A stretch of 64,000 nt of DNA, taken from Magnetococcales bacterium. GTDB taxonomy: Bacteria > Pseudomonadota > Magnetococcia > Magnetococcales > JADFYX01. A program made the translations under genes and the position numbers. The stretch lies in the NCBI GenBank assembly GCA_002753565.1, contig PEAM01000019.1, positions 1 to 64,000 of the forward strand, written 5' to 3'. The notes below the pieces were generated by a model. The model searched no databases and was not told where the DNA came from. It saw only the letters and a list, made by a program, of their open reading frames with translations. Position 1 is the first letter of the stretch. Each line of letters starts with the position of its first letter. Positions 1-64,000 of this stretch are shown here, one piece after another.

Positions 1-110
1 TCAAAGTCAAAGGCTTAGCTCCTTGGGTGCTGCCCAAACCCGCTGGGAAGGTATTCATGCCTTCCCAGACCCATCCACCATAGTTTGTACAAATTTGGTT
101 TGGAATCTCC
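1..110 (+). repeat. Structured intergenic repeat, copy 1 (left end cut by window)
   Basis: This is one of three copies of a dispersed element, with the others at 30376-30485 and 47766-47868. Three small hairpins follow one another: 4-8 with 12-16, 23-27 with 33-37, and 43-51 with 60-68 (9-bp stem, 8-nt loop). A boundary motif TTTGGTTTGGAATCTC ends the copy at 94-109. It lies 38 bp from the 3' end of the convergent gene at 148. The strand given is the one in which stem substitutions remain G-U pairs. No protein is encoded. The left part may continue outside the window. Confidence 0.75.
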
Positions 111-147
111 ATAGCTGTTCTTGAATCTTTTAGATTTGAAGCCTGAT

Positions 148-1641
148 TTAGGAGGAGGCTTTTGAGACACGTTCGATTAAAGCCTGCTTGACCTGCTCGA
201 CGACACTTGACCAGTTATCCTGTTTTTGTTGGCGAAAGAGGGTGGTGGATGGGTACCAGGGGCTGTCGGTTCTTTTTTGCAGCCATCGCCACTCAGAAGC
301 GGTGTGGAGTATGACCCAACAAGGAGTTTGGATGGCTCCGGCCAGGTGAACGACAGCCGTATCGGTGGAGATGAGAAGATCCAGGTTACAGAGGCAGGCG
401 GTGGTTTGGGCGAAATCGGTGAGTACAGGGTCCAGGTCGACAACAACCTGTTCATGTTGGGTGTGATAAAGCTCTCCTGCTGGCTTTCCTTTCTGAATAC
501 TGAAAAATCTGACACCGGGTACTTGGGTGATGGGTAGAAAATCTTTAAACGTACAGGCTCTGCCCTTGTTGGCTGTCGCATTGGGGTTGCCAGACCAACA
601 GATCCCCACTTTGAGTTCGGGCCCTTTTTCACGATCTAACCGTAGTCTCCATTCGGTAGCCAAGCTAGGTTTGGGCTTTAAATAGGGGACATTTTGCGGG
701 ATGGTTGCCAAAGAGGTTGTAAAGAGACCCGGCAGGCTCATGAGGGGTAGATGATACTCGTAGGTAAAGTTGGGGGCTGTCTCATCTCCCTCTTCACGAA
801 TGACAACTCGATCGGCAATATTTGAATCCTTGAAGAGTTGTGCTAACTCTGGCTTGCACTCCAAAATCACATAAGCGCCACTCTCTCGTACCCAGGGGAT
901 GTATCGAGCACACATGATGGCATCACCAAACCCCTGCTCTGTATAGAGATAAAGACGCTTCCCCCCCTCCATCTCCTCCCCTTGCCATCGAGGGGCAGGG
1001 CATATTCTTGGGCTATGATCAGGAAGCTTCCATCGCCATTCATACTCTTTCCATCCCTCTTCAAACTGCTCGGTCATGAGTAGAGAGAAGGCTCTGGCCA
1101 TGTGGGCTGTTGCGGAGTTTGGATTACCTTCAATGGCTTTTTCCAGATGGTTGAGGGCCATTGTATGGTCTCCATAATTTTGGGCGATGACACCGACATT
1201 ATAGTGGGCTGTGGGATTGTCTGGTTCACGTTCCAGCGCTTCGACATAATGGGTTAAAGCCTGGCTTGGTTCGCCTTTACCATAGCAGATATTGCCCAGA
1301 TTGATGTGGGCCATGGCCATGGTGGGATCTATTTTAAGCACCTGGGCCAAACGGATTTCTGCATCCTTTATACGCCCACAACTTTGCAGCACCGTTGAAA
1401 GGTGAAAGAGAACATGGGGCTGTTGGGGTTTTTCATTGAGAGATTTTTCAATAAGTTGAATAGCCAAGGGGGTGTTGTTGGACTTGTGAGCCACCATACC
1501 AAGAATAAACAGAGCATCGGGATGGTTGGGTTCTCGTGTAAAAACCGTACTGGCCAATTTTCCGGCAGCCAGATAGTTTCCATCGCTAAAATGGGAATTG
1601 GCTTGCACAATAAGCTGTTCGTTGGTTTGGGTCTGAGTCAT
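148..1641 (-). CDS. TPR protein with C-terminal glycosyltransferase-like domain
   Basis: The 497-residue protein has an N-terminal half (about 5-200) of tetratricopeptide repeats with the usual A-x-x-x-N-L-G pattern. The C-terminal half (about 205-490) resembles the GT9/heptosyltransferase-like region often fused to TPRs, with EQGFGD, VGICWSGNP and a late STDTAVVHLAGA segment. The start is ATG at 1641, overlapping the stop of the upstream gene by ATGA, so the two are translationally coupled. It is a clear paralogue of that neighbour, sharing the E-Y-x-W-R, EQGFGD and PWYP-x5-FRQ landmarks. Being beside Maf and legionaminate genes, it may help glycosylate flagellin or another surface protein. 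That role is inference, and the sugar donor cannot be read from the sequence. Confidence 0.8.
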   Translation of the reverse strand: MTQTQTNEQLIVQANSHFSDGNYLAAGKLASTVFTREPNHPDALFILGMVAHKSNNTPLAIQLIEKSLNEKPQQPHVLFHLSTVLQSCGRIKDAEIRLAQVLKIDPTMAMAHINLGNICYGKGEPSQALTHYVEALEREPDNPTAHYNVGVIAQNYGDHTMALNHLEKAIEGNPNSATAHMARAFSLLMTEQFEEGWKEYEWRWKLPDHSPRICPAPRWQGEEMEGGKRLYLYTEQGFGDAIMCARYIPWVRESGAYVILECKPELAQLFKDSNIADRVVIREEGDETAPNFTYEYHLPLMSLPGLFTTSLATIPQNVPYLKPKPSLATEWRLRLDREKGPELKVGICWSGNPNATANKGRACTFKDFLPITQVPGVRFFSIQKGKPAGELYHTQHEQVVVDLDPVLTDFAQTTACLCNLDLLISTDTAVVHLAGAIQTPCWVILHTASEWRWLQKRTDSPWYPSTTLFRQQKQDNWSSVVEQVKQALIERVSKASS

Positions 1642-3134
1642 TTAACGGGCCATTTCCTGAGCTGTTCAGCCATCTGCGCAATGGGTTCTTTCCACTGGTT
1701 GGGCTGTGATTGGCGGAATAATCGCGCTTGGGGATACCAGGGGGTATTGTCTTGATCCAAGCCCCACCGCCAGTCGGGAGAAAAAGGGAGCAGGACCCAG
1801 GTATGACAGCCTAAAGCCCCTGCTAAATGCGCGGTTGCCGTATCGATGGAGATGATGAGGTCGAGGTTTGCCATAATGGCAGCGGTATCGGCAAAGTCGT
1901 TGATCTCTGAGTCTGGGTTCAACACTCTCATCCCTTGGGGTGGATCGTCGGCCTGACCGGCGGGATCTCCTTTTTGCAGGCTGACGAAAAGAGTGTCGGT
2001 TCTGCTTTGGGCTAGAGGGGCCAAGGCTTTAAGGGTTGTGGAGCGACGCCGGAGAGGGTCATTTTTAAAAAGAGGTTTGCCCTCCCATATCAAGCCGACC
2101 CGAAGGGCGGCTGGTGGAAGCCTCTTTTGCCACTGTTGTATTCGACTGGCCTCTGCCTGAAGATAAGGGACTGTTTGAGGGATGGATGGCAGGGTGGTTT
2201 TTAACAGTTTGGGGAGTGTCAGCAGGGGACAATAGTAATCGTATGCCTCCTCAGGGCGTGACTGGGTATCGACCTGATCCAGGGCATCCATCTCTTGCAG
2301 CAGGGGAGCTAATGGTCGGGGGGTAAGCAGAGAGAGGATGGCTCCTTGTTTTTTAAGAACAGAAAGGTAGCGGATAAACTGTACGGTATCGCCAAACCCC
2401 TGCTCGGAGAGTATCAGCAGGCGCTTGCCCTTGAGAGGCTCCCCTTGCCAAAGAGGAACCCCTGGAGGGGGGGGGCGGTAGAGGGGAGAATCTGGTCGTT
2501 TAAAGCGCCAATCATACTCCTGCCAGCCGTGAAAATAGTCCCCCATGATGAGCAGAGTCATGGAGAGGTTAATGTGGGGGTCGGTGTGGTCAGGGTCCAG
2601 TTGGATGGCTTTTTGAAAGCACTCCCTGGCTGGCTCTAGTTGTTTAAGGGCTTTGTGGCAGAGGCCGAGATTGTTCCAGGCTTCGAGAAAATCAGGCTCC
2701 TGTTGCGCTGCTTTGGTCAACCACTCAATAGCCTCTTGAGGTCGTCCCTCATCAATGAGTTGATCTCCCAGGTGAAAATAGGGTTCAGGGTCGCTGGGAT
2801 TGAGTCGGATGGCCTCTTTCCAGCGAATCGCAGCCAGAGTATTTTTCCCGAGTTGATTTAAAATAACACCTAGAAAAGTGTGATACTCCGCTTTGGTTGG
2901 CTCAATGGTGATGGCTCGGCTGATATGGTCGGCGGCATTGTTATAATTTTCCAGGTTGTAGAGGGAGAGACCAAGGAGAAAGTTGAGTCGTGAATGGCCT
3001 GAAAATTGCGTGCCTGAAAACTGTTTGATCATGGCCTGAAGCTGGGCGACCGCCTGCTTGTCGTGACCTGTTTTTTGCAGGTCAATCACCTCTTTTAGCT
3101 GTTCTTGCAGTCTGTCTGCTGCGGAGCTGGGCAT
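1638..3134 (-). CDS. TPR protein with C-terminal glycosyltransferase-like domain (paralogue)
   Basis: This is a 498-residue protein if started at ATG 3134 (MPSSAADRL). An open frame reaches 3374 but would run into the divergent maf gene, so the short start is preferred; another Met at 3179 is possible. TPR units fill about residues 5-190. The C-terminal domain carries EQGFGD, VGLIWEGKP and ISIDTATAHLAGA, as in the downstream paralogue. The STDTA/SIDTA-AHLAGA block is the nucleotide-sugar-binding signature of GT9-type folds. It probably forms a two-gene operon with 148-1641 and diverges from the Maf gene across 117 bp. A role in protein glycosylation is inferred from context only. Confidence 0.8.
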   Translation of the reverse strand: MPSSAADRLQEQLKEVIDLQKTGHDKQAVAQLQAMIKQFSGTQFSGHSRLNFLLGLSLYNLENYNNAADHISRAITIEPTKAEYHTFLGVILNQLGKNTLAAIRWKEAIRLNPSDPEPYFHLGDQLIDEGRPQEAIEWLTKAAQQEPDFLEAWNNLGLCHKALKQLEPARECFQKAIQLDPDHTDPHINLSMTLLIMGDYFHGWQEYDWRFKRPDSPLYRPPPPGVPLWQGEPLKGKRLLILSEQGFGDTVQFIRYLSVLKKQGAILSLLTPRPLAPLLQEMDALDQVDTQSRPEEAYDYYCPLLTLPKLLKTTLPSIPQTVPYLQAEASRIQQWQKRLPPAALRVGLIWEGKPLFKNDPLRRRSTTLKALAPLAQSRTDTLFVSLQKGDPAGQADDPPQGMRVLNPDSEINDFADTAAIMANLDLIISIDTATAHLAGALGCHTWVLLPFSPDWRWGLDQDNTPWYPQARLFRQSQPNQWKEPIAQMAEQLRKWPVK

Positions 3135-3251
3135 AGTGTTCTTTTCATGATCCTGAAGTGGGGTTGATAGGCGAACCATCTTGAAGATGAAGATAGGGTA
3201 CCACCCTTCACAAAACAACCCAAACCTAATAGTGAGAGATGATATAAAATC

Positions 3252-5747
3252 ATGGATAGCAGTCAAGAGCTTTATGGGCCCATTCTTGAGAATAAATTTG
3301 GTGAAAAATATTTGGCATCCATTGTTGGAGAGACCTTTTCTCTTGTGGGGTCCGATAGTTTCTATCAGCGTCATTTTGGCAACTCTCTCCAGCTGGATGA
3401 TCGTCTTTATCTTATTATTGGCTTGGATGGGGGGTTGCTGCTCGACTGGTTGATCAAGAAAAAACCGGCCAAGGACTCACGCTATCTGTTTTTTGATGTG
3501 CCGGCGGTGTTGGACAGGCTCCATAAAGAGGGCATGATTCCTGATGAGTTGCCGGAAAATGTTGTTATTTGTCCGTATGATCAATGGCTTGAGAAGGCCA
3601 ATGAGCTTTCTCTGCGGGACTACTATTACGTTTCCAAGCTCTCTAAAATCCAATCTTTGGCTGTCGTTGATGGCTATCATGATGCCTATGTCGAGTTGGG
3701 TAACCGCTTTGAAGAGGATCTGGGCAAATTTCAAATCCAGGTAAACCAGGAGATTGGCTCACGGATTTTTGTTACCAAGGGGTTGGAAAACCTGGCAGAA
3801 AATCAAACACCCATCTCGATTTTAGAGGGAAGTTTTGCCGGTAAGAGTGCCATATTGATGGCGGGCGGGCCTTCGTTGGATGAGTCTTTTGAGTGGGTTA
3901 GGGTCAACCGGAACAATTTGGTTGTTTTGGCGGTTACCCGGATTGCGGCACAACTTAAACGGGAGGGAATTGTCCCGGATATGGTGTTTGCCATCGATCC
4001 CCACGGCATTATTTTCCACCAAAGCAAGGAGATGCTCAGTTTTTATGAAAAGACCGTTCTCATCAACATGTATCACCTCAACCCTCAGTTGGTGGGACAG
4101 TGGCGGGGGGAGAGTCTTTTTATGGGGTCTCGCTTTCCCTGGGCAACCAAAAACAACCCGCCCAACCTGGCTTTTCCAGGTATTACCGTCTCCCATCAGG
4201 CGTTGGGTGCGGCGTTACAGTTTGGTTTTTCAACCATTATTCTTTCAGGCTTCGATCTCTGCTTTAGCAAGGAGGGCTTTACTCATGCCAAAGGGAGTGC
4301 GGAGACCTTGGCGGGACCGTACGCCAAGCGGTCGCAACTTTGGGTGGAGACCAACGGCGGTTGGAAGGCGGAGACCAGCACCGATTTTTACAGCTCCATA
4401 CCGGCACTGAGCCTTCTGGCTGGGCAGGGGCGCAAGCCAGAGGATCGGCCTTGTCGGGTAATCAACCCTTCTCAGGCTTCGGCCAAAATAGACAATGTCG
4501 ACCATCTGCCTTGGGAGGCCATACCGATAGAGCCGCTTCAACAGCCTGCCTGGGAGGTAATTCAGCGGTTGCTGAGAGAGAAAGCGACGATCAGCAGACT
4601 GGACCATTATCGGATGGTTGATGGCGAGCTGAATGAGATGCGTGGTCAGTTGCTGAAGATCAAAAAGCTCTCGGAGGAGGCCATCACTTGCAACGATAAG
4701 CTGTTTGGTCGCAAGGGCCACAAGCCCAACTTCAAGTATAAAAAGAGAATGGATGAGATTGAAGCCTCCCTGGACAACGATTTTGGTGAGGCCTCTCGTC
4801 TGGTTAAAAGGTGGAGTGTGGGTGATCTGCTTAAGCTGAGTCGCCCCAACAAAGAGCGGGAGTGGACCGATGCCGAGGTTGAGGAGACGGGCCGTCGTTA
4901 TTATGAGATCTATCGGGATAGCAATAAAGATTTTTTAAAGACTCTGGATGATGCCAGACAGAGAGTTCGGGTACGGATGGAGGAGGAGAAGCCCCGACCT
5001 CAGGTTAAGAGTTTGATTGCCCAGTGGAGCAAAGATAACCAGCCGGGCCGACTGGCCCGTTTTTTGGATCAGACCGGTCTAACGCTGGCCGACTTTCCCC
5101 CCAAGCAGGCCAAGGCACTCCAAGAGATGGCCCAATCTTTTCAAGATTTGATGGATGAAACCGAGACCGACTACAAGGCTCATTGTCAGAATATTCTGGC
5201 CTCCCCCATGGCCATTTTGGGCAAGGCGAAAAACTTTTTTGCCAAGGGTGAAATCGAAAAGCTCACAAACTTTCTCTCTGGCATTAAAAGCAGCAACCTG
5301 GAGGAGCGAGAGGATTTTGTGGCACTGATGGAGGGGTTCCTCGCCCAAAAGGGTGAACAGTTTGACCAGGCTCTTAAGTGGTATGGACGGGTGGCGTCTG
5401 AGCTTTTAAAAGGGGATGCGCTTAAACAGGCTCTTTCGGTCCACTTGAGTAGGAGTGATCTGGAAGGGGCGCTGGTGGTTGCCAGGGAGCTTTCGGAAAA
5501 ATCGTTGGCCTTAACCCCCTATTATGCCGACCTGTTGCGGTTGACCGGAGATCAGGAGGAGGCCATCATCGTCTACCAACGGTATTTGAAAAGGGTGAAG
5601 GGGGATACGGTAACCGAGCAAAAACTGGGGAAACTCCATGGGGATCGGGGCGAGCTGGAGCAGGCCAAAAAGATCTTTACCGCCATTTTAGAGAGCGATC
5701 CCGACAACAAAGCGGCTCAACTCTATATGCAACAATACGCCTCATAA
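3252..5747 (+). CDS. Motility accessory factor (Maf/DUF115) with TPR tail
   Basis: The 831-residue protein contains the MptE-like/DUF115 core. Residues 197-210 hold the A-I-L-M-A-G-G-P-S-L-D signature, followed by a Rossmann-like region with F-A-I-D-P-H and a later S-G-F-D-L-C-F segment. Residues about 690-831 look like TPRs. Maf proteins of Campylobacter, Helicobacter and Aeromonas attach pseudaminic or legionaminic acid to Ser/Thr of flagellin in the cytoplasm before export. Here the gene is first in a run of legionaminate genes, and a flagellin lies 13 kb away, which fits that job. The stop overlaps the next start (TAATG). The long middle (about 430-690) is charged and helical and could hold accessory substrate-recognition elements. 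Confidence 0.88.
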   Translation: MDSSQELYGPILENKFGEKYLASIVGETFSLVGSDSFYQRHFGNSLQLDDRLYLIIGLDGGLLLDWLIKKKPAKDSRYLFFDVPAVLDRLHKEGMIPDELPENVVICPYDQWLEKANELSLRDYYYVSKLSKIQSLAVVDGYHDAYVELGNRFEEDLGKFQIQVNQEIGSRIFVTKGLENLAENQTPISILEGSFAGKSAILMAGGPSLDESFEWVRVNRNNLVVLAVTRIAAQLKREGIVPDMVFAIDPHGIIFHQSKEMLSFYEKTVLINMYHLNPQLVGQWRGESLFMGSRFPWATKNNPPNLAFPGITVSHQALGAALQFGFSTIILSGFDLCFSKEGFTHAKGSAETLAGPYAKRSQLWVETNGGWKAETSTDFYSSIPALSLLAGQGRKPEDRPCRVINPSQASAKIDNVDHLPWEAIPIEPLQQPAWEVIQRLLREKATISRLDHYRMVDGELNEMRGQLLKIKKLSEEAITCNDKLFGRKGHKPNFKYKKRMDEIEASLDNDFGEASRLVKRWSVGDLLKLSRPNKEREWTDAEVEETGRRYYEIYRDSNKDFLKTLDDARQRVRVRMEEEKPRPQVKSLIAQWSKDNQPGRLARFLDQTGLTLADFPPKQAKALQEMAQSFQDLMDETETDYKAHCQNILASPMAILGKAKNFFAKGEIEKLTNFLSGIKSSNLEEREDFVALMEGFLAQKGEQFDQALKWYGRVASELLKGDALKQALSVHLSRSDLEGALVVARELSEKSLALTPYYADLLRLTGDQEEAIIVYQRYLKRVKGDTVTEQKLGKLHGDRGELEQAKKIFTAILESDPDNKAAQLYMQQYAS

Positions 5748-6958
5748 TGGAGAAGAGCATGATGCAGCCGCTGTTGGAACAGTTTTTGGGCCGTAGCCAC
5801 TCTCTTTTCATGCCAGATTGGCTACGGTCTCAGCCTCTCTTGCAAGAAAAAATTGCTGGTAGTCGTGTTTTGGTGGTGGGAGCGGCTGGCTCTATTGGTA
5901 GTTCGTTTGTTAAGCAGTTGGTCCCGTTTCATCCTAAGACACTGCATCTGGTGGACCCGGCAGAAAACAACCTGGTGGAGCTGGTTCGAGACCTGCGCTC
6001 CTCTTCTGCCTTGATTCCCGACCACTTTAAAACCCTCTCCATCCCCATGGGTTCTCGAGAGTTTTCGTGTTTTTTATCCTCGGAGCCTGAGTATGATTAT
6101 GTGGTTAATTTTTCAGCGCTTAAACATGTCCGGGTGGAGCGTGATCCCTATAGCCTGATGCGCATGTTGACGGTTAATCTTTTTGCGCTGGAGTCGCTTC
6201 TGCGTCGTCTGGCCCACTCGCCGCAGACCAAGGTTTTTTCGGTTTCGTCGGATAAGGCGGTCAACCCGGCCAACCTGATGGGGGCGGGCAAGGCTTTGAT
6301 GGAGCGGCTTCTTACCTCTTTTTCCGACAGAACCCCCTATTCAACCGCCCGATTTGCCAATGTCGCCTTTTCGGATGGCAGCCTGTTGCACGGCTTTTGT
6401 CGCCGTTTTGAAAAAGGCCAGCCCCTGTCAGCCCCTACGGATGTGCGACGCTATTTTATCTCCTATGAAGAGTCGGGACAGCTCTGTCTACTGGCCTGTT
6501 TTCTGGGGGAAAATCGAGAGGTATTTATTCCCCGCATGGACCCCTCGACTGATCTGAAGAGCTTTGCTGAAATTGCCGAGCTGTTTTTGCAGGCCAAGGG
6601 GTTTGAAGCCAAGAGGTATGACTCCGATAGGGCTGCAAGAGCGGCAGCCATAAGCCGGTCGGCGGATGATCGCTCTTGGCCCTGCCATTTTAGTGGGAGC
6701 GATACCAGTGGGGAAAAACCTTTTGAAGAGTTTGTCGGGGAGGGGGAGCGGGCGGACTTTGATCGCTTTGATACGTTGGGTGTGATCGCCGGAACCCTGC
6801 CCGAGAATAACAGCGCCCTGGCAGAAACCTTGGCCAGACTGGAAGAGATCCGCCACTCTGACCTGTGGCGGGTAGAGGATATGGCGGATGCTATTCGGAT
6901 AGCGGTTCCTGAGTTGGAACATCGGCTATTGGATCGAAACCTTGATCAGAAAATGTAG
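5747..6958 (+). CDS. legB: Nucleotide-sugar 4,6-dehydratase, FlaA1/LegB type
   Basis: This is a short-chain dehydrogenase/reductase of 403 residues. The NAD(P)-binding GAAGSIGS lies at 45-52, and S-S-D-K-A-V-N-P at 167-174 is followed by M178-G-A-G-K182. Replacement of the usual catalytic Tyr by Met in MxxxK is characteristic of FlaA1/PseB/LegB inverting or retaining 4,6-dehydratases. It should convert an NDP-GlcNAc to the 4-keto-6-deoxy sugar, the first committed step of legionaminate synthesis. ATG 5747 overlaps the maf stop, but ATG 5759, better spaced from GGAG at 5749, is also credible. Within this window LegC follows 11 bp later. The sugar-nucleotide (UDP or GDP) cannot be read directly; the PtmE-like gene downstream suggests GDP. 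Confidence 0.85.
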   Translation: MEKSMMQPLLEQFLGRSHSLFMPDWLRSQPLLQEKIAGSRVLVVGAAGSIGSSFVKQLVPFHPKTLHLVDPAENNLVELVRDLRSSSALIPDHFKTLSIPMGSREFSCFLSSEPEYDYVVNFSALKHVRVERDPYSLMRMLTVNLFALESLLRRLAHSPQTKVFSVSSDKAVNPANLMGAGKALMERLLTSFSDRTPYSTARFANVAFSDGSLLHGFCRRFEKGQPLSAPTDVRRYFISYEESGQLCLLACFLGENREVFIPRMDPSTDLKSFAEIAELFLQAKGFEAKRYDSDRAARAAAISRSADDRSWPCHFSGSDTSGEKPFEEFVGEGERADFDRFDTLGVIAGTLPENNSALAETLARLEEIRHSDLWRVEDMADAIRIAVPELEHRLLDRNLDQKM

Positions 6959-6969
6959 AGGATAATACA

Positions 6970-8139
6970 ATGATTCCACTGGCTGTTCCAGACCTGACCG
7001 GTAATGAAAACCGTTATTTGCAGGCGTGCATCTCCAGCAACTTTGTCTCTTCCGTTGGCCCTTTTGTCAGCCGTTTTGAGGCAGATGTGGCCTTGGCATC
7101 CGGTAATTTGAGTGGTGTGGCGACCAGTTCTGGGACGGCAGGACTGCATGCCGCCCTGGTTGCTGTGGGGGTGGGGATGGGTGATCTGGTCATACTCCCT
7201 TCTCTTACTTTCATTGCCAGCGCCAACGCCATTCGCTATTGCGGGGCTGACCCTTGGTTGTTGGATGTGGATCGTGACAGTTGGAATCTGGACCCCAGGC
7301 AGTTGGCTCAGGCTTTGTCTCGTGAAACAGAGCAGAGTAAGGGGGGGTTGATTCATCAGCCCACCGGCAGACGGATTGCCGCCATCATGCCGGTCCACAC
7401 CCTGGGCATGCCGGCGGATATGGATCGTATCGTCCCTCTGGCCCGAGAGTATAACCTGCCGATTGTTGCCGATGGGGCGGCGGCTCTGGGGGCCATGGAT
7501 AAAAACCGTCCGGTGGGGGCGCTGGGAGCTGACCTGACTGTTTTCTCTTTTAATGGTAATAAGACCCTCACCTGTGGCGGAGGAGGGGTGGTTGTTGGTG
7601 ACGACCCCGCCTTGATGGGTTTGGTCAAACATCTGACCACAACGGCCCGGTGTGGTGCCGGGTATGACCATGATCGGGTTGGTTTTAACTATCGCATGAC
7701 CAATGTTCAGGCCGCCATAGGCTGTGCCCAGTTGGAGCGCTTGTCGGCGTTGGTGGCCGCTAAACAGCGGATTCGTGCTGATTATAACCGTGCCTTTGCC
7801 GATATTCCCGGTCTGACCCCTTTTCCTGGCCGGACTGAGGTTGATCCGGGGGGAGAGGGGAGTCTGAGTGGTTGTTGGTTCTCTGGGGTGTTGATGGCGT
7901 CGGCAGATCAGGAGCGGGTGTGGGGGGTGTTGGACCATCTGCATCAGGCAGGTATTGAGGCTCGTCCCTTCTGGAAGCCGATCCATCTTCAAAAACCCTA
8001 TCTTAAAGCACCCAAGAAAAGGCTGCCTGTGTGTGAATCTCTCTGGTTCAGAGTAGTGGTATTGCCCTGTTCGGTGGGGTTGAGTGCCAAGGAGCAGAAG
8101 AGGACCATTAACGGGGTTCTGCAGGCACTCTCGCATTAG
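6970..8139 (+). CDS. legC: DegT/DnrJ/EryC1 aminotransferase, LegC type
   Basis: The 389-residue PLP enzyme has the fold-type-I sugar aminotransferase layout. A glycine/serine-rich T-S-S-G-T-A phosphate loop lies near 52-57, the cofactor Asp at D168, and the Schiff-base Lys at K198 within F-N-G-N-K. It should transfer an amino group from glutamate to C4 of the 4-keto-6-deoxy intermediate made by LegB. AGAGGA just upstream is a good ribosome-binding site for ATG 6970. Order and spacing place it in one transcription unit with the dehydratase and the 2-epimerase. A PseC role is less likely because the next enzyme is a NeuC/LegG-type epimerase, not a PseG hydrolase. Confidence 0.88.
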   Translation: MIPLAVPDLTGNENRYLQACISSNFVSSVGPFVSRFEADVALASGNLSGVATSSGTAGLHAALVAVGVGMGDLVILPSLTFIASANAIRYCGADPWLLDVDRDSWNLDPRQLAQALSRETEQSKGGLIHQPTGRRIAAIMPVHTLGMPADMDRIVPLAREYNLPIVADGAAALGAMDKNRPVGALGADLTVFSFNGNKTLTCGGGGVVVGDDPALMGLVKHLTTTARCGAGYDHDRVGFNYRMTNVQAAIGCAQLERLSALVAAKQRIRADYNRAFADIPGLTPFPGRTEVDPGGEGSLSGCWFSGVLMASADQERVWGVLDHLHQAGIEARPFWKPIHLQKPYLKAPKKRLPVCESLWFRVVVLPCSVGLSAKEQKRTINGVLQALSH

Positions 8140-8208
8140 CCGGATGGTGCAGGTAGAACAGTTTTTTGGGTTAAAACATAGAATAACAACAGAGTGTGAG
8201 CCAGCATC

Positions 8209-9375
8209 ATGGGGAAAAAAAAGATAGCGGTCGTCACCGGCACCCGAGCAGAGTACGGCCTGCTCTATTGGTTGCTGCGGGCTTTGCAGAAAGATGAGGC
8301 TTTTCAACTGCAACTGATTGTCACCGGCATGCATCTGTCGCCAGAGTTTGGCCTGACCGGGCTGGAAATTGAGGTGGATGGCTTTTTGGTTGAGGCCAAG
8401 GTAGAGATGCTGCTCTCGAGCGATACCCCGGTTGGTACGGCTAAATCCATCGGTCTGGGGATTGTGGGGTTTGCAGATGTTTTGGCCCGGTTGAAGCCAG
8501 ATCTGTTGGTGGTGTTGGGGGATCGATTCGAGATGCTGGCTCCGGTACAGGCGGCCCTGCCGGCACGTATTCCCGTGGCCCATATTCATGGTGGCGAACT
8601 GTCGGAAGGGGCGGTGGATGAGGCGATTCGTCACGGGATTACCAAAATGTCTCACCTCCATTTTGTAGCTGCCGAACCCTACCGACAACGGGTGATTCAA
8701 CTGGGAGAGTCCCCCCAACGGGTGTTCAATGTGGGTGCGCCGGGGCTGGACCATCTGGCGTTGGGGCGTTTCCCGGATCGGATGGCCTGGGAGGTGGAGA
8801 CCGGTTTTACGCTGGCCAAAACCAACTTTCTGGTCACCTATCACCCTCCCACTTTGGGGGATCAATCGGCGGGGGGGCTGGAGGCGTTGCTGCAGGCTTT
8901 GACCCGTTTTCCCCAGGCACGGGTGGTGTTTACCAAAGCCAATGCCGATGCGGGTGGGCGGCGTATCAATAAAATGATTGCCGAGTTTGTCTCTGGTCGA
9001 CCGGGGGAGACGGTTCTGTTTGACAACCTGGGTTCACGACTCTATCTGGGGTTGATGCGTCAGGTGGATCTGGTGGTGGGGAACTCCTCAAGTGGCTTGA
9101 TTGAGGCGCCCTTTTTTGGCGTGCCGACTGTCAATATCGGCCCCCGTCAAGATGGTCGCCTCAAGGCCGATTCGGTGCTGGATTGTGCGGAGACGGTAGA
9201 GGAGATCGCCCAGACCATGCAGAGAGCGTTGGATAGCCAATCCTTGGCAGGGGATAAAAAGCCCCAATCCCCTTATGGTCAGGGTAGGAGCGCAGAAAAA
9301 ATGATGGAGATTCTACGAAACACCGATCTGACCAGCCTGATTCCCAAACGGTTTTATGATCTGGAGCCATCATGA
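8209..9375 (+). CDS. legG: NDP-N-acetylglucosamine-type 2-epimerase (hydrolysing), LegG/NeuC family
   Basis: The 388-residue protein matches the hydrolysing UDP-GlcNAc 2-epimerase family, a GT-B fold. It has G-T-R-A-E-Y-G near the N-terminus (11-17), V-L-G-D-R-F-E-M around 102-109, and the H-I-H-G-G-E-L-S-E-G block with D-E-A-I-R-H. In legionaminate synthesis this enzyme removes the nucleotide and inverts C2, giving the 2,4-diacetamido-trideoxymannose substrate of the synthase. A 69-bp gap separates it from legC, and its TGA overlaps the next ATG (ATGA), indicating coupling. A second, diverged copy lies at 62802. Family assignment is firm; substrate is inferred from the neighbouring genes. 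Confidence 0.9.
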   Translation: MGKKKIAVVTGTRAEYGLLYWLLRALQKDEAFQLQLIVTGMHLSPEFGLTGLEIEVDGFLVEAKVEMLLSSDTPVGTAKSIGLGIVGFADVLARLKPDLLVVLGDRFEMLAPVQAALPARIPVAHIHGGELSEGAVDEAIRHGITKMSHLHFVAAEPYRQRVIQLGESPQRVFNVGAPGLDHLALGRFPDRMAWEVETGFTLAKTNFLVTYHPPTLGDQSAGGLEALLQALTRFPQARVVFTKANADAGGRRINKMIAEFVSGRPGETVLFDNLGSRLYLGLMRQVDLVVGNSSSGLIEAPFFGVPTVNIGPRQDGRLKADSVLDCAETVEEIAQTMQRALDSQSLAGDKKPQSPYGQGRSAEKMMEILRNTDLTSLIPKRFYDLEPS

Positions 9376-10451
9376 GCGGCTCTGCGGTTTTTATCTTGGC
9401 CGAGGCAGGGGTCAACCATAACGGTGATCTGGACCTGGCCCGCCGTTTGATCGATAAAGCGGTGGAGGCGGGAGTGGATGCGGTTAAGTTTCAGAGCTTT
9501 AACCCCCAGCAACTGGTGGCCCACCATGCCCCCAAGGCCAACTATCAAAAGGGCAGCGGTGGGGCAGGGGAGAGTCAGAGGCGGATGCTGGAAAAATTGG
9601 CTCTCTCCGAGGCCGACCACCACCATCTGCTCGATCACTGTCGGCAGCAGGGTATCACCTTTCTCTCTACCCCGTTTGACGAGATCTCCCTGAATTTTTT
9701 GGTCAAACAGTTGGGGCTGACCACCCTTAAACTCTCCTCGGGGGCGGTGACCCATGGGCCGTTGCTGTTGGCGGCGGCTCAGAGCGGGGCCAAGATTATT
9801 CTCTCTACCGGACTCTGCAATCTGGGTGAGGTAGAGCAGGCTTTGATGGTGTTGGCGTATGGCCTGACCCCGCCCAACAATCCTCCCGGAACCGCAGCTT
9901 TTGAACAGGCCTACTGTCGCCCCGATGGGCGAGAGGCTCTATTGGAAAAGGTTACTCTTCTTCACTGCACGACCCAATATCCAACCCCGGTCGAAGCGGT
10001 GAATTTGCGGGCTATGGATACGCTGCACAACGCTTTTGGTCTGCCGGTAGGCTATTCCGACCATACCGCCGGAATCTCCATACCTCTGGCGGCGGTGGCC
10101 CGTGGTGCCAGCGTCATCGAAAAACATTTTACCCTCGACACCACCCTGCCGGGGCCAGACCATAAAGCCTCGCTGGAGCCAGAACAGCTGAAAGCCATGG
10201 TGGGGGGGATTCGAGAGGTGGAGGCTGCTTTGGGGGATGGATTCAAGCGGCTGATGGCCAGTGAGCGGGAGAACCGATCGGTGGTTCGTACCAGCCTCAC
10301 CGCCTTGCAGGATATTGCTCAGGGGGAGCTGTTTACTTCGGATAATCTGGGGGTTAAACGGCCCGGTACCGGGATTGCTCCTCGCCACTATTGGTCGTGG
10401 TTGGGCAGACGGTCTAGCCGTGCTTTTGTGCAGGATGAAGCCATTGAATAG
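9372..10451 (+). CDS. legI: N,N'-diacetyllegionaminate synthase (NeuB family)
   Basis: The 359-residue protein begins with the NeuB barrel signature (I-A-E-A-G-V-N-H-N-G-D) and V-D-A-V-K-F-Q. Later it has G-Y-S-D-H-T-A-G and V-I-E-K-H-F-T. It ends in an antifreeze-like SAF domain with the conserved K-R-P-G-T-G-I. It condenses the 2,4-diacetamido mannose-type sugar with phosphoenolpyruvate to the nine-carbon acid. It starts at ATG 9372 with GGAG seven bases upstream, overlapping legG by 4 bp, and ends 17 bp inside the acetyltransferase gene. A second NeuB-family gene lies at 61781. The LegI rather than NeuB/PseI call rests on operon content. Confidence 0.88.
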   Translation: MSGSAVFILAEAGVNHNGDLDLARRLIDKAVEAGVDAVKFQSFNPQQLVAHHAPKANYQKGSGGAGESQRRMLEKLALSEADHHHLLDHCRQQGITFLSTPFDEISLNFLVKQLGLTTLKLSSGAVTHGPLLLAAAQSGAKIILSTGLCNLGEVEQALMVLAYGLTPPNNPPGTAAFEQAYCRPDGREALLEKVTLLHCTTQYPTPVEAVNLRAMDTLHNAFGLPVGYSDHTAGISIPLAAVARGASVIEKHFTLDTTLPGPDHKASLEPEQLKAMVGGIREVEAALGDGFKRLMASERENRSVVRTSLTALQDIAQGELFTSDNLGVKRPGTGIAPRHYWSWLGRRSSRAFVQDEAIE

Positions 10452-11103
10452 GGACGGCAACTATCTGCTTCTGGGTGGCGGTGGGCAGGCACGGGTGCTG
10501 CTGGACACCCTGAAGGCAGCCAACCAGCTTCACCGGGTGGTTGGGCTTCTTGATCCTCAGGCCAAAAATCTGGATTCAGCCGGCTATCTGGTCCCTGTTT
10601 TGGGGGATGAAGAGGGGTTGGTGAGCCGGTTTCCGGCTGAGACAACCACGCTGATTAATGGCTTGGGGTCGATAGGTCGGGGGGGGGGACGGCGGACTCT
10701 ATACGAAAACTATCAGCGAGAGGGCTATGGCTTTGCCACCATCCTCCACCCCAGGGCAGTAATAGGGGGGGAGGTCCGCTTGGGGGAGGGGTGTCAGGTC
10801 ATGGCTGGGGCCATCCTTCAGACCGGTTGCCAACTGGGTGAAAACAGCCTGATCAATACTGGCGCCATGGTTGATCATGATGGCCGGATTGGACCCCATG
10901 TCCATATTGCACCGGGTGCGGTTCTCTCGGGTGGGGTGACCGTGGGGGCGGGGAGCCACATCGGTTGTGGTGCGACGGTGATCCAGGGGATCACCATCGG
11001 AGCAGGGGTGACGGTGGGGGCGGGGGCAGTGGTGGTGGATGATCTGCCGGCGGGGGTCACGGCGGTGGGGGTGCCAGCGGCAGTAATTACCGTAAAAAGC
11101 TGA
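10435..11103 (+). CDS. Sugar O/N-acetyltransferase, PglD/LegH-like
   Basis: The 222-residue protein has a short Rossmann-like N-terminus (L-L-L-G-G-G-G-Q-A-R-V) followed from about residue 95 by left-handed beta-helix hexapeptide repeats, many starting with V/I-G-x-G. This is the PglD/NeuD layout. In the legionaminate route such an enzyme acetylates the C4 amino group using acetyl-CoA, and LegH is the likely role. ATG 10435 overlaps the synthase by 17 bp; the frame is open further upstream, but only this start leaves a normal N-terminal sheet. It is the last gene before a 147-bp gap, so it probably ends the first transcription unit. Confidence 0.82.
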   Translation: MKPLNRDGNYLLLGGGGQARVLLDTLKAANQLHRVVGLLDPQAKNLDSAGYLVPVLGDEEGLVSRFPAETTTLINGLGSIGRGGGRRTLYENYQREGYGFATILHPRAVIGGEVRLGEGCQVMAGAILQTGCQLGENSLINTGAMVDHDGRIGPHVHIAPGAVLSGGVTVGAGSHIGCGATVIQGITIGAGVTVGAGAVVVDDLPAGVTAVGVPAAVITVKS

Positions 11104-11124
11104 GGAGTCTGGCTCTCCTTTTTG
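11102..11124 (+). terminator. Weak intrinsic terminator after the acetyltransferase gene
   Basis: The short inverted repeat AGGAG-tctggct-CTCCT at 11103-11119 runs directly into a T-rich tract. The stem is only 5-6 bp and overlaps the stop codon, so read-through is likely. Confidence 0.35.
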
Positions 11125-11250
11125 TTTTTAAATGATTAAAACAGGTTGAACCGTATAGGGTTAGGTGATCTGGTGTTGTGTGGCATCAACTTTGCAATCC
11201 ACTAAGGTTGAATGGCTTTTAACTGGTAACCTTCAACCTGGAGCAAGCTT

Positions 11251-12309
11251 GTGACCTCGGTAGAAAATTGGCGATTGGTGGTGATGCAACCGACGGCAAC
11301 CATAATGGATGCCATGGCGGTCATAGACCAGGGTGCGCTCAGGGTGGCCTTGGTTGTCGATGAGAGCTATCGACTGTTGGGGGTGATTACCGATGGTGAT
11401 ATTCGCCGAGCCTTGATCAACCGTATCGAGCTGACCGAATCGGTCGCCAAGGTGATGTGCAACCGCCCCTTTGTTGCCCATTTGGCCGACTCTCAAGAGA
11501 AAATCTTCTCTTTAATGAACGCCAAAACCATCGAACACATCCCCATTGTCAATGATGGGGGTATTTTGGTTGGCCTTAAAACCCTGCGAGAGTTGGCCCG
11601 ACCCGCAACCCGGGATAATTGGGTGGTTTTGATGGCAGGGGGGTTGGGTTCCCGTTTGGGGCCCTTGACCAAGGAGTGTCCCAAACCCCTTTTGAAGGTG
11701 GGTTCCAAACCTATTTTAGAGCTGATTTTAGAGAGCTATATCGCCCACGGCTATCACCGTTTTTATCTTTCGGTCAACTATAAAAAAGAGATGATCCAAG
11801 ACCATTTTGGGGATGGCTCCGACTGGGGGGTGACCATCCGCTATCTGGAGGAGGAGGGGAGGCTTGGTACGGCAGGCTCCCTGGCGCTGCTGCCGGAGAC
11901 CCCGACGGAACCCTTCTTTGTGATGAACGGCGATCTGCTAACCCGCATCAACTTCAACGATATTCTACAGTTTCACCAGGAACACCAAGCCAAAGCAACC
12001 CTCTGTGTGCGCAAGATGGAGCAGACCATCCCTTATGGGGTGGTCCAGACCGACCGTCACCAGCTTCTCGCCATCGAAGAGAAGCCGGTCCACTCCTATT
12101 TTGTCAATGCCGGTATCTATCTGCTCGATCCTGTCGTGCTTAACCTTCTCTCCGGAGCCAACAGCTGTGACATGCCGGACCTGTTCCGTCTGGTGATCGA
12201 GCAGGGTCACGAAACAGCGGCCTTTCCCTTTTTGGACTACTGGCTGGATATTGGTCAGCGGGGAGATTTTCATCAGGCTTGTCAGGACTATACGGAGATT
12301 TTTCAATGA
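11251..12309 (+). CDS. ptmE: CBS-domain nucleotidyltransferase, PtmE type
   Basis: This is a 352-residue protein with two modules. Residues about 5-122 form a CBS pair (V-I-T-D-G-D-I-R-R-A in the first). Residues about 127-350 form a sugar-1-phosphate nucleotidyltransferase with L-M-A-G-G-L-G-S-R-L-G and the downstream K-P-L-L-K-V. PtmE of Campylobacter jejuni makes the GDP-sugar that feeds the GDP-dependent legionaminate route, and this fusion is its usual form. The start is GTG 11251 with GGAG at 11240-11243. It overlaps the CMP-transferase gene by ATGA. CBS domains may sense adenylates, suggesting allosteric control of flux. GTP use is inferred, not visible. Confidence 0.85.
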   Translation: MTSVENWRLVVMQPTATIMDAMAVIDQGALRVALVVDESYRLLGVITDGDIRRALINRIELTESVAKVMCNRPFVAHLADSQEKIFSLMNAKTIEHIPIVNDGGILVGLKTLRELARPATRDNWVVLMAGGLGSRLGPLTKECPKPLLKVGSKPILELILESYIAHGYHRFYLSVNYKKEMIQDHFGDGSDWGVTIRYLEEEGRLGTAGSLALLPETPTEPFFVMNGDLLTRINFNDILQFHQEHQAKATLCVRKMEQTIPYGVVQTDRHQLLAIEEKPVHSYFVNAGIYLLDPVVLNLLSGANSCDMPDLFRLVIEQGHETAAFPFLDYWLDIGQRGDFHQACQDYTEIFQ

Positions 12310-13100
12310 TTGGCGAGGCCTCTGTACTGGCTGTCATTCCAGCCCGAGGGGGTTCCAAGGGTTTGCCGAGAAAGAATATTCTCGATCTGGCCGGCAAACC
12401 GCTGATTGCCTGGACCATTGAGGCGGCCAAGAGTTCGACCCTCATCGATCGCCTGATTCTCTCATCGGATGATGAGGATATCATCCAGATTGCCAAACAG
12501 TGGGGGTGCGAGGTCCCTTTTGTACGCCCGCCCTCCCTGGCGGGAGATCAATCCACCTCGGTGGATGTGGCCATTCATGCCTTGGATTCGGTTCAACAGC
12601 CCTACGACTATATCGTCTGGCTGCAGCCGACCACCCCTCTGCGTTTGGGGGAGGATATCGATGCCGCCATTCAAATTTGTGTCGAAAAAGGGGCCCCTTC
12701 CGCTGTCTCTGTGGTGGATGCGGGCAAAAGCCCCTATTGGATGTACTCCATCAAGGAGAGTGGCGCCCTGGAGCCTATTATGTCTCAGGATCTCTCCAGC
12801 CGTCAGCGGCAGGAGCTGCCGTGTGCCTATACACTCAACGGCGCAGTCTACGTCACCCAAACAGACTGGCTGCGTCGCCACGGCTGTTTTATGAATGGTG
12901 GAACCTACGCCCATCTGATGCCACCGGAACGTTCGGTGGATATCGATACGGAACTGGATTTTAAAATTGCCGGCATGCTGCTGCTGGAGCGGAAGTTAAA
13001 AGCGCTATCGCCAGCGGTGTCGGTCCCTTCCCAGCCTCCACCACCCGATCCGGTTACCGCCTTTTTTCATCGCTTTACGCCGACAAACCGATCTTCCTGA
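12306..13100 (+). CDS. legF: CMP-nonulosonate cytidylyltransferase, LegF/NeuA family
   Basis: The 264-residue protein opens with the CMP-acid-sugar synthetase motif I-P-A-R-G-G-S-K-G-L-P-R-K-N-I and continues with L-Q-P-T-T-P-L-R and a terminal V-D-I-D-T-E-L-D metal/sugar site. It activates legionaminic acid with CTP to the CMP-sugar, the donor for Maf-type transfer. ATG 12306 overlaps the ptmE stop as ATGA; an in-frame TTG at 12279 was rejected for that reason. It is the last gene of the biosynthetic run and stops 8 bp before the convergent GDP-mannose dehydratase. The family is secure; acceptance of legionaminate is inferred from the operon. Confidence 0.87.
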   Translation: MIGEASVLAVIPARGGSKGLPRKNILDLAGKPLIAWTIEAAKSSTLIDRLILSSDDEDIIQIAKQWGCEVPFVRPPSLAGDQSTSVDVAIHALDSVQQPYDYIVWLQPTTPLRLGEDIDAAIQICVEKGAPSAVSVVDAGKSPYWMYSIKESGALEPIMSQDLSSRQRQELPCAYTLNGAVYVTQTDWLRRHGCFMNGGTYAHLMPPERSVDIDTELDFKIAGMLLLERKLKALSPAVSVPSQPPPPDPVTAFFHRFTPTNRSS

Positions 13101-13107
13101 GGAGAGT

Positions 13108-14097
13108 TCAGGCGATGCTTGGTGGATTGGATAGTCGTTGCAGGTCGTGTTCCACCATCTCCTGAATCAACTCATCCAGGGTGACGGTTGGCTCCCACTC
13201 CAGCTCTCGTCTGGCTTTGCTGTTGTCTCCCAACAGAATATCAATTTCGGCAGGGCGGAAAAACTTCGGGTTGGTGACCACATAATCTTTATAGTTGAGA
13301 TCGAGAAGATCAAAGGCCTTCTGGCAAAAGTCCCGAACCGAATAGGCGGTACCAGAGCTGATGACATAATCTCCTGGCTTATCTTTTTGCAGCATCAACC
13401 ACATGGCCCGTACATAATCTTTTGCATGCCCCCAGTCCCGCTTGGCCTCCAGGTTGCCCAACTCCAACCGGTCTGCCAATCCCAGCTTGATTCGGGCGGC
13501 GTTATAGGTGATTTTTCGGGTGACAAACTCAAAACCCCGCCGGGGGGATTCATGGTTGTAGAGGATGCCGCAACAGCCAAACAGGTTGTAGGCCTCTCGA
13601 TAGTTCTGGGTAAGAAAGTGACCGGCGACTTTGGATATGCCGTAGGCGGAGCGGGGGTGGTAGGGGGTCAGTTCGTTTTGTGGCACCTCACGAACCTTGC
13701 CAAACATTTCGCTGGAGGAGGCAAAATAAAAACGGGCATTGGGTACATGGTCCTTAACGGCTGAGAGAAGATAGTGGACCCCGTTGGTGTTGGATTGCAG
13801 AGTGGAAAATTCGTCGTCAAAACTGTAGGAGACAAAACTCTGAGCGGCGAGATGATAGATTTCGTCCGGCCTGACGGCAGAGATGGCTTTAAAAATGGAG
13901 GGGTAGTTCTCTAAAGAGCCGGGAATTAATTCGATATCGTCCAGAATGGGGAGAATCCGGTTGAGACGGTGGTGGGGATCTTCCATGGCCACCCGGCGGA
14001 CAAAACCGTAGACCTTATAGCCTTTCTCCAGCAGCAGTTCGGCCAGATAGGAGCCGTCTTGACCGGTTATCCCTGTGATAAAGGCTTTTTTCATCAT
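13108..14097 (-). CDS. gmd: GDP-mannose 4,6-dehydratase
   Basis: The 329-residue SDR has the N-terminal G-I-T-G-Q-D-G-S-Y-L-A motif, Y-H-L-A-A-Q-S-F-V and the catalytic S-S-S-E-M-F-G and Y-G-I-S-K signatures. N-H-E-S-P-R-R-G and R-D-W-G-H-A-K-D-Y-V follow. It converts GDP-mannose to GDP-4-keto-6-deoxymannose, the entry to GDP-rhamnose, fucose or perosamine. I chose ATG 14097; GTG 14109 is an alternative. It is shorter than E. coli Gmd (about 370 residues) but keeps all core motifs. No GDP-keto-sugar reductase or aminotransferase is adjacent, so the final sugar is unknown. It may serve LPS, given msbA and gmhA next door. Confidence 0.9.
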   Translation of the reverse strand: MMKKAFITGITGQDGSYLAELLLEKGYKVYGFVRRVAMEDPHHRLNRILPILDDIELIPGSLENYPSIFKAISAVRPDEIYHLAAQSFVSYSFDDEFSTLQSNTNGVHYLLSAVKDHVPNARFYFASSSEMFGKVREVPQNELTPYHPRSAYGISKVAGHFLTQNYREAYNLFGCCGILYNHESPRRGFEFVTRKITYNAARIKLGLADRLELGNLEAKRDWGHAKDYVRAMWLMLQKDKPGDYVISSGTAYSVRDFCQKAFDLLDLNYKDYVVTNPKFFRPAEIDILLGDNSKARRELEWEPTVTLDELIQEMVEHDLQRLSNPPSIA

Positions 14098-14200
14098 GAT
14101 TCCGCTCACTTTTTTTTAGATGTTACCCACCGTGACTATGGATGAAAAAAACCAGAAAGTCAATAGGTTGCCCTCCATCTTCAGGGAGGACTTTCCCCTG

Positions 14201-15946
14201 CTATGGTGTGGTGTCGTTCTCGAACTGGAGGGCGTGAAAACGGGCATACTCTCCGTCGGCCTCAAGGAGGGCCTCATGGGTCCCCTCTTCCACTATTCTG
14301 CCCTCGGACAGCACGATGATGCGATTGGCGTTGCGAATGGTGGAGAGGCGATGGGCGATAACCAGAGTGGTTCGGTTGCTCATCAGCCGTTCCAGCGCTA
14401 CCTGCACCGCCCGCTCACTCTCGTTATCCAAGGCGCTGGTGGCCTCATCCAAGATCAAAATGGGGGCGTTTTTCAAGATGGAGCGGGCAATGGAGATTCT
14501 CTGCCGTTGTCCGCCGGAGAGCTTAACCCCTCGGGAGCCAATCTGGGTATCAAACCCCTCGGGAAAGGCTTCGATGAACGCTAAGGCGTTCGCCCCGTCC
14601 GCCGCCGCCTTGATCTCCTCAAAGGAGCGGTTATTCTCTCCATAGCTGATGTTGTTGCGGATGGTATCGTTGAAGAGGATAATCTCCTGGGTCACCATGG
14701 CAATCTGAGCGCGAAGGCTCCGTAATGAGACCGTGCGAATATCCACACCGTCCACCTCGACAGAGCCGGAGCTGACATCATAAAAACGGGGCAGCAGATG
14801 GACCAGGGTGGTTTTCCCCGATCCGCTCGACCCGACCAGGGCGACGGTCTCTCCGGCGCTGACCTCCAGGTTGATGGTATTTAACACCGGGCTTTCGGAA
14901 GAGTCGTAAGAGAAGGTGACATCTCGAAACGTGATGTTTTTTTGGATGGGAGAGAGGCTCTGTGGCTCGTCAGGGTCACGGATTTCAGGCAGAGAGTCCA
15001 TCATCTCGAAGATACGCCGTGCCGCCGCCATCCCTACCTGCAGAGCGTTGTTCAGACCGGAAAACCGTTTGATGGGGGTGTAGGCCATCAACAGGGCGGT
15101 AACAAAAGAGAAAAACTCTCCGGTGGTGAGCTGTTCAGAGATAACGCTTTTTCCCCCATAATAGACTACGGCACAAATGGCGACACCGGCAACCAGATCC
15201 ATGGAGGGGTTTGTAATCGCCTTGACCTTGGCGGTGCGCATGTTGTTTTTTAACACTTTTTTGGTGATAGCTCGAAACAGGCTGCGCTCCCGCCCCTCCA
15301 TACCAAAGGCTTTGACAATGCGAATACCGGCAAAGCTCTCTTCCAAATGGGAAGTAACCACCTCCATCAGCTCCTGCCGGGTCTTGCTTAAACGGCGAAC
15401 TTTTTTGCCAAAAAAAACAATCAAAAAACCTGACAGAGGCAGGCCAACCAGGGACATTAAAGCCAGGTTCAGGTTTTGATAGAAGAGTACCCCAATCAGG
15501 AAAAGGATGGTAAACCCCTCTCGGAAAAGGTTGGAGATGGTGCTGGAAGCGGTGCTTCGGAGCAGGTTGGTGTCGTAGGTGACCCGGGAGATAAAGCTGC
15601 CCGGTGCTTTGGATGCATAGAGGTTAACATCCAGCTCCAACATGTGGCTGTAGAGTTCGACCTGCAAAATGCGTACGACCCGCTCTCCGACAACCGCCAT
15701 GGCGTAGGATTGGACAAAGTAGGCCACACCCCGAATACCGAAAATAGCCAAAATGATGAAGGGCATATAGTAGAGCATGGATTTATCCTGTTTGATGAAA
15801 ATATCATCCAGGATCGGCTTGACCGAATAGGCGATGGCGCCGTTGGTGGCTGCCAGAAGAATCATGCCGATGAAAGCAAACAGCAGATACCATCGGAAGG
15901 GCCAGACATACCGAAGAAAACGGTGGAATATTTCACGGTTGGTCAA
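14201..15946 (-). CDS. msbA: Lipid A/lipopolysaccharide flippase MsbA-type ABC exporter
   Basis: The 581-residue half-transporter has six predicted membrane helices in residues 1-310 and an ATPase domain in about 335-575. The ATPase domain has Walker A G-S-S-G-S-G-K-T-T, signature L-S-G-G-Q-R-Q-R and Walker B I-L-I-L-D-E-A-T-S-A-L-D. Length and architecture match MsbA, which flips lipid A-core across the inner membrane as a homodimer. The start is TTG 15946 with GAGG ten bases upstream; the next Met would remove the first membrane helix. It lies 5 bp after the GmhA-like gene on the same strand, so both are probably co-transcribed. A general lipid or glycan exporter remains possible. Confidence 0.85.
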   Translation of the reverse strand: MTNREIFHRFLRYVWPFRWYLLFAFIGMILLAATNGAIAYSVKPILDDIFIKQDKSMLYYMPFIILAIFGIRGVAYFVQSYAMAVVGERVVRILQVELYSHMLELDVNLYASKAPGSFISRVTYDTNLLRSTASSTISNLFREGFTILFLIGVLFYQNLNLALMSLVGLPLSGFLIVFFGKKVRRLSKTRQELMEVVTSHLEESFAGIRIVKAFGMEGRERSLFRAITKKVLKNNMRTAKVKAITNPSMDLVAGVAICAVVYYGGKSVISEQLTTGEFFSFVTALLMAYTPIKRFSGLNNALQVGMAAARRIFEMMDSLPEIRDPDEPQSLSPIQKNITFRDVTFSYDSSESPVLNTINLEVSAGETVALVGSSGSGKTTLVHLLPRFYDVSSGSVEVDGVDIRTVSLRSLRAQIAMVTQEIILFNDTIRNNISYGENNRSFEEIKAAADGANALAFIEAFPEGFDTQIGSRGVKLSGGQRQRISIARSILKNAPILILDEATSALDNESERAVQVALERLMSNRTTLVIAHRLSTIRNANRIIVLSEGRIVEEGTHEALLEADGEYARFHALQFENDTTP

Positions 15947-15951
15947 AATAG

Positions 15952-16596
15952 TTAAACCTCTTGGCTATAGTCGGCTTGGGTTTTTTCCTGTTTGAGTTTT
16001 TCTATCAGATAACCGGTCACCACATGATCGATGATCATATGGCCATCTTCTACCGGGCCATACTCCCCTTTGGGGGTTTTGACCAGCAGGGTGTGATCGG
16101 CCAGCCTGGCCAGCTCTCCCCCGTCAAAGCCGGTGAGAGCCAGTAAAACACCTTGACGTTCTTTGGCCAGTTTGGCTGCTTCCAGAATATTGGGGCTGTT
16201 GCCGCTGGCTGAAATGGCTACCAGAAGATCTCCAGGTTGAAAAAGCTGGCGCATCTGTTCAGAAAAAACCTGATGGTAGCCGATGTCGTTACCCAGAGCG
16301 GTAATATAGGAGGTGTTGTCGGACAGGCTGATGGCGCGAAACCCCTCCACTCCGGCTTTACGTCCGACGGTAGCCAGATCTTGAGCAAAATGGGAGGCGG
16401 TGGCGGCACTGCCACCATTGCCGACAAAAAAAATGGTTTTCCCCGCCTCTCTTGCCGATAAAAAAGCCTGAACCAGGCTATCCAGAGCCAAGCTGTCCAT
16501 CTGTTGGAGTTGCCGGTGCAGATAGTCGATATAGTGTGTGAAATAGCTGCTGGCATTGAGGCCGGAATGGTATAGCCTGGTCAGTTTATCCGCCAT
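15952..16596 (-). CDS. gmhA: SIS-domain phosphoheptose isomerase (GmhA-like)
   Basis: The 214-residue protein is a single SIS domain with V-G-N-G-G-S-A-A-T-A-S-H-F at about 58-70 and I-S-A-S-G-N-S-P-N-I at about 128-137, plus the late E-D-G-H-M-I-I-D-H segment typical of GmhA and DiaA. GmhA converts sedoheptulose 7-phosphate to D-glycero-D-manno-heptose 7-phosphate for LPS core heptose. The next gene, msbA, begins 5 bp downstream, supporting an LPS role. GmhA is usually about 190-200 residues, so this copy has a slightly longer N-terminus. DiaA-like or other SIS functions cannot be excluded. Confidence 0.82.
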   Translation of the reverse strand: MADKLTRLYHSGLNASSYFTHYIDYLHRQLQQMDSLALDSLVQAFLSAREAGKTIFFVGNGGSAATASHFAQDLATVGRKAGVEGFRAISLSDNTSYITALGNDIGYHQVFSEQMRQLFQPGDLLVAISASGNSPNILEAAKLAKERQGVLLALTGFDGGELARLADHTLLVKTPKGEYGPVEDGHMIIDHVVTGYLIEKLKQEKTQADYSQEV

Positions 16597-16621
16597 GGTT
16601 TTACACTGCCTTCCCTGGTTG

Positions 16622-16864
16622 TTAAGCTGTCAGTAGTTGTGAAAAACCGGGCTTGGGAAATTTCCGGTTGAGCATGCCGACAATCTTGTTGACCAAGGCG
16701 TGAATCATGTTCAACTCAGTCTCTTGCAGGCGGTGGAGCATGTCCATCTTTTCCAGCAGAGCCAGCTCCGAGTCGTTGAGCAGTTGAAAGACCTGGGTAT
16801 ACTCCAACTCGGTATGACCCATTTTCTGGATTTTATTCATAAGGTTGTTGATTTCTTTGATCAT
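16622..16864 (-). CDS. Small helical protein of unknown function
   Basis: The 80-residue frame predicts almost wholly alpha-helical, with heptad-like Leu/Ile/Met spacing and few Gly or Pro until the tail. It lies 25 bp upstream of gmhA on the same strand, so it could be the first gene of a three-gene unit with gmhA and msbA. The ribosome-binding site is weak. I recognise no family. The size and composition resemble small flagellar or secretion chaperones, but no specific motif supports that. Confidence 0.45.
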   Translation of the reverse strand: MIKEINNLMNKIQKMGHTELEYTQVFQLLNDSELALLEKMDMLHRLQETELNMIHALVNKIVGMLNRKFPKPGFSQLLTA

Positions 16865-17392
16865 TTCTATTCAAGTTGGCTGGATGGATCTCCCCTTGTG
16901 CAGGAGAGGTTTCCACACCGCCAACCCCCTTTGCCTGTTGAGTTGAAATAGGATTCTGAACGATTAAACCGACACAGTTGGTTCTCCATAGGGTGAAAGA
17001 CTGCATGTTGCGTGCCGCAAATCATTTGCAGCGGATCAAAAGAAAAAAATATTTTTATTTTAAAGGTTTAATGAAACCTCATGGAGCTTTTGTTCTCTTT
17101 ATGTCAGGCAAAAATTGCCACTCTTGGATCGGGGCAACCATTCAGCCTGTCATTTTTTTCTTTTTTTGGGGATAGGAAAAAAATGGTTTAACGCCATCTC
17201 TGCCCCAAAAAAGGCAAAAGTGGAGATGTATTTTTAAATCACTGTTTTTCAAGGTGAGATTTCTGTATGATTCGCCTTTTGTTTGCCCAGGTACCCTAGA
17301 GGCGGATCGTGTGAATGATTGGCGAGCGGATACGGTTTTTTATAGATAGCCGGTCTGTTCGGCCCTTCCCCAACCCAAAGAGGAGAGTACGG
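16865..17392. other. Intergenic region between two divergent units
   Basis: No convincing gene occurs in these 528 bases, which are AT-rich towards the middle. A nested inverted repeat at 17161-17212 (T6-GGGG against CCCC-A6, with ATGG/CCAT inside) could act as a terminator-like structure on either strand. The region should hold promoters for the small helical gene (minus) and the FKBP gene (plus), but I cannot place them with confidence. Confidence 0.5.
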
Positions 17393-18100
17393 ATGAAGAG
17401 TAGATGTTTATTGGCGGGCTTGACCCTGTTTGTTTCTGCTGCAGTTGTTTCCCAGCAGGCTATCGCAGAACCGTTCAATGGTAAGTTGGTAACAGACGAT
17501 CAAAAATATAGTTACTACATGGGTCTGGAGTTTGGGTCAGCATTGCGGGGGGCCACCTTTAAGGTTGACCATTCGGTGATTGACCGGGCCATTAAAGATG
17601 TGTTGGCTGGGGGGGATCTGCTTCTTTCGCGAGATGAGGCCATCGAAGTACGGGCCAAGTTGGCTAAACAGCTTCAGGAGCAGCGCATCGCCAAGGTCAA
17701 GGCCGATTCCGACAAAAACCAGAAAGAGGGGGAGGCCTTTCTGAAAAAAAATCTCAAGGAAAAAGGGGTGAAAGCTACCTCGAGCGGACTGCAGTATAAA
17801 ATCTTGAAAAAAGGTAAAGGGGCCAGACCCAGCGCCATGGACCAGGTCACGGTTCACTATACGGGGACCCGTCTGGACGGAACTGTTTTTGACAGCTCCT
17901 ACAAGCGGGATAAACCCATGACCATCCCTTTGAGTGGCGTGATTCCCGGCTGGACAGAAGGGGTGCAGTTGATGAATGTTGGCTCTAAATACCAATTTTT
18001 CATCCCCCCCAAGTTAGCCTATGGCAAAAAGGGTGCGGGTGGTTTGATCGGGCCGGAAAGCACGCTGATCTTTGAGGTGGAGTTGCTGGAGATCAAATAG
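17393..18100 (+). CDS. Exported FKBP-type peptidyl-prolyl isomerase
   Basis: The 235-residue protein starts at ATG 17393 with AGGAG seven bases upstream. Residues 1-26 form a signal peptide (K-S-R, a hydrophobic run, then A-I-A before E-P-F). Residues about 35-115 are the helical FKBP_N dimerisation domain, with a Lys/Glu-rich linker. Residues about 125-235 are the FKBP catalytic domain with V-T-V-H-Y-T-G, G-T-V-F-D-S-S and I-P-G-W-T-E-G-V-Q. This is the FkpA/Mip/FklB layout. It should fold periplasmic or outer-membrane proteins by proline isomerisation. It is single-gene, followed by a strong terminator. Confidence 0.9.
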   Translation: MKSRCLLAGLTLFVSAAVVSQQAIAEPFNGKLVTDDQKYSYYMGLEFGSALRGATFKVDHSVIDRAIKDVLAGGDLLLSRDEAIEVRAKLAKQLQEQRIAKVKADSDKNQKEGEAFLKKNLKEKGVKATSSGLQYKILKKGKGARPSAMDQVTVHYTGTRLDGTVFDSSYKRDKPMTIPLSGVIPGWTEGVQLMNVGSKYQFFIPPKLAYGKKGAGGLIGPESTLIFEVELLEIK

Positions 18101-18133
18101 CAGACCTCTGACATTTGCAAAAAAAACAGCGAT

Positions 18134-18173
18134 AGCCGTTCAGATTGAAGAGAGATCTGAACGGCTTTTTTTT
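18134..18173 (+). terminator. Rho-independent terminator of the FKBP gene
   Basis: A perfect 12-bp inverted repeat, AGCCGTTCAGAT with ATCTGAACGGCT, around a 9-nt loop is followed by seven T residues. It sits 33 bp past the stop codon. Confidence 0.95.
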
Positions 18174-18692
18174 GCCTGTTGCCCACGAGTCTGGCAGCAG
18201 CAGGCTTCCCGAAAGTTGGAGTGTGGCAGACAAGCCCAAAACATGTCGTGCACTCCTGATCCTGGTTACCGTATCGGTTGCATGGTTGCAGTTCATTAGA
18301 AAAAAATGAATAAACAGATCATTATCCCTTATTTGGTTGCAATTTATTGATATAAAATAGAAAAAAAGGAATGATTGTGGTGTTTTGTAAGAATAAATCA
18401 ACTAGAATGAAGTAGAAATAAACCAGCTTGGTGAGGGTGTGTGGAATAAATCAACTCTCTCTTACTGCTGTTGGTTGATGGATACAAGAGTTATGGTTGT
18501 TTTTTGTTGGGTATAGTTGATTTTTGCTTGACAATCAGCTTGAAATAGCTGCTATATAGAGTTGCAGCCAAGCCCAAACTTGTCGGCATCTTCTCAATTG
18601 TTTAGGTAAAAACAGCGATCTGGCTACCTCTCAACGCGGTGTTGCGTGTTAGGGCCAGGACAGTCGATTGGATTATAGGAGGTTGCCAGACC
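18174..18692 (+). promoter_or_regulatory. Long flagellin leader with a candidate promoter
   Basis: The 519-base region carries no gene. TTGACA at 18528-18533 and TATATA at 18553-18558 are separated by 19 bases, giving a sigma-70-like but over-spaced promoter with an implied leader of about 125 nt. I do not see a convincing sigma-28 (TAAA/GCCGATAA) or sigma-54 (TGGC/TTGCA) site, although flagellins usually use one. Three phrases of A/T-rich sequence at 18290-18420 could bend DNA. AGGAGG at 18677-18682 is the flagellin ribosome-binding site. Confidence 0.35.
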
Positions 18693-19526
18693 ATGAGCAT
18701 TTCATTCTCCTCAAGCTTTCTAACCACACTGCTTGGACGGAATGTTGCCAATTCAACCAAAGCCCTTTCAAAAAATCTTCAGCGACTCTCGTCGGGGGTC
18801 CGAGTCAATTCGGCGGCTGACGGCGCAACGGACTTGCGGATGGCCGATGCCTTGACCACCCAGATTCGGGGATTGGCGGTTGCCAAGAGGAATACCAACG
18901 ACGGCGTCTCTCTCACCCAGGTGGCAGAGGCGGCTTTGACGGAGACCACCAACGCGCTGCAGAGTATTCGAGAGTATGCTCTGGAGGCCCAGACCAGTAC
19001 CTCCTCCAGCGCCGACCGGCAGACCTTGCAGACGGAGGTCAACGCCATGTTGTCAGAGATCAGCCGTATTGCCACTCAGACCGAGTTTAGCAACCTCCGC
19101 CTCTTGGCCGGCTCTTTTGATGCCATGCAGTTTATGATTGGGGCCGAGAATAACAACACCTTGGATATTACCATCTCTGGTGCCAGCTATTCGGCTTTGG
19201 GATTGGATACCAACAGCGGTATTGGGGTGACAACGGCCAGTGCCGCCAGTGTCACAGTGGCCAACATCGATACGGCCTTGGAACGCATTGCCAATATTCG
19301 CGGACAACTAGGGGGAGCGCAGGCTCGTTTCAGTTCTATTCTTAACCAGATAGATGCAACAACTACAGCCCTTTCAGCAGCCAAGTCGACTCTTCTCGAT
19401 ACGGATGTGGCGGAAGAGTCGGCGGCGATGACCCGAAACGCCATTCTACAGCAGGCCGGTGTTGCGGTTATGGCTCAGGCCAACCTGCAGCCCAAGGTGT
19501 TGCTGCAACTGCTATCGACAGAGTAG
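18693..19526 (+). CDS. fliC: Flagellin
   Basis: The 277-residue protein keeps both conserved ends of flagellin. The N-terminal D0/D1 helices (about 1-140) include L-S-S-G-V-R-V-N-S-A-A-D and R-N-T-N-D-G. The C-terminal D1/D0 helices (about 185-277) include I-R-G-Q-L-G-G-A-Q-A-R-F and N-A-I-L-Q-Q-A-G. The central part is very short (about 40 residues), so there is little or no D2/D3 domain. Ser/Thr are frequent in residues 90-185 and could carry legionaminic-type sugars from the Maf pathway. ATG 18693 follows a strong AGGAGG; an upstream in-frame start lacks flagellin character. It forms the filament after export by the flagellar type III apparatus. Confidence 0.95.
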   Translation: MSISFSSSFLTTLLGRNVANSTKALSKNLQRLSSGVRVNSAADGATDLRMADALTTQIRGLAVAKRNTNDGVSLTQVAEAALTETTNALQSIREYALEAQTSTSSSADRQTLQTEVNAMLSEISRIATQTEFSNLRLLAGSFDAMQFMIGAENNNTLDITISGASYSALGLDTNSGIGVTTASAASVTVANIDTALERIANIRGQLGGAQARFSSILNQIDATTTALSAAKSTLLDTDVAEESAAMTRNAILQQAGVAVMAQANLQPKVLLQLLSTE

Positions 19527-19549
19527 CCGTTGCGTCAAACTAAAACGGT

Positions 19550-19599
19550 CACGATTGGGACTCTGCTCTCTGGAGCCCCAATCGTGTCGCTTTTTATTT
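19550..19599 (+). terminator. Rho-independent terminator of flagellin
   Basis: The 10-bp stem CACGATTGGG with CCCAATCGTG is followed after four bases by TTTTTATTT. It is 24 bp past the flagellin stop and just before the convergent dioxygenase gene. Confidence 0.9.
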
Positions 19600-19624
19600 C
19601 ACGATTTAACCAACCTTCCCGCTG

Positions 19625-20521
19625 TTAGATTTTAACACCAACCCGGTCATGGCAACGAAGCCGATAGAGAACCCGCTTAGGCCCCCCATCCAGATCCTTA
19701 AATGCCCCACGGGTGTGCAGCACATTATTGCTGATCAACCCTAATCCAGCCTCCAGCCGCCCTTCAAAAAGATAGGGAGAGGGGTGGTTCAAAAAGTGGG
19801 TCAAGGCCGCCAATGCCTCCCTGACCAGGTCGGAATCTTTCCAGCGGATGCTGATGGTTCTGGCCGTATAACGCATGTGTAGATGGCCATGATCAGGGTC
19901 AACGGAAAAAACCGGCCCGGTCCGGTCTGGCCGAGCAACCCGCTCCCCCTCCATTCGAGCCGGAATGGTCATCACCTCCGGGTCCATGAGTGCACGGATA
20001 AAATCGGGGTTTTGATCCCGCAGGTGAATATAGGCGATCTCATGGTCAATCAACGCGTTCTCTCCTCCCTCGTGCGCCGAACGCTCGCAGTAGAGAGCCA
20101 GAGTCTGAACCTGATTGTTTGCGGTGTTATAATACCCATCCGTGTGCCAACCAATTTGAGCCTGACGATAGGGAATATAGTCGGCAAAGGTTGCCTGGGC
20201 AGCTCCACCCGGAGAGAGCTTGGAGAGCCCCCCGGTATCTGCCCCTAAATTGCGATCAATTTCCGTTACACCCAACTGCCTCAGCAGCGCCGGCAGAGGA
20301 TTTTCGGTAATCAACTCCGGCTGTTTGACCGCATAAATCACCATATTGGTCTTGGCACAAATCGCCAGCAAAGCGGTTCGCTCCTGGTCGCTCAGCTCAA
20401 AGGGGTTTTGAACCTCAACAATGAGATCAGACAACGTCTGGGGATAGCCAGCCAGCTTCTTTTCTCGCCATGTTTGGTAGGCCTGCTCATTATCTAAGGT
20501 AAAAATAGAACGGTTCGGCAT
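19625..20521 (-). CDS. TauD/TfdA-family Fe(II)/2-oxoglutarate dioxygenase
   Basis: The 298-residue protein shows the double-stranded beta-helix iron triad, H126-x-D128 in W-H-T-D-G and a distal His (H269) in N-N-V-L-H-T-R, with a basic residue downstream for 2-oxoglutarate. Members hydroxylate taurine, sulfonates, amino acids or gamma-butyrobetaine. It starts at ATG 20521 with GAGGTG upstream and lies downstream of the dsr terminator on the same strand. A link to sulfur metabolism (releasing sulfite from a sulfonate) is attractive because of the neighbourhood. The substrate pocket cannot be read from sequence alone, and it may simply be a carnitine/TmlH-like enzyme. Confidence 0.8.
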   Translation of the reverse strand: MPNRSIFTLDNEQAYQTWREKKLAGYPQTLSDLIVEVQNPFELSDQERTALLAICAKTNMVIYAVKQPELITENPLPALLRQLGVTEIDRNLGADTGGLSKLSPGGAAQATFADYIPYRQAQIGWHTDGYYNTANNQVQTLALYCERSAHEGGENALIDHEIAYIHLRDQNPDFIRALMDPEVMTIPARMEGERVARPDRTGPVFSVDPDHGHLHMRYTARTISIRWKDSDLVREALAALTHFLNHPSPYLFEGRLEAGLGLISNNVLHTRGAFKDLDGGPKRVLYRLRCHDRVGVKI

Positions 20522-20552
20522 TCTGACACCTCGTAATAGAATACATTAAGAC

Positions 20553-20586
20553 AAAAAAAGGCTAGGGATCAGAGAGATCCCCAGCC
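20553..20586 (-). terminator. Rho-independent terminator of the dsr unit
   Basis: On the minus strand GGCTGGGGATC, a short loop and GATCCCTAGCC are followed by seven T residues. It is about 85 bp past the dsrL stop, before the dioxygenase gene. Confidence 0.85.
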
Positions 20587-20669
20587 CGATCAGGATATGA
20601 AAAGAACAGGCGCGTAGACTAATCAACCAACCCGGCCAGAAGCCCTATCGACCAGAGGCGGGTCGGCTC

Positions 20670-22547
20670 TCACAGGCCCATGCCCATCTGGATATAACCA
20701 CATGGGCAGGCCTCATGGCAAACATGGCAGCCGTTACAGCGGGTATAGTCCGTATGCATGAATTTCCCCTTGGGTCTCTTATAGTCCCGCTCAATGGCCT
20801 CACGAGGACAGAAAATCCGGCACTGGTCACACCCAAAACAGAGACCGCAACTCATGCAGCGAGCCGCCTCGGCAACCGCTTCATCAAAGCTGATGGTGGT
20901 GGTGGTCTCGCCAAACCCCTTGATCGCCTCTTCAACCGGGGTCTGCTTCTCCTCTGCTCGAGGTGCGGCTGGATAATAATCCATGCGCATCTCATTGGTT
21001 TTAATCGATTTGGTCCGCCCTGGTGGCTTATAGACAGTGCCGTTTAGAAAAGCATGGATGGCACGAGCCGCCTTGCGACCATGACCCACAGATCGGGTGG
21101 AGATGCCCAGCCCCAACACATCACCACCGGCAAACACACCGGCCGTTTTGGTCGCATGGGTCTTGTCGGCATCCACCCAGCCCCATGAGTTGGCAAGGTC
21201 ACCCATTCCCTCTTCTAGCTCTGGTACCTGACCGATACCCATAATAATGGTATCGCACTCAACCATAAATTCCGAACCCTCAATAGGGACCGGACGGCGA
21301 CGACCGGAACCGTCCGGCTCACCCAGCGCCATGCGCTGAACTCTCACGCCGGTTGCTCGCCCCCCTTCCGTCAGGATGGCCACCGGGGTGGTGAGCAGCT
21401 CAAACTTGATACCCTCCTGTTCGGCCTCCACCACATCTTTGGCAATAGCCGGCATCTCGTCTTTGGTGCGACGATAGAGAACCGTAACCTGCGCCCCCTC
21501 GGTAATGCGACGGACGGAACGGGCAGAGTCGATGGAGGTTTTTTCGGTAGAGATAACCTGCTCATCACGTTGATCTTTGGCATCCAGAGCCTCACGAGCC
21601 TGTTCGTAGGCCTCCCGGTCGCCAGACTCTTCGGCTTCATCCAGCCTCTCTTGGAGTCGCAACGAGACGCGAGCGGCATCCATGGCACTATCGCCCCCAC
21701 CAACCACCACCACCCGAGAGCCGATATCCACCTTGGCACCGGAGTTGACCCGGTTGAGAAAACTGGCCGCCGTAAAAACATTGGCCGAGTTCTCCCCTTC
21801 CAGCTTCATTTCACTGCCTTTATGGGCGCCGATGGCGACAAAGATGGCATCGAATTGGCTGCGCAGATCTGCATAGGAGATGTCTCGTCCTACACGGGTG
21901 TTGGTTTTAACCTCAACCCCCATATCGATAATTTTTTGATACTCTCCATCCAGCACCGCATCGTTCAGGCGATAGGAGGGGATGCCGTAACGGAGCATGC
22001 CCCCGGTCTTCTCAAAAGCCTCAAACACCGTCACCCCATGGCCCCGGCGGATAAGTTGATAGGCACAAGACATCCCCGCCGGCCCTGAACCGATGACCGC
22101 TATTTTTTTACCGGATTTTTCGTCGGTCAACCGTTTGAGGGGCAGATTGTTTCTTAAACCGTGATCCCCAATAAACCGCTCCATGTTGTTGATGGAGACA
22201 GCGCCATCCTCTTTCTCTTTTCTGTTGCAACCGGTTTCGCAAGGATGAGGGCAGATCCGCCCATGAATAGCCGGCATGGGGTTGGAGTCGACCAGATTGG
22301 CCCAAGCCTCGTCCATCACCTGCTCCTGGTTCTTCTTCAGCAATTTGGCCTGGGCGATGGTGGTGAGATAGCCCCGAATATCCTCATTGGCAGGGCAGGC
22401 GTCCCGACAAGGGGGGAGCCTCTGTACATAGGTGGGACATTTCCAACTGGCGCCGTTGCGAACAACAAACGCCTCCCGGTCTCCAGCGTCTAGAGAGGCT
22501 TCTACTTCCTCTCTGGTTTTTTGTTTTAGAATAGTTGTTTCGAGCAT
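20670..22547 (-). CDS. dsrL: DsrL: NAD(P)-linked iron-sulfur flavoprotein of sulfur oxidation
   Basis: The 625-residue protein resembles the small subunit of glutamate synthase. Cysteines occur in residues 47-51 and later C-E-T-G-C-N-R. An FAD site (G-S-G-P-A-G-M-S) lies near 155 and an NAD(P) site (G-G-G-D-S-A-M-D) near 285. The C-terminus adds two ferredoxin-like Cys groups: C567, C570, C573, C576, C580 and C604-C607-C610-C614. That C-terminal ferredoxin distinguishes DsrL from GltD. In sulfur oxidisers DsrL interacts with DsrAB and passes electrons to NAD(P)+. It lies 52 bp after dsrB on the same strand, which is the strongest support. Confidence 0.9.
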   Translation of the reverse strand: MLETTILKQKTREEVEASLDAGDREAFVVRNGASWKCPTYVQRLPPCRDACPANEDIRGYLTTIAQAKLLKKNQEQVMDEAWANLVDSNPMPAIHGRICPHPCETGCNRKEKEDGAVSINNMERFIGDHGLRNNLPLKRLTDEKSGKKIAVIGSGPAGMSCAYQLIRRGHGVTVFEAFEKTGGMLRYGIPSYRLNDAVLDGEYQKIIDMGVEVKTNTRVGRDISYADLRSQFDAIFVAIGAHKGSEMKLEGENSANVFTAASFLNRVNSGAKVDIGSRVVVVGGGDSAMDAARVSLRLQERLDEAEESGDREAYEQAREALDAKDQRDEQVISTEKTSIDSARSVRRITEGAQVTVLYRRTKDEMPAIAKDVVEAEQEGIKFELLTTPVAILTEGGRATGVRVQRMALGEPDGSGRRRPVPIEGSEFMVECDTIIMGIGQVPELEEGMGDLANSWGWVDADKTHATKTAGVFAGGDVLGLGISTRSVGHGRKAARAIHAFLNGTVYKPPGRTKSIKTNEMRMDYYPAAPRAEEKQTPVEEAIKGFGETTTTISFDEAVAEAARCMSCGLCFGCDQCRIFCPREAIERDYKRPKGKFMHTDYTRCNGCHVCHEACPCGYIQMGMGL

Positions 22548-22599
22548 AGTTTCGACCCCCTGATCGGAAAAATAACCTACAAAACTCCCCTTGATCCGA

Positions 22600-23673
22600 T
22601 CAGAGCCGAACCATGGCAGAGCGATTCAGATTCGACAGGGCTTCCGGGCCATCATCAATGTGATAACGGGTGAAAGGGAATCCGGTCAGCTCGAAAAATT
22701 TGGCCCAACCAATCCGGTCAATCCACTCACCCACCCGCTCCCAAGGTTTGCCGGTCTCTTTGTAGGCGGTCAAAATTTTCTGGACAGCCTCCGAGACCTC
22801 CGGCCAACGAGGAGGGGTGTTGGGGATGCCCCAGACAGCCAGTTTCATGAAGGTGGGCGCACTCCGGGCATTGGACATTTTACCGCCAACCCAGATGGAG
22901 AGGGTGTCGGTCTCGGAGTCACGAATTTCCATGCTGGGACACTGACCATGGCAGGCACCACAATACATGCACTTCTCTTCAACAATCTCGACAGACTCCT
23001 TGCCGTTGACCAGTTTGGGCCGAATGGCCGCCGCTGGACAGATGGCCACCACTTTGGGTAGCTCACAGATTTGCATGTTGTCATGGTCGATGCGAGGGGC
23101 GTGGTGGTGCTGAACGATAATGGATATGTCGCCATGGCTGGCACAGTTGATCTGACAGCAGGAGGAGGAGATGTGGACCCGGTTGGGGAGGTTTTCGGTT
23201 TTGAAATCGTTGATCAAATCGTCCATCAACGCTTTGGTTGAACCGGCAGCATCCGAGCCTGGGAGGTTGCAGTGGAGCCACCCCTGGGTGTGGGCAATGT
23301 TGGAAACCGATGGACCGGTCCCCCCCAAAGGCCAGCCCAGATCATTTTCGATGGCGTCGATGAGTTGATCCAGAATGGCCTCATCTCCGGTTAGAAATTC
23401 AATATTGCTACGGGTTGTAAAGCGCACAAATCCCTCACAATATTGGTCGGCAATATCGGAAATCTTACGCACCGTATCCGCACTCATGGTGCGGGGAGAG
23501 CCGGCCCGAATGGTAAACAGTTTGTCGCCACTATCGGCAACATGCACCAACAGACCGGGCTTGATCCGTTCGTGGTAGTCCCATTTGCCATAATTTTTGG
23601 CCATCAGGGGGTGGAGGTATTGGGTATAATCGGGAGCGCCTTGGTCACGGGGAGCTAATTTTGTCTCACGCAT
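22600..23673 (-). CDS. dsrB: Dissimilatory sulfite reductase subunit beta
   Basis: The 357-residue protein has the sirohaem/iron-sulfur reductase fold with S-S-C-C-Q-I-N-C and a later C-P-A-A-A-I. The inserted ferredoxin domain shows C-M-Y-C-G-A-C-H-G-Q-C-P. It is the DsrB partner of DsrA in an alpha2-beta2 complex that interconverts sulfite and a sulfur-carrier-bound trisulfide using DsrC. GAGGAG precedes ATG 23673. dsrA is 66 bp upstream and dsrL 52 bp downstream. The oxidative (reverse) direction is inferred from dsrL and the absence of sulfate-reducer genes; it is not directly visible. Confidence 0.95.
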   Translation of the reverse strand: MRETKLAPRDQGAPDYTQYLHPLMAKNYGKWDYHERIKPGLLVHVADSGDKLFTIRAGSPRTMSADTVRKISDIADQYCEGFVRFTTRSNIEFLTGDEAILDQLIDAIENDLGWPLGGTGPSVSNIAHTQGWLHCNLPGSDAAGSTKALMDDLINDFKTENLPNRVHISSSCCQINCASHGDISIIVQHHHAPRIDHDNMQICELPKVVAICPAAAIRPKLVNGKESVEIVEEKCMYCGACHGQCPSMEIRDSETDTLSIWVGGKMSNARSAPTFMKLAVWGIPNTPPRWPEVSEAVQKILTAYKETGKPWERVGEWIDRIGWAKFFELTGFPFTRYHIDDGPEALSNLNRSAMVRL

Positions 23674-23739
23674 AGCTGGTATTCTCCTCAGTTATTATCG
23701 AATGCGGCGGTTTGATATCAAGATAGGAAAGGGGTCCAG

Positions 23740-25020
23740 CTAAAGAGTTTCGCTGGATTCCGGCTCTCGATTCCAGACCGGGGGGTCCTGCTTGCGCTCC
23801 CCTTCCATCCGGCTGGGTGCCAGCTCTTCAAACTTGATATAGCCGGTGGTTCGTGGCTGTTTGATCATTCGTGGGTCCGGTTCGATACCGATACCTTTGA
23901 GGAAGTTACCCATGCCGATTCTGTGAATAAACTCACCAATCCGCTCATGATCCATACCGTTGTCGTTCCAGAACTCCCAAACCTCATCGATAAAATCGGT
24001 TAGTTTGACCAGATCCTCGTCGGTCTCCAACTTCATGAAGGGCACCAGAACCGAACTCATGGTATCACCGATTTTCAGGGTACGATGACCACCAACCAAG
24101 ATGGTGACCCCCCGATCTTTACCCGGCTTCAGAGCCTTATGCATCACGTTGAGACAGTGCATGCAGTGAACACAGTTGGCGTCATCTACTTCAATCTCTT
24201 TGGTGGCGGTCTTTAAGGAGATGCAGTTGGTTGGGCAGCGGGTAATGACGTTGTCGATGGTGTAATCCAACCCTTTTTCATCGATAAAGGCGGCTACTTT
24301 GGCCTGGTCAATCTGCATGGGACCCCGCCAGGTTCCAATGATTGGGATGTCGGAACGGACGATGGCATTGGCACAGTCATTGCCGCAACCAGAAAGCTTG
24401 AATTTACATTTATAGACAAACTCCGGGCGATGAAGATATTCGATAAAGGTATCGGTAATATGTTTGGTGGCCTTCATGGTGTCATAGCAGGCCATCTCGC
24501 AGCGGGCCTCACCGACACAGCATTGCAGGGTCCGCATGGCCGCACCAGAGCCACCGATATCCCAACCGTCATTCATCAGATCTTCACAACACTGCAGAGA
24601 GCCTTCATCGTCAAAACCCAGAAGAAGAATATCACCGGACATGCCATGGAACTGAATGATGCCGGCACCGTTTTTTTCGGAAATATCGGCAAGATTTCGC
24701 AGGGCTTTCGTGTTGTATACCCACCCTGGTGGCTCGATGACCCTGACCGTGTGGAAGTTGGCCAGGTCGGGGTATTGATCGGACTTATCCGAAACCCGAG
24801 CAATAATACCGCCACCATAGCCAGAACAGTTGAGGATCTTACCTTGCCAATAGTTCCACTTGGTTTCGTAAGAGTCGTTCAATTGATTGAGAAGCTGAGT
24901 GATAACCGGTCTTTTTTCAGAATATTTTTTCAAGTCTGAAATAAAACTGGGCCAAGGACCCGACTCCAATTCATCCAACATTGGCGTTCTCATTGCCATT
25001 CTCTTCGCATTGTTACCCAT
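23740..25020 (-). CDS. dsrA: Dissimilatory sulfite reductase subunit alpha
   Basis: The 426-residue subunit begins with the family's P-M-L-D-E-L-E-x-G-P-W-P-S-F stretch. Its coupled sirohaem-[4Fe-4S] Cys residues occur in L-Q-C-C-V-G-E-A-R-C and S-G-C-G-N-D-C-A-N-A. The ferredoxin insert shows C-V-H-C-M-H-C. I chose ATG 25020 with AGGAG eleven bases upstream; a GTG 12 bp further up overlaps that ribosome-binding site and was rejected. It is first in dsrA-dsrB-dsrL. The usual dsrEFH-C-MKJOP genes are not in this window, although DsrC and DsrMKJOP are needed for function. Confidence 0.95.
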   Translation of the reverse strand: MGNNAKRMAMRTPMLDELESGPWPSFISDLKKYSEKRPVITQLLNQLNDSYETKWNYWQGKILNCSGYGGGIIARVSDKSDQYPDLANFHTVRVIEPPGWVYNTKALRNLADISEKNGAGIIQFHGMSGDILLLGFDDEGSLQCCEDLMNDGWDIGGSGAAMRTLQCCVGEARCEMACYDTMKATKHITDTFIEYLHRPEFVYKCKFKLSGCGNDCANAIVRSDIPIIGTWRGPMQIDQAKVAAFIDEKGLDYTIDNVITRCPTNCISLKTATKEIEVDDANCVHCMHCLNVMHKALKPGKDRGVTILVGGHRTLKIGDTMSSVLVPFMKLETDEDLVKLTDFIDEVWEFWNDNGMDHERIGEFIHRIGMGNFLKGIGIEPDPRMIKQPRTTGYIKFEELAPSRMEGERKQDPPVWNREPESSETL

Positions 25021-25503
25021 AATGTACGTCACTCCTGATAAAAAATGTCAAAAAAACATGATCGATCCGAGCTCCCAAGTACCGGCAGTAAGCGTGCTGT
25101 TTTTTCTGGGATTGAAACCTGCTGGAAACCAAAATTAGAGCGATACCACTCAAACGCCGACATACTAACCTTACTCTGCTGACACGTTCAATCGGAAAAT
25201 TACCATATTCTAATATTTCCAGTATGACGACCAAGTTGATGACAGGAGATAGACAAATTTTCCGGCAGGAAAATTCTGCTTCATCCTACCCGGCAATCCT
25301 TTCCAGTCCTGGTGGTTAATAATGTAAGCTATATTCTGAACAATTGTAAGCAACTGTATTTACATATGAAATTTATGATGATTTTTTGGCAGAACTCTTG
25401 CGAACAGCTGTCTGGTACCCCACCTGTCATGTTACCCCAAACACCTTGGGGTTGGTTGCGAGGGGGGGAGTCAATATATAAATAATCAATGTGGAGGTCG
25501 CGA
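25021..25503. promoter_or_regulatory. Divergent dsrA/ankyrin control region with inverted repeat
   Basis: The 483-base AT-rich gap holds no gene. A perfect 8-bp inverted repeat AATTTTCC-ggca-GGAAAATT spans 25256-25275, and a third GGAAAATT half-site lies at 25194-25201. CCCCAA-acacc-TTGGGG at 25435-25451 is a small hairpin just ahead of the ankyrin gene. These look like binding sites for a dimeric regulator serving the divergent promoters. No clear -35/-10 pair could be fixed. The regulator is unknown. Confidence 0.4.
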
Positions 25504-25887
25504 ATGAAAATTCCTGGATTAGAACAGTTGGTCCCCGGCTTAATGCTCTCTAGCTACATCGAAACACCCACAAAGGAGATCGACCTTTCAAACCAGGAGT
25601 CCGTTCATTACTCGACCGAAGATCCCATCACCCAAAACCCCGATGCCAGCATTACCCTGCTTGATCAGGGCAACCGGTTGGATAGCATGGACCTTCAAGG
25701 GCAAACAGCTCTGATGTGGGCGGCGATGAATGGCGAAACCGCCATGGCCTCTCGACTGATACGAGCCGGAGCAGATGTGAATGCAACGGATTGGTGGGGA
25801 AGAACAGCCTTTTTTTATGCAGCTAACAACAATCACCGCAAAATCATCAGCTTGCTGATAGAGAGTGGGGCAGACCTGGAGCTATGA
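25504..25887 (+). CDS. Ankyrin-repeat protein
   Basis: The 127-residue protein starts at ATG 25504 after GGAGG with ideal spacing; an in-frame upstream start at 25489 has no site. Residues about 60-127 form two ankyrin repeats with G-Q-T-A-L-M-W-A-A and G-R-T-A-F-F-Y-A-A, each ending in A-G-A-D-V or S-G-A-D-L. The first 55 residues are unlike a repeat and may be a targeting or helical cap. There is no signal peptide. Ankyrins mediate protein binding, so partner and role are unknown. It diverges from dsrA and converges with the kinase gene, whose stop is 12 bp away. Confidence 0.8.
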   Translation: MKIPGLEQLVPGLMLSSYIETPTKEIDLSNQESVHYSTEDPITQNPDASITLLDQGNRLDSMDLQGQTALMWAAMNGETAMASRLIRAGADVNATDWWGRTAFFYAANNNHRKIISLLIESGADLEL

Positions 25888-25898
25888 AAGGGAAGGCT

Positions 25899-28232
25899 CT
25901 AACCCTTCAGGGCCTGTTGAACCAAACCGGGAATCCGTTTAGAGTTGCGAGAATAGACCGCCTCCCGAATCTGTTCAAACACCTCAGCCTGAGCGGCCTC
26001 ATAGTTGGAACACTGTTCAATTAAGGTGTCGCACAACGCCACAATCTTTCCTGACTCAAAGGGGGGAAGGGCGGCAATCTGCCGCAACCCTTCCGCCCTC
26101 TTTTGGGCAATTTCATCGGGTATGGCTGTTTTTCTTTCACCCTGACTCTCCCCATCCCCGGCAGAAGTGCCCAAATATTGATGCATCAACGGCATCAGGC
26201 GATCCAGATCCACCGGCTTGGTCAAAAAGTGAGAGATCCCTGCCTCCCGTGCCTGCCCTTCCAGCCCGACAAACGCATCGGCAGAGAGGCCGATAATCGG
26301 CAGGTCGAGGAGTTCAGGATGTTGGCGAATGGCCCGGCTGGCATCCATCCCATCCATCACCGGCATATGTAGATCCATAAAAATCAGGTCCGGTCGCCAA
26401 GAGAGAGCCAGCGCCACCCCGACCTGACCATTTTCGGCAATTTTTGCCGTCAATCCTGCCTCCTCCAGCACCGCCATCAACATCTCCTGGTTCATGGGGT
26501 TATCCTCAACCAGAAGAATTTTTACACCCGGTCTGAAGGTGTAAGAGAGCCAGTTGGTCTCCTCCACCACCTTCTCCTGTCCTGCCACTGCATGCAGTGG
26601 CAGGCGAACCGTAAAGATGGAGCCGACATCCACCTCACTCAGAGCGGAGACCGAGCCGCCAAGAATTTCAACCAGACTTTTCACGATGGCCAGTCCCAAA
26701 CCAGTGCCGCCATGCTGGCGAGTGGTGGAGCTGTCGGCCTGCTCAAAGGGCTGAAAAACCGCCTGCAGCCGATCAGGTGGAATACCAACCCCCTGATCTT
26801 CTATCTGAAAGAGCATCTCCTGCCCCTCCAGAAGCACCCGCAGGGTGACCTCTTTTCCCTTGCCGGTAAATTTAATGGCATTGTCAACCAGGTTGATTAA
26901 AATCTGGTTTAAGCGGGTCCGATCGGTTTGGACCTTTCTGGGTAGATCCGGGTCGATATCATAATGGACACGCACCCCTTTTTCGGCGGCTCGATCTTTG
27001 CTGATCTGGTAGAGGCTCTGTACCAGAAGGCGAATATCCACATCCTCCACCTCGGTCTCCACCTTGCCCGCTTCAATTTTGGCCAGATCCAGTACATTGT
27101 TGATAATCTCTGTCAGGCTCACTCCGCTGACACGAATATTTTCCAGGTATTGCAAAAAACGGGGGGAGATCTGGCTGCGGTGCTTCAACAGGATGCGGGA
27201 GAAGCCGACGATGGCGTTGAGGGGGGTACGGATTTCGTGGCTGACGTTGGCTAAAAAGGAGGTTTTGGCCAGGCTGGCGTTTTCCGCCTCCACCTTGGCC
27301 TTGATCAAGGCATCTTCCACCTGCTTGCGCTCGATAAGGCCGGCCAGAATGTTGGTGATGGAGAGCAGAAAATCTTCCTCTTCCGGGTCACGGACATGGT
27401 CCTCGGCCAGATAGAGGTTGATTACCCCCAACAGCCGGTCATTGGATAAGATGGGATAGCAGTAGTGGCCGTGGGGCTGCATTCCTTCATAGGTTACCTC
27501 ATGGCGGTGGTCTATGGTGCCCGAAAAAACCGGCTTGCGGGTTGCTGCAGCCCGACCACACAGACAGAAGCCCGGCGCTACCTGCTTGCAGGTTGTCAGG
27601 AGTGTTTCGGACATCCCTCGATGCACAGCCAGATGGAGTGTGCCATCCTCCTCGGCCAGAAAGAGGGTGCCTCGGGCCTGAACCGACAGCCAGGGAACCG
27701 AAAAAATCAGATCCAGGGCGACGCCAAGCTGTTCGGAGAGAGAGAGAGGCTCCAGGGAGGTTCGCATCAAGGCGCAACTGACCATACGAGAGTGGTTGGC
27801 CCGTTCTGTCCAGGATCTTAAATCCCGCAGCTCCGCTTGCAGGGTAATGTTCTCATCGCTCAACGCCAACACCTTGGCGTTGATTTTGTCCTGGCTCAGA
27901 GCGTGATGTAAATCGGCCTTGAACTGCTTGAGAATAGAGCGGGTGACAATACCGATAAACTGCTGCTGGTCAAAAACCGGCAGAGCCGGATAGCCCCCCT
28001 TCTCCATCCGCAACGAGACCGCATCCACCTCTTCCCCTAACTGAATGCGAGCTGTTAACGGTAGAGGCTCAGCTTTTTTTCCGTGTGGAAAAGAGTGGAT
28101 ACCAGCAAAAACCCCCTCTTCAACCACCACCACATACCCCTCCCCAAAAGGGTCTCCCAAAAGGTGTGAAACCTCCTGAATGGAACCAAGCTGTGGAAAA
28201 GAGTCTTTGACCAGATAATCTATACGCATCAT
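25899..28232 (-). CDS. Hybrid histidine kinase with GAF and receiver
   Basis: The 777-residue protein has no signal peptide or membrane helix. Residues 1-110 resemble CBS-like domains (P-V-F-D-Q-Q-Q-F-I-G-I-V) and are followed by a coiled segment. A GAF domain (about 150-305) has C223-L-C-G and H-x-x-H, H-G-H-Y-C landmarks. The HisKA His is H332 in S-H-E-I-R-T-P-L. The HATPase (about 430-550) has G-T-G-L-G-L-A-I, and the receiver (about 575-690) has M-D-L-H-M-P-V-M-D-G. GGAGGAATA precedes the start. The GAF is closely similar to that of the 1212-residue kinase at 43969. It may sense a ligand or redox state in the cytoplasm; the partner is unknown. Confidence 0.88.
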   Translation of the reverse strand: MMRIDYLVKDSFPQLGSIQEVSHLLGDPFGEGYVVVVEEGVFAGIHSFPHGKKAEPLPLTARIQLGEEVDAVSLRMEKGGYPALPVFDQQQFIGIVTRSILKQFKADLHHALSQDKINAKVLALSDENITLQAELRDLRSWTERANHSRMVSCALMRTSLEPLSLSEQLGVALDLIFSVPWLSVQARGTLFLAEEDGTLHLAVHRGMSETLLTTCKQVAPGFCLCGRAAATRKPVFSGTIDHRHEVTYEGMQPHGHYCYPILSNDRLLGVINLYLAEDHVRDPEEEDFLLSITNILAGLIERKQVEDALIKAKVEAENASLAKTSFLANVSHEIRTPLNAIVGFSRILLKHRSQISPRFLQYLENIRVSGVSLTEIINNVLDLAKIEAGKVETEVEDVDIRLLVQSLYQISKDRAAEKGVRVHYDIDPDLPRKVQTDRTRLNQILINLVDNAIKFTGKGKEVTLRVLLEGQEMLFQIEDQGVGIPPDRLQAVFQPFEQADSSTTRQHGGTGLGLAIVKSLVEILGGSVSALSEVDVGSIFTVRLPLHAVAGQEKVVEETNWLSYTFRPGVKILLVEDNPMNQEMLMAVLEEAGLTAKIAENGQVGVALALSWRPDLIFMDLHMPVMDGMDASRAIRQHPELLDLPIIGLSADAFVGLEGQAREAGISHFLTKPVDLDRLMPLMHQYLGTSAGDGESQGERKTAIPDEIAQKRAEGLRQIAALPPFESGKIVALCDTLIEQCSNYEAAQAEVFEQIREAVYSRNSKRIPGLVQQALKG

Positions 28233-28393
28233 TATTCCTCCCCCGTATTCTCCCTTATTGTTGGGAGCTTTTCGGTTATAATGACAGTTATTCCAGCGAG
28301 CAGTCTTTCACATTCATACCAAGAATGTAATAATAATCGACTTTTTTTTAAAACAATCTCTACCATCTGCCAAGGATACCAGGCCATCTCTTT

Positions 28394-30376
28394 ATGTTAA
28401 CTGTTGATAAAATCGATAAATATTTTGGACATCACTGCCTTTTTCATGAGGCCTCACTGGTTGTGCATCCTGGTGAAAAAGTGGGGCTGGTCGGCGCGAA
28501 CGGTTCGGGAAAAACCACTCTTTTCCGCCTCATTGAAGGTAAACAGGAGATCGATAGCGGGGAGATAACCCTGATTGGCAACTGCCGAATCGGCCTGCTT
28601 CGACAAGAGTTGGAGGAGTCTCATCGCCCCCTGCTGCTGGAGACTCTGGAGGGAGATCCGGAGCTCTCGCAACTACGCCGAGAGCGAGCCACGCTTCAAC
28701 ACACCTTGGAGCAGACAGAGGGAACGCCTCCCACCTCGGTGACCGATCGACTTGGAGAGGTGGACCACCGACTCGAAGAGATTGACGCCTTCAGTGCCGA
28801 AAGCCGAGCCGGCTCTATTTTACTGGGGCTGGGTTTTTCCAAAGAGGATTTAGCCCGACCTCTCTCAGCTTTTTCCGGCGGGTGGCGAATGCGGGTTGCG
28901 CTGGCCCAACTGCTCTTTTCTCGGGCCGATCTGATGCTGATGGATGAGCCAACCAACCATCTGGATCTGGAGTCGGTAGCCTGGCTGGAAAAACATCTGA
29001 CCCGGATGGCCGGCACGCTCATCGTCATCTCCCACGACCGAGGATTTCTCAACCGGGTAACCCGCCTGACCGTCGCCTTGGAAAATCGTGAGCTGATCCG
29101 CTATGTCGGTTCCTATGACAGCTACGAAAAACAGCGAGAAGAGAGAAGACGGCTGCTGGTCAAAAGTGCCGAAAAGCAGGATCAGGAGATTGAACAGATA
29201 GAGCAGTTTATCAATCGATTCCGCGCCCAGGCCACCAAAGCCAAGCAGGTTCAGAGCCGGGTGAAACATCTGGAAAAAATTGTCCGGGTCAAACGTCCGC
29301 CAGCCGAGCCAGCCACACCGGTCATCCGACTGCCCACTCCCCCCCCCTGCGCCCAGGAGGTGCTTGCCCTGAAGGGAATCAGCAAAAGGTTTGATGACAA
29401 CATTCTCTTCGATAACCTGCACCTCAAACTGGAAAAAGGCAAAAAAGTGGGGCTGCTTGGTCCCAACGGTGTAGGAAAAAGCTCTCTTTTAAAGATCATT
29501 ACCGGTGAGTTGAGTGCGGATGCCGGAGAGGTCATACCGGGGGATCGGGTGAAGGTTGCCCATTTTGCCCAGCACACCCTGGCATCACTCAATCCAGAGC
29601 ACACCCTTTTGGAGTCGGCTGAAACTTCAGCGCCCTCAGGTTTTAAAGAGGGCCAACTGCGGACTGTTCTCGGGGGATTTCTTTTCTCGGGTGATGCTGT
29701 TTTCAAATCGGTTTCGGTGCTTTCCGGTGGTGAAAAAGCCCGTCTGGCCCTGGCCCGTCTGCTGCTCTCTGGCGCCAACTTTCTGCTGTTGGATGAGCCA
29801 ACCAACCATCTGGATATGGGGGCCAGGGCGGCACTGCAAAAAGCTTTGGAGTCTTATAAAGGTACCCTCATCATCATCACCCATGATCGAGATCTGATGG
29901 AGCAGGTTTGTGACCAGTTTTGGATTGTCGGCAATCAGAAGGTGACTCTGTGGGAGTCGGATCTCTCCCACTATCTGGAGCAGGTCACCCTTCAGGAGGG
30001 GGAGGATAATGTCGCCAAATCGGTAACAGAAGGGGGGGAGAGCAGCACCCCTGTCAAACGGGGCAACAAGGAGATGCGCCAAGAGACTGCCCGTATTCGA
30101 CAGCAGTTTCAGCAGGCCACCCGGACAGCCAAAAAGAGAATCGCTCAACTGGAAAAGGAGATCCAGAAGGCCGAAAAGGATTTACAGTTGGTAGAGGAGA
30201 GGCTGGCCCATCCCGAGATCCATGCGAATCCCGATAAAAATGAGCTAAAATCACTTGTTAGCCAAAGTGGAAAGCTTCATGCTTTTCTGGCGTCTGGCAT
30301 GACCGAGTGGGAAGCCCTCTCTCTGGAGATAGAGAACCATGAAGAGGCGGCCAATCAGGCCATGGCGGAGCTCTAG
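28394..30376 (+). CDS. ABC-F family ATPase (Uup/YheS-like)
   Basis: The 660-residue protein has two tandem ABC domains and no membrane segments. Domain 1 has G-A-N-G-S-G-K-T-T, F-S-G-G-W-R-M-R and M-D-E-P-T-N-H-L-D. Domain 2 has G-P-N-G-V-G-K-S-S, L-S-G-G-E-K-A-R and L-D-E-P-T-N-H-L-D. The linker between them is the P-site-binding type, and residues about 555-655 form a charged coiled coil, as in Uup or YheS. ABC-F proteins bind the ribosome E site and relieve stalling. A specific antibiotic role is not supported. The stop abuts repeat copy 2 at 30376. Confidence 0.9.
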   Translation: MLTVDKIDKYFGHHCLFHEASLVVHPGEKVGLVGANGSGKTTLFRLIEGKQEIDSGEITLIGNCRIGLLRQELEESHRPLLLETLEGDPELSQLRRERATLQHTLEQTEGTPPTSVTDRLGEVDHRLEEIDAFSAESRAGSILLGLGFSKEDLARPLSAFSGGWRMRVALAQLLFSRADLMLMDEPTNHLDLESVAWLEKHLTRMAGTLIVISHDRGFLNRVTRLTVALENRELIRYVGSYDSYEKQREERRRLLVKSAEKQDQEIEQIEQFINRFRAQATKAKQVQSRVKHLEKIVRVKRPPAEPATPVIRLPTPPPCAQEVLALKGISKRFDDNILFDNLHLKLEKGKKVGLLGPNGVGKSSLLKIITGELSADAGEVIPGDRVKVAHFAQHTLASLNPEHTLLESAETSAPSGFKEGQLRTVLGGFLFSGDAVFKSVSVLSGGEKARLALARLLLSGANFLLLDEPTNHLDMGARAALQKALESYKGTLIIITHDRDLMEQVCDQFWIVGNQKVTLWESDLSHYLEQVTLQEGEDNVAKSVTEGGESSTPVKRGNKEMRQETARIRQQFQQATRTAKKRIAQLEKEIQKAEKDLQLVEERLAHPEIHANPDKNELKSLVSQSGKLHAFLASGMTEWEALSLEIENHEEAANQAMAEL

Positions 30377-30485
30377 AGATTCCAAACCAATGGGTGCCAC
30401 AATAGTGGTGGATGGATCTGGGAAGGCACGGATGCCTCCCCAGCGGTTTTGGACAGCGCCCAAGGTCCTAAGTCTTTGACTTTGC
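30376..30485 (-). repeat. Structured intergenic repeat, copy 2
   Basis: Reading the minus strand gives the same order as copy 1. AAAGTC-aaa-GACTT is followed by TTGGG-cgctg-TCCAA, then a 9-bp stem pairing 30435-30443 with 30418-30426 (8-nt loop), and then the boundary motif ending in GAATCTC at 30376. Compared with copy 1, the changed bases in the second and third stems become G-U pairs on this strand and A-C mismatches on the other. The element directly abuts the ABC-F stop codon. Confidence 0.75.
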
Positions 30486-31025
30486 TTTTTTTTAATTTTA
30501 AAAGCGTGGGGGTTTTGGGGCCTGCAAGGCCTCCCAATATCTTGGACCATTCATGCCCTTCTAACTGCCGTTTTCAGGATGATCTCTATACAATCAGTCC
30601 ACTGCAGGGTGGGGAGTCCTCTGACTTTCGGTAACCTGTTGCTCTTCGACACATCCAGCCGAGCCGGAGCCATAGAAAAAGTCGGGAATAGTTCGCGACG
30701 CTCTATCGACAGTATGCTCCAAAATATTATTAAAAAACCCCTGATAAAGATCATCCTTCTGGCTATTCATGGTACGCCTCCTTTGCGGGATGAGAATCCC
30801 ATAGATGGAATAAGTGCTGTACCCTTTTCAGGTCTGCAACTGCAGTGCCAAAAGGTTTCATCCAGATTTTATCCTCTCTTCCCCTTCAAAAAAGAGGGTG
30901 ACAATAATCTCCATTTTAACATGGAGGTATGTTATGCTCCCCACTGCCAACATTCTGCAGACCAGGCCAGCATGGAAAAGATCCTTCCTGCCAAGCCCTT
31001 TTTGCCCGATAAGGAACCCTAACCC
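30486..31025. other. Intergenic region upstream of the haem-binding membrane protein
   Basis: This 540-base stretch has several short open frames on both strands, but none has a credible ribosome-binding site or recognisable protein character. A T8 tract and an A/T-rich box at 30487-30503 lie right after repeat copy 2. Promoter elements for 31026 must be here; I cannot place them. Confidence 0.5.
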
Positions 31026-31826
31026 ATGTCCAATCCATCACCGGAGAAAAAAGTCGTTATCAAGGTGGTCACAGTCTCCATTGTCATGCTTCTTTTGAGC
31101 TATTCGGTCATTTTCTATCTGATCCGAGGTGTTATTGAGCAAGAGTCCATGCTGAACATGATTCAAAAGTCTCGTGCTCTGACCGTACAATTGGAACAGG
31201 TACGTCATACCGTCTCCGGGATGGTGGCCGAAGGGGTGTTTGATCCGGGATTGTTGACGGAGGCACAAAAATATATTCAGCGTAAAGGGGCCAAAAGCAA
31301 AGATGAGATCATCAAGGTAGCGCGATTGACCCGCTTCTACCAAACCATCCCCATCGTCTCCAGCCTGAAAATTGCCCAGACAAGGTCCACCGATGCCCAC
31401 TACCAATTTCGGGTTGTCCGTGTTGGCGCAAGAAACCCCAATAGCGAAGCGACCCCTATAGAAAAAAAGATGCTCGAAAAAATGGCCGAGAAAAACCTGC
31501 CCGAACATTGGCAAATCGATCAGGAAAAGAACGCCCTGCGCTACATGCGGGCCATCATCATGAAAAAAGAGTGTCTGCTCTGTCACGGCACCGAAAAGGA
31601 CTACCCCCAGGGGAAAGGCTATGATCCCCTGGGCATTAAAATGGAGCGGTGGTCTCTGGGTGAACAGCGGGGGGCCTTTGAAATCATTTCCGACTTAAAA
31701 CCCCTGCAAGAGGCGGTGCGAAGGGTTCAACATACCTTGATTGGAATCGGGGTTGTGCTGGTGATACTTCTTATTTTCTCTGCCCCTTTTTGGTTTAACA
31801 TTCTCCTTGCTCGGAAAAAAACTTAA
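31026..31826 (+). CDS. Membrane-anchored DUF3365 (Tll0287-like) haem-binding protein
   Basis: The 266-residue protein has an N-terminal membrane helix (about 11-34), an extracytoplasmic domain and a second helix (about 237-260) with a short basic tail. Residues C183-L-L-C186-H187 form a c-type haem motif in the late part of the domain, characteristic of the Tll0287/DUF3365 sensor family. No kinase, HAMP or methyl-accepting module follows, so it is a stand-alone sensor or a redox partner. Related domains occur in the two hybrid kinases at 38636 and 43969. ATG 31026 is the only reasonable start. Haem attachment would require periplasmic cytochrome c maturation. Confidence 0.8.
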   Translation: MSNPSPEKKVVIKVVTVSIVMLLLSYSVIFYLIRGVIEQESMLNMIQKSRALTVQLEQVRHTVSGMVAEGVFDPGLLTEAQKYIQRKGAKSKDEIIKVARLTRFYQTIPIVSSLKIAQTRSTDAHYQFRVVRVGARNPNSEATPIEKKMLEKMAEKNLPEHWQIDQEKNALRYMRAIIMKKECLLCHGTEKDYPQGKGYDPLGIKMERWSLGEQRGAFEIISDLKPLQEAVRRVQHTLIGIGVVLVILLIFSAPFWFNILLARKKT

Positions 31827-31876
31827 AAAAAAACCCGAGGAGTCTTGAGATCATCCAATCTCTCAAGACTCCTCGG
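31825..31876 (-). terminator. Rho-independent terminator of nhaA
   Basis: A perfect 16-bp inverted repeat pairs 31835-31850 with 31861-31876 around a 10-nt loop. A run of A residues on the plus strand (31825-31833) becomes T on the minus strand after the stem. It lies about 85 bp past the nhaA stop and also abuts the convergent haem-protein stop. Confidence 0.9.
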
Positions 31877-31960
31877 ATGGGTACATTCATTCTGTCGTTG
31901 AGAAAACCCCTCTGTTTGGCCTGTAGAAGAGCCTCACACTACCCCGTTCAACCCATTCCC

Positions 31961-33358
31961 TTAATCGCTCCCCTCAGAAGGGGTATCTTCAGGTAGATGA
32001 GGGGTGTTTCCGGCCAGATACAACCAGAGATACCCCCCCAATCCCGCAATCAGAGAGGCGATCAAAATACCGCTCTTGGCCGATAGCAGAAGGTTGGGTT
32101 GATGAAGAAAGGCCAACTCTGCAATAAAGATGGACATGGTAAAACCGATTCCACTCAACAGCCCCAAGCCGGCTATATGGGTAAAGCGGGTTTGGTGAGG
32201 CAGTTGACCGATGCCCAATTTTAGCGCCAGCCAGCAAGAGCCGGCAATACCCAAAAATTTACCACCAACCAACCCCACAATAACGGCCAGTGTAACCGGG
32301 TGTTCCACCATTTTTCCTAAGGAAGAAAAATCCATGGGAACGCCAGCGTTGATTAAGGCAAAGATAGGAATAACCACAAAAGCTACAGGCATGTGCAGCG
32401 CATGCTCCAAGCGCTGCAGAGGTGGCTCTACCCGATAGATGCCTGTCTCCAGATTTTGGACGACTCTCTGCAAACGTTCGTTGACCAAAATGTTGTCACC
32501 CGGCTGATAACTCGCATCAAACCGGTTGAGCAGCTCTTTCAGCCGCTTTCTGAAAAGGACAGGATCATATTTGGAGCCAGCAGGAATGGTAAAGGCGGTC
32601 AAAACCCCCGCCAACGTAGCATGCACACCTGACTTTAACAGAGCAAACCAGAGAACTGTGCCCAAGAGAAAATAGGGGAGGGGGTGCCTGACTCCTGCCC
32701 TGTTCATGGCAATAAGAAGAGACAGCACCACAGCAGACGCCAACAAAGCCTGAAGAACAATCTCTTCCGTATAGGCTACAGCAATGACAATCACCGCCCC
32801 CAGGTCGTCAATGATGGCCAGGGCGACCAAAAAGGTGATCAACGCTTTGGGTACTCGAGATCCCAACAGCGCCAAGGCACCAATGGCAAACGCGATATCG
32901 GTCGCCATGGGGATTCCCCAGCCACGGGCCATATCACCATCAGGGACAACCATGGCATAAAACAGAGCAGGAAAGACCATCCCCCCCACCGCCGCCACAA
33001 CGGGTAGCAGAGCTTGACGAAAATCGGACAACTCCCCGACCAACACCTCCCGTTTAAGCTCCAAGCCAACCAGAAAGAAGAAGAGGGTCATCAGCGCATC
33101 ATTGACCCAGTGCTGCAGAGACTTCTCCAACCCCCACGTACCGATTGTTACCCCCATCGGTGTATGGATCAGGTGCTGGTAGGATTCCGAATAGCTGCTA
33201 TTAGCCCAAACCAAGGCAAGAAGTGCAGAGGCCATAAGGAGCAGGCTTGAGGTGGTTTGTCGATGAATAAACTCCTCAAACGGTTCTAGGATCCTATCAA
33301 AAGCTTTCTCCCAAGGGGCATGAAACACCTTGCCCCTTTTTTTCTGTTTTTCTTTCAT
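31961..33358 (-). CDS. nhaA: Na+/H+ antiporter NhaA
   Basis: The 465-residue protein is very hydrophobic with about 11-12 membrane helices. It matches NhaA in the middle: P-M-A-T-D-I-A-F-A-I-G and A-I-I-D-D-L-G-A-V, the latter carrying the paired Asp of the transport site, and the later V-P-I-F-A-L-I-N-A-G-V. NhaA exports Na+ in exchange for two H+, controlling pH and sodium. It is about 75 residues longer than E. coli NhaA, mainly as an extended N-terminus and C-terminal tail. GGTGAGAG precedes the start. It has no co-transcribed neighbour and has its own terminator. Confidence 0.95.
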   Translation of the reverse strand: MKEKQKKRGKVFHAPWEKAFDRILEPFEEFIHRQTTSSLLLMASALLALVWANSSYSESYQHLIHTPMGVTIGTWGLEKSLQHWVNDALMTLFFFLVGLELKREVLVGELSDFRQALLPVVAAVGGMVFPALFYAMVVPDGDMARGWGIPMATDIAFAIGALALLGSRVPKALITFLVALAIIDDLGAVIVIAVAYTEEIVLQALLASAVVLSLLIAMNRAGVRHPLPYFLLGTVLWFALLKSGVHATLAGVLTAFTIPAGSKYDPVLFRKRLKELLNRFDASYQPGDNILVNERLQRVVQNLETGIYRVEPPLQRLEHALHMPVAFVVIPIFALINAGVPMDFSSLGKMVEHPVTLAVIVGLVGGKFLGIAGSCWLALKLGIGQLPHQTRFTHIAGLGLLSGIGFTMSIFIAELAFLHQPNLLLSAKSGILIASLIAGLGGYLWLYLAGNTPHLPEDTPSEGSD

Positions 33359-33643
33359 TTTCTCTCACCCTAATAACAAAACGACCAAAAGAAGAGAACA
33401 GCCTCCTCTTACAAACAGTCACATTAACCTGGGAATATAACAAGATTTCATCCAATCAAACAACCCGACAAAAGGGAGTATGATAAATCAGCCCTATTTA
33501 TCTTCTCTGATGATGTTGAGTAGAAGCAGAGGCTTGCTCCGAGCGTTTCTTGGAACCCTTGGCGGCGGTTTCTGCTATAATCCTGGAAACGGTAGATGGG
33601 CGTTGGACTACCTCACCCCCATGGACAAACGATCGAGACTAAA

Positions 33644-33835
33644 ATGAAAAGACAAACCAAAATTCAACTTGTTGTCACGCTGATAGGAGTGGTTGCTGGT
33701 GGGTTTCTTGGCTATGCGATCAATCGTGGCCTTGGTGCTGACGGACTCAGAAACAGTCATCTTTGGATGATGGGTGGGGGGGCGGTTGCCTTTATCCGGG
33801 TGCGCATGTTGTCGGCCATGAACCATCTTCTGTAA
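33644..33835 (+). CDS. Small membrane protein
   Basis: This frame of 63 residues begins K-R-Q-T-K-I-Q and continues with a hydrophobic stretch V-V-T-L-I-G-V-V-A-G-G-F-L-G-Y-A-I that predicts one membrane helix, plus a second, weaker Gly/Ala segment. I chose ATG 33644; the frame opens further upstream. I recognise no family. Composition and position argue for a real gene, but the ribosome-binding site is only moderate and it could be chance. Confidence 0.45.
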   Translation: MKRQTKIQLVVTLIGVVAGGFLGYAINRGLGADGLRNSHLWMMGGGAVAFIRVRMLSAMNHLL

Positions 33836-33875
33836 ACGGCAAAACAATCTGGTCGGATCTCCCCCAGAACCACAA

Positions 33876-33904
33876 AGGGGTTAACGTATCCTACGCTAAC
33901 CCCT
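33876..33904 (-). terminator. Terminator-like hairpin after tRNA-Gln
   Basis: AGGGGTTA at 33876-33883 pairs with TAACCCCT at 33897-33904. The stem is extended by several more pairs, but there is only a short T-run on the minus strand. It lies 9 bp past the tRNA end, so it probably ends tRNA transcription. Confidence 0.65.
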
Positions 33905-33913
33905 TATGGTCAA

Positions 33914-33987
33914 TGGCTGGCGGACTAGGATTCGAACCTAGGCTGAAGGAGTCAGAGTCCTTTGTCCTACCGTTAGACGATCCGCCA
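33914..33987 (-). tRNA. tRNA-Gln, anticodon CUG
   Basis: The minus strand folds into a full cloverleaf of 74 nt with encoded CCA. The acceptor TGGCGGA pairs with TCCGCCA, the anticodon stem AAGGA/TCCTT encloses C-T-C-T-G-A-C, and the T arm contains GGTTCGAATCC. The anticodon CTG reads CAG codons. The U1-A72 pair and G73 are typical of glutamine tRNA. It sits 56 bp downstream of gltX on the same strand and is followed by a hairpin. Confidence 0.95.
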
Positions 33988-34043
33988 ATAGAAGGATCTT
34001 TTACGAGGTCTTGGGCCATCTGTCAAGCGCCATAGAGCCGTTT

Positions 34044-35465
34044 TCAGGATAGCTCCTGCTCTTTTTCTTCCAGGTAGGCCACCCCAGCCTGCAAGCGCGA
34101 GAGGGTTTTTTCCCGTCCCAGCATCTGTAAGGTTTCGTAAATACCCGGAGAGGTTCCGGTTCCGGTCAGGGAGACTCGGACCGGCTGGGCCAGTTTGCCC
34201 ATCTTGATGTCAAATTGATCCATCACCGACACAAAAACCTTTTCAATACCCTCCAGACTCCACTCCGGCAGACTCTCCAGACGGCGGGCCAGTTGGGCCA
34301 ACGGTTTTTTGGAGCTGATCTTCAGATGTTTTTTAGCCGCAGCCGGATCATAGCCCGACAAGGTGTCGACAAATAAAAAGGAGACCTTGGTCGCCATCTC
34401 GACCATGGTTTTGGATCGCTCCTGGAACTCTGGAATGACAGAGAGTAGTTTTTTCTGGTCAACCCCTTCGATACCGAGCTTGACCAGATGATAGTTCAAC
34501 TCCTCCAACAGCTCTTTGGGTTCGGCGTCACGGATATGGTTCCCGTTGATCCAGGTCAGTTTTTCATGGTTGAAAATAGCGGCCGAGCGACCGACTTCAC
34601 AGACATCAAAAAGCTGTTCCATCTCTTCTCGGGAAAAAATCTCCTGGTCCCCATGGGACCAACCCAGCCGGACCAGATAGTTGTTAAGCGCAGAGGGTAA
34701 AAACCCCTCATCCCGATAGGAGAGAACCGAAACAGCCCCGTGGCGCTTGGAGAGCTTTCCACCATCGGCCCCGTGCAGCAGGGGCATATGGGCATACTCC
34801 GGCACCTCCCAGGCCAGGGCTTCAAAAAGCTGAATCTGCCGAGGGGTATTGCTGATGTGATCTTCGCCCCGTATGACCAGGTTGATTCCCATCTGATGAT
34901 CATCCACCACCACCGCCAGGTTATAGGTGGGAGAGCCATCGGAGCGAACCAGAATCAGATCATCCAGCTCATCATTTCTGACCCGAATCTCCCCTTGGAT
35001 CTTATCCTGCCAGACCACCTCGCCTCCCTTGGGCCGCAAAAAGCGGATGACATGGGGGGTCTCTTCGGCAGGAGCGGCCGTACGATGCCGGCAACGTCCA
35101 TCGTAGCGGGGCTTAAGCCCCTCCGCCCGCTGTTTTTCCCGCATCTCGTCCAGCTCTTCCTTGGTGCAGTAACAGCGGTAGGCCCGCTCTCCCACTAAAA
35201 GCTGTTCGGCAATATCCAGGTGTTTTTCAACATTATCCGACTGGTAGAATGGCCCCTCATCCGGGTCCAACCCCATCCAGTGCATGCCGGCCAAAATCGC
35301 ATCGACAGCCTCTTGTTTGGACCGTTCCCGGTCCGTATCTTCAACCCTCAAAATAGTTTTTCCGCCGTAGCGTCGAGCATGAAGATGGCAAAAAAGGGCG
35401 GTTCTCGCCCCGCCAATATGTAAAAATCCGGTAGGGGATGGGGCAAAACGGGTACGCAAAGTCAT
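34044..35465 (-). CDS. gltX: Glutamyl-tRNA synthetase
   Basis: The 473-residue class I synthetase has P-S-P-T-G-F-L-H-I-G-G (HIGH motif) at the N-terminus and G-G-K-L-S-K-R-H-G (KMSKS-type) near the middle. Its C-terminal helical anticodon-binding region is of normal length. I chose ATG 35465; the open frame allows starts 12 and 8 codons upstream, which add only C-x3-C-E-W residues of no family value. It charges tRNA-Glu and, if non-discriminating, tRNA-Gln for GatCAB. The tRNA-Gln gene lies directly downstream. Whether it discriminates between them cannot be judged from the sequence alone. Confidence 0.95.
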   Translation of the reverse strand: MTLRTRFAPSPTGFLHIGGARTALFCHLHARRYGGKTILRVEDTDRERSKQEAVDAILAGMHWMGLDPDEGPFYQSDNVEKHLDIAEQLLVGERAYRCYCTKEELDEMREKQRAEGLKPRYDGRCRHRTAAPAEETPHVIRFLRPKGGEVVWQDKIQGEIRVRNDELDDLILVRSDGSPTYNLAVVVDDHQMGINLVIRGEDHISNTPRQIQLFEALAWEVPEYAHMPLLHGADGGKLSKRHGAVSVLSYRDEGFLPSALNNYLVRLGWSHGDQEIFSREEMEQLFDVCEVGRSAAIFNHEKLTWINGNHIRDAEPKELLEELNYHLVKLGIEGVDQKKLLSVIPEFQERSKTMVEMATKVSFLFVDTLSGYDPAAAKKHLKISSKKPLAQLARRLESLPEWSLEGIEKVFVSVMDQFDIKMGKLAQPVRVSLTGTGTSPGIYETLQMLGREKTLSRLQAGVAYLEEKEQELS

Positions 35466-35610
35466 ATTTTTTCTAGTCCATTCACACATTATCTGACACA
35501 TTTATTCCAAAAAAACTGGCTTATCACACTTTTAATCGAGTTTCCATCACTTTCCGCACTAGCGTATAGATTGTGGTTGATTTAGTATAGAGGGATTTTG
35601 TAAACATCAA

Positions 35611-35630
35611 ACTAATCATTCTCATTCAAA
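35611..35630. promoter_or_regulatory. Possible Fur-like box upstream of SEC-C gene
   Basis: AATCATTCTCATT at 35614-35626, the complement of AATGAGAATGATT, resembles the hexamer array of a Fur box. It lies 26 bp from the GTG start of the SEC-C gene and could also affect gltX. Only one half of the site is good. Confidence 0.25.
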
Positions 35631-35651
35631 TAGTATTAAGGAGCCGTAACT

Positions 35652-36611
35652 GTGGGTTCTACTAAAGATCTCAACCAACCGGAGGTTTTTGCCGAGGCAC
35701 TTGTCCATGCCACACTGATGAAGGACAGGGAAAAACTCGCTGCCTGGCTGGCCGAAGACGATAAGGTGACGGAACACCCCTTCTGGAACTGGTACGCCTA
35801 TTTTGCAGACCGTCTCATCGATATGGCCCCTTCCCCGGAAATGGGCTTTCAGTCCCATCCCAAGCGATCGATCCCAGCCCCAAAAATTGGCCGTAACGAT
35901 CCCTGTCCCTGTCAATCCGGCAAAAAGTTTAAACAGTGCCATATCAATCAAGAGGAGTCGGTGGGCTGGAAGCTGGGCTCTCCCACGCCTGCCATTCGTG
36001 CCATGGCTGTCTCCCGGATTATCCAAGTATCCCCAGTAGAAGTACTGGATCAGGTGCCTCAAGACAAGGCCTCTGATATCGCTCTGACCGAGATGGCCAC
36101 CGCCTATCATGCTGCCGAACGGCTCCAAGAGGCCCTGGATATCATCAAAAAAGTGCTGGACGGCGACCGGGAGGACCCTCACATCCTTTGGGACTACTGG
36201 ATCGCCCGTTATGCCGAGTGGTTGGTGGAGGCTGACAAGGCCTCAGAAGGGGAGCAGTTCCTGATGGATGAATATGATACCCCGCGTCAGGTACAGGCGT
36301 GGCAGGTGGCCCAAAAGCTGGCGGCCTATTATATCGACCAAGGGGATACGGAAAATGCCGAAACCTGGGTTGATACCGCTCTGGAAGGGAACAGTGAAAA
36401 CCCCTTCAACCACTACCTGAAAGGGCTGCTTCTTCACTCTGTCGAAAACTGGGAAGAGGCAGAGCAGGCCTACACCCGGGCTCAGGAGTTGAGTGAAAAT
36501 TTCCGTGAGGAGGAGAAAGCCTACATGACCTCCTTGGTTGGAGAGTCTCTGACGTTGGTCAAAAATCGCCAGCCTTTGAACGAAGAAGAAGCGGCACAAG
36601 AGGAAAACTAG
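35652..36611 (+). CDS. SEC-C motif and TPR-like protein
   Basis: The 319-residue protein starts at GTG 35652 with AAGGAG eight bases upstream. Residues about 77-98 contain G-R-N-D-P-C-P-C-Q-S-G-K-K-F-K-Q-C-H, the SEC-C zinc-binding motif (C-x-C-x8-C-H). The remainder is helical, with TPR-like segments after residue 130. SEC-C domains bind zinc and often tie a protein to SecA or other partners. No catalytic residues are visible. It precedes aspS by 11 bp on the same strand and may share its transcript. Function is unknown; a chaperone or adaptor role is plausible. Confidence 0.75.
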   Translation: MGSTKDLNQPEVFAEALVHATLMKDREKLAAWLAEDDKVTEHPFWNWYAYFADRLIDMAPSPEMGFQSHPKRSIPAPKIGRNDPCPCQSGKKFKQCHINQEESVGWKLGSPTPAIRAMAVSRIIQVSPVEVLDQVPQDKASDIALTEMATAYHAAERLQEALDIIKKVLDGDREDPHILWDYWIARYAEWLVEADKASEGEQFLMDEYDTPRQVQAWQVAQKLAAYYIDQGDTENAETWVDTALEGNSENPFNHYLKGLLLHSVENWEEAEQAYTRAQELSENFREEEKAYMTSLVGESLTLVKNRQPLNEEEAAQEEN

Positions 36612-36622
36612 GATAACTCATT

Positions 36623-38452
36623 ATGAAGCGAAGCCATTTTTGTAACGATGTCAGAAAAGAGCAGATTGGAGATCGGATTACCCTGTTTGGCTGGGTAAAC
36701 CGACGCCGTGACCATGGCGGGGTGATTTTTGTCGATCTTCGAGATCGAACCGGGTTGGTTCAGGTGGTTTTCAGCCCGGAACGCAATGCCGAGGTTCACC
36801 AACAGGCCCATGTACTGCGTAACGAGTATGTTCTTCAGATCGAGGGAACCGTGGCGCCTCGCCCCAAGGAGACCGAAAATCCCAAGATGCCAACCGGGCT
36901 GATTGAGGTTGATGTGGACTCCTTTACCATCCTCAACGCCTCTCAAACCCTGCCTTTTTTGTTGGATGACGAAGATCTGGGCGAAAACACCCGCCTCACC
37001 TACCGTTTTCTCGATCTGCGTCGACCACAAATGCAGCATAATCTCTCTTTCCGCCACCGGGTCAACCACACCATCCGCACGGTTTTGGATGGGGCGGGAT
37101 TTCTCGATATCGAAACGCCCATGCTGACACGCAGCACCCCTGAAGGGGCGCGGGACTATCTGGTTCCTTCTCGGGTCAACCCCGGTCAGTTCTATGCTCT
37201 GCCGCAATCGCCGCAGCTATTCAAACAGCTGCTGATGATCTCTGGCTACGATCGCTATTTTCAGATCACCCGCTGCTTCCGAGATGAAGATCTGCGAGCC
37301 GACCGCCAACCTGAATTTACCCAGGTGGACCTGGAGATGGCCTTTGTGGAGGAAGAGGATGTGATGGCGGTCACCGAGGAGGTGATCCATGAAAGCTTCA
37401 AAAAAGCTCTGGATGTGACAATCTCCACCCCCATCCCCAAAATCACCTACGCACAAGCCATGGAGCAGTATGGTCTGGATGCTCCAGATGTACGCAACCC
37501 TCTTGTTCTGACCGATCTTACCGAACAGATGAAAAATACCGGTTTCAAGGTTTTTTCTGCCCAGTCCAGACTGAAGGGGCCAGGGGGTCTGCGGGGTGCG
37601 GTCAAAGCTCTGCGGGTGCCAGGTGGTGCCAAACTGACCCGAAAACAGATCGACAACTACACCAAGTTTGTGGAAATCTATGGCGCCAAGGGTCTGGCCT
37701 ATATTAAAATAAATGGTCCCTGGCAGGAAGAGGGGTGGCAATCCCCCATTGTTAAATTCTTCTCCGATGTCGAGAAGGAGGCCATTGTGGCCGCAACCCA
37801 GGCCGAAACCGGGGATATCATCTTTTTTGGTGCCGACAAACTTTCTGTGGTCAATGAGGCGTTGGGGCGGTTGAGGGTTGTGGTTGGTAACGATCTGAAA
37901 CTGGTGGACCCAGAGGCCTTTGGTCTGGTTTGGGTTACCGAATTTCCGCTGCTGCAGTGGGATGATGAGAGCAAACGGTTTAATGCTGTACACCACCCCT
38001 TTACCGCACCCATGCCGGAGGATCTCTACCTGCTGGATGAGGTGGATGAAGAGGGAGTTCCACCCCTCCACCGCATCCGCTCTCGGGCGTACGATCTGGT
38101 TTTAAACGGCACCGAGATTGGCGGAGGTTCCATCCGTATCCACGACCCCAAAATGCAACGAAAAATGTTGGCGTTGCTTGAGATCGGTCCGGAGGAGGCA
38201 GAGGACAAGTTTGGTTTCTTGCTTCGTGCGCTGGAATTTGGCGCCCCCCCGCATGGTGGTTTGGCTTTGGGCATGGATCGACTGGTGGCACTGATGCTGA
38301 AAACCGACTCCATTCGTGACGTCATTGCCTTTCCCAAAACCCAAAAAGCGGGTTGTGTGTTGACCCAGGCCCCGTCAAAGGTTGACCAGATCCAACTCAG
38401 AGAGCTTCACCTTCGCAGCACCTTCCGCGCCAAAACGGAAGAGAAGCCCTAA
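36623..38452 (+). CDS. aspS: Aspartyl-tRNA synthetase
   Basis: The 609-residue class II synthetase has an OB-fold (about 1-105) and motif 1 around [14 protein letters not shown]. Motif 2 is [17 protein letters not shown], and motif 3 at the C-terminus is G-L-A-L-G-M-D-R-L. The bacterial GAD insertion is present. His31 in R-R-D-H-G-G matches the residue found in non-discriminating AspRS of Pseudomonas-type, so this enzyme may charge tRNA-Asn as well. AGGATAAC precedes ATG 36623. A terminator follows 25 bp after the stop. Confidence 0.97.
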
Positions 38453-38477
38453 AGGTAGACCTCTCTTTGTTTGACAG

Positions 38478-38510
38478 ACCCGATAGCTTACCCTGGCTAT
38501 CGGGTTTGTT
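38478..38510 (+). terminator. Terminator of aspS
   Basis: The 10-bp stem ACCCGATAGC with GCTATCGGGT is followed by TTGTT, with a short T-run. Confidence 0.75.
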
Positions 38511-38520
38511 AGTGTTGAAA

Positions 38521-38600
38521 AGTGGGGCACTATGGGGTCCCATTGGTTGAAGGGCGGCTTGGTTTGCCGGCCTTTATAGAGACTCCAAACCAAATATGTC
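38521..38600. repeat. Possible relic of the structured repeat boundary
   Basis: GAGACTCCAAACCAAAT at 38579-38595 is one substitution from the repeat boundary motif (GAGATTCCAAACCA-type), and CACTATGGGGTCCCATTGG upstream resembles the flank of copy 2. The hairpin core is missing. It lies between two convergent genes, aspS and a kinase. Confidence 0.4.
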
Positions 38601-38635
38601 AGATAAAGTCTTGTCTATTACAATATGTGACTATA

Positions 38636-41032
38636 CTAGCTGGTACTCTCCGGCTTGCAATATCGGGTAATCAACGCCAGCAGCTTGATCTTGGTAATGG
38701 GCTTGGTAATATGATCATTACAACCAGCCGCCAAAGATTTTTCTTTATCTCCCATCATGGCATGGGCCGTTAAAGCCAAAATGGGGGTCGGAGCAAGACC
38801 CTGCTCTTTTTCCCAAGCCCGAATCTGCCGTGTTGCTTTTAATCCATCCATTACAGGCATCTGGATATCCATCAACACCAGATCATAGCGCTTCCCAGAA
38901 CCAATATTCTCCACTGCCTGCAGACCATCCTCCACCCAATCTACCCGGTGGTTGCTCTTTTTAAGAAAAACCTTGATGAGCATGGCGTTATCACCATCAT
39001 CTTCCACCAATAAAATCGACCGGTTTTCCAGCCTCTTTTCATCCGTTCCTCCCCCCTTGTTACCAGCCGGTCGATGGGCTTGGACACCAAGCTCCTCCTC
39101 ACGCCAGGGCGTATCGGGGAGCGGGATGGAAAAATGGAAGGTGCTGCCCTCTCCAGGCGCGCTCTCCAGCCAGATCTTTCCATCCATGGAATCCATCAGT
39201 CGCCGGCATAAAGAGAGACCCAACCCAACACCACCATGTCGCCGGGTCGAAGAGCTGTCAGCCTGGGAAAACGGCTCAAAAACCAATGACTGCTTCTCTA
39301 AGGGAATACCGATACCCGTATCGGAGATGGAAAAAACAAGGGTGTGCCGATCGGGACAAGAGACCTGCAACTCTACCCGGCCCTGATCGGTAAATTTGAT
39401 GCCATTCCCCAATAAGTTCAACAATACCTGGCGTATTCTCTTGGGATCACCCACAAAAAAGCCTGGTGTTCCCGCCTCAATGTGACAGCGTATCACCACC
39501 CCTTTTTGATCCGCCTTTTGGCCATGGATCTCTATCGCCTCATGGGTCAACTTTTCCAGGTTAATGGTTTTTTTCTCTAAGGTAAGATATCCAGATTCAA
39601 TATGAGAGAGGTCGAGAATATCTTCAATCAAGGTGAGGAGATTATTTCCCGCCCGCCCCATGATCTCAATAAAGCCCCGCTGCCTGGAGGTCAGAGAGGT
39701 CTCTTGAATAACCTCTGCCATACCGAGAATGGCATTGAGGGGGGTACGAATTTCATGACTCATAATCGCCAAAAACTCGCTCTTGGCCCGATTGGCCAAC
39801 TCGGCGGACTCTTTAGCCTGGATCAACTCCTGTTTGGCCAACTTTCTTTCGGTGACATCATGACCCAAACTGAAGTGGTCCCCATTGGGAAGCCTGAAGT
39901 TGGCCCATAGTTGTATGCGGGCATCTCCCGATTTGGTGAAAGATTGATACTCCCGAAAAATACCATCATGCCGTTTAATCCACCGTAAAACCTCATCCCG
40001 AACAGCCGGGTCAGGATAGATCAGCCGCAAAGGGTCGTCCGTACGATTGATCTCCTCCCGGCTCCAGCCAAAAACCCGTTCACACTCCCGATTCCACAAC
40101 AGACACCGTCCCTGATCATCGAAGGCATCAATCATCACCGGGGCATAATCGAGAATGGCCTTAAACCGCTCTTCACTCTCTTTGAGAGCGTTCTGCTGAC
40201 GGACGATATCGGTACCCATGGTATTGAATACCCGGCCAATCTGGGCAAAATCACCCTTCAACCCTTCCAACTTCTGGTCAAACTTCCCGGCTGCAATAGC
40301 CACCATCCCCTCTTTGAGTTTGATAAGGGGTGTCGAGACAAACCGGCGAACCATTAAGCCTAGCAGGAAAAAAATGAGAAGAAAGCTGGCCAGATGGATG
40401 ACAGTATCCTCTAGAAAGTTACCGATAATCCGCTGGTTGATATCGGTGGCAGGAATCTTGAAACTCATGATACCCCGCAGTTCACCCAGCTTGTAATCGT
40501 AAGAGGCGCTGTACGTATCCCGAATGGTAGGGGGAGCATCCGCTCGCTTGCCGTGGCACTTCATACAGTACTCCTCCACCCAGATGGGCCGAGAATAGTG
40601 GAAGAAGGGCTCTCCGCCATCTGTTTTGAAGGTGACAAACCGGATCTGTTCCTGACGGTTTTCTTGAAAAAACCGGATAGCCTCCATCTCCACCTTATCC
40701 GCCAAATTTTTTGAATTACGCGGTCGGTCAGAGACATTCTTAAAGCTAAGACCGGTCTCACTCCAGTTGGAAAAATCGTTGGAAATTCGGGAGAGGGCGT
40801 GGGCTGGCAGAAAACCGAGGTTTTTGGGTGTCAGGGGGATACCACTGTCGAGGAACTGGTGATGATAGACACGCCGGGTAGCCATGAGAACGCTGTGCAA
40901 CTGCTCGGCCAGGTTTTTAACCTCCCGGACCGACTCCTCCTTGGCTCGTTGGTAAGTGAGAGCTTCCAGGCCGACAAATGCCAAGGTCAAAACCAGACCA
41001 ATGGTTAAAAACAGTCGCGTTTGGAGCTTCAT
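38636..41032 (-). CDS. Hybrid histidine kinase with periplasmic DUF3365 haem domain
   Basis: The 798-residue protein starts at ATG 41032. A first membrane helix (about 6-24) precedes a periplasmic DUF3365 domain with C156-M-K-C159-H160. A second helix (about 210-230) leads to HAMP (231-280) and PAS (about 290-395). HisKA follows with H426 in M-S-H-E-I-R-T-P-L, then HATPase with G-V-G-L-G-L-S-L and a C-terminal receiver with M-D-I-Q-M-P-V-M-D-G. It probably senses a haem-linked ligand or redox state and phosphorylates its own receiver, with output through a separate histidine phosphotransferase. No direct partner is adjacent, though a STAS protein and a receiver-ATPase lie upstream. Confidence 0.9.
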   Translation of the reverse strand: MKLQTRLFLTIGLVLTLAFVGLEALTYQRAKEESVREVKNLAEQLHSVLMATRRVYHHQFLDSGIPLTPKNLGFLPAHALSRISNDFSNWSETGLSFKNVSDRPRNSKNLADKVEMEAIRFFQENRQEQIRFVTFKTDGGEPFFHYSRPIWVEEYCMKCHGKRADAPPTIRDTYSASYDYKLGELRGIMSFKIPATDINQRIIGNFLEDTVIHLASFLLIFFLLGLMVRRFVSTPLIKLKEGMVAIAAGKFDQKLEGLKGDFAQIGRVFNTMGTDIVRQQNALKESEERFKAILDYAPVMIDAFDDQGRCLLWNRECERVFGWSREEINRTDDPLRLIYPDPAVRDEVLRWIKRHDGIFREYQSFTKSGDARIQLWANFRLPNGDHFSLGHDVTERKLAKQELIQAKESAELANRAKSEFLAIMSHEIRTPLNAILGMAEVIQETSLTSRQRGFIEIMGRAGNNLLTLIEDILDLSHIESGYLTLEKKTINLEKLTHEAIEIHGQKADQKGVVIRCHIEAGTPGFFVGDPKRIRQVLLNLLGNGIKFTDQGRVELQVSCPDRHTLVFSISDTGIGIPLEKQSLVFEPFSQADSSSTRRHGGVGLGLSLCRRLMDSMDGKIWLESAPGEGSTFHFSIPLPDTPWREEELGVQAHRPAGNKGGGTDEKRLENRSILLVEDDGDNAMLIKVFLKKSNHRVDWVEDGLQAVENIGSGKRYDLVLMDIQMPVMDGLKATRQIRAWEKEQGLAPTPILALTAHAMMGDKEKSLAAGCNDHITKPITKIKLLALITRYCKPESTS

Positions 41033-41471
41033 TCCAGCGCCCTTTTGATAGCCAGGATTCAACCTTTAACCCAAGCTTTTTTTATGACAAACAATACGTT
41101 ATGAACCTCTTTTGTTTCTATGTTCAATCCAACAACCTGTCACCTATCAGGAATAAATACTAGTAGAAATCATCTCCCCTGTCCAACACTACTTACAAAC
41201 CTGCCCAAGCATTACCATTTGACACATACCCAACGGTGAAAAGCTACCCTCACAGATCAAACGATTTGAATGGCAAACCCTTCCTCAGATGTTGCTCTAA
41301 ACCTTTTCCTGATAGTATCCTTATCGACAACCCTTTTCGTTAAGTGAGCAGGAGGGAAAGCGTCTATCTGCTGTTTCCGGGCTTATTAAATATTGACATT
41401 AGCCCCACACCAGAAAACAATACCCTTGGGTTCAGGCACAAGCTGTTCAAACTTTTTTGGGGAGAGAAAAC
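41033..41471. other. Intergenic region upstream of STAS gene
   Basis: The 439 bases contain no credible gene. TTGACA at 41392-41397 is the only -35-like box I see; no well-spaced -10 follows. A GGGGAGAG ribosome-binding site for the STAS gene lies at 41458-41465. Confidence 0.5.
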
Positions 41472-41768
41472 ATGCAAGTAACCGCCGAGCGAGAAGGAAA
41501 CAAACTGACCCTTTCATTCTCTAAAGCCTTCAATTTTCATTCACGCATCAGTTTTGTGGAGGCCTATAAAAATCAACCCGCCGACCTCTCTTTTGAACTG
41601 GATTTCAGAAAAACTCAAACTGTCGACAGTTCCGCCCTGGGCATGTTGATGATCTTTCGGGAACATGCCGGAGGAAAAGATGCCGATATCACCATTGTCG
41701 GTTGCTCTCCAGAATTAAAGAAACTCTTTGAAATCGCCCAATTTCAATCTATTTTCAATTTTGTATAG
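41472..41768 (+). CDS. STAS-domain anti-anti-sigma-like protein
   Basis: The 98-residue protein is a single STAS domain. The conserved D-S-S-A-L-G segment (about residues 52-57) holds the Ser that is phosphorylated in SpoIIAA/RsbV proteins by the partner anti-sigma kinase. ATG 41472 has GGGGAGAG at a normal distance, whereas an upstream start at 41457 does not. STAS proteins bind an RsbW-like ATPase in its unphosphorylated form. The receiver-ATPase gene 1.3 kb away, at 43028 on the other strand, is the likely partner, and the PP2C proteins at 51098 and 56006 could dephosphorylate it. Confidence 0.85.
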   Translation: MQVTAEREGNKLTLSFSKAFNFHSRISFVEAYKNQPADLSFELDFRKTQTVDSSALGMLMIFREHAGGKDADITIVGCSPELKKLFEIAQFQSIFNFV

Positions 41769-41874
41769 AGCTTGGGCTGCTGGTGGCTCTTTGCGGTACA
41801 ATCTTCATTGAATCCTGCCTTCCAATTATATAAGATGCTATTTTGGTTCATAAAAAAGGAGGGAGATAGCGACC

Positions 41875-43059
41875 ATGAAGAGTACCCCACGTGAGGTTAT
41901 AACCCCCTTTCGCCCCCTCCCTCTGACCATCCCCGAGGGGATGGGGAAAAATGAGTTTTTCAACAGTAGTAACAACCTGAAAAATCTCACCGAAGAGAAC
42001 GGCCTGTTACGAACTCGGGAAAACTTTCTTCTCTACCGAAAAGCCATCGGCCACAGTCTGGAGTTTGATACCTCCATCATCTTCGATACCTCACAGACCA
42101 TTCTCGACCCCCTGGGGCGGCCTGTCCGTCGAGACCAACTCTCCAAGAAGGAGAGCCGGATCTGGAGCCGTATGTCCCAGACCATTGTCGACTATATGCT
42201 GGAGCAGTACCCCGACCCAGAAAAACATCTGGTTTTTTGTGGAGAGGCCAGCCTGGATCCAACCTGGCCCATCAACAAACCGGGGGTTCCCAGCATTCGC
42301 ATGATTCACAACCACTTTATCGTCTACCCCCAAGAGCAGCTTCGCCAAGCTAAAATCGCCGACAGCAACCACCCCAACCTGACGGATGGTGGTCATCATG
42401 GACTGTTTCTTAAACATTTGGGGGAGGTGTATCAACGTTTTTTTGAAATTCTCAACCTCACCATCCTGCAGCCCATCTCCTCTGACAAATCTCAACTGGC
42501 CCTTACCGGATACCCCCAAGGCCTGCCAAGCTGGGAGGTGACCGGGGGTGCCGATAGCCTGAAAAATCCTCGTTTTTGGCAAGAGTACGATTTAATCCTC
42601 AAAGGGTTTCTCGACTTCTACCGCACCTTTTTCGGACTGGTGGCCACCCAAAAGGCCAGCATCCCCAAAGAGAGCTATTTTCCCGATCAGGTGGAAAATG
42701 TGCTGCTGTTTAACAACGATTTTTATCGGGTGGCCAGAGAGGTAAGACTGAAGGTGATCGACGACCCCCAGTTTGCCAACGAGATGCGCTGGCATCCGGC
42801 CTATAAGCAGCTTATGTATCGCGATTGCAAAGGGCGTCTGATTGTCACCATCAGCCAGAACTCCGTTGGTAACGCCATCACCGAACTATTGGGTATCGTC
42901 GTCAAACGGATTCCCGATACCGAAGCCTATAACGCCGCCGAACCGGCTCTGTTAGCCAAACTGTTTGAGGTGTGCCGCCGGCTGATCGCCTCGGACCTGG
43001 GAGAGCCGATCAGCAATGGATTTTGGCCTATTCAGGATGCTCAGACTCTGGAAGATTGA
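41875..43059 (+). CDS. Unknown 394-residue protein
   Basis: I do not recognise this family. The protein is hydrophilic and globular with no signal peptide or membrane helix. Landmarks include R-M-I-H-N-H-F-I-V-Y-P near 142-152, G-G-H-H-G-L-F-L and F-Y-R-T-F-F-G-L. The paired His residues could bind metal but no complete site is visible. A GGAGGGAGATAG sequence just upstream supports ATG 41875. It sits 106 bp after the STAS gene on the same strand and overlaps the convergent receiver-ATPase by 32 bp, which suggests that all three belong to one regulatory module. An enzyme or a sensor is possible. Confidence 0.7.
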   Translation: MKSTPREVITPFRPLPLTIPEGMGKNEFFNSSNNLKNLTEENGLLRTRENFLLYRKAIGHSLEFDTSIIFDTSQTILDPLGRPVRRDQLSKKESRIWSRMSQTIVDYMLEQYPDPEKHLVFCGEASLDPTWPINKPGVPSIRMIHNHFIVYPQEQLRQAKIADSNHPNLTDGGHHGLFLKHLGEVYQRFFEILNLTILQPISSDKSQLALTGYPQGLPSWEVTGGADSLKNPRFWQEYDLILKGFLDFYRTFFGLVATQKASIPKESYFPDQVENVLLFNNDFYRVAREVRLKVIDDPQFANEMRWHPAYKQLMYRDCKGRLIVTISQNSVGNAITELLGIVVKRIPDTEAYNAAEPALLAKLFEVCRRLIASDLGEPISNGFWPIQDAQTLED

Positions 43060-43936
43060 TGGTCGCAACCACCTCATTACCCCTCCCTTGGTAATGAATA
43101 GCATCAAAGCTGAGTAAGTTGGCCATGGCAATGCCCCGACCGTGAGAGTCGAACGCCCGTGCAGGGTCAATCTGCAGATAGTTCTGCCAATCAAACCCCT
43201 CCCCCTGATCTTGAATCACAAAAGTGACGCTTTTTTGATCACGGCTAAACTGAATGGTTGCGCTACGATGGGCATATTCGGGCAGGGAGAGGCGTCGTTC
43301 GACCTCCTGAGACCACCCGCCCTTACGGTTGAGTTGGCTCTTCTGGCGATAGCCAATACCCAGGTTGCCATGCTCCACCGCATTGATCATCAACTCCGTC
43401 AACCCCAACAGGCTCTTCTCTGGATTGGGGCAGGCTTTAGCCAATAGCACCACCAGATCCTGCACCTCCTCCAACGTCCGAAACCGGAACAGGCCAGACT
43501 CCATCAAACGAAACGAGTTGACCGCCTTGTTCACCTCGTTCTGGAGGGCCAGATGGACACCATATTCATGCAAAGCGGTCTCCACAACCGCCAAAATTGC
43601 GCTGCGGTCAACCGGTTTGGTTAAATAGTAGTAGGCTCCCAACTGCAGCCCCCTGGCAATATCCTCTTTCTCCGCCTTGGTGGTGACAAAGATCACAGGA
43701 ATCGCCTTGCACCCCTCCTCTTGCTTGAGTTGACGGCAAACCTCATAGCCATCCATAGCCGGCATCATGACATCGAGAAGAATCAGATGGGGGGCACTTG
43801 ACCGGGCCACCTCCAGGGCCATCGAGCCACTGGTCGCAAAAATAACGGTGTAGCTATGGTGAAGAATCTCATCCAATACCTCAATATTACTCGGCTCATC
43901 ATCAACAATCAGAATCGTCTCTTTCTCTCTTTTCAT
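43028..43936 (-). CDS. Receiver fused to RsbW-like serine kinase/anti-sigma ATPase
   Basis: The 302-residue protein has two parts. The receiver (about 5-122) carries acidic residues I-V-D-D-E, phosphorylatable D55 in L-L-D-V-M-M-P and K in L-T-K-P-V-D. The C-terminus (about 165-300) is a GHKL ATPase with E-L-M-I-N-A-V-E-H-G-N, Q-D-Q-G-E-G-F and S-H-G-R-G-I-A-M-A. That is the anti-sigma/STAS-kinase type rather than a histidine kinase. Phosphorylation of D55 would control its binding of a STAS protein or sigma factor. The 1212-residue kinase follows on the same strand upstream, only 33 bp away, and is its likely input. It overlaps the convergent unknown gene by 32 bp. Confidence 0.85.
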   Translation of the reverse strand: MKREKETILIVDDEPSNIEVLDEILHHSYTVIFATSGSMALEVARSSAPHLILLDVMMPAMDGYEVCRQLKQEEGCKAIPVIFVTTKAEKEDIARGLQLGAYYYLTKPVDRSAILAVVETALHEYGVHLALQNEVNKAVNSFRLMESGLFRFRTLEEVQDLVVLLAKACPNPEKSLLGLTELMINAVEHGNLGIGYRQKSQLNRKGGWSQEVERRLSLPEYAHRSATIQFSRDQKSVTFVIQDQGEGFDWQNYLQIDPARAFDSHGRGIAMANLLSFDAIHYQGRGNEVVATINLPESEHPE

Positions 43937-43968
43937 GGGATGTAACCCTCTTTAATTCTAAAAACAGC

Positions 43969-46900
43969 TTAAAGGGAAAGTTCAAGCCGTTGTGCCAGAG
44001 CCTTGAGTGGAATCTGAGCTGCTGCGTAGTCCAGCCGATCCAGAGAGCGCTCCAACTGCTGTATTTCTGCCTGGTAAGGTGCTCCGCCAAGCAGACTTTT
44101 CAGATGGGGAATCTCTCTTTTAGCCTGTAAATTGTTGGAGCGAACACAGGAAAACAGATGGACCAGAAGCGAGGTAATGGCCTCCCTATCCAGAGGGCTA
44201 TCCTCCTGAGACGGGAGAGTAGCTTGGGTTTGATCGGGCTGTTGGCACATTTTTTCAACCATTGCACCCGAGGCAAAAACCTGCTCCAACTCTTTTTCAA
44301 ACTGTGCCAATAAAGTCGGCACCGCCTCCTCTCTTCTCTGTTTTATACCATTGTGAAGCTCTGCAATGGTTGAAAAAAGTGCCCGCGCAGAAAGATTGCC
44401 GGCCGTGCCGCTCAACCCATGGAGGATACGACGAGCCTCCTGGCTCTCACCTCTGGAGATAGCCTGCCGCAGGGTTGGAGCCAGGGTTCTGTTGATTGTA
44501 CAAAAATCGATCAACAGTTTGGCAAACAGGGTCTGGTTCCCACCGACTCTCTTCAACCCCTCAACCAGATCGATACCTGGCAGCTCTGCAGGCAAGAGAG
44601 AATCTGTCGCCCCCTGGTCAGCAAAGTGTCCGGCAAGGGGGGGAGGAAGGGGCCTCTCTCCTGGTGGAATCCACTGTAACAGAGAGCTAAACAGCTCCGG
44701 CACATCGATGGGTTTGTTGATATGGTCGTTCATACCCGCTGCCAGACTCTTCTCTCTATCTCCGGTCATGGCGTTGGCGGTCATGGCGACAATGGGCAGT
44801 GTGGCACCGGAAGAAAGGTGGCGGATGGCCCCTGTGGCTTGATAACCATCCATCACCGGCATTTGAACATCCATCAGGACGATGTCAAAGGGAGATTGGC
44901 TGCTGCGTACCGCCTCGACCGCCTCCTGACCATGAGAGGCGATCTCGACCCATAACCGCTCCCGTTCCAATATTTCCCGCGCTACCTGTTGGTTGATTTC
45001 GTTATCCTCAACCAACAAAACACGCGCCCCCCAGATCGACTCCAGACTCAAACCAACCGCTGCCTCTTCCCCAGACACAGCCATAATCTCTGCTGATGTT
45101 TTCTCCGTAGCCTCCCCCCAAAGAGCCTTGTTGGCCTGTTGGAAAAGGGTCAGGGTCAACGGTTTCTTGAGAAGGGCATCGTACCCCCTGCCAAAAGCCT
45201 CTTCTGGCGACACCTTGCTCTGTGTATCCACCAAAAGAAAGAGCTTGAGGGTTTGAGCAGGCAGATGGGCCTCTCGGATCGCTTTCATCTGCTCCAAAGG
45301 CTCTGAATCAATCAGCCCGTCATCCAGCAAAACCAGATCGAATTCCCCCCCGTTGGCAGAGCCGGAAGAGAGCCTCTGCGAGGCCTCAGTCACTGTCTGA
45401 CAAACCATCATATCTAACAGGCCTGCCTGAACCGATCTCTCCACAGCCGCATCAAGCAACCCCTCTCCCACTGCCAAGAGGCGCCGCTTCCCTGCGGTAT
45501 CAAAAGAGGTTCCGGTTGTCTCCTGCCACGCCCCCTGCCGCCTGAACTGGGTGGTGAAAGAGAAGAGCGATCCGACACCCGGCTCACTCTCCACCCCAAT
45601 CTCTCCCCCCATCATCTCGACCAACTGTTTGCTGATCGCCAGTCCCAGACCGGTTCCGCCAAATTGTCGTGTGGTGGTAGCGTCCGCCTGATTAAACGCC
45701 TTGAAAAGCTTGCTCTGCTGCGCCAAACCGATGCCAATACCGGTATCTTGCACCGCAAAGCGATAAACCAGAAAATTTTCGGCAAAAAAAATGGCCCGAA
45801 TGGAGAGGGTTATCTGCCCGGACTCGGTAAACTTGACGGCATTATTGACCAGATTGGTCAACACCTGCCCCAAACGGAGGGGGTCCCCTTTCAGGGTGCG
45901 GGGAAGGGTCTCGGCGTAGGAGAAAATAATGGCAATATTTTTCTCTTGGGCTGCATGTTCCGCCAAGCTGGCAACATGTTGCAGCACCTCATCCAACTGA
46001 AAGGTGACCGACTCCAACGAGAGCTTGCCGGCCTCTATCTTGGAAAAATCCAGTATATCGTTAATCAGTCGCAGCAGAGATTGGGAAGCGTAGCGAATCT
46101 TACGCAGATAGTCGTGCTGTTTGCTGGAAAGCTCGGTTTTGGAGAGCAGATGGCCCAGGCCGATAATGGCGTTCATGGGGGTGCGAATCTCATGGCTCAT
46201 ATTGGCCAAAAAGGCGCTCTTGGCCTGGGTGGCATGTTCGGCCACTTTTTTGGCCTCCGTCAGCAACTCATCCTGCTGACAACGGACAATAATCCCTGCC
46301 AGGGTGCTGGTAATCGCCCGCAGAAAACTCTCCTCCTCCTCGGTTCTGACATGGCCTCTCTCCACATAAAGGTTCAACACCCCCAGCAGTCGCTTCCCCG
46401 TCATGATGGGCAGACAGTAGTGTCCATGCTCCTGAATGCCCTCAAAGGTATGGGTGTGATGTTCATCCAGGTGGTCGGAGAAGACAATTTGCTGCTGCTG
46501 GGCCGTCAAGCCACAAAGACAGCGACCCAAGGGCACCCGAGCACAGAGAGTAAGAAGAGGCTCGGAGAGTTCATGATGAACAGCAAGAACCAACTCCTGG
46601 CTCTCTTCATCCCACAGAAAAATCGCCCCAATGGGTTGAATGGCAAACCAGGGGGTCGAGGTGATGAGAAACATCGCCTCTTCCAGATGGTCCATCAGGG
46701 GGAGCGGGTCCAAGGCGTCAAACAGCAGTCGATTGGTCACCGCTCGGGTTTGGCTTAATCGTTCAAACTCCCGGTTCTGTTTTTCCAAGGTTTCCGACTG
46801 CTGCATCAGTTGGCGCAACAGTTGATTTTTTTCTCGATTGGAATCCTCTGCCGCCATTTTTTCCTTGAGCAGTGCCCGGTTTTCCCCCTGCATATAGTCG

Positions 46901-47607
46901 AGTTTGTCCTCTCGATATTTTTTAAACAACCACAGCGCCCACAAGCCCAGCAACCAAGCGATCAGATGGGTTATTTTCAGCCCTTTGATCGATTTTTCAG
47001 CCGCTGCAATATAGTCATGCGCCGGGATGGTCATGCTGATTCCACCACGAATACTCCCCAGTTGATCACCCTGCTTGAGGTGGCATTTCAAGCAGGTTTC
47101 CCGAACAAACAGAGGCTGCATGTAACGGTAGATTTGCTGCTCTGGAAAAAAGCTGAGAGCCGACTTGCCCTGGTCGGCTGCAAAAGCCTGCAAGGCACGG
47201 CTCTCCCACGCATCGGCTTGATTGGCTTCACGAACGGGGTTCAAACTGGTGATGTGATAAGAGATTTTACGGGTAGAGGCGACTATTTCAGAACGTTTAT
47301 CGCCCAGAAAGGCCGGATCGACTTTGGTCAACGGCAATCCCCTCAGAGTGAGAACATCCCTGTTGGGAGGCACGTGAGGGGGAGCAGCATTATTGGGAAG
47401 GGCCTCCGGTGAAGCAGGAACATGGACACCCCCATGGCAGCCATTCCATAATTGGGTGGTCTCAACCTCCGCAAAAAAAGCCTTTCCCACCCCTCGAACG
47501 ATCTGTTCCAGATTTTTCTCGGTGGTATGGAGGTTCCAGGCCAGAGAACCAGCAGCAATCAGGCTCCAAAGAGCGACGGGAAGAGCAAAATGAGCAGTGT
47601 GACGCAT
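43969..47607 (-). CDS. Giant hybrid kinase: DUF3365, GAF, two receivers, Hpt
   Basis: The 1212-residue protein starts at ATG 47607. A signal-anchor (about 7-25) precedes a periplasmic DUF3365 domain with W-N-G-C-H-G-G-V and C172-L-K-C175-H176. A second helix (about 212-230) leads to GAF (about 300-440, C363-L-C-G), HisKA with H472 and HATPase. The first receiver (about 705-830) has lost the acidic pair (L-A-V-G-E-G), so it is probably inactive. The second is intact ([10 protein letters not shown]), and a C-terminal Hpt has H in [11 protein letters not shown]. This is a complete internal phosphorelay likely to feed the receiver-ATPase downstream on the same strand. Confidence 0.9.
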
Positions 47608-47765
47608 GGTGAAATAGTGCCAAACAATACCGCCCATGTCTAGCGAGCATCCCACTTTTATCCAATCGGCAACCCACCCTCAGAAAAAACCGGTATCTTG
47701 TTAAATTTTCGAGATTTTCCAACCCCTCTTGCCGCTCTGTTCAAACCCAGGAATCGTGTCAGTTA

Positions 47766-47868
47766 AAACCAAATTTGCACAATGGTTAAAGGCAAAGTCA
47801 AAGACTTAGGACCTTGGGGGCTGCCCAAACCCGCTGGGAAGGCATTCATGACTTCCCAGACCCATCCC
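47766..47868 (+). repeat. Structured intergenic repeat, copy 3
   Basis: Hairpins pair 47795-47799 with 47803-47807, 47814-47818 with 47824-47828, and 47834-47841 with 47852-47859 (10-nt loop). AAACCAAATTTG at 47766-47777, left of the hairpins, is the inverse of the boundary motif in copy 1, suggesting inverted termini. It ends 5 bp from the stop of the HD-GYP gene. Confidence 0.75.
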
Positions 47869-47873
47869 GGTGA

Positions 47874-49952
47874 CTAAACCTCTTCGGCGCCTACTTTTTT
47901 GCTGAGAAACTGTTTGATGTCAACTTCGTCAATCTGGTCGGGGCCTAGATAGATCTCTGCATAGGTTTGGTAGACGCCACTGGTGAGAAATAGATCGAAC
48001 AGATCCGCATCAATGTGTTGATCGTTACGCATGAAACTGAGAATCCGCAAAGCCTCATTAATGGTCTTGGGTTTTTTATAGGGACGATCAGCCGCAGTAA
48101 GGGCCTCAAAAATGTCGGCAATTGCCAATATGCGAGCCTGAACCGACATATCCTCCTTTTTTAACTTTCTCGGATAACCGGTACCAATCATGGTTTCATG
48201 GTGCCCACCGGCAAACTCGGGTACGTGGGAGAGATGTTTGGGAAAGGGGAGTTGCTCCAGCATAATGATGGTCTGGATGGAGTGCTCCATAATTTTAAAG
48301 CGCTCCTCTTCGGTGAGGGTGCCTCGGGCAATGCGCAGATTATAGAGCTCTCCGGCGTTGTAGAGATAGCGAGGTGGCTTGAGCTTGATGTTGAAGGTTT
48401 CCAGATAGCTGGTATCTTCCCCCTTGGGATGGCGGAAGATATGATCCTTTTTATCGGTAAGCAGAGCCTCCTTGGCCGGAAGTCGACGTTTGGGGATCCG
48501 CTCAAGCCGGGTCAACTCCCCGTAGGATAGCCCCAGTCTGTCATCAAAGTACCGCTCCCAGGTTTGGGCGCCAATCTGCTCCAGTCGCTTGATTTTCTCC
48601 TCAGCCATAAATTCGCCGCCCACATTACACTCGGCAATAAAGGCGTACTCCTCTTCCAGGCGGGCAATGGCTGCCTCCAGATCCTTTTTTAAAAGATCCG
48701 GATCATCTAATCCTTCGATCAAAGCCTTCTGGTAGTTAATGACACAGTCTCGGCGCAGTACTTCGAAGCGGGTTCGAACCTCATGGATGCGGTTATAGAT
48801 GGTCTCCAGTTTGGTGGCCTTATCGACCACATATTCCGGCGTTGTTACCTTGCCACAGTCATGGAGCCAAGCCGCCAGACGGAACTCATCCCACTCAGAC
48901 TGGTTCATGTCAAAACTACCAAAGATACCGTCATCTTCATCGCAGGCCGCCTGAGCCAGCAAGGTGCCGATCTCGGGAACCCGCTCGCAGTGCCCGCCGG
49001 TATAAGGGGATTTGGCGTCGATGGCGGAGGCGGTTAGTTTGATGATGGAGTTGAGCAGATTAACCTGGGCCTCAACCAAATTTTTGTTATCCAGAGCAAC
49101 CGCCGCCTGAGCCGTCAGTGCTTCAACAAATTTGGTCATATCGGAGGAGAAAGGTAACACCCGCCCCGTACCCGGTTTGCGGGCGTTGATCAGCAGTAAG
49201 ACACCGCTCACATCTCCCTGGCGGGGTTTGAGGGGAACGGCAAGCAGAGAGGTGGAGCGGTAGTCACCTTCTGGGTTGAGATTGTGGAGATCGGAGAAGT
49301 CAAAATCGTTGTTGTCATAACTGTTGGTGATGTTAACCGTCCGTTCGGTAAATGCAGTGTGGGCTGCCAGATTGAAATAGTCCGGCTTGCCGCTCTTGGC
49401 ACTGCGCATGGGAATAGGGGGGGTGTTGATATCCTGCCCGGTCGTCCCCCCCTGATGCCTCTCCAGAGTGTCGATGGAGATGATCTCATGGTGAAGAAAA
49501 TCTTTTTCATCGCGGATGAAAAGAATACCGCCATCGGCATGGGTCAGCTCTTTGGCCCCTTGGAGGATCATCTCCATGAAACGGGCCTGATTACGCTCTT
49601 GGGAGAGGGCAATACCAAGATCAACCAGTCGCTCCAGCTTACCCTGGGTTGCTACCAGCTCTTGGGTACGGGCCTGGACCTTCTCCTCCAGGGTTTCGGC
49701 GTGCTGCCCCAGCTTTTGATGGGCCTTTTCCAACTCGAGTTGTTGAGCCTGGATTTTGTCGTTGGCTTTTTTAAGCCCCTCTTCGCTACGGTCACTCATG
49801 CGGACCAGACGTCGAGATACCTTGAAGAGCTTTTTATAATCCTTTAACAAGGTTTTAAAAGGGCCTTGAAAATCTTTCACGCCCTTATCGGTCAGGAGCA
49901 AATCTCCCGCTTCGATGACCGACTGCTCTGTTTGGAAGGTATCAAAATCCAT
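47874..49952 (-). CDS. HD-GYP phosphodiesterase with SiaD-like N-terminal segment
   Basis: The 692-residue soluble protein has three parts. Residues 37-55 carry Y-K-K-L-x5-R-L-x-R-x-S-D-R, followed by a long coiled coil (about 60-115). A GAF-like domain spans about 120-300. The HD-GYP domain from about 310 has H-D-C-G-K and H-H-E-T-M-I-G-T-G-Y-P, separated by an unusual insertion of roughly 200 residues. HD-GYP enzymes hydrolyse c-di-GMP. It starts at ATG 49952, 3 bp after the siaC stop. In Pseudomonas the corresponding effector SiaD is a diguanylate cyclase, so the opposing activity is seen here. The GYP motif suggests activity, but inserted sequence could alter it. Confidence 0.9.
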   Translation of the reverse strand: MDFDTFQTEQSVIEAGDLLLTDKGVKDFQGPFKTLLKDYKKLFKVSRRLVRMSDRSEEGLKKANDKIQAQQLELEKAHQKLGQHAETLEEKVQARTQELVATQGKLERLVDLGIALSQERNQARFMEMILQGAKELTHADGGILFIRDEKDFLHHEIISIDTLERHQGGTTGQDINTPPIPMRSAKSGKPDYFNLAAHTAFTERTVNITNSYDNNDFDFSDLHNLNPEGDYRSTSLLAVPLKPRQGDVSGVLLLINARKPGTGRVLPFSSDMTKFVEALTAQAAVALDNKNLVEAQVNLLNSIIKLTASAIDAKSPYTGGHCERVPEIGTLLAQAACDEDDGIFGSFDMNQSEWDEFRLAAWLHDCGKVTTPEYVVDKATKLETIYNRIHEVRTRFEVLRRDCVINYQKALIEGLDDPDLLKKDLEAAIARLEEEYAFIAECNVGGEFMAEEKIKRLEQIGAQTWERYFDDRLGLSYGELTRLERIPKRRLPAKEALLTDKKDHIFRHPKGEDTSYLETFNIKLKPPRYLYNAGELYNLRIARGTLTEEERFKIMEHSIQTIIMLEQLPFPKHLSHVPEFAGGHHETMIGTGYPRKLKKEDMSVQARILAIADIFEALTAADRPYKKPKTINEALRILSFMRNDQHIDADLFDLFLTSGVYQTYAEIYLGPDQIDEVDIKQFLSKKVGAEEV

Positions 49953-49955
49953 CTA

Positions 49956-50336
49956 TCAATCCTTGGGAACCATATTGAAGGTAGCATTTTCCAGATCTTC
50001 ACCAAACTCTTCGCCCAGCTCTTCCATGTTGTCGTCGTCGGACTCAAAATGCCAGTTGACCACAACCTGGTTATCTTCTGCCGCCGTGTCGAGTATGTCG
50101 AACAGACCCATGAGAATTTTAGCCGAACTGGAGTTGAAGTAGATCAACTCGAAATCAAAGGTGATATTCGCCCCCTCCTGGCTGCCCAGATGCTCCTTGA
50201 GCGCCTGCATGACGGGTCCATAGAGTTCGGATATGTCTTCAGGGTAGGACTCGCCTGAGAGAGAGAAGGTGTTGGCAGCGAAGTTGAAATCGATCTTGGG
50301 AGACCGTTCGGTCGCTTCTATTTTAATATTGTCCAT
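49956..50336 (-). CDS. siaC: SiaC-like regulatory phosphoprotein (DUF1987)
   Basis: The 126-residue protein matches the SiaC family, a STAS-like fold that binds the effector and is switched by phosphorylation. F-D-F-E-L-I-Y-F-N-S-S-S-A-K holds Ser69-Ser71 at the position of the phospho-Thr of Pseudomonas SiaC (T68). AGGAGCTC upstream fits ATG 50336. It lies between siaB (50416) and the HD-GYP gene, in the order found in sia loci. SiaC should bind the Y-K-K-L helix of the HD-GYP protein when dephosphorylated; that is inference. A Ser acceptor is a small change from the known Thr. Confidence 0.88.
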   Translation of the reverse strand: MDNIKIEATERSPKIDFNFAANTFSLSGESYPEDISELYGPVMQALKEHLGSQEGANITFDFELIYFNSSSAKILMGLFDILDTAAEDNQVVVNWHFESDDDNMEELGEEFGEDLENATFNMVPKD

Positions 50337-50415
50337 TTTTCTGTTGAGCTCCTAAAAAATGATCCTGCTGAGCAATGGCGATCGTTAAACGATCATGCTA
50401 TCATGGATTCTAATG

Positions 50416-50976
50416 TTAAATGTAGGCTTTTAAAGCAAAATAAGAGTATTCGGCATCAATTTCGATAAAGTCGAAATCAAAGCCGTGGGTGGCGCGCCGG
50501 GCAATATCCACAAAACCGACCCCGGCTCCTTTGCTGCCAACCGGAACATCTCCCTTTAAGATTTGTTTATAGAGTGCTTTAAGCTCTTCTTTATCCAGAT
50601 TTTGGATCTTGGTCAGATTCTCCCGCAGCCGGTCAACATCCCATTTGGGTACCAGGTTGGCGCAGGCGACAAAATGGCGGTCGTCATTCTGCCCAACCGT
50701 CAGCAGGCCGTAGCGCATCTCCTTGCCGTCATAATCGGGATCATCGGTGTCTGGCTCTTTTTCGGCTGAGTAGCGGATGACATTTTGCACCTGCTCGACA
50801 AAAAGAGAAAAAATGCCGCGAGCTACCTTCCTGTCTGTTTTCTCCATGTCCAGTTTGGACCGGAGTGTTTTGCCTATCCCCGCAAGAACCTCTTCCGTCA
50901 TATAGCCACTGTAGCAAAAAATTACCCCCTGCTTGGCTAACGCTTCCCGGAAAGAATACATTTCCTTTGCAATCAT
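50416..50976 (-). CDS. siaB: SiaB-like serine/threonine kinase
   Basis: The 186-residue protein matches the SiaB/DUF6272 family, a compact GHKL-type kinase that phosphorylates SiaC. Features include an N-box-like F-V-E-Q-V-Q-N-V-I-R-Y-S and a Gly-rich G-S-K-G-A-G-V-G-F-V near residues 146-155, in place of the classical G2 loop. AGGGGATAATA precedes ATG 50976. It lies 79 bp before siaC and 121 bp after the giant SiaA-like gene. No membrane region is present; activity is presumably cytoplasmic. Phosphorylation would oppose the PP2C domain of its neighbour. Confidence 0.88.
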   Translation of the reverse strand: MIAKEMYSFREALAKQGVIFCYSGYMTEEVLAGIGKTLRSKLDMEKTDRKVARGIFSLFVEQVQNVIRYSAEKEPDTDDPDYDGKEMRYGLLTVGQNDDRHFVACANLVPKWDVDRLRENLTKIQNLDKEELKALYKQILKGDVPVGSKGAGVGFVDIARRATHGFDFDFIEIDAEYSYFALKAYI

Positions 50977-51097
50977 TATTATCCCCTAGCACCCTAACGT
51001 AAACACCTATTTATCAAACTCCATAATGCCCTTTTTTCCTTAAGGATGTAAACCCCCAACCCGGATTCGGCTGAGAAAAAAGCCATGGCATTTTTTG

Positions 51098-54000
51098 CTA
51101 TAACAGTACCCTCTTTCGGCGACTCAAGAAGGTGGCCAACTTATGGTCTACCTCATGGATATGGTTGATTAGCCAGTTTTTTATTAAAAAATTGAGTTCA
51201 TTGGGGGCCGCTTTGTCGTCGGCCATGAATTGGTTGCGAATCTGATTGACCTTGCTAATCAGCGCCTCATGTTCGGTTTTATGGTCGATCATGTTGGGAT
51301 AATCGTTGGACTGCATCAACCGCTCTTCATGTCGAAAGTGCCAGGAGGTGTAGTCGACCAACTGATTCAAACTATCAAAAATCTCTCCGTAGCCTAGATT
51401 TTTATCCAGGGCAAAGTGGAGTTGATTGATCAGGTCGACCAGCTTTTGATGGTCGTCATCAATGGCAGCAAACCCCACCATGAGCGATGCATCCAGCACA
51501 AAAAACGGCTCCTGCTCTCCCTGCTCTCCCTTGTCGGCAACCTGTACCGTATCAAGGGTGTTCAGAAAATCTGCCAACTTTTTATCCACTTGATGGATAT
51601 GTCCGTTGAGCCACTCCAGTAGAAAGAGCATAAGATCGGTGGAGACGTCCCGATTGTTCTCCCGGATATCCTGTTCAATCTTCAGCACCTCATCCACCAG
51701 CATCTTATGATTGTCTCGATGTTTTTCCTGCTCCGGGTAGTCGTTCACCTGCATCAGACGGTCTTCATGGCGGAAATGCCAGGCGGTATAGTCGATCAGC
51801 TCGGAGAGAATCGCCAAAATCGCCTCACGGTCATGGCCCTGAATAATGGCATTGTTAAGCTTGTTTATCATGCTGAAAAGCCGTTGGTGGTCATCGTCTA
51901 TGGGCTTGAAACCCACCAAAAGCGAATGGTCCATTTCGATCAGGTTGGCGTTGGTGATAAGGCCAGTGGGGGGTAAACATTTAAAGCCGATGACAGAAAG
52001 GTCATCTCGCCGTTTCTGCTTACCCTGGAACTGTTCCAAGGCCTGGAGAAACAGCTCTTTCTGTTTGGAAAGGGGTTTGTCTCCATGGGTTGCAATCAGG
52101 GACATGAACCGTTTTTTGCCGAAGCTGCGTCGCTTCTCCCCACCAATCTGATCAATCAGTCCGTCGGAGGTCATATAGAAGGTCTGTTGGGGAATGGTAT
52201 CGATGGCGTGGTTGGTAAACTGGATATCGGTGGCAATACCCCGATAACCCAACCCGGACTTGGTCCCCTTGATGATCTCAACCTGGTTATCCTGGAGGAT
52301 GAACAGGTCGAAGCGGGCCCCGGCAAAGATGAGACAGCCCTGGGTGTCGCTCAGGAAACAGGCACCGATTTCAATACCGTCATCGGATGTTCCGCTGCCG
52401 TTCTCCCCCTGGCCAAGAGAGGATTGAATCAATTGGTGCATGCGCTGCAACAGTGCCGCCGGGTCTCCGGGGGGGGTCTCCAGATAGGCCTCATCCAGCG
52501 CACCGTTGGCAATCAGGGTGATAAAAGCCCCCGGCACCCCATGTCCGGTACAATCCCCCAGCATGATCAGGGAGCCGTTGCCCCAAGAGCGGTGCCAGTA
52601 AATATCCCCGCCAACCGTATCCCGAGGTTTCCAGAGGACAAAATAGTCGGCAAAGCTCTCTTGGAGTACGGTTTCGGTGGGCAGAATGGAGCGCTGAATA
52701 CGGCTGGCATACTGGATGCTGCTGGCGATGAGGTTCATGGCCTGGTCACGCTCTTCGGCCATTTTTTTCTGTTTGGTGATATCCTCTCCCACGCTGACAA
52801 AATGGGTGATCTTGCCCGCCTCATCTCGAATGGGGGCAATGGAGATCTGTTTCCAATAGAGGGCTCCATTTTTTCGTTGGTTGAGCAGGACCCCACGCCA
52901 AAGTTTGCCGGTGGAGAGGGTGGACCACATCTGCTGATAGATGGTCGGGTCGGTTTTGCCGGAACTTAAGAGAGAGGTTTTCTTCCCTAGAGCCTCCAGG
53001 GGGGAGTAACCGGTGGTTTGGGAAAACTTTTTGTTCACATATTCGATCACCCCATTCTGATCGGTAATAATAACCGAGACCGGGCTCTCTTCAACAGCGA
53101 TGGAGAGTTTTTTAAGGTTGGCTTCTGACTCTTTGCGTTGGGTAATGTCGGTAAAGGTACTGACAAACCCACCCCCTGGCAGCGCGCCACCCTGGATCTC
53201 AATGATACTGCCATCCGGTCGAGAGCGCTCCAGATGGTGCGAAGCCTCGTTCATGGCTTTTTTAAGGAGGTTTTGTACGATCTCCTCAACATCACCAGGG
53301 CCAAACTCCCCCATCTGGGCGTCGTGACGAACCCACGCCTCAAAGGTGGAGCCCGGTTTGGAAAGGGCTTCGGGCATTTTACGGATAGCGCGCATCTGGT
53401 CGTTGCAGACGATCAGGCGGAAATCTTGATCATAGGCGATCAAACCCTGCTGCAGATTAGCTAAAATAGCCTCTAGAAGGTTGCTTTTCTGCGCCAGTTC
53501 CAGCTCCGCTCTGCGCCGCTCATGGACCTCCTGGCCCAGTCGGCGATTCCAGCTGAGAATAAAAAAGAGGATGATGGCCGTGAGCAGAACAAGGGGAATG
53601 GCCCAGTAGAGAATGGTGCTGAGGTTGGTGCCAAAGTTCACCTCGACAGCCAGCCAACTGTTTCGGATGGCGGCATGCTGCTCCTTGGTCATGAACGCCA
53701 GGGTTTTATCCAAAATGGCCACCAACTCCGGCCAATCTTTTCGGACACCGATGGCAAGCTCGAAGTTATAGTTGGTGGCATCGGCTATCTTGATGGTGTC
53801 TGTTTTCAACTGGTCCATCTGATAGGTGATGGCCCCCAGGTTGTCGAAAACAGCGTGGATCTGGGCGTCAGAGAGGGCTTGGAGAGCCTCTTGAAGCGTG
53901 GGGTAGGGAACCCGGATGATGTGGGGATGGTCCCGGCGCAGGATCTCTTCGGTAACATAGCCTGCAACCACGCCTACCCTCTTTTTTTTCAATGCGTTGA

Positions 54001-55843
54001 GGGTGCTGCCATGGTTGCCCTGTTTGTGTGCGGCGACGACCATGGGAAAGCGGATGTAGGGTTTGGTAAAGTTTAAAAACTTCTCCCGGTCCGGAGAGTG
54101 CATGACCGCCGGGAGGATATCCAGGCCACCCTCCTTAACCTGTTGTATCACCTCTTGCCAGCTTAGCTGGGTGGCCGGCTCCAGTCGAATACCCAGCTGG
54201 CTGGATATCCAGTCGGTGTACCCGGAGCTGATCCCTTTATGAAGCCCCTCTTCCAAAAACTCAAAAGGGGGCCACGCCCTATCCACGCCCATACGCAGTT
54301 CAGGATGGGTTGCAATCCACAGCCGCTCATTGGGGGTCAGTCTTACCCTGTTTTTATCGGTTGTTGAGAGGGTGAACCATTTTTGGAAAATCTCATTACG
54401 CTCATCGTCAGTGATGGCATCCAGCCCTTTTTGTAAGATAGACGCCAGAATGGGTTCATCAATCCGAGAGAAAAAATGCATGGGGGAGGCTTTGAAAACG
54501 GTCTGGCTGATACCTCTGAGGCCGATGATGGCGTTGTCTAAAATCACCTTTTCCGCCGCCATCTGTGCCTCCATCAAGGCGTCCGCCTCGCCGTTCAACA
54601 CCGCATTGATGGAGTCGATCAAGCTGGGGGTTTCGATGATGGTGGCCTTGGGGTAGCGTTTTTTCAACTTGGGAATGGTGCCATATCCCTTCACAACCGC
54701 AATCCGTCCCTGGGCCAGATCTTCCAGGCTGTGCAGGGACCGGTTCTCCTCTTTGACATAGAGGAACTCTCGACCGTAAAAAAAGGGTTTGGAGTAGAGC
54801 CCGTAGGTTGCCCGTTCTTCGGTGTAGTAGGTGAGGGGCAGAAGATCGATGCTTTTTTGTTTCAGCCCATTGAGCAGAGTGCTCCAGGCATCGCTGACAA
54901 TTTCACCTTTAAGTCCGGTCTTCTCCAGCACCTTGTTGAGAAAATCTCCCCCCACACCACTGGCATGGCCCGGCTTGTCGGAAAAAATGTAGGGGGTCCA
55001 CTCCTCCACACCGATGCGTATCACATGTTCCCGTACCCAACGATCCTCCTCCAGAGTCAGGGGGATGATCCGTTGCTTTTGATAGGTCTCCCACCGTTTG
55101 TTGATCTGCTTTTTTTCCTGCTCGGAGAGTTGAGCCATCCCCCGGTTGATCTGTTCGAGGAGGGGCTGGTTACCCTTTTGGGTGGCCACATGCCATCGAT
55201 TGCTTTTGATGGGATGGCCTTTGTCAGCGACAAAGTGGCTGTCAAGGCCGCTCTTTTTCATGTGGTAGAGGGCGGAATGGGCGTCACTGGCAAAAACCAA
55301 CAGATCTTTCTGTTTGAGAGCCTCCATCAGTTGCTGAAAAGATGGATAGGAGATGATGGCGGCTGTTGGCTGTTGTTGTTTGAGATACCCCTCTAGGAAG
55401 CCCCCGGTAATGACACCGATTCGGTAGGCTTTGAAATCTATTTGAGAAGACGGTTTTGGCAGATCTTTGTGATAGAAGAACAGACTGTCGGACTGATGAA
55501 GATCGATACCGAAATCGAGGTACTGTTCTCTTTCCTGGCTCACATGAAGACCGGCATGGGCATCCGCTTTCCCCTCACGGACCATGGACAGGGTTTGATG
55601 CCAAGGGGCTGGAATATAGCGTACCTTTTGGGCGGTTTTCTCTTCCCACAATCGCCAATGGTCTATGATCAGCCCCTCGGGCTTGCCCTTTTCATTCTGA
55701 TATTGAAAGGGGGTGCAGTCTTGACAAAAGACCACGGAGAGGGGAGCGGTTGTCGGGGTGGCGTGAAGGGTGGAGGAAAAAGAGAAGGTGACCAACAGCC
55801 AGAGAGAGAGAACCCAGTATTTGGTGTGAAAGAGCTTAAGCAC
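51098..55843 (-). CDS. SiaA-like PP2C phosphatase with three binding domains and two hemerythrins
   Basis: The 1581-residue protein starts at GTG 55843 behind GAAGG, with a signal peptide ending near T-L-H-A. Three SBP_bac_3-type solute-binding domains lie at about 30-265, 285-505 and 515-740. A membrane helix (about 755-778) precedes PAS-type domains (about 800-1040, the second with T-D-Q-N-G-V-I-E-Y-V-N). A SpoIIE/PP2C domain (about 1060-1290) has G-G-D-I-Y, G-D-C-T-G-H-G and R-R-D-D-L-S. Two hemerythrins (about 1307-1430 and 1453-1575) each have H-F-R-H-E and late H-I-H-x-V-D. The PP2C part resembles SiaA, which dephosphorylates SiaC. Hemerythrin's di-iron site suggests O2 or NO control. 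Confidence 0.88.
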   Translation of the reverse strand: MLKLFHTKYWVLSLWLLVTFSFSSTLHATPTTAPLSVVFCQDCTPFQYQNEKGKPEGLIIDHWRLWEEKTAQKVRYIPAPWHQTLSMVREGKADAHAGLHVSQEREQYLDFGIDLHQSDSLFFYHKDLPKPSSQIDFKAYRIGVITGGFLEGYLKQQQPTAAIISYPSFQQLMEALKQKDLLVFASDAHSALYHMKKSGLDSHFVADKGHPIKSNRWHVATQKGNQPLLEQINRGMAQLSEQEKKQINKRWETYQKQRIIPLTLEEDRWVREHVIRIGVEEWTPYIFSDKPGHASGVGGDFLNKVLEKTGLKGEIVSDAWSTLLNGLKQKSIDLLPLTYYTEERATYGLYSKPFFYGREFLYVKEENRSLHSLEDLAQGRIAVVKGYGTIPKLKKRYPKATIIETPSLIDSINAVLNGEADALMEAQMAAEKVILDNAIIGLRGISQTVFKASPMHFFSRIDEPILASILQKGLDAITDDERNEIFQKWFTLSTTDKNRVRLTPNERLWIATHPELRMGVDRAWPPFEFLEEGLHKGISSGYTDWISSQLGIRLEPATQLSWQEVIQQVKEGGLDILPAVMHSPDREKFLNFTKPYIRFPMVVAAHKQGNHGSTLNALKKKRVGVVAGYVTEEILRRDHPHIIRVPYPTLQEALQALSDAQIHAVFDNLGAITYQMDQLKTDTIKIADATNYNFELAIGVRKDWPELVAILDKTLAFMTKEQHAAIRNSWLAVEVNFGTNLSTILYWAIPLVLLTAIILFFILSWNRRLGQEVHERRRAELELAQKSNLLEAILANLQQGLIAYDQDFRLIVCNDQMRAIRKMPEALSKPGSTFEAWVRHDAQMGEFGPGDVEEIVQNLLKKAMNEASHHLERSRPDGSIIEIQGGALPGGGFVSTFTDITQRKESEANLKKLSIAVEESPVSVIITDQNGVIEYVNKKFSQTTGYSPLEALGKKTSLLSSGKTDPTIYQQMWSTLSTGKLWRGVLLNQRKNGALYWKQISIAPIRDEAGKITHFVSVGEDITKQKKMAEERDQAMNLIASSIQYASRIQRSILPTETVLQESFADYFVLWKPRDTVGGDIYWHRSWGNGSLIMLGDCTGHGVPGAFITLIANGALDEAYLETPPGDPAALLQRMHQLIQSSLGQGENGSGTSDDGIEIGACFLSDTQGCLIFAGARFDLFILQDNQVEIIKGTKSGLGYRGIATDIQFTNHAIDTIPQQTFYMTSDGLIDQIGGEKRRSFGKKRFMSLIATHGDKPLSKQKELFLQALEQFQGKQKRRDDLSVIGFKCLPPTGLITNANLIEMDHSLLVGFKPIDDDHQRLFSMINKLNNAIIQGHDREAILAILSELIDYTAWHFRHEDRLMQVNDYPEQEKHRDNHKMLVDEVLKIEQDIRENNRDVSTDLMLFLLEWLNGHIHQVDKKLADFLNTLDTVQVADKGEQGEQEPFFVLDASLMVGFAAIDDDHQKLVDLINQLHFALDKNLGYGEIFDSLNQLVDYTSWHFRHEERLMQSNDYPNMIDHKTEHEALISKVNQIRNQFMADDKAAPNELNFLIKNWLINHIHEVDHKLATFLSRRKRVLL

Positions 55844-56005
55844 TTAAACCTTCAGTTGTTGCGCAGTGGTTGATGGGTGTTGAAAACACGAGGGATGGAC
55901 GGGACATCTTCATCGGAGCGTATCCACACACCAATAACCTACCATTCTACCTGTTTTTCTGGTTATCTTCACCTCTAAAAATAGTGTGAGGAGACAACGC
56001 CCTTG

Positions 56006-56992
56006 TCAGGAGTCCCTGAACAGTTCGACAATGGTGAGATCATCATCGATTTCGGCCCCCTTTCCGATAAAGCGGTTGAGGGAGGTGACGATCTGTTCAA
56101 GGGGTGTTTCCGTTGCCAGATAGTCAGCCAGCAGATCCCCAAGCCGTTCGATACCAAACATCTCCTCCTTTTGGTTTCTCGGCTCGATGATGCCATCGGT
56201 AAAAAAGAAGATATGGTCCCCCGGTTCCAGATGGATAACGGTCCTTTGCCAGTGTTGACTCTTGTTCTCTGTCAGCCCCAGTGGAAAACTGTTGGAGGGG
56301 ATCAGACTGTGAAGATGGTTGTTTCGAAACAGCATCCCATCCGGTATGCCACCGTTCCAGATGGAAAGCTGCCAGGAAGATTCGTCCAACTCCAACATGG
56401 TGGCCGCCAGATAGATCCCGGTAGGGAGTCTCTCTCGCAAGCGATGGTTGATCTCGGCCAGAATCACCAGCGGGGCGAACCCTTTATGGGTCATGGCGTG
56501 GAAGACATCGGAAACTTCCGGTCCGACAATGGCGGCTGGAAGACCGTGGCCGGTGATATCACCCAACAGAATGTGACGGACTCTGTCCGGCCTTCGGGAG
56601 GAGAAGAGAATGTCTCCTGAGGCTTTATCTACCGGCTGCAGCAGATGGTGGATGCCCTCCCCATCAAACCGGGTGTTGGAGTGCATCTTGGTGAGAATCT
56701 CCTCGACCAGTTCCTGATCCATGGAGAGCTTGTCTTGATGGCGGCGCAGATGGGCCAGGGTGTTGGTCAGCAGCTGTTCGGAGTTACGCAGGGCAAGCTG
56801 ATTGCGATCGCTGATTCGGTTGAGGCGGACAGATTGGCGGTGGAGTTTTTTGTAGGCGTTGACCAGCTCCGAAAAGGCGGAACGCAGCTCGGGTAGAGGG
56901 GTCGCCTCTTGTTGCAGCAGAGCGGCCGCCCGATGGATGATGCGCTCCTCCTGGTCAAACAGGCCGGACGCCCTTTTTTTGGGGGGAGCCAT
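56006..56992 (-). CDS. PP2C/SpoIIE-type phosphatase with SDR helix
   Basis: The 328-residue protein starts at ATG 56992; a TTG at 57037 is an alternative. Residues 47-63 repeat Y-K-K-L-x5-R-L-x-R-x-S-D-R at the same spacing as the HD-GYP protein. A coiled segment follows, and then a SpoIIE domain (about 110-325) with G-D-I-T-G-H-G, F-F-T-D-G-I-I-E and D-D-L-T. It may dephosphorylate a STAS or SiaC-type protein, and the shared helix suggests the same adaptor contacts it. It is coupled to the receiver gene, ten bases after its stop. No membrane or signal region is visible. Confidence 0.85.
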   Translation of the reverse strand: MAPPKKRASGLFDQEERIIHRAAALLQQEATPLPELRSAFSELVNAYKKLHRQSVRLNRISDRNQLALRNSEQLLTNTLAHLRRHQDKLSMDQELVEEILTKMHSNTRFDGEGIHHLLQPVDKASGDILFSSRRPDRVRHILLGDITGHGLPAAIVGPEVSDVFHAMTHKGFAPLVILAEINHRLRERLPTGIYLAATMLELDESSWQLSIWNGGIPDGMLFRNNHLHSLIPSNSFPLGLTENKSQHWQRTVIHLEPGDHIFFFTDGIIEPRNQKEEMFGIERLGDLLADYLATETPLEQIVTSLNRFIGKGAEIDDDLTIVELFRDS

Positions 56993-57002
56993 GGGGGAGA
57001 CT

Positions 57003-57395
57003 CTATCGACCGAAGTTTTTCTGTTTGATCTCTTCAATTTCAGCGATCAAACGGGGTGTATCCTGGCCCTTTCGGATAAAATCGATGGCGCCGGCATCGA
57101 AAGAGAAGTCCAAGGTCTGTTTGGGGTCGGTGGCTGTTAACATGGCGATGCGGGAGTTGGGGGACTCTTGTCGAATGATCTTCAAGGCGTCAATCCCGTC
57201 CATGTAGGGCATCTCAATATCGAGGATGGTCAGGTCGGGTTGGTGTTGCCTGAACAGGGTGACCGCCTCCTGCCCATCCTCCCCCCGGGCAATGATATCA
57301 AAGTCCAGCTCTGCCAGGATGAGGGATAACGCTTCGAGAATGAGGGGATCGTCATCTACGATCAGGGCCGTTGGTTTTTTTGGGGTCTGGTTCAT
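57003..57395 (-). CDS. Single-domain response regulator
   Basis: This is a 130-residue receiver domain with V-D-D-D at the acidic pocket, the phospho-acceptor in L-D-I-E-M-P-Y-M-D-G and the Lys in I-R-K-G. ATG 57395 follows AGAGG; an upstream GTG at 57413 lacks spacing. It has no output domain, so it works like CheY or Spo0F, and it probably regulates the PP2C phosphatase just downstream. It is the first gene of that two-gene unit. The nearby hybrid kinases are candidate phosphodonors. Confidence 0.9.
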   Translation of the reverse strand: MNQTPKKPTALIVDDDPLILEALSLILAELDFDIIARGEDGQEAVTLFRQHQPDLTILDIEMPYMDGIDALKIIRQESPNSRIAMLTATDPKQTLDFSFDAGAIDFIRKGQDTPRLIAEIEEIKQKNFGR

Positions 57396-57434
57396 GCTTG
57401 TTATCCTCTCCACTTTGGCTCTCCTCCCTCCTCA

Positions 57435-57660
57435 TCAGGGGTTGAGGTAGGGGCGGTATTTCTGGTTGTCCTTCTTGATGTACCCCTTCAACCAGGTCTC
57501 CTAACAGAGGGAGACAATTCGGTGGTCGATGGCCTCTCTCTACTCCAGGCTACCAGAGTTGAAACGGGTGCGGTAGTTTTTCAGGGTGGTGTAGATCAAG
57601 TTGTGGCACTTTTCATGCTCCTGGTAGCCGTTATCTGGGATATGGAGTGGATTCGGCAGC
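57435..57660 (-). pseudogene. Decayed hemerythrin-like gene
   Basis: In one minus-strand frame, with two in-frame TAG codons (57540-57542 and 57501-57503), the 3' end reads as a hemerythrin-like tail. It has Y-Q-E-H-E-K-C-H-N-L, then N-Y-R-T-R-F-N-S-G-S-L-E before the first TAG, and E-T-W-L-K-G-Y-I-K-K-D-N-Q-K-Y after the second. The N-terminal part with the H-x3-H-E pair cannot be found, so the gene is truncated and stopped. It lies near the SiaA-like protein, which has two intact hemerythrins. The rest of the gap to 57839 shows no gene. Confidence 0.6.
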
Positions 57661-57839
57661 TTGGTTGACCATCCTATCAAGAGGTGGCACCAAGAGAAAA
57701 GATTACCTGTATGAGAGGGGATGACATCAAGAGAAAGGTTACCCTGCTGTTTCTCTCATATAAAAATTGACGTAAGTTAGGGATTCAGGGATGATAGCGG
57801 TTTTTTATGGGTTAAGGTATCCAGTAGTGGGAATGACAG

Positions 57840-58598
57840 ATGCGTGATGGTTCAGATCAAAAAACCGGTTATTGGCAGGTGGTTCGCCTTGTTCACCGAG
57901 CGTGGCGTTATCGGCTTGGTCGGGATAAACAGGAGATTTCAACCCTGCTCAACCACCTGAAGCCGGGGCAGTGTGCGGTGGATATCGGTGCCCATAAAGG
58001 GGCCTATACCTACTGGATGCAGCGGGCTGTGGGCCGTGAGGGATCGGTGGTGGCGTTTGAACCCCAACCGCTGTTGGCTCAGCGGTTGACGGGGTTGATG
58101 AAAAAAATGGCTATTAGTCATGTGACCATCGAACAGATGGGGCTGTCGGACCAGGCGGCCATGGGGGAGCTCCATATTCCCGGCGATGGCAGCCCTTCCC
58201 CGGGGGCCAGTCTGGTGGGTCAATCCATAACCGGACCCCAGACCACGGTTTCTCAGGTGAAGCTGGAGACCCTGGATGGTTATTTTGCCAACAGAGGCCG
58301 GGTCCACCTGATCAAATGTGATGTGGAAGGTCATGAGTTGGCGGTTTTTAAAAGTGGCATCAAGCTGCTGAAGAGAGACCGCCCCCTGATACTGTTTGAG
58401 TGCGAATCCCGGCACCAGTCGGGACATACCGTGGCGGATGTTTTTCAATTTTTGGTCGAGTTGGGCTATCAGGGGCGCTTTTATGATCGAGGCGAATCTT
58501 ACCCCATCTCAGCTTTTCGTGCCGAGATGCAGGCCAACCCCGGCAGTCGGGCGTATGTGAATAACTTTATCTTTACCCACCCTGCAACCCCCGAGTAG
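57840..58598 (+). CDS. FkbM-family methyltransferase
   Basis: The 252-residue protein has the SAM-binding motif V-D-I-G-A-H-K-G-A-Y-T at about 43-53 and the FkbM-type L-I-K-C-D-V-E-G-H-E-L near 159-169. FkbM proteins O-methylate sugars or natural products. It starts the second glycan locus, 2 bp before a GT2 gene with which it is presumably co-transcribed. The first 40 residues look like a helical extension. It may methylate a nonulosonate or other glycan residue. Acceptor and position are not predictable. Confidence 0.85.
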   Translation: MRDGSDQKTGYWQVVRLVHRAWRYRLGRDKQEISTLLNHLKPGQCAVDIGAHKGAYTYWMQRAVGREGSVVAFEPQPLLAQRLTGLMKKMAISHVTIEQMGLSDQAAMGELHIPGDGSPSPGASLVGQSITGPQTTVSQVKLETLDGYFANRGRVHLIKCDVEGHELAVFKSGIKLLKRDRPLILFECESRHQSGHTVADVFQFLVELGYQGRFYDRGESYPISAFRAEMQANPGSRAYVNNFIFTHPATPE

Positions 58599-58600
58599 CG

Positions 58601-59383
58601 ATGGATGCCAACAGTAAAAAGCTGCCTCTTAGCGTCACCATCATCACCCTGAACGAGTCGGACGCCCTGCCGGCCTGTCTGGAGAGTGTCGCCTTTGCGG
58701 AGGATCTTGTCGTGGTGGATTCGGGCAGTACCGATGATACGCTGCAGATAGCCCAGAGTATGGGGGCACGGGTTTTCTCTCAGCCGTGGCTGGGCTATGG
58801 TCAGCAGAAAAATTTTGCTGTCGATCAGGCGCGCCATGATTGGGTGTTGTGTCTGGATGCCGACGAGCGGGTTGATCCCCTTTTAAGAGCAAGTATCGAG
58901 ACGGCACTCTCTCATCCCAACCCCCCATTCAACGGCTATCAGATCGCCCGCCGCAACCATTTTTTGGGTCGGGGGCTGAAACACGGTTTTGGTTACCCTG
59001 ACATCAATATCCGCTTAATGAACCGTCACCGTGGTCGCTGGACCGAGCCATCGGTCCATGAGTACATTCAGGTGACGGGCCCGGTGGGTAGGTTGGATGG
59101 GGATCTGCTGCACTTTTCTGCCGAAAATTTTCAGCAATATCTGGAGAAGCACAACCGCTATACCACCCTCCAGGCACAGATGTTGATGGCCCATCCACCC
59201 CGCTGGTTGCGACTGAAAATGGTGGTGAATCCCCTGGTCTGTTTTATCAAGGGGTATGTGATCAAACGGGCCTTTTTAGATGGCCTTCCGGGGCTGGTCC
59301 ATACGGTCTGCCACTGTTTTACCACCTTTACCAAATATGCCAAACTCTACGAATCCCTTCTTCGAGAGAAGAGAGCGGGGTAA
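58601..59383 (+). CDS. Family 2 glycosyltransferase (WaaE/KdtX-like)
   Basis: The 260-residue cytoplasmic GT-A protein has S-V-T-I-I-T-L-N-E near 11-19, V-V-D-S-G-S-T-D-D-T near 37-46 and the metal-binding L-D-A-D-E-R near 84-89. W-T-E-P-S-V-H-E-Y is similar to LPS core beta-glucosyltransferases of the WaaE/KdtX type. Donor and acceptor are not determined. It follows the FkbM gene immediately (2-bp gap) and precedes a gap of 195 bases with a short leader frame. A role in core or flagellar glycan assembly is likely. Confidence 0.85.
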   Translation: MDANSKKLPLSVTIITLNESDALPACLESVAFAEDLVVVDSGSTDDTLQIAQSMGARVFSQPWLGYGQQKNFAVDQARHDWVLCLDADERVDPLLRASIETALSHPNPPFNGYQIARRNHFLGRGLKHGFGYPDINIRLMNRHRGRWTEPSVHEYIQVTGPVGRLDGDLLHFSAENFQQYLEKHNRYTTLQAQMLMAHPPRWLRLKMVVNPLVCFIKGYVIKRAFLDGLPGLVHTVCHCFTTFTKYAKLYESLLREKRAG

Positions 59384-59544
59384 AAGGGGGGGAGAAGAGT
59401 GTTGGGGTGGGCTTGACACGCTCTGGGGATTCCTTTAGCTTGACAGGCAAAATCTGTTATTGAGACTTGGAAACAGGTCGGATCAAGACCTCCATTTCAG
59501 CTGTAACCAACCCGGAACCACCCTAAAAAGAGTAGAGCCATACC

Positions 59545-59586
59545 ATGTTAGATAACCCCGTCGCCACCCCCGCCTGCCATGAGTGA
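59545..59586 (+). other. Possible 13-codon leader frame overlapping the dehydratase start
   Basis: ATG at 59545 opens a frame of 13 codons (M-L-D-N-P-V-A-T-P-A-C-H-E) whose TGA at 59584-59586 lies just inside the dehydratase gene, whose ATG at 59579 has no ribosome-binding site. Re-initiation from this leader would explain translation. It could also be chance. Confidence 0.3.
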
Positions 59587-60634
59587 CATCTCCCCGAACT
59601 ACCAAGGAAAAAGCGTTATGGTTACCGGAGCTTGCGGTACCATCGGCGCCATGTTGGTGGAGGCCCTTTTGGCGTTGGATGTCGCCTATGTTCTGGCCTT
59701 TGACAACAACGAATCGGAGATCTTCTTCCTGGGGGAGCGTTATAAGGATGATCTCCGCTTTGAGGCCTTTGTTGGTGATGTGCGGGATCTGACCAAGCTG
59801 CAACGGTGCATGTCCGGTATCGACATTGTATTTCATGGGGCCGCCCTGAAAAATGTTGTTGTCTGTGAGCGTTCGCCTTTTGATGCCGTACAGAGTAACA
59901 TTCTTGGGGTCGAGAATATTGTCAATGCTGCCCTGGATAATCAGGTGGAGCGGGTGCTTTTCATGAGCTCTGACAAGGCCGTCAACCCCACCAACGTCAT
60001 GGGAACCTCCAAGTTGATGGGGGAGAGAATCATGACCGCTGCCATGAATCTGCGTAATCGCCAACAGACTCTGTTGATGACCAGCCGTTTTGGCAACGTC
60101 TTGGGGTCTCAGGGGTCGGTGTTGCCGGTCTTTGCTGAGCAGATCCGCCAGGGTGGGCCGGTTACGCTCACCGATCCCGGCATGACCCGTTTTATCATGA
60201 CCGACCGTCAGGCGGTCAACCTGGTGATGCGGGCGGCGGTTTTGGGGCAGGGGGGTGAGGTGTTTGTGACCAAAATGCCGGTGTTGCGTATTCTGGATCT
60301 GGCCCGTGCCATGATCCAAATCTTGGCGCCGATTCATGGTTATGCCCCGGCCCAGATTGAGATCACCACTATTGGCAGCAAACCGGGCGAGAAAATTTTT
60401 GAAGAGCTTCTGGCCGACGAGGAGGTGCGACGGACTGTCGATCTGGATGACCATTTTGTGGTGCTTCCGGCCTTCCAGAACCTCTACGACACCATGGACT
60501 TCAGCTATAGCCAGCAGACCGGCGAGAAGGTAGACCGCTCTTATCGATCGGATCATGAGACCCTGATGACCGAGGAGGAGGTGAAGCAATTTTTACTGGA
60601 GCAGAAGGTGTTGGAAGCCTACATGGAGGTGTAA
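59579..60634 (+). CDS. Second nucleotide-sugar 4,6-dehydratase (FlaA1/PseB/LegB type)
   Basis: The 351-residue SDR has T-G-A-C-G-T-I-G at 16-23 and D-K-A-V-N-P-T-N-V-M141-G-T-S-K145, the MxxxK form of the active site seen in FlaA1/PseB/LegB. Gene order with a synthase and hydrolysing 2-epimerase points to nonulosonate or other diamino sugar production. It is a diverged paralogue of the copy at 5747, lacking that protein's N-terminal extension and having a longer tail. ATG 59579 is chosen; it lacks a clear ribosome-binding site and may depend on an upstream short frame. A sugar-nucleotide epimerase lies 2 bp downstream. Confidence 0.85.
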   Translation: MSDISPNYQGKSVMVTGACGTIGAMLVEALLALDVAYVLAFDNNESEIFFLGERYKDDLRFEAFVGDVRDLTKLQRCMSGIDIVFHGAALKNVVVCERSPFDAVQSNILGVENIVNAALDNQVERVLFMSSDKAVNPTNVMGTSKLMGERIMTAAMNLRNRQQTLLMTSRFGNVLGSQGSVLPVFAEQIRQGGPVTLTDPGMTRFIMTDRQAVNLVMRAAVLGQGGEVFVTKMPVLRILDLARAMIQILAPIHGYAPAQIEITTIGSKPGEKIFEELLADEEVRRTVDLDDHFVVLPAFQNLYDTMDFSYSQQTGEKVDRSYRSDHETLMTEEEVKQFLLEQKVLEAYMEV

Positions 60635-60635
60635 G

Positions 60636-61784
60636 ATGCGGATATTGATTCTGGGTGGAGATGGCTATCTGGGCTGGCCTACATCCATGTATCTGGCCGG
60701 CCAAGGGCATCAGGTGATGGTAGTGGACAACTATCTGCGTCGGCAGATCTGCCTGGAGCAGGGTTTGACCCCCCTGATTGCCGTTCCGGACCTTCATCAG
60801 CGTTGTCAACAGTGGCTAAAGAGCCACGGCAGCAGGATTGAGTTTGCAGTAGGGGATGTGACCGACTACCCCTTTTTGCTGGGGATTTTTCAGCGATTTG
60901 AGCCAGAGGTGGTGATTCACTATGCCGAGCAGCCTTCGGCGCCTTACTCCATGATGGGCTATCGAGAGGCCCGTCTCACCGTCAGCAATAACCTGATCAG
61001 TACCCTCAATGTTGCCTACGCCGTGCGGGAGACCAACCCGGCCTGTCATATTATCAAGCTGGGTACCATGGGGGAGTATGGCACCCCCAACATCGACATC
61101 GAAGAGGGCTTTATCGACCTGGAACACAAGGGCCGTTCCGATCGGCTGCTTTTTCCCCGTCAAGCTGGCTCTCTCTATCACACCACCAAAATTCAAGATA
61201 CCGACCTGCTCTATTTTTATGTGCGGGTTTGGGGGTTGCGGGTCACCGACCTGATGCAGGGGCCGGTTTATGGCCTGATGACACCAGAGATGGGGGACGA
61301 CCCCAAGCTGTTCACCTTTTTTAACTATGACGAGCAGTTTGGTACTGTACTCAACCGTTTTATGGTGCAGGCGGTGGCTGGCATTCCCCTGACGGTTTAT
61401 GGCAAGGGGGGGCAGACTCGAGGCTATCTTAATTTGATGGATGTGTTGCAGTGTGTCCGCTTGGCCGTGGAAAAGGGGGCGGCTCCGGGAGAGATGCAGA
61501 TTTTCAACCAGTTTACCGAGACGTTCAGCGTCAACCAACTGGCCGAGAAGGTACAGCGGGTTGGTGGTGCCATGGGGCTGGATGTACAGATTAAATCTCT
61601 TCCCAATCCCCGTAAGGAGTTGGAGGAGCACTACTACAATCCGGTCCATAAGGCGTTGACCGACCTGGGGCTGACCCCCAACCTGCTTACCGATGAGGTC
61701 ATCGCCGGCATGTTAACCCAGGCCCAACGCTATCGGGACGCCATTCAGCCAGCCTTTATCCAGCCAAAAACCCAGTGGAAATGA
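60636..61784 (+). CDS. UDP-sulfoquinovose synthase-like epimerase (SQD1 family)
   Basis: The 382-residue SDR opens with I-L-G-G-D-G-Y-L-G-W-P-T (NAD site) and has K-L-G-T-M-G-E-Y-G-T-P-N-I-D-I-E-E-G at about 141-158. T144, Y181 and K185 match the catalytic Thr, Tyr and Lys of plant SQD1. V-Y-G-K-G-G-Q-T-R-G-Y also fits. SQD1 makes UDP-sulfoquinovose from UDP-glucose and sulfite. In this organism sulfite is an intermediate of dsr-driven sulfur oxidation. A sulfated or related sugar in a surface glycan is therefore plausible. GGAGG lies upstream. ATGA overlap couples it to the next synthase. A different uronate-type substrate cannot be excluded. Confidence 0.85.
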   Translation: MRILILGGDGYLGWPTSMYLAGQGHQVMVVDNYLRRQICLEQGLTPLIAVPDLHQRCQQWLKSHGSRIEFAVGDVTDYPFLLGIFQRFEPEVVIHYAEQPSAPYSMMGYREARLTVSNNLISTLNVAYAVRETNPACHIIKLGTMGEYGTPNIDIEEGFIDLEHKGRSDRLLFPRQAGSLYHTTKIQDTDLLYFYVRVWGLRVTDLMQGPVYGLMTPEMGDDPKLFTFFNYDEQFGTVLNRFMVQAVAGIPLTVYGKGGQTRGYLNLMDVLQCVRLAVEKGAAPGEMQIFNQFTETFSVNQLAEKVQRVGGAMGLDVQIKSLPNPRKELEEHYYNPVHKALTDLGLTPNLLTDEVIAGMLTQAQRYRDAIQPAFIQPKTQWK

Positions 61785-62815
61785 AACCTACTTTTAATCG
61801 CTGTTTTTCAATTGATGGTCGCCTGGTGGGTGAAGGGGCCGATGTCTATCTGATCGCCGAGGCGGGCGTTGCCCACTTTGGCAGCCTGGAGAAGGCGTTT
61901 GCCTTGGTGGATCTGGCGGCGGAGGCGGGGGCTGATGCGGTTAAGTTTCAGATCTTCGACATCAACGCCATGATCAGCGCCGACTCGGCCCCGTGGCGTG
62001 TCCGTTTGGGCAGTCGCTGTCTCCCTTATGCCGATTTCGAAAAAATCCAGGCCCACTGTCGCCATCGCAAGATCACCTTTTTTGCCACTGCCCACGATGA
62101 GCCCAGTCTGGCGTTTTTAACCGGGCTGGAGGTTCCCGCCTATAAAATTGGTTCTGGCGAGGTGGAAAACTGGCCTTTTTTACGGCGCATTGCCCAGCTG
62201 GGCAAGCCGGTTATTTTCAGTACCGGCATGTACTCCCCCGAACAGATCAGCGAGGCGTTGTCGGTAATGGCATCGACGGGGAATCCCGATATTGGTGTGT
62301 TGCACTGTATTACCCAATATCCTACCCCCCCTGCCGCGGTCAACCTGCCTGCCATGGCGGCCCTGCGCCAGCAGTTTGATGGGGTTGTCGGTTTTTCGGA
62401 CCATACCGCCGGATTTCATTTTCCCCTGGCAGCGGTGGCGTTGGGCGCTCAGGTGATTGAAAAACACATCTCCCTGGATTTTAACCTGCCCGATGCCCAA
62501 GATTGGAAGGTCTCCTGTGGGCCCCATGATCTGGCTACCTTTGTGAGTCAGGTGCGAGAGCTGGAGCAGGGGCTTCGTCCGCAAAGCCAACGCTCCGCCG
62601 AGGAGATGGACAACAGAGCCTGGGCGGGAAAGAGCCTGGTTGCCGTGAGAGCCATTGCTCAAGGGGAGCGCTTTACACCGGGACGGCTTACCTCAAAACG
62701 GCCTGGAACCGGCATCTCTCCGGCTAAAATTGATCAGGTGATCGGTCGGGTTGCCGTCAAAGACATTGCCGAAGATAGCGTGATCCATTGGGAGGATATC
62801 CGTGAAGAAACGTAA
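61781..62815 (+). CDS. Second NeuB-family nonulosonate synthase
   Basis: The 344-residue protein starts at ATG 61781, overlapping the previous stop as ATGA; GTG 61775 is possible. It has the barrel motif I-A-E-A-G-V-A-H-F-G and A-D-A-V-K-F-Q, then K-I-G-S-G-E-V-E-N-W and G-F-S-D-H-T-A-G. C-terminal K-R-P-G-T-G-I-S-P marks the SAF domain. It condenses PEP with an N-acetylmannosamine-type sugar to a nonulosonic acid. It differs markedly from the synthase at 9372 (F for N in the first motif and an altered loop), so it may use another substrate. GTG 62802 of the next gene overlaps its end by 14 bp. Confidence 0.88.
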   Translation: MKPTFNRCFSIDGRLVGEGADVYLIAEAGVAHFGSLEKAFALVDLAAEAGADAVKFQIFDINAMISADSAPWRVRLGSRCLPYADFEKIQAHCRHRKITFFATAHDEPSLAFLTGLEVPAYKIGSGEVENWPFLRRIAQLGKPVIFSTGMYSPEQISEALSVMASTGNPDIGVLHCITQYPTPPAAVNLPAMAALRQQFDGVVGFSDHTAGFHFPLAAVALGAQVIEKHISLDFNLPDAQDWKVSCGPHDLATFVSQVRELEQGLRPQSQRSAEEMDNRAWAGKSLVAVRAIAQGERFTPGRLTSKRPGTGISPAKIDQVIGRVAVKDIAEDSVIHWEDIREET

Positions 62816-63962
62816 AATTTGCGTCATCATTACCACCCGTGGCAACTATGCCAAAATGAAGTCGGTTATGAAGGGGATTCAAAACCACCCTGGCCTGGAG
62901 TTGCAGTTGATTTTGGGGGGTGGGGTTCTGTTGGAAAAATATGGTCGGGTTATGGACAGCACCCATGCCGAGGGGTTTAAGCCAGATCGGATGATCCCCT
63001 TTTTGGTGGAAGGGGAGACCCTGGTTACCATGGCCAAATCGGCCGGTATTGCCGTGATGGAGTTTAGCACCGCCTTTGAAAACCTCAAGCCGGATGTGGT
63101 GATTGTGATTGCAGACCGTTTTGAGTGTCTCTCCATGACCATGGCTGCCAGCTATATGAATATTCCCGTAGCCCATGTGGAGGGGGGAGAGGTCTCCGGC
63201 TCCATTGATGAGAGTATTCGCCATGCCATAACCAAGCTCTCCCATCTGCACTTTCCCGCCTCTTTGGATGCCGCCCGTCGTATTGAACGGATGGGTGAGA
63301 GAAAAGAGACCATTTTTCAGGTTGGCGCCACCAGTCTGGATGTGTTCGAAGAGCTGGATCTGAACGATCTGCAGCCGGTCATCGATGCGCAGCATGTCAG
63401 CGGTCTGGGTCCGCCTCAAGATCTTCAACCCGGCAACTATCTGGTGATCATCCAACATCCGGTTACCACCGAATATGCGGATAATCTGGACCATATCAAT
63501 GAGACCATCCATGCGGTCCATGAGCTGGGCATGCCGGGGGTCTGGATCTGGCCCAATATGGATGCCGGTTCCAATGCGGTCTCCAAGGGGTTGCGTATCT
63601 ATCGGGAAAAATATCGGCCCAGCCATCTGGTCTATTTCAAGAGTCTCAATATTGAGCTGTATGCCCCTCTGCTGAAAAATGCCTGCTGTATTTTGGGCAA
63701 CTCCTCCAGTGGCCTGAGGGAGTCGGCCTATCTGGGCACCCCTGCTGTTAATATTGGCACCCGCCAATCGGGTCGGGAGCGGGGGTTGAATGTGATCGAT
63801 GTGGGGTATGACCGCCAGGAGATCATGGCGGCGGTTCGTCAACACATGGCCCATGGACGTTATCCCCAAGATGCCGTCTACGGCTCTGGCTCCTCCTGGA
63901 AAAATATTATCGATGTCTTGGCGACATTTGAGTTTACCACCCAAAAACAGATAACCTACTAA
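62802..63962 (+). CDS. Second hydrolysing 2-epimerase (NeuC/LegG family)
   Basis: The 386-residue GT-B-type protein has T-T-R-G-N-Y-A-K near the N-terminus, where LegG has T-R-A-E-Y-G. It also has A-D-R-F-E-C, H-V-E-G-G-E-V-S-G-S-I-D-E-S and S-N-S-S-S-G-type N-S-S-S-G-L-R-E-S. It resembles NeuC/LegG but with changes around the first loop. GTG 62802 is preceded by GGAGG and overlaps the synthase by 14 bp. It probably prepares the substrate for the synthase. Because legionaminate genes already exist at 5747-13100, this pair may make a different nonulosonate. Confidence 0.85.
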   Translation: MKKRKICVIITTRGNYAKMKSVMKGIQNHPGLELQLILGGGVLLEKYGRVMDSTHAEGFKPDRMIPFLVEGETLVTMAKSAGIAVMEFSTAFENLKPDVVIVIADRFECLSMTMAASYMNIPVAHVEGGEVSGSIDESIRHAITKLSHLHFPASLDAARRIERMGERKETIFQVGATSLDVFEELDLNDLQPVIDAQHVSGLGPPQDLQPGNYLVIIQHPVTTEYADNLDHINETIHAVHELGMPGVWIWPNMDAGSNAVSKGLRIYREKYRPSHLVYFKSLNIELYAPLLKNACCILGNSSSGLRESAYLGTPAVNIGTRQSGRERGLNVIDVGYDRQEIMAAVRQHMAHGRYPQDAVYGSGSSWKNIIDVLATFEFTTQKQITY

Positions 63963-63973
63963 AGAGGGTCATC

Positions 63974-64000
63974 ATGTCCAAACCGGTTGCTCTCTACTAC
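63974..64000 (+). CDS. Partial gene at the window end
   Basis: ATG 63974 follows AGAGGGTC by a normal distance and begins M-S-K-P-V-A-L-Y-Y, running off the window. It lies 11 bp after the 2-epimerase stop in the same direction. Nine residues are too few to name a family. Confidence 0.55.

Follow-up and report, generated by a model that had tools for sequence, protein, structure and literature searches.

A predicted hemerythrin-bearing receptor phosphatase in a probable SiaABCD-type partner switch of a Magnetococcales bacterium, and a candidate portable docking stalk for SiaC

In the SiaABCD system of Pseudomonas aeruginosa, a SiaA-type PP2C phosphatase, the SiaB kinase and the SiaC switch protein are encoded in one operon, and the output is a c-di-GMP enzyme, the diguanylate cyclase SiaD (GGDEF), which carries a SiaC-binding helical stalk (PMC7647112, PMC8457831). 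The SiaC-SiaD structure shows T68 of SiaC gripping S82 and Q86 of SiaD, within an R-I-S-D-R-x-Q motif of the stalk (PMC8457831). Hemerythrin (Hr) domains with the seven-ligand motif H-HxxxE-HxxxH-HxxxxD are known to feed chemoreceptors, c-di-GMP enzymes and a P-type ATPase, and the outputs of Hr sensors named in a review are MCP, DGC, HD-GYP and P1B-5-ATPase only (PMC9388753).

Elements of both kinds of system meet in the window, the whole stretch of 64,000 nucleotides that was analysed. On one strand it encodes, in order, a receiver protein, a 343-aa PP2C, a receptor phosphatase, SiaB, SiaC and a GAF-HD-GYP protein:

57003..57413, minus strand: stand-alone response-regulator receiver domain, overlapping the second PP2C gene
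56006..57037, minus strand: second PP2C, 343 aa, RsbU-like, stalk-bearing
56717..56902, minus strand: putative SiaC-docking stalk of the second PP2C (RISDRNQ motif)
51098..55843, minus strand: receptor phosphatase, 1581 aa (signal peptide, three SBP_bac_3, TM, PAS_7, PAS_9, PP2C of SiaA type, Hr, Hr)
55076..55753, minus strand: SBP_bac_3 domain 1 (aa 31-256; Pfam)
54359..55051, minus strand: SBP_bac_3 domain 2 (aa 265-495; Pfam)
53639..54343, minus strand: SBP_bac_3 domain 3 (aa 501-735; Pfam); best PDB relatives 7ejg and the BvgS/EvgS sensor regions
53537..53626, minus strand: single membrane helix (aa 740-769; hydropathy)
53123..53464, minus strand: PAS_7 domain (aa 794-907; Pfam)
52757..53098, minus strand: PAS_9 domain (aa 916-1029; Pfam); closest to the PAS domains of MmoS (3ewk) and NifL (2gj3)
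51974..52747, minus strand: PP2C/SpoIIE domain (aa 1033-1290), metal-binding Asp motifs GGDIY, GDCTGHG, SDGLIDQIGGE and RRDD
51554..51931, minus strand: hemerythrin 1 (aa 1305-1430), all 7 ligands
51119..51493, minus strand: hemerythrin 2 (aa 1451-1575), all 7 ligands
50416..50976, minus strand: SiaB-family switch kinase (DUF6272; NF038262, E 2.6e-55, above cut-off)
49956..50336, minus strand: SiaC switch protein (PF09345, E 4.7e-41); Ser at the T68 phosphosite of SiaC, N67 and S69 kept
47874..49952, minus strand: GAF-HD-GYP protein, likely effector, with N-terminal SiaC-docking stalk
49698..49886, minus strand: putative SiaC-docking stalk of the HD-GYP effector; its RMSDRSE motif lies in a helix predicted to span 90 residues
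43969..47655, minus strand: hybrid histidine kinase (Tll0287-like input, GAF, REC, Hpt); neighbour, system membership uncertain
43028..43936, minus strand: REC and RsbW-like HATPase_c_2 protein; neighbour, system membership uncertain

The locus resembles SiaABCD in that phosphatase, kinase and switch protein share one operon, and in that the output is a c-di-GMP enzyme with a SiaC-binding helical stalk, here a predicted one. It differs in that the receptor carries three SBP domains, PAS domains and two Hr domains, the effector is a GAF-HD-GYP protein rather than the diguanylate cyclase SiaD, the phosphosite of SiaC is Ser rather than Thr, and a second, stalk-bearing PP2C is present. Because the effector is of the GAF-HD-GYP kind, we regard the system as a variant and not as SiaABCD itself. 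DcrH, the Vibrio cholerae Bhr-DGC and the Ferrovum Bhr-HD-GYP likewise couple a C- or N-terminal seven-ligand Hr domain to a signalling output, twice to c-di-GMP (PMC9388753). Whereas their Hr domains sit on an MCP, a GGDEF or an HD-GYP domain, a tandem pair sits here on a protein phosphatase and, unlike in the two Bhr enzymes, would reach c-di-GMP only through SiaC. The tandem periplasmic SBP_bac_3 (Venus flytrap) domains, one membrane helix and cytoplasmic PAS recall sensors of the BvgS/EvgS type, although those are histidine kinases with two SBP domains and the receptor has three, with a PP2C output. Finally, a PP2C set against a GHKL-type kinase over a STAS-like switch protein is the arrangement of the RsbU/SpoIIE partner switches, but their output is a sigma factor, whereas here the PP2C is of the SiaA type and the output is a second-messenger enzyme.

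The receptor gene is a single open frame with a GTG start. Pfam assigns its domains (three SBP_bac_3, E 1.5e-61; PAS_7, 1.5e-34; PAS_9, 5.2e-20; SpoIIE/PP2C, 5.7e-19; two Hemerythrin, 3e-28), and hydropathy gives one hydrophobic segment (740-769) after an N-terminal signal-peptide-like stretch, which forms the border between the three SBP domains and the cytoplasmic part. These results confirm the architecture described in the earlier note, in which one polypeptide joins three periplasmic binding domains, one membrane helix, PAS domains, a PP2C and two Hr domains. What we take, from the alignment, to be the family 3 ligand-site Arg (cf. LAO/HisJ) is retained in all three SBP domains, and the presumed second-lobe acidic position (same comparison) is Asp in domains 1 and 3 and Glu in domain 2. 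The PAS domains of MmoS and NifL, closest to PAS_9, are flavin-binding. The SiaA profile NF038263 covers residues 1030-1288 (E 1.6e-68, below the full-length equivalog cut-off), and SiaA-PP2C (6k4e) is the best match of the receptor PP2C in both sequence and fold, with a TM of 0.84 by target for a predicted model of the PP2C-Hr-Hr part. This AlphaFold model has a pLDDT of 74 and a pTM of 0.47, at which the packing of domains is unsure. The SiaA residue F612, a proposed SiaC contact, is not conserved in the receptor PP2C.

Both Hr domains contain the complete diiron ligand set: H1319, H1356, E1360, H1375, H1379, H1415 and D1420 in the first, and H1465, H1502, E1506, H1521, H1525, H1561 and D1566 in the second. 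The iron sites had earlier been called near-complete; with seven of seven ligands present in each domain, incomplete sites are ruled out. The NCBIfam bacteriohemerythrin profile matches two stretches of the receptor (E 2.7e-66), and the predicted model has two four-helix bundles that resemble DcrH-Hr (2avk; TM 0.90 by target). Given the intact ligands, sensing of O2 or NO is plausible, and the two Hr domains probably pass a signal of O2, NO or redox state on to the PP2C. Where characterised Hr sensors control c-di-GMP enzymes, their regulation depends on diiron redox state (PMC8846402, PMC9388753).

The connection of the receptor to a SiaC-type switch, also put forward in the earlier note, is well supported: SiaB and SiaC are encoded by the next genes, and SiaA is the nearest PP2C. 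All genomes with the PP2C-Hr pairing have SiaC (16/0 vs 21/11, p 0.009). The SiaC gene is separated from the HD-GYP gene by a gap of 3 bp. The phosphosite is Ser in 55/55 SiaC proteins, and Asn67 is kept in 54/55. In the effector, the HD, HHE and GYP motif residues (H364 D365, H584 H585 E586, G592 Y593 P594 and D613) are invariant in 17 homologues. The HD and HHE parts are set apart by about 140 inserted residues, which the family conserves together with the variant GTGYP where DGSGYP is expected. With the long insertion and this variant, c-di-GMP hydrolysis by the effector is not certain. Its predicted model (pLDDT 78, pTM 0.49) begins with a short helix followed by the 90-residue helix that holds the motif, as in SiaD. 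Elsewhere in the window, the Tll0287-like input of the neighbouring hybrid kinase (43028-47655 region) possibly holds heme, and positions 57840-63962 hold a divergent surface-sugar cluster (FkbM methyltransferase, GT2, Polysacc_synt_2, NeuB and UDP-GlcNAc 2-epimerase, of nonulosonate type).

Following the known SiaABCD mechanism (PMC8457831, PMC7647112), we hypothesize that the locus encodes a partner switch of this type in which the phosphatase is a diiron-coupled transmembrane receptor and the output a c-di-GMP phosphodiesterase, a reading that we consider probable. Domains, intact ligands and catalytic residues, gene order and the stalk motif with its link to SiaC are read from the sequences; what each enzyme does, which cofactors and ligands take part and whether each control step is positive or negative we infer. 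Specifically, SiaB would phosphorylate SiaC on the Ser at the T68 position, and the receptor PP2C would remove this phosphate. The phosphatase may integrate periplasmic ligands, sensed through the SBP domains and membrane helix, a redox signal or ligand (flavin redox) sensed by the two PAS domains, and O2, NO or redox state sensed at the two C-terminal diiron sites. Unphosphorylated SiaC would then bind the GAF-HD-GYP enzyme at its N-terminal coiled-coil stalk and alter the activity of this enzyme, such that docking controls c-di-GMP hydrolysis. If docking activates its partner as in P. aeruginosa, c-di-GMP would fall when the phosphatase is active, in contrast to SiaABCD. The stalk of the second PP2C is perhaps another docking place for unphosphorylated SiaC, and we can only guess that this protein is a further SiaC target or a feedback phosphatase.

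The pairing of PP2C with Hr recurs in relatives. PP2C-Hr or PP2C-Hr-Hr fusions are found in other Magnetococcales and in Rhodospirillales, including Pararhodospirillum oryzae (L057), behind diverse sensors: SBPx3-dCache-PAS (L033), SBPx2-PAS (L053, a Rhodospirillaceae MAG), GAF-PAS (L051), MHYT-PAS (L036), REC (L032) and dCache-PAS (L044). Tandem Hr domains occur in L053 (SBP-SBP-PAS-PP2C-Hr-Hr) and L033 (SBPx3-dCache-PAS-PP2C-Hr-Hr). The earlier statement that no described protein has exactly this order holds for the literature searched, in which we found no paper on SpoIIE with hemerythrin, but not for sequences, among which L053 and L033 show that the order is not unique. The search for papers with both 'SpoIIE' and 'hemerythrin' covered open-access texts, and PP2C-Hr fusions may have been mentioned in passing elsewhere; the phosphatase-hemerythrin pairing appears to be undescribed. 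Among the matches listed for about 350 sampled genomes of the phylum outside the order, none spans PP2C and Hr.

At nine loci (L034, L035, L038, L039, L041, L042, L043, L151 and L170) Hr is instead a separate gene beside the PP2C gene, with the gene order PP2C, Hr, SiaB, SiaC, HD-GYP in L035 and L038. The PP2C genes of L034 and L151 are followed by two tandem single-domain Hr genes, like the Hr-Hr of the fused form, and in L034 a stop codon parts the PP2C and the first Hr, both in the same frame. A separate ORF, L160:6527-8410, joins REC-PP2C and SiaB, the phosphatase and kinase of the same switch.

In a PP2C tree, 24 proteins form one clade (99/90) that holds 10/11 fused and 9/9 two-gene proteins, three near a contig edge and two with no visible Hr, of which L040 runs to the contig end and L047 comes from a genome (G033) that encodes a two-gene-type Hr on a different contig (L209). 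Fused (96/73) and two-gene (97/93) proteins separate within it. The Hr tree groups the two-gene Hrs in one clade (97/96) and the second Hrs of the tandems in another (98/92); fused and two-gene Hrs together stand apart from background Hrs with modest support (80/87). Because of these groupings, we conclude that Hr has been retained by one PP2C lineage, whether covalently joined or as a genetic partner, a pattern expected of a physically linked function. A single origin of every PP2C-Hr fusion is ruled out by G006 (L044), which lies outside the clade, carries an Hr of divergent sequence and appears to have been fused independently. Since most siaC loci of the order lack Hr, this partner is optional.

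One might ask whether the Hr domains sense anything, or rather supply, store or protect (by buffering O2 or iron, or scavenging NO or peroxide at the membrane) while the PP2C is controlled by SBP and PAS domains only. The genomes are rich in hemerythrins, with 8-40 Hr domains each, and the separate small Hr protein of many relatives would suit such a role. However, the same PP2C lineage has Hr either fused or in the next gene, which fits a physical partner and not a diffusible buffer, and characterised Hr fusions are sensors (PMC9388753). We consider this alternative rather unlikely.

Also unlikely is that the PP2C acts mainly on another phosphoprotein, such as an anti-sigma antagonist or a REC/RsbW-like pair, with SiaBC-HD-GYP as a parallel pathway. 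A REC-RsbW-like protein and a second PP2C are encoded in the window, and some PP2C-Hr loci lack siaBC nearby: in the sequence retrieved around the PP2C-Hr genes of G010, G031, G019 and G001 (REC-PP2C-Hr), siaBC is absent. Yet both the sequence and the predicted structure of the receptor PP2C resemble SiaA, and the PP2C gene is followed directly by siaB-siaC here and in several relatives.

Least probable among the functional readings, and in our estimate quite unlikely, is that the Hr domains are mainly a structural or dimerisation module for which the diiron site matters little in signalling. The four-helix bundles adjoin the catalytic domain in the predicted model, and PP2Cs of the SpoIIE/RsbU kind are controlled by dimerisation. 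A mere scaffold, however, would be expected to lose some ligands, whereas each of the fused and two-gene Hrs examined retains all seven. An assembly error or chance fusion of unrelated genes has practically no probability and is ruled out by recurrence, as the receptor frame is open and mid-contig and the PP2C-Hr-Hr junctions align, at about 43-60% identity, in relatives from independent assemblies.

With a loosened form of the stalk motif, 33 matches occur across 775,387 aa of ORFs, compared to 0.85 expected after shuffling, and nearly all lie in a gene at or near siaC. A stalk profile yields 40 true matches at or above 32 bits with noise below 0. A gene at or near siaC carries a stalk in about 40 loci. 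Within the order, genomes with SiaC and stalk, SiaC only, stalk only and neither number 35/2/1/10 (Fisher p 1e-7); outside it they number 14/12/0/275 (p 2e-17), and siaC adjoins the stalk gene in 14/14 genomes with a stalk. Both p values are inflated by shared ancestry, the genomes not being independent, and the outside set spans several families. The source genome has exactly two stalks, both in the receptor operon. To test the stalk, we used the motif, the stalk profile, co-occurrence with SiaC and the NCBIfam SiaD profile, which gave weak matches (E 0.0097 for the 343-aa PP2C, 0.015-0.022 for others); a PDB sequence search with the stalks alone gave no significant match because the segments are short and helical.

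Stalk carriers include GAF-HD-GYP and GGDEF proteins, class III cyclases (PF00211), histidine kinases and, in this window only, a PP2C; the 343-aa protein upstream of the receptor is the only stalk-bearing PP2C in the loci examined. Seven stalk-bearing PF00211 cyclases lie beside siaC (L051:3754-4818, L062:8251-9288, L153:1339-2394, L161:4255-5415, L145:4102-5361, L163:5066-6760 and L164:5669-6955), one with a PilZ domain. The histidine kinases with a stalk at or near siaC (L126:3750-6008, L127:1528-2580 and L156:7304-8305) suggest that SiaC may control a two-component kinase.

We lean towards the view that SiaC is a general-purpose switch whose portable 65-residue stalk is found on HD-GYP, GGDEF, class III cyclase, histidine kinase and PP2C proteins, such that one switch, fed here by a diiron-sensing phosphatase, could be coupled to the synthesis or breakdown of c-di-GMP, to cAMP/cGMP synthesis or to protein phosphorylation. 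The survey supports the proposal, made with the SiaC structure, that modulating adjacent proteins is a general role of DUF1987 proteins (PMC8457831). It suggests SiaC targets well beyond diguanylate cyclases, and the stalk provides a sequence handle for predicting what a given SiaC acts on. As an output of Hr, a protein phosphatase would form a new class and would tie diiron chemistry to Ser phosphorylation. For the Magnetococcales, which include magnetotactic bacteria known for oxygen-gradient lifestyles, this system is a candidate route from O2 and nutrients to c-di-GMP.
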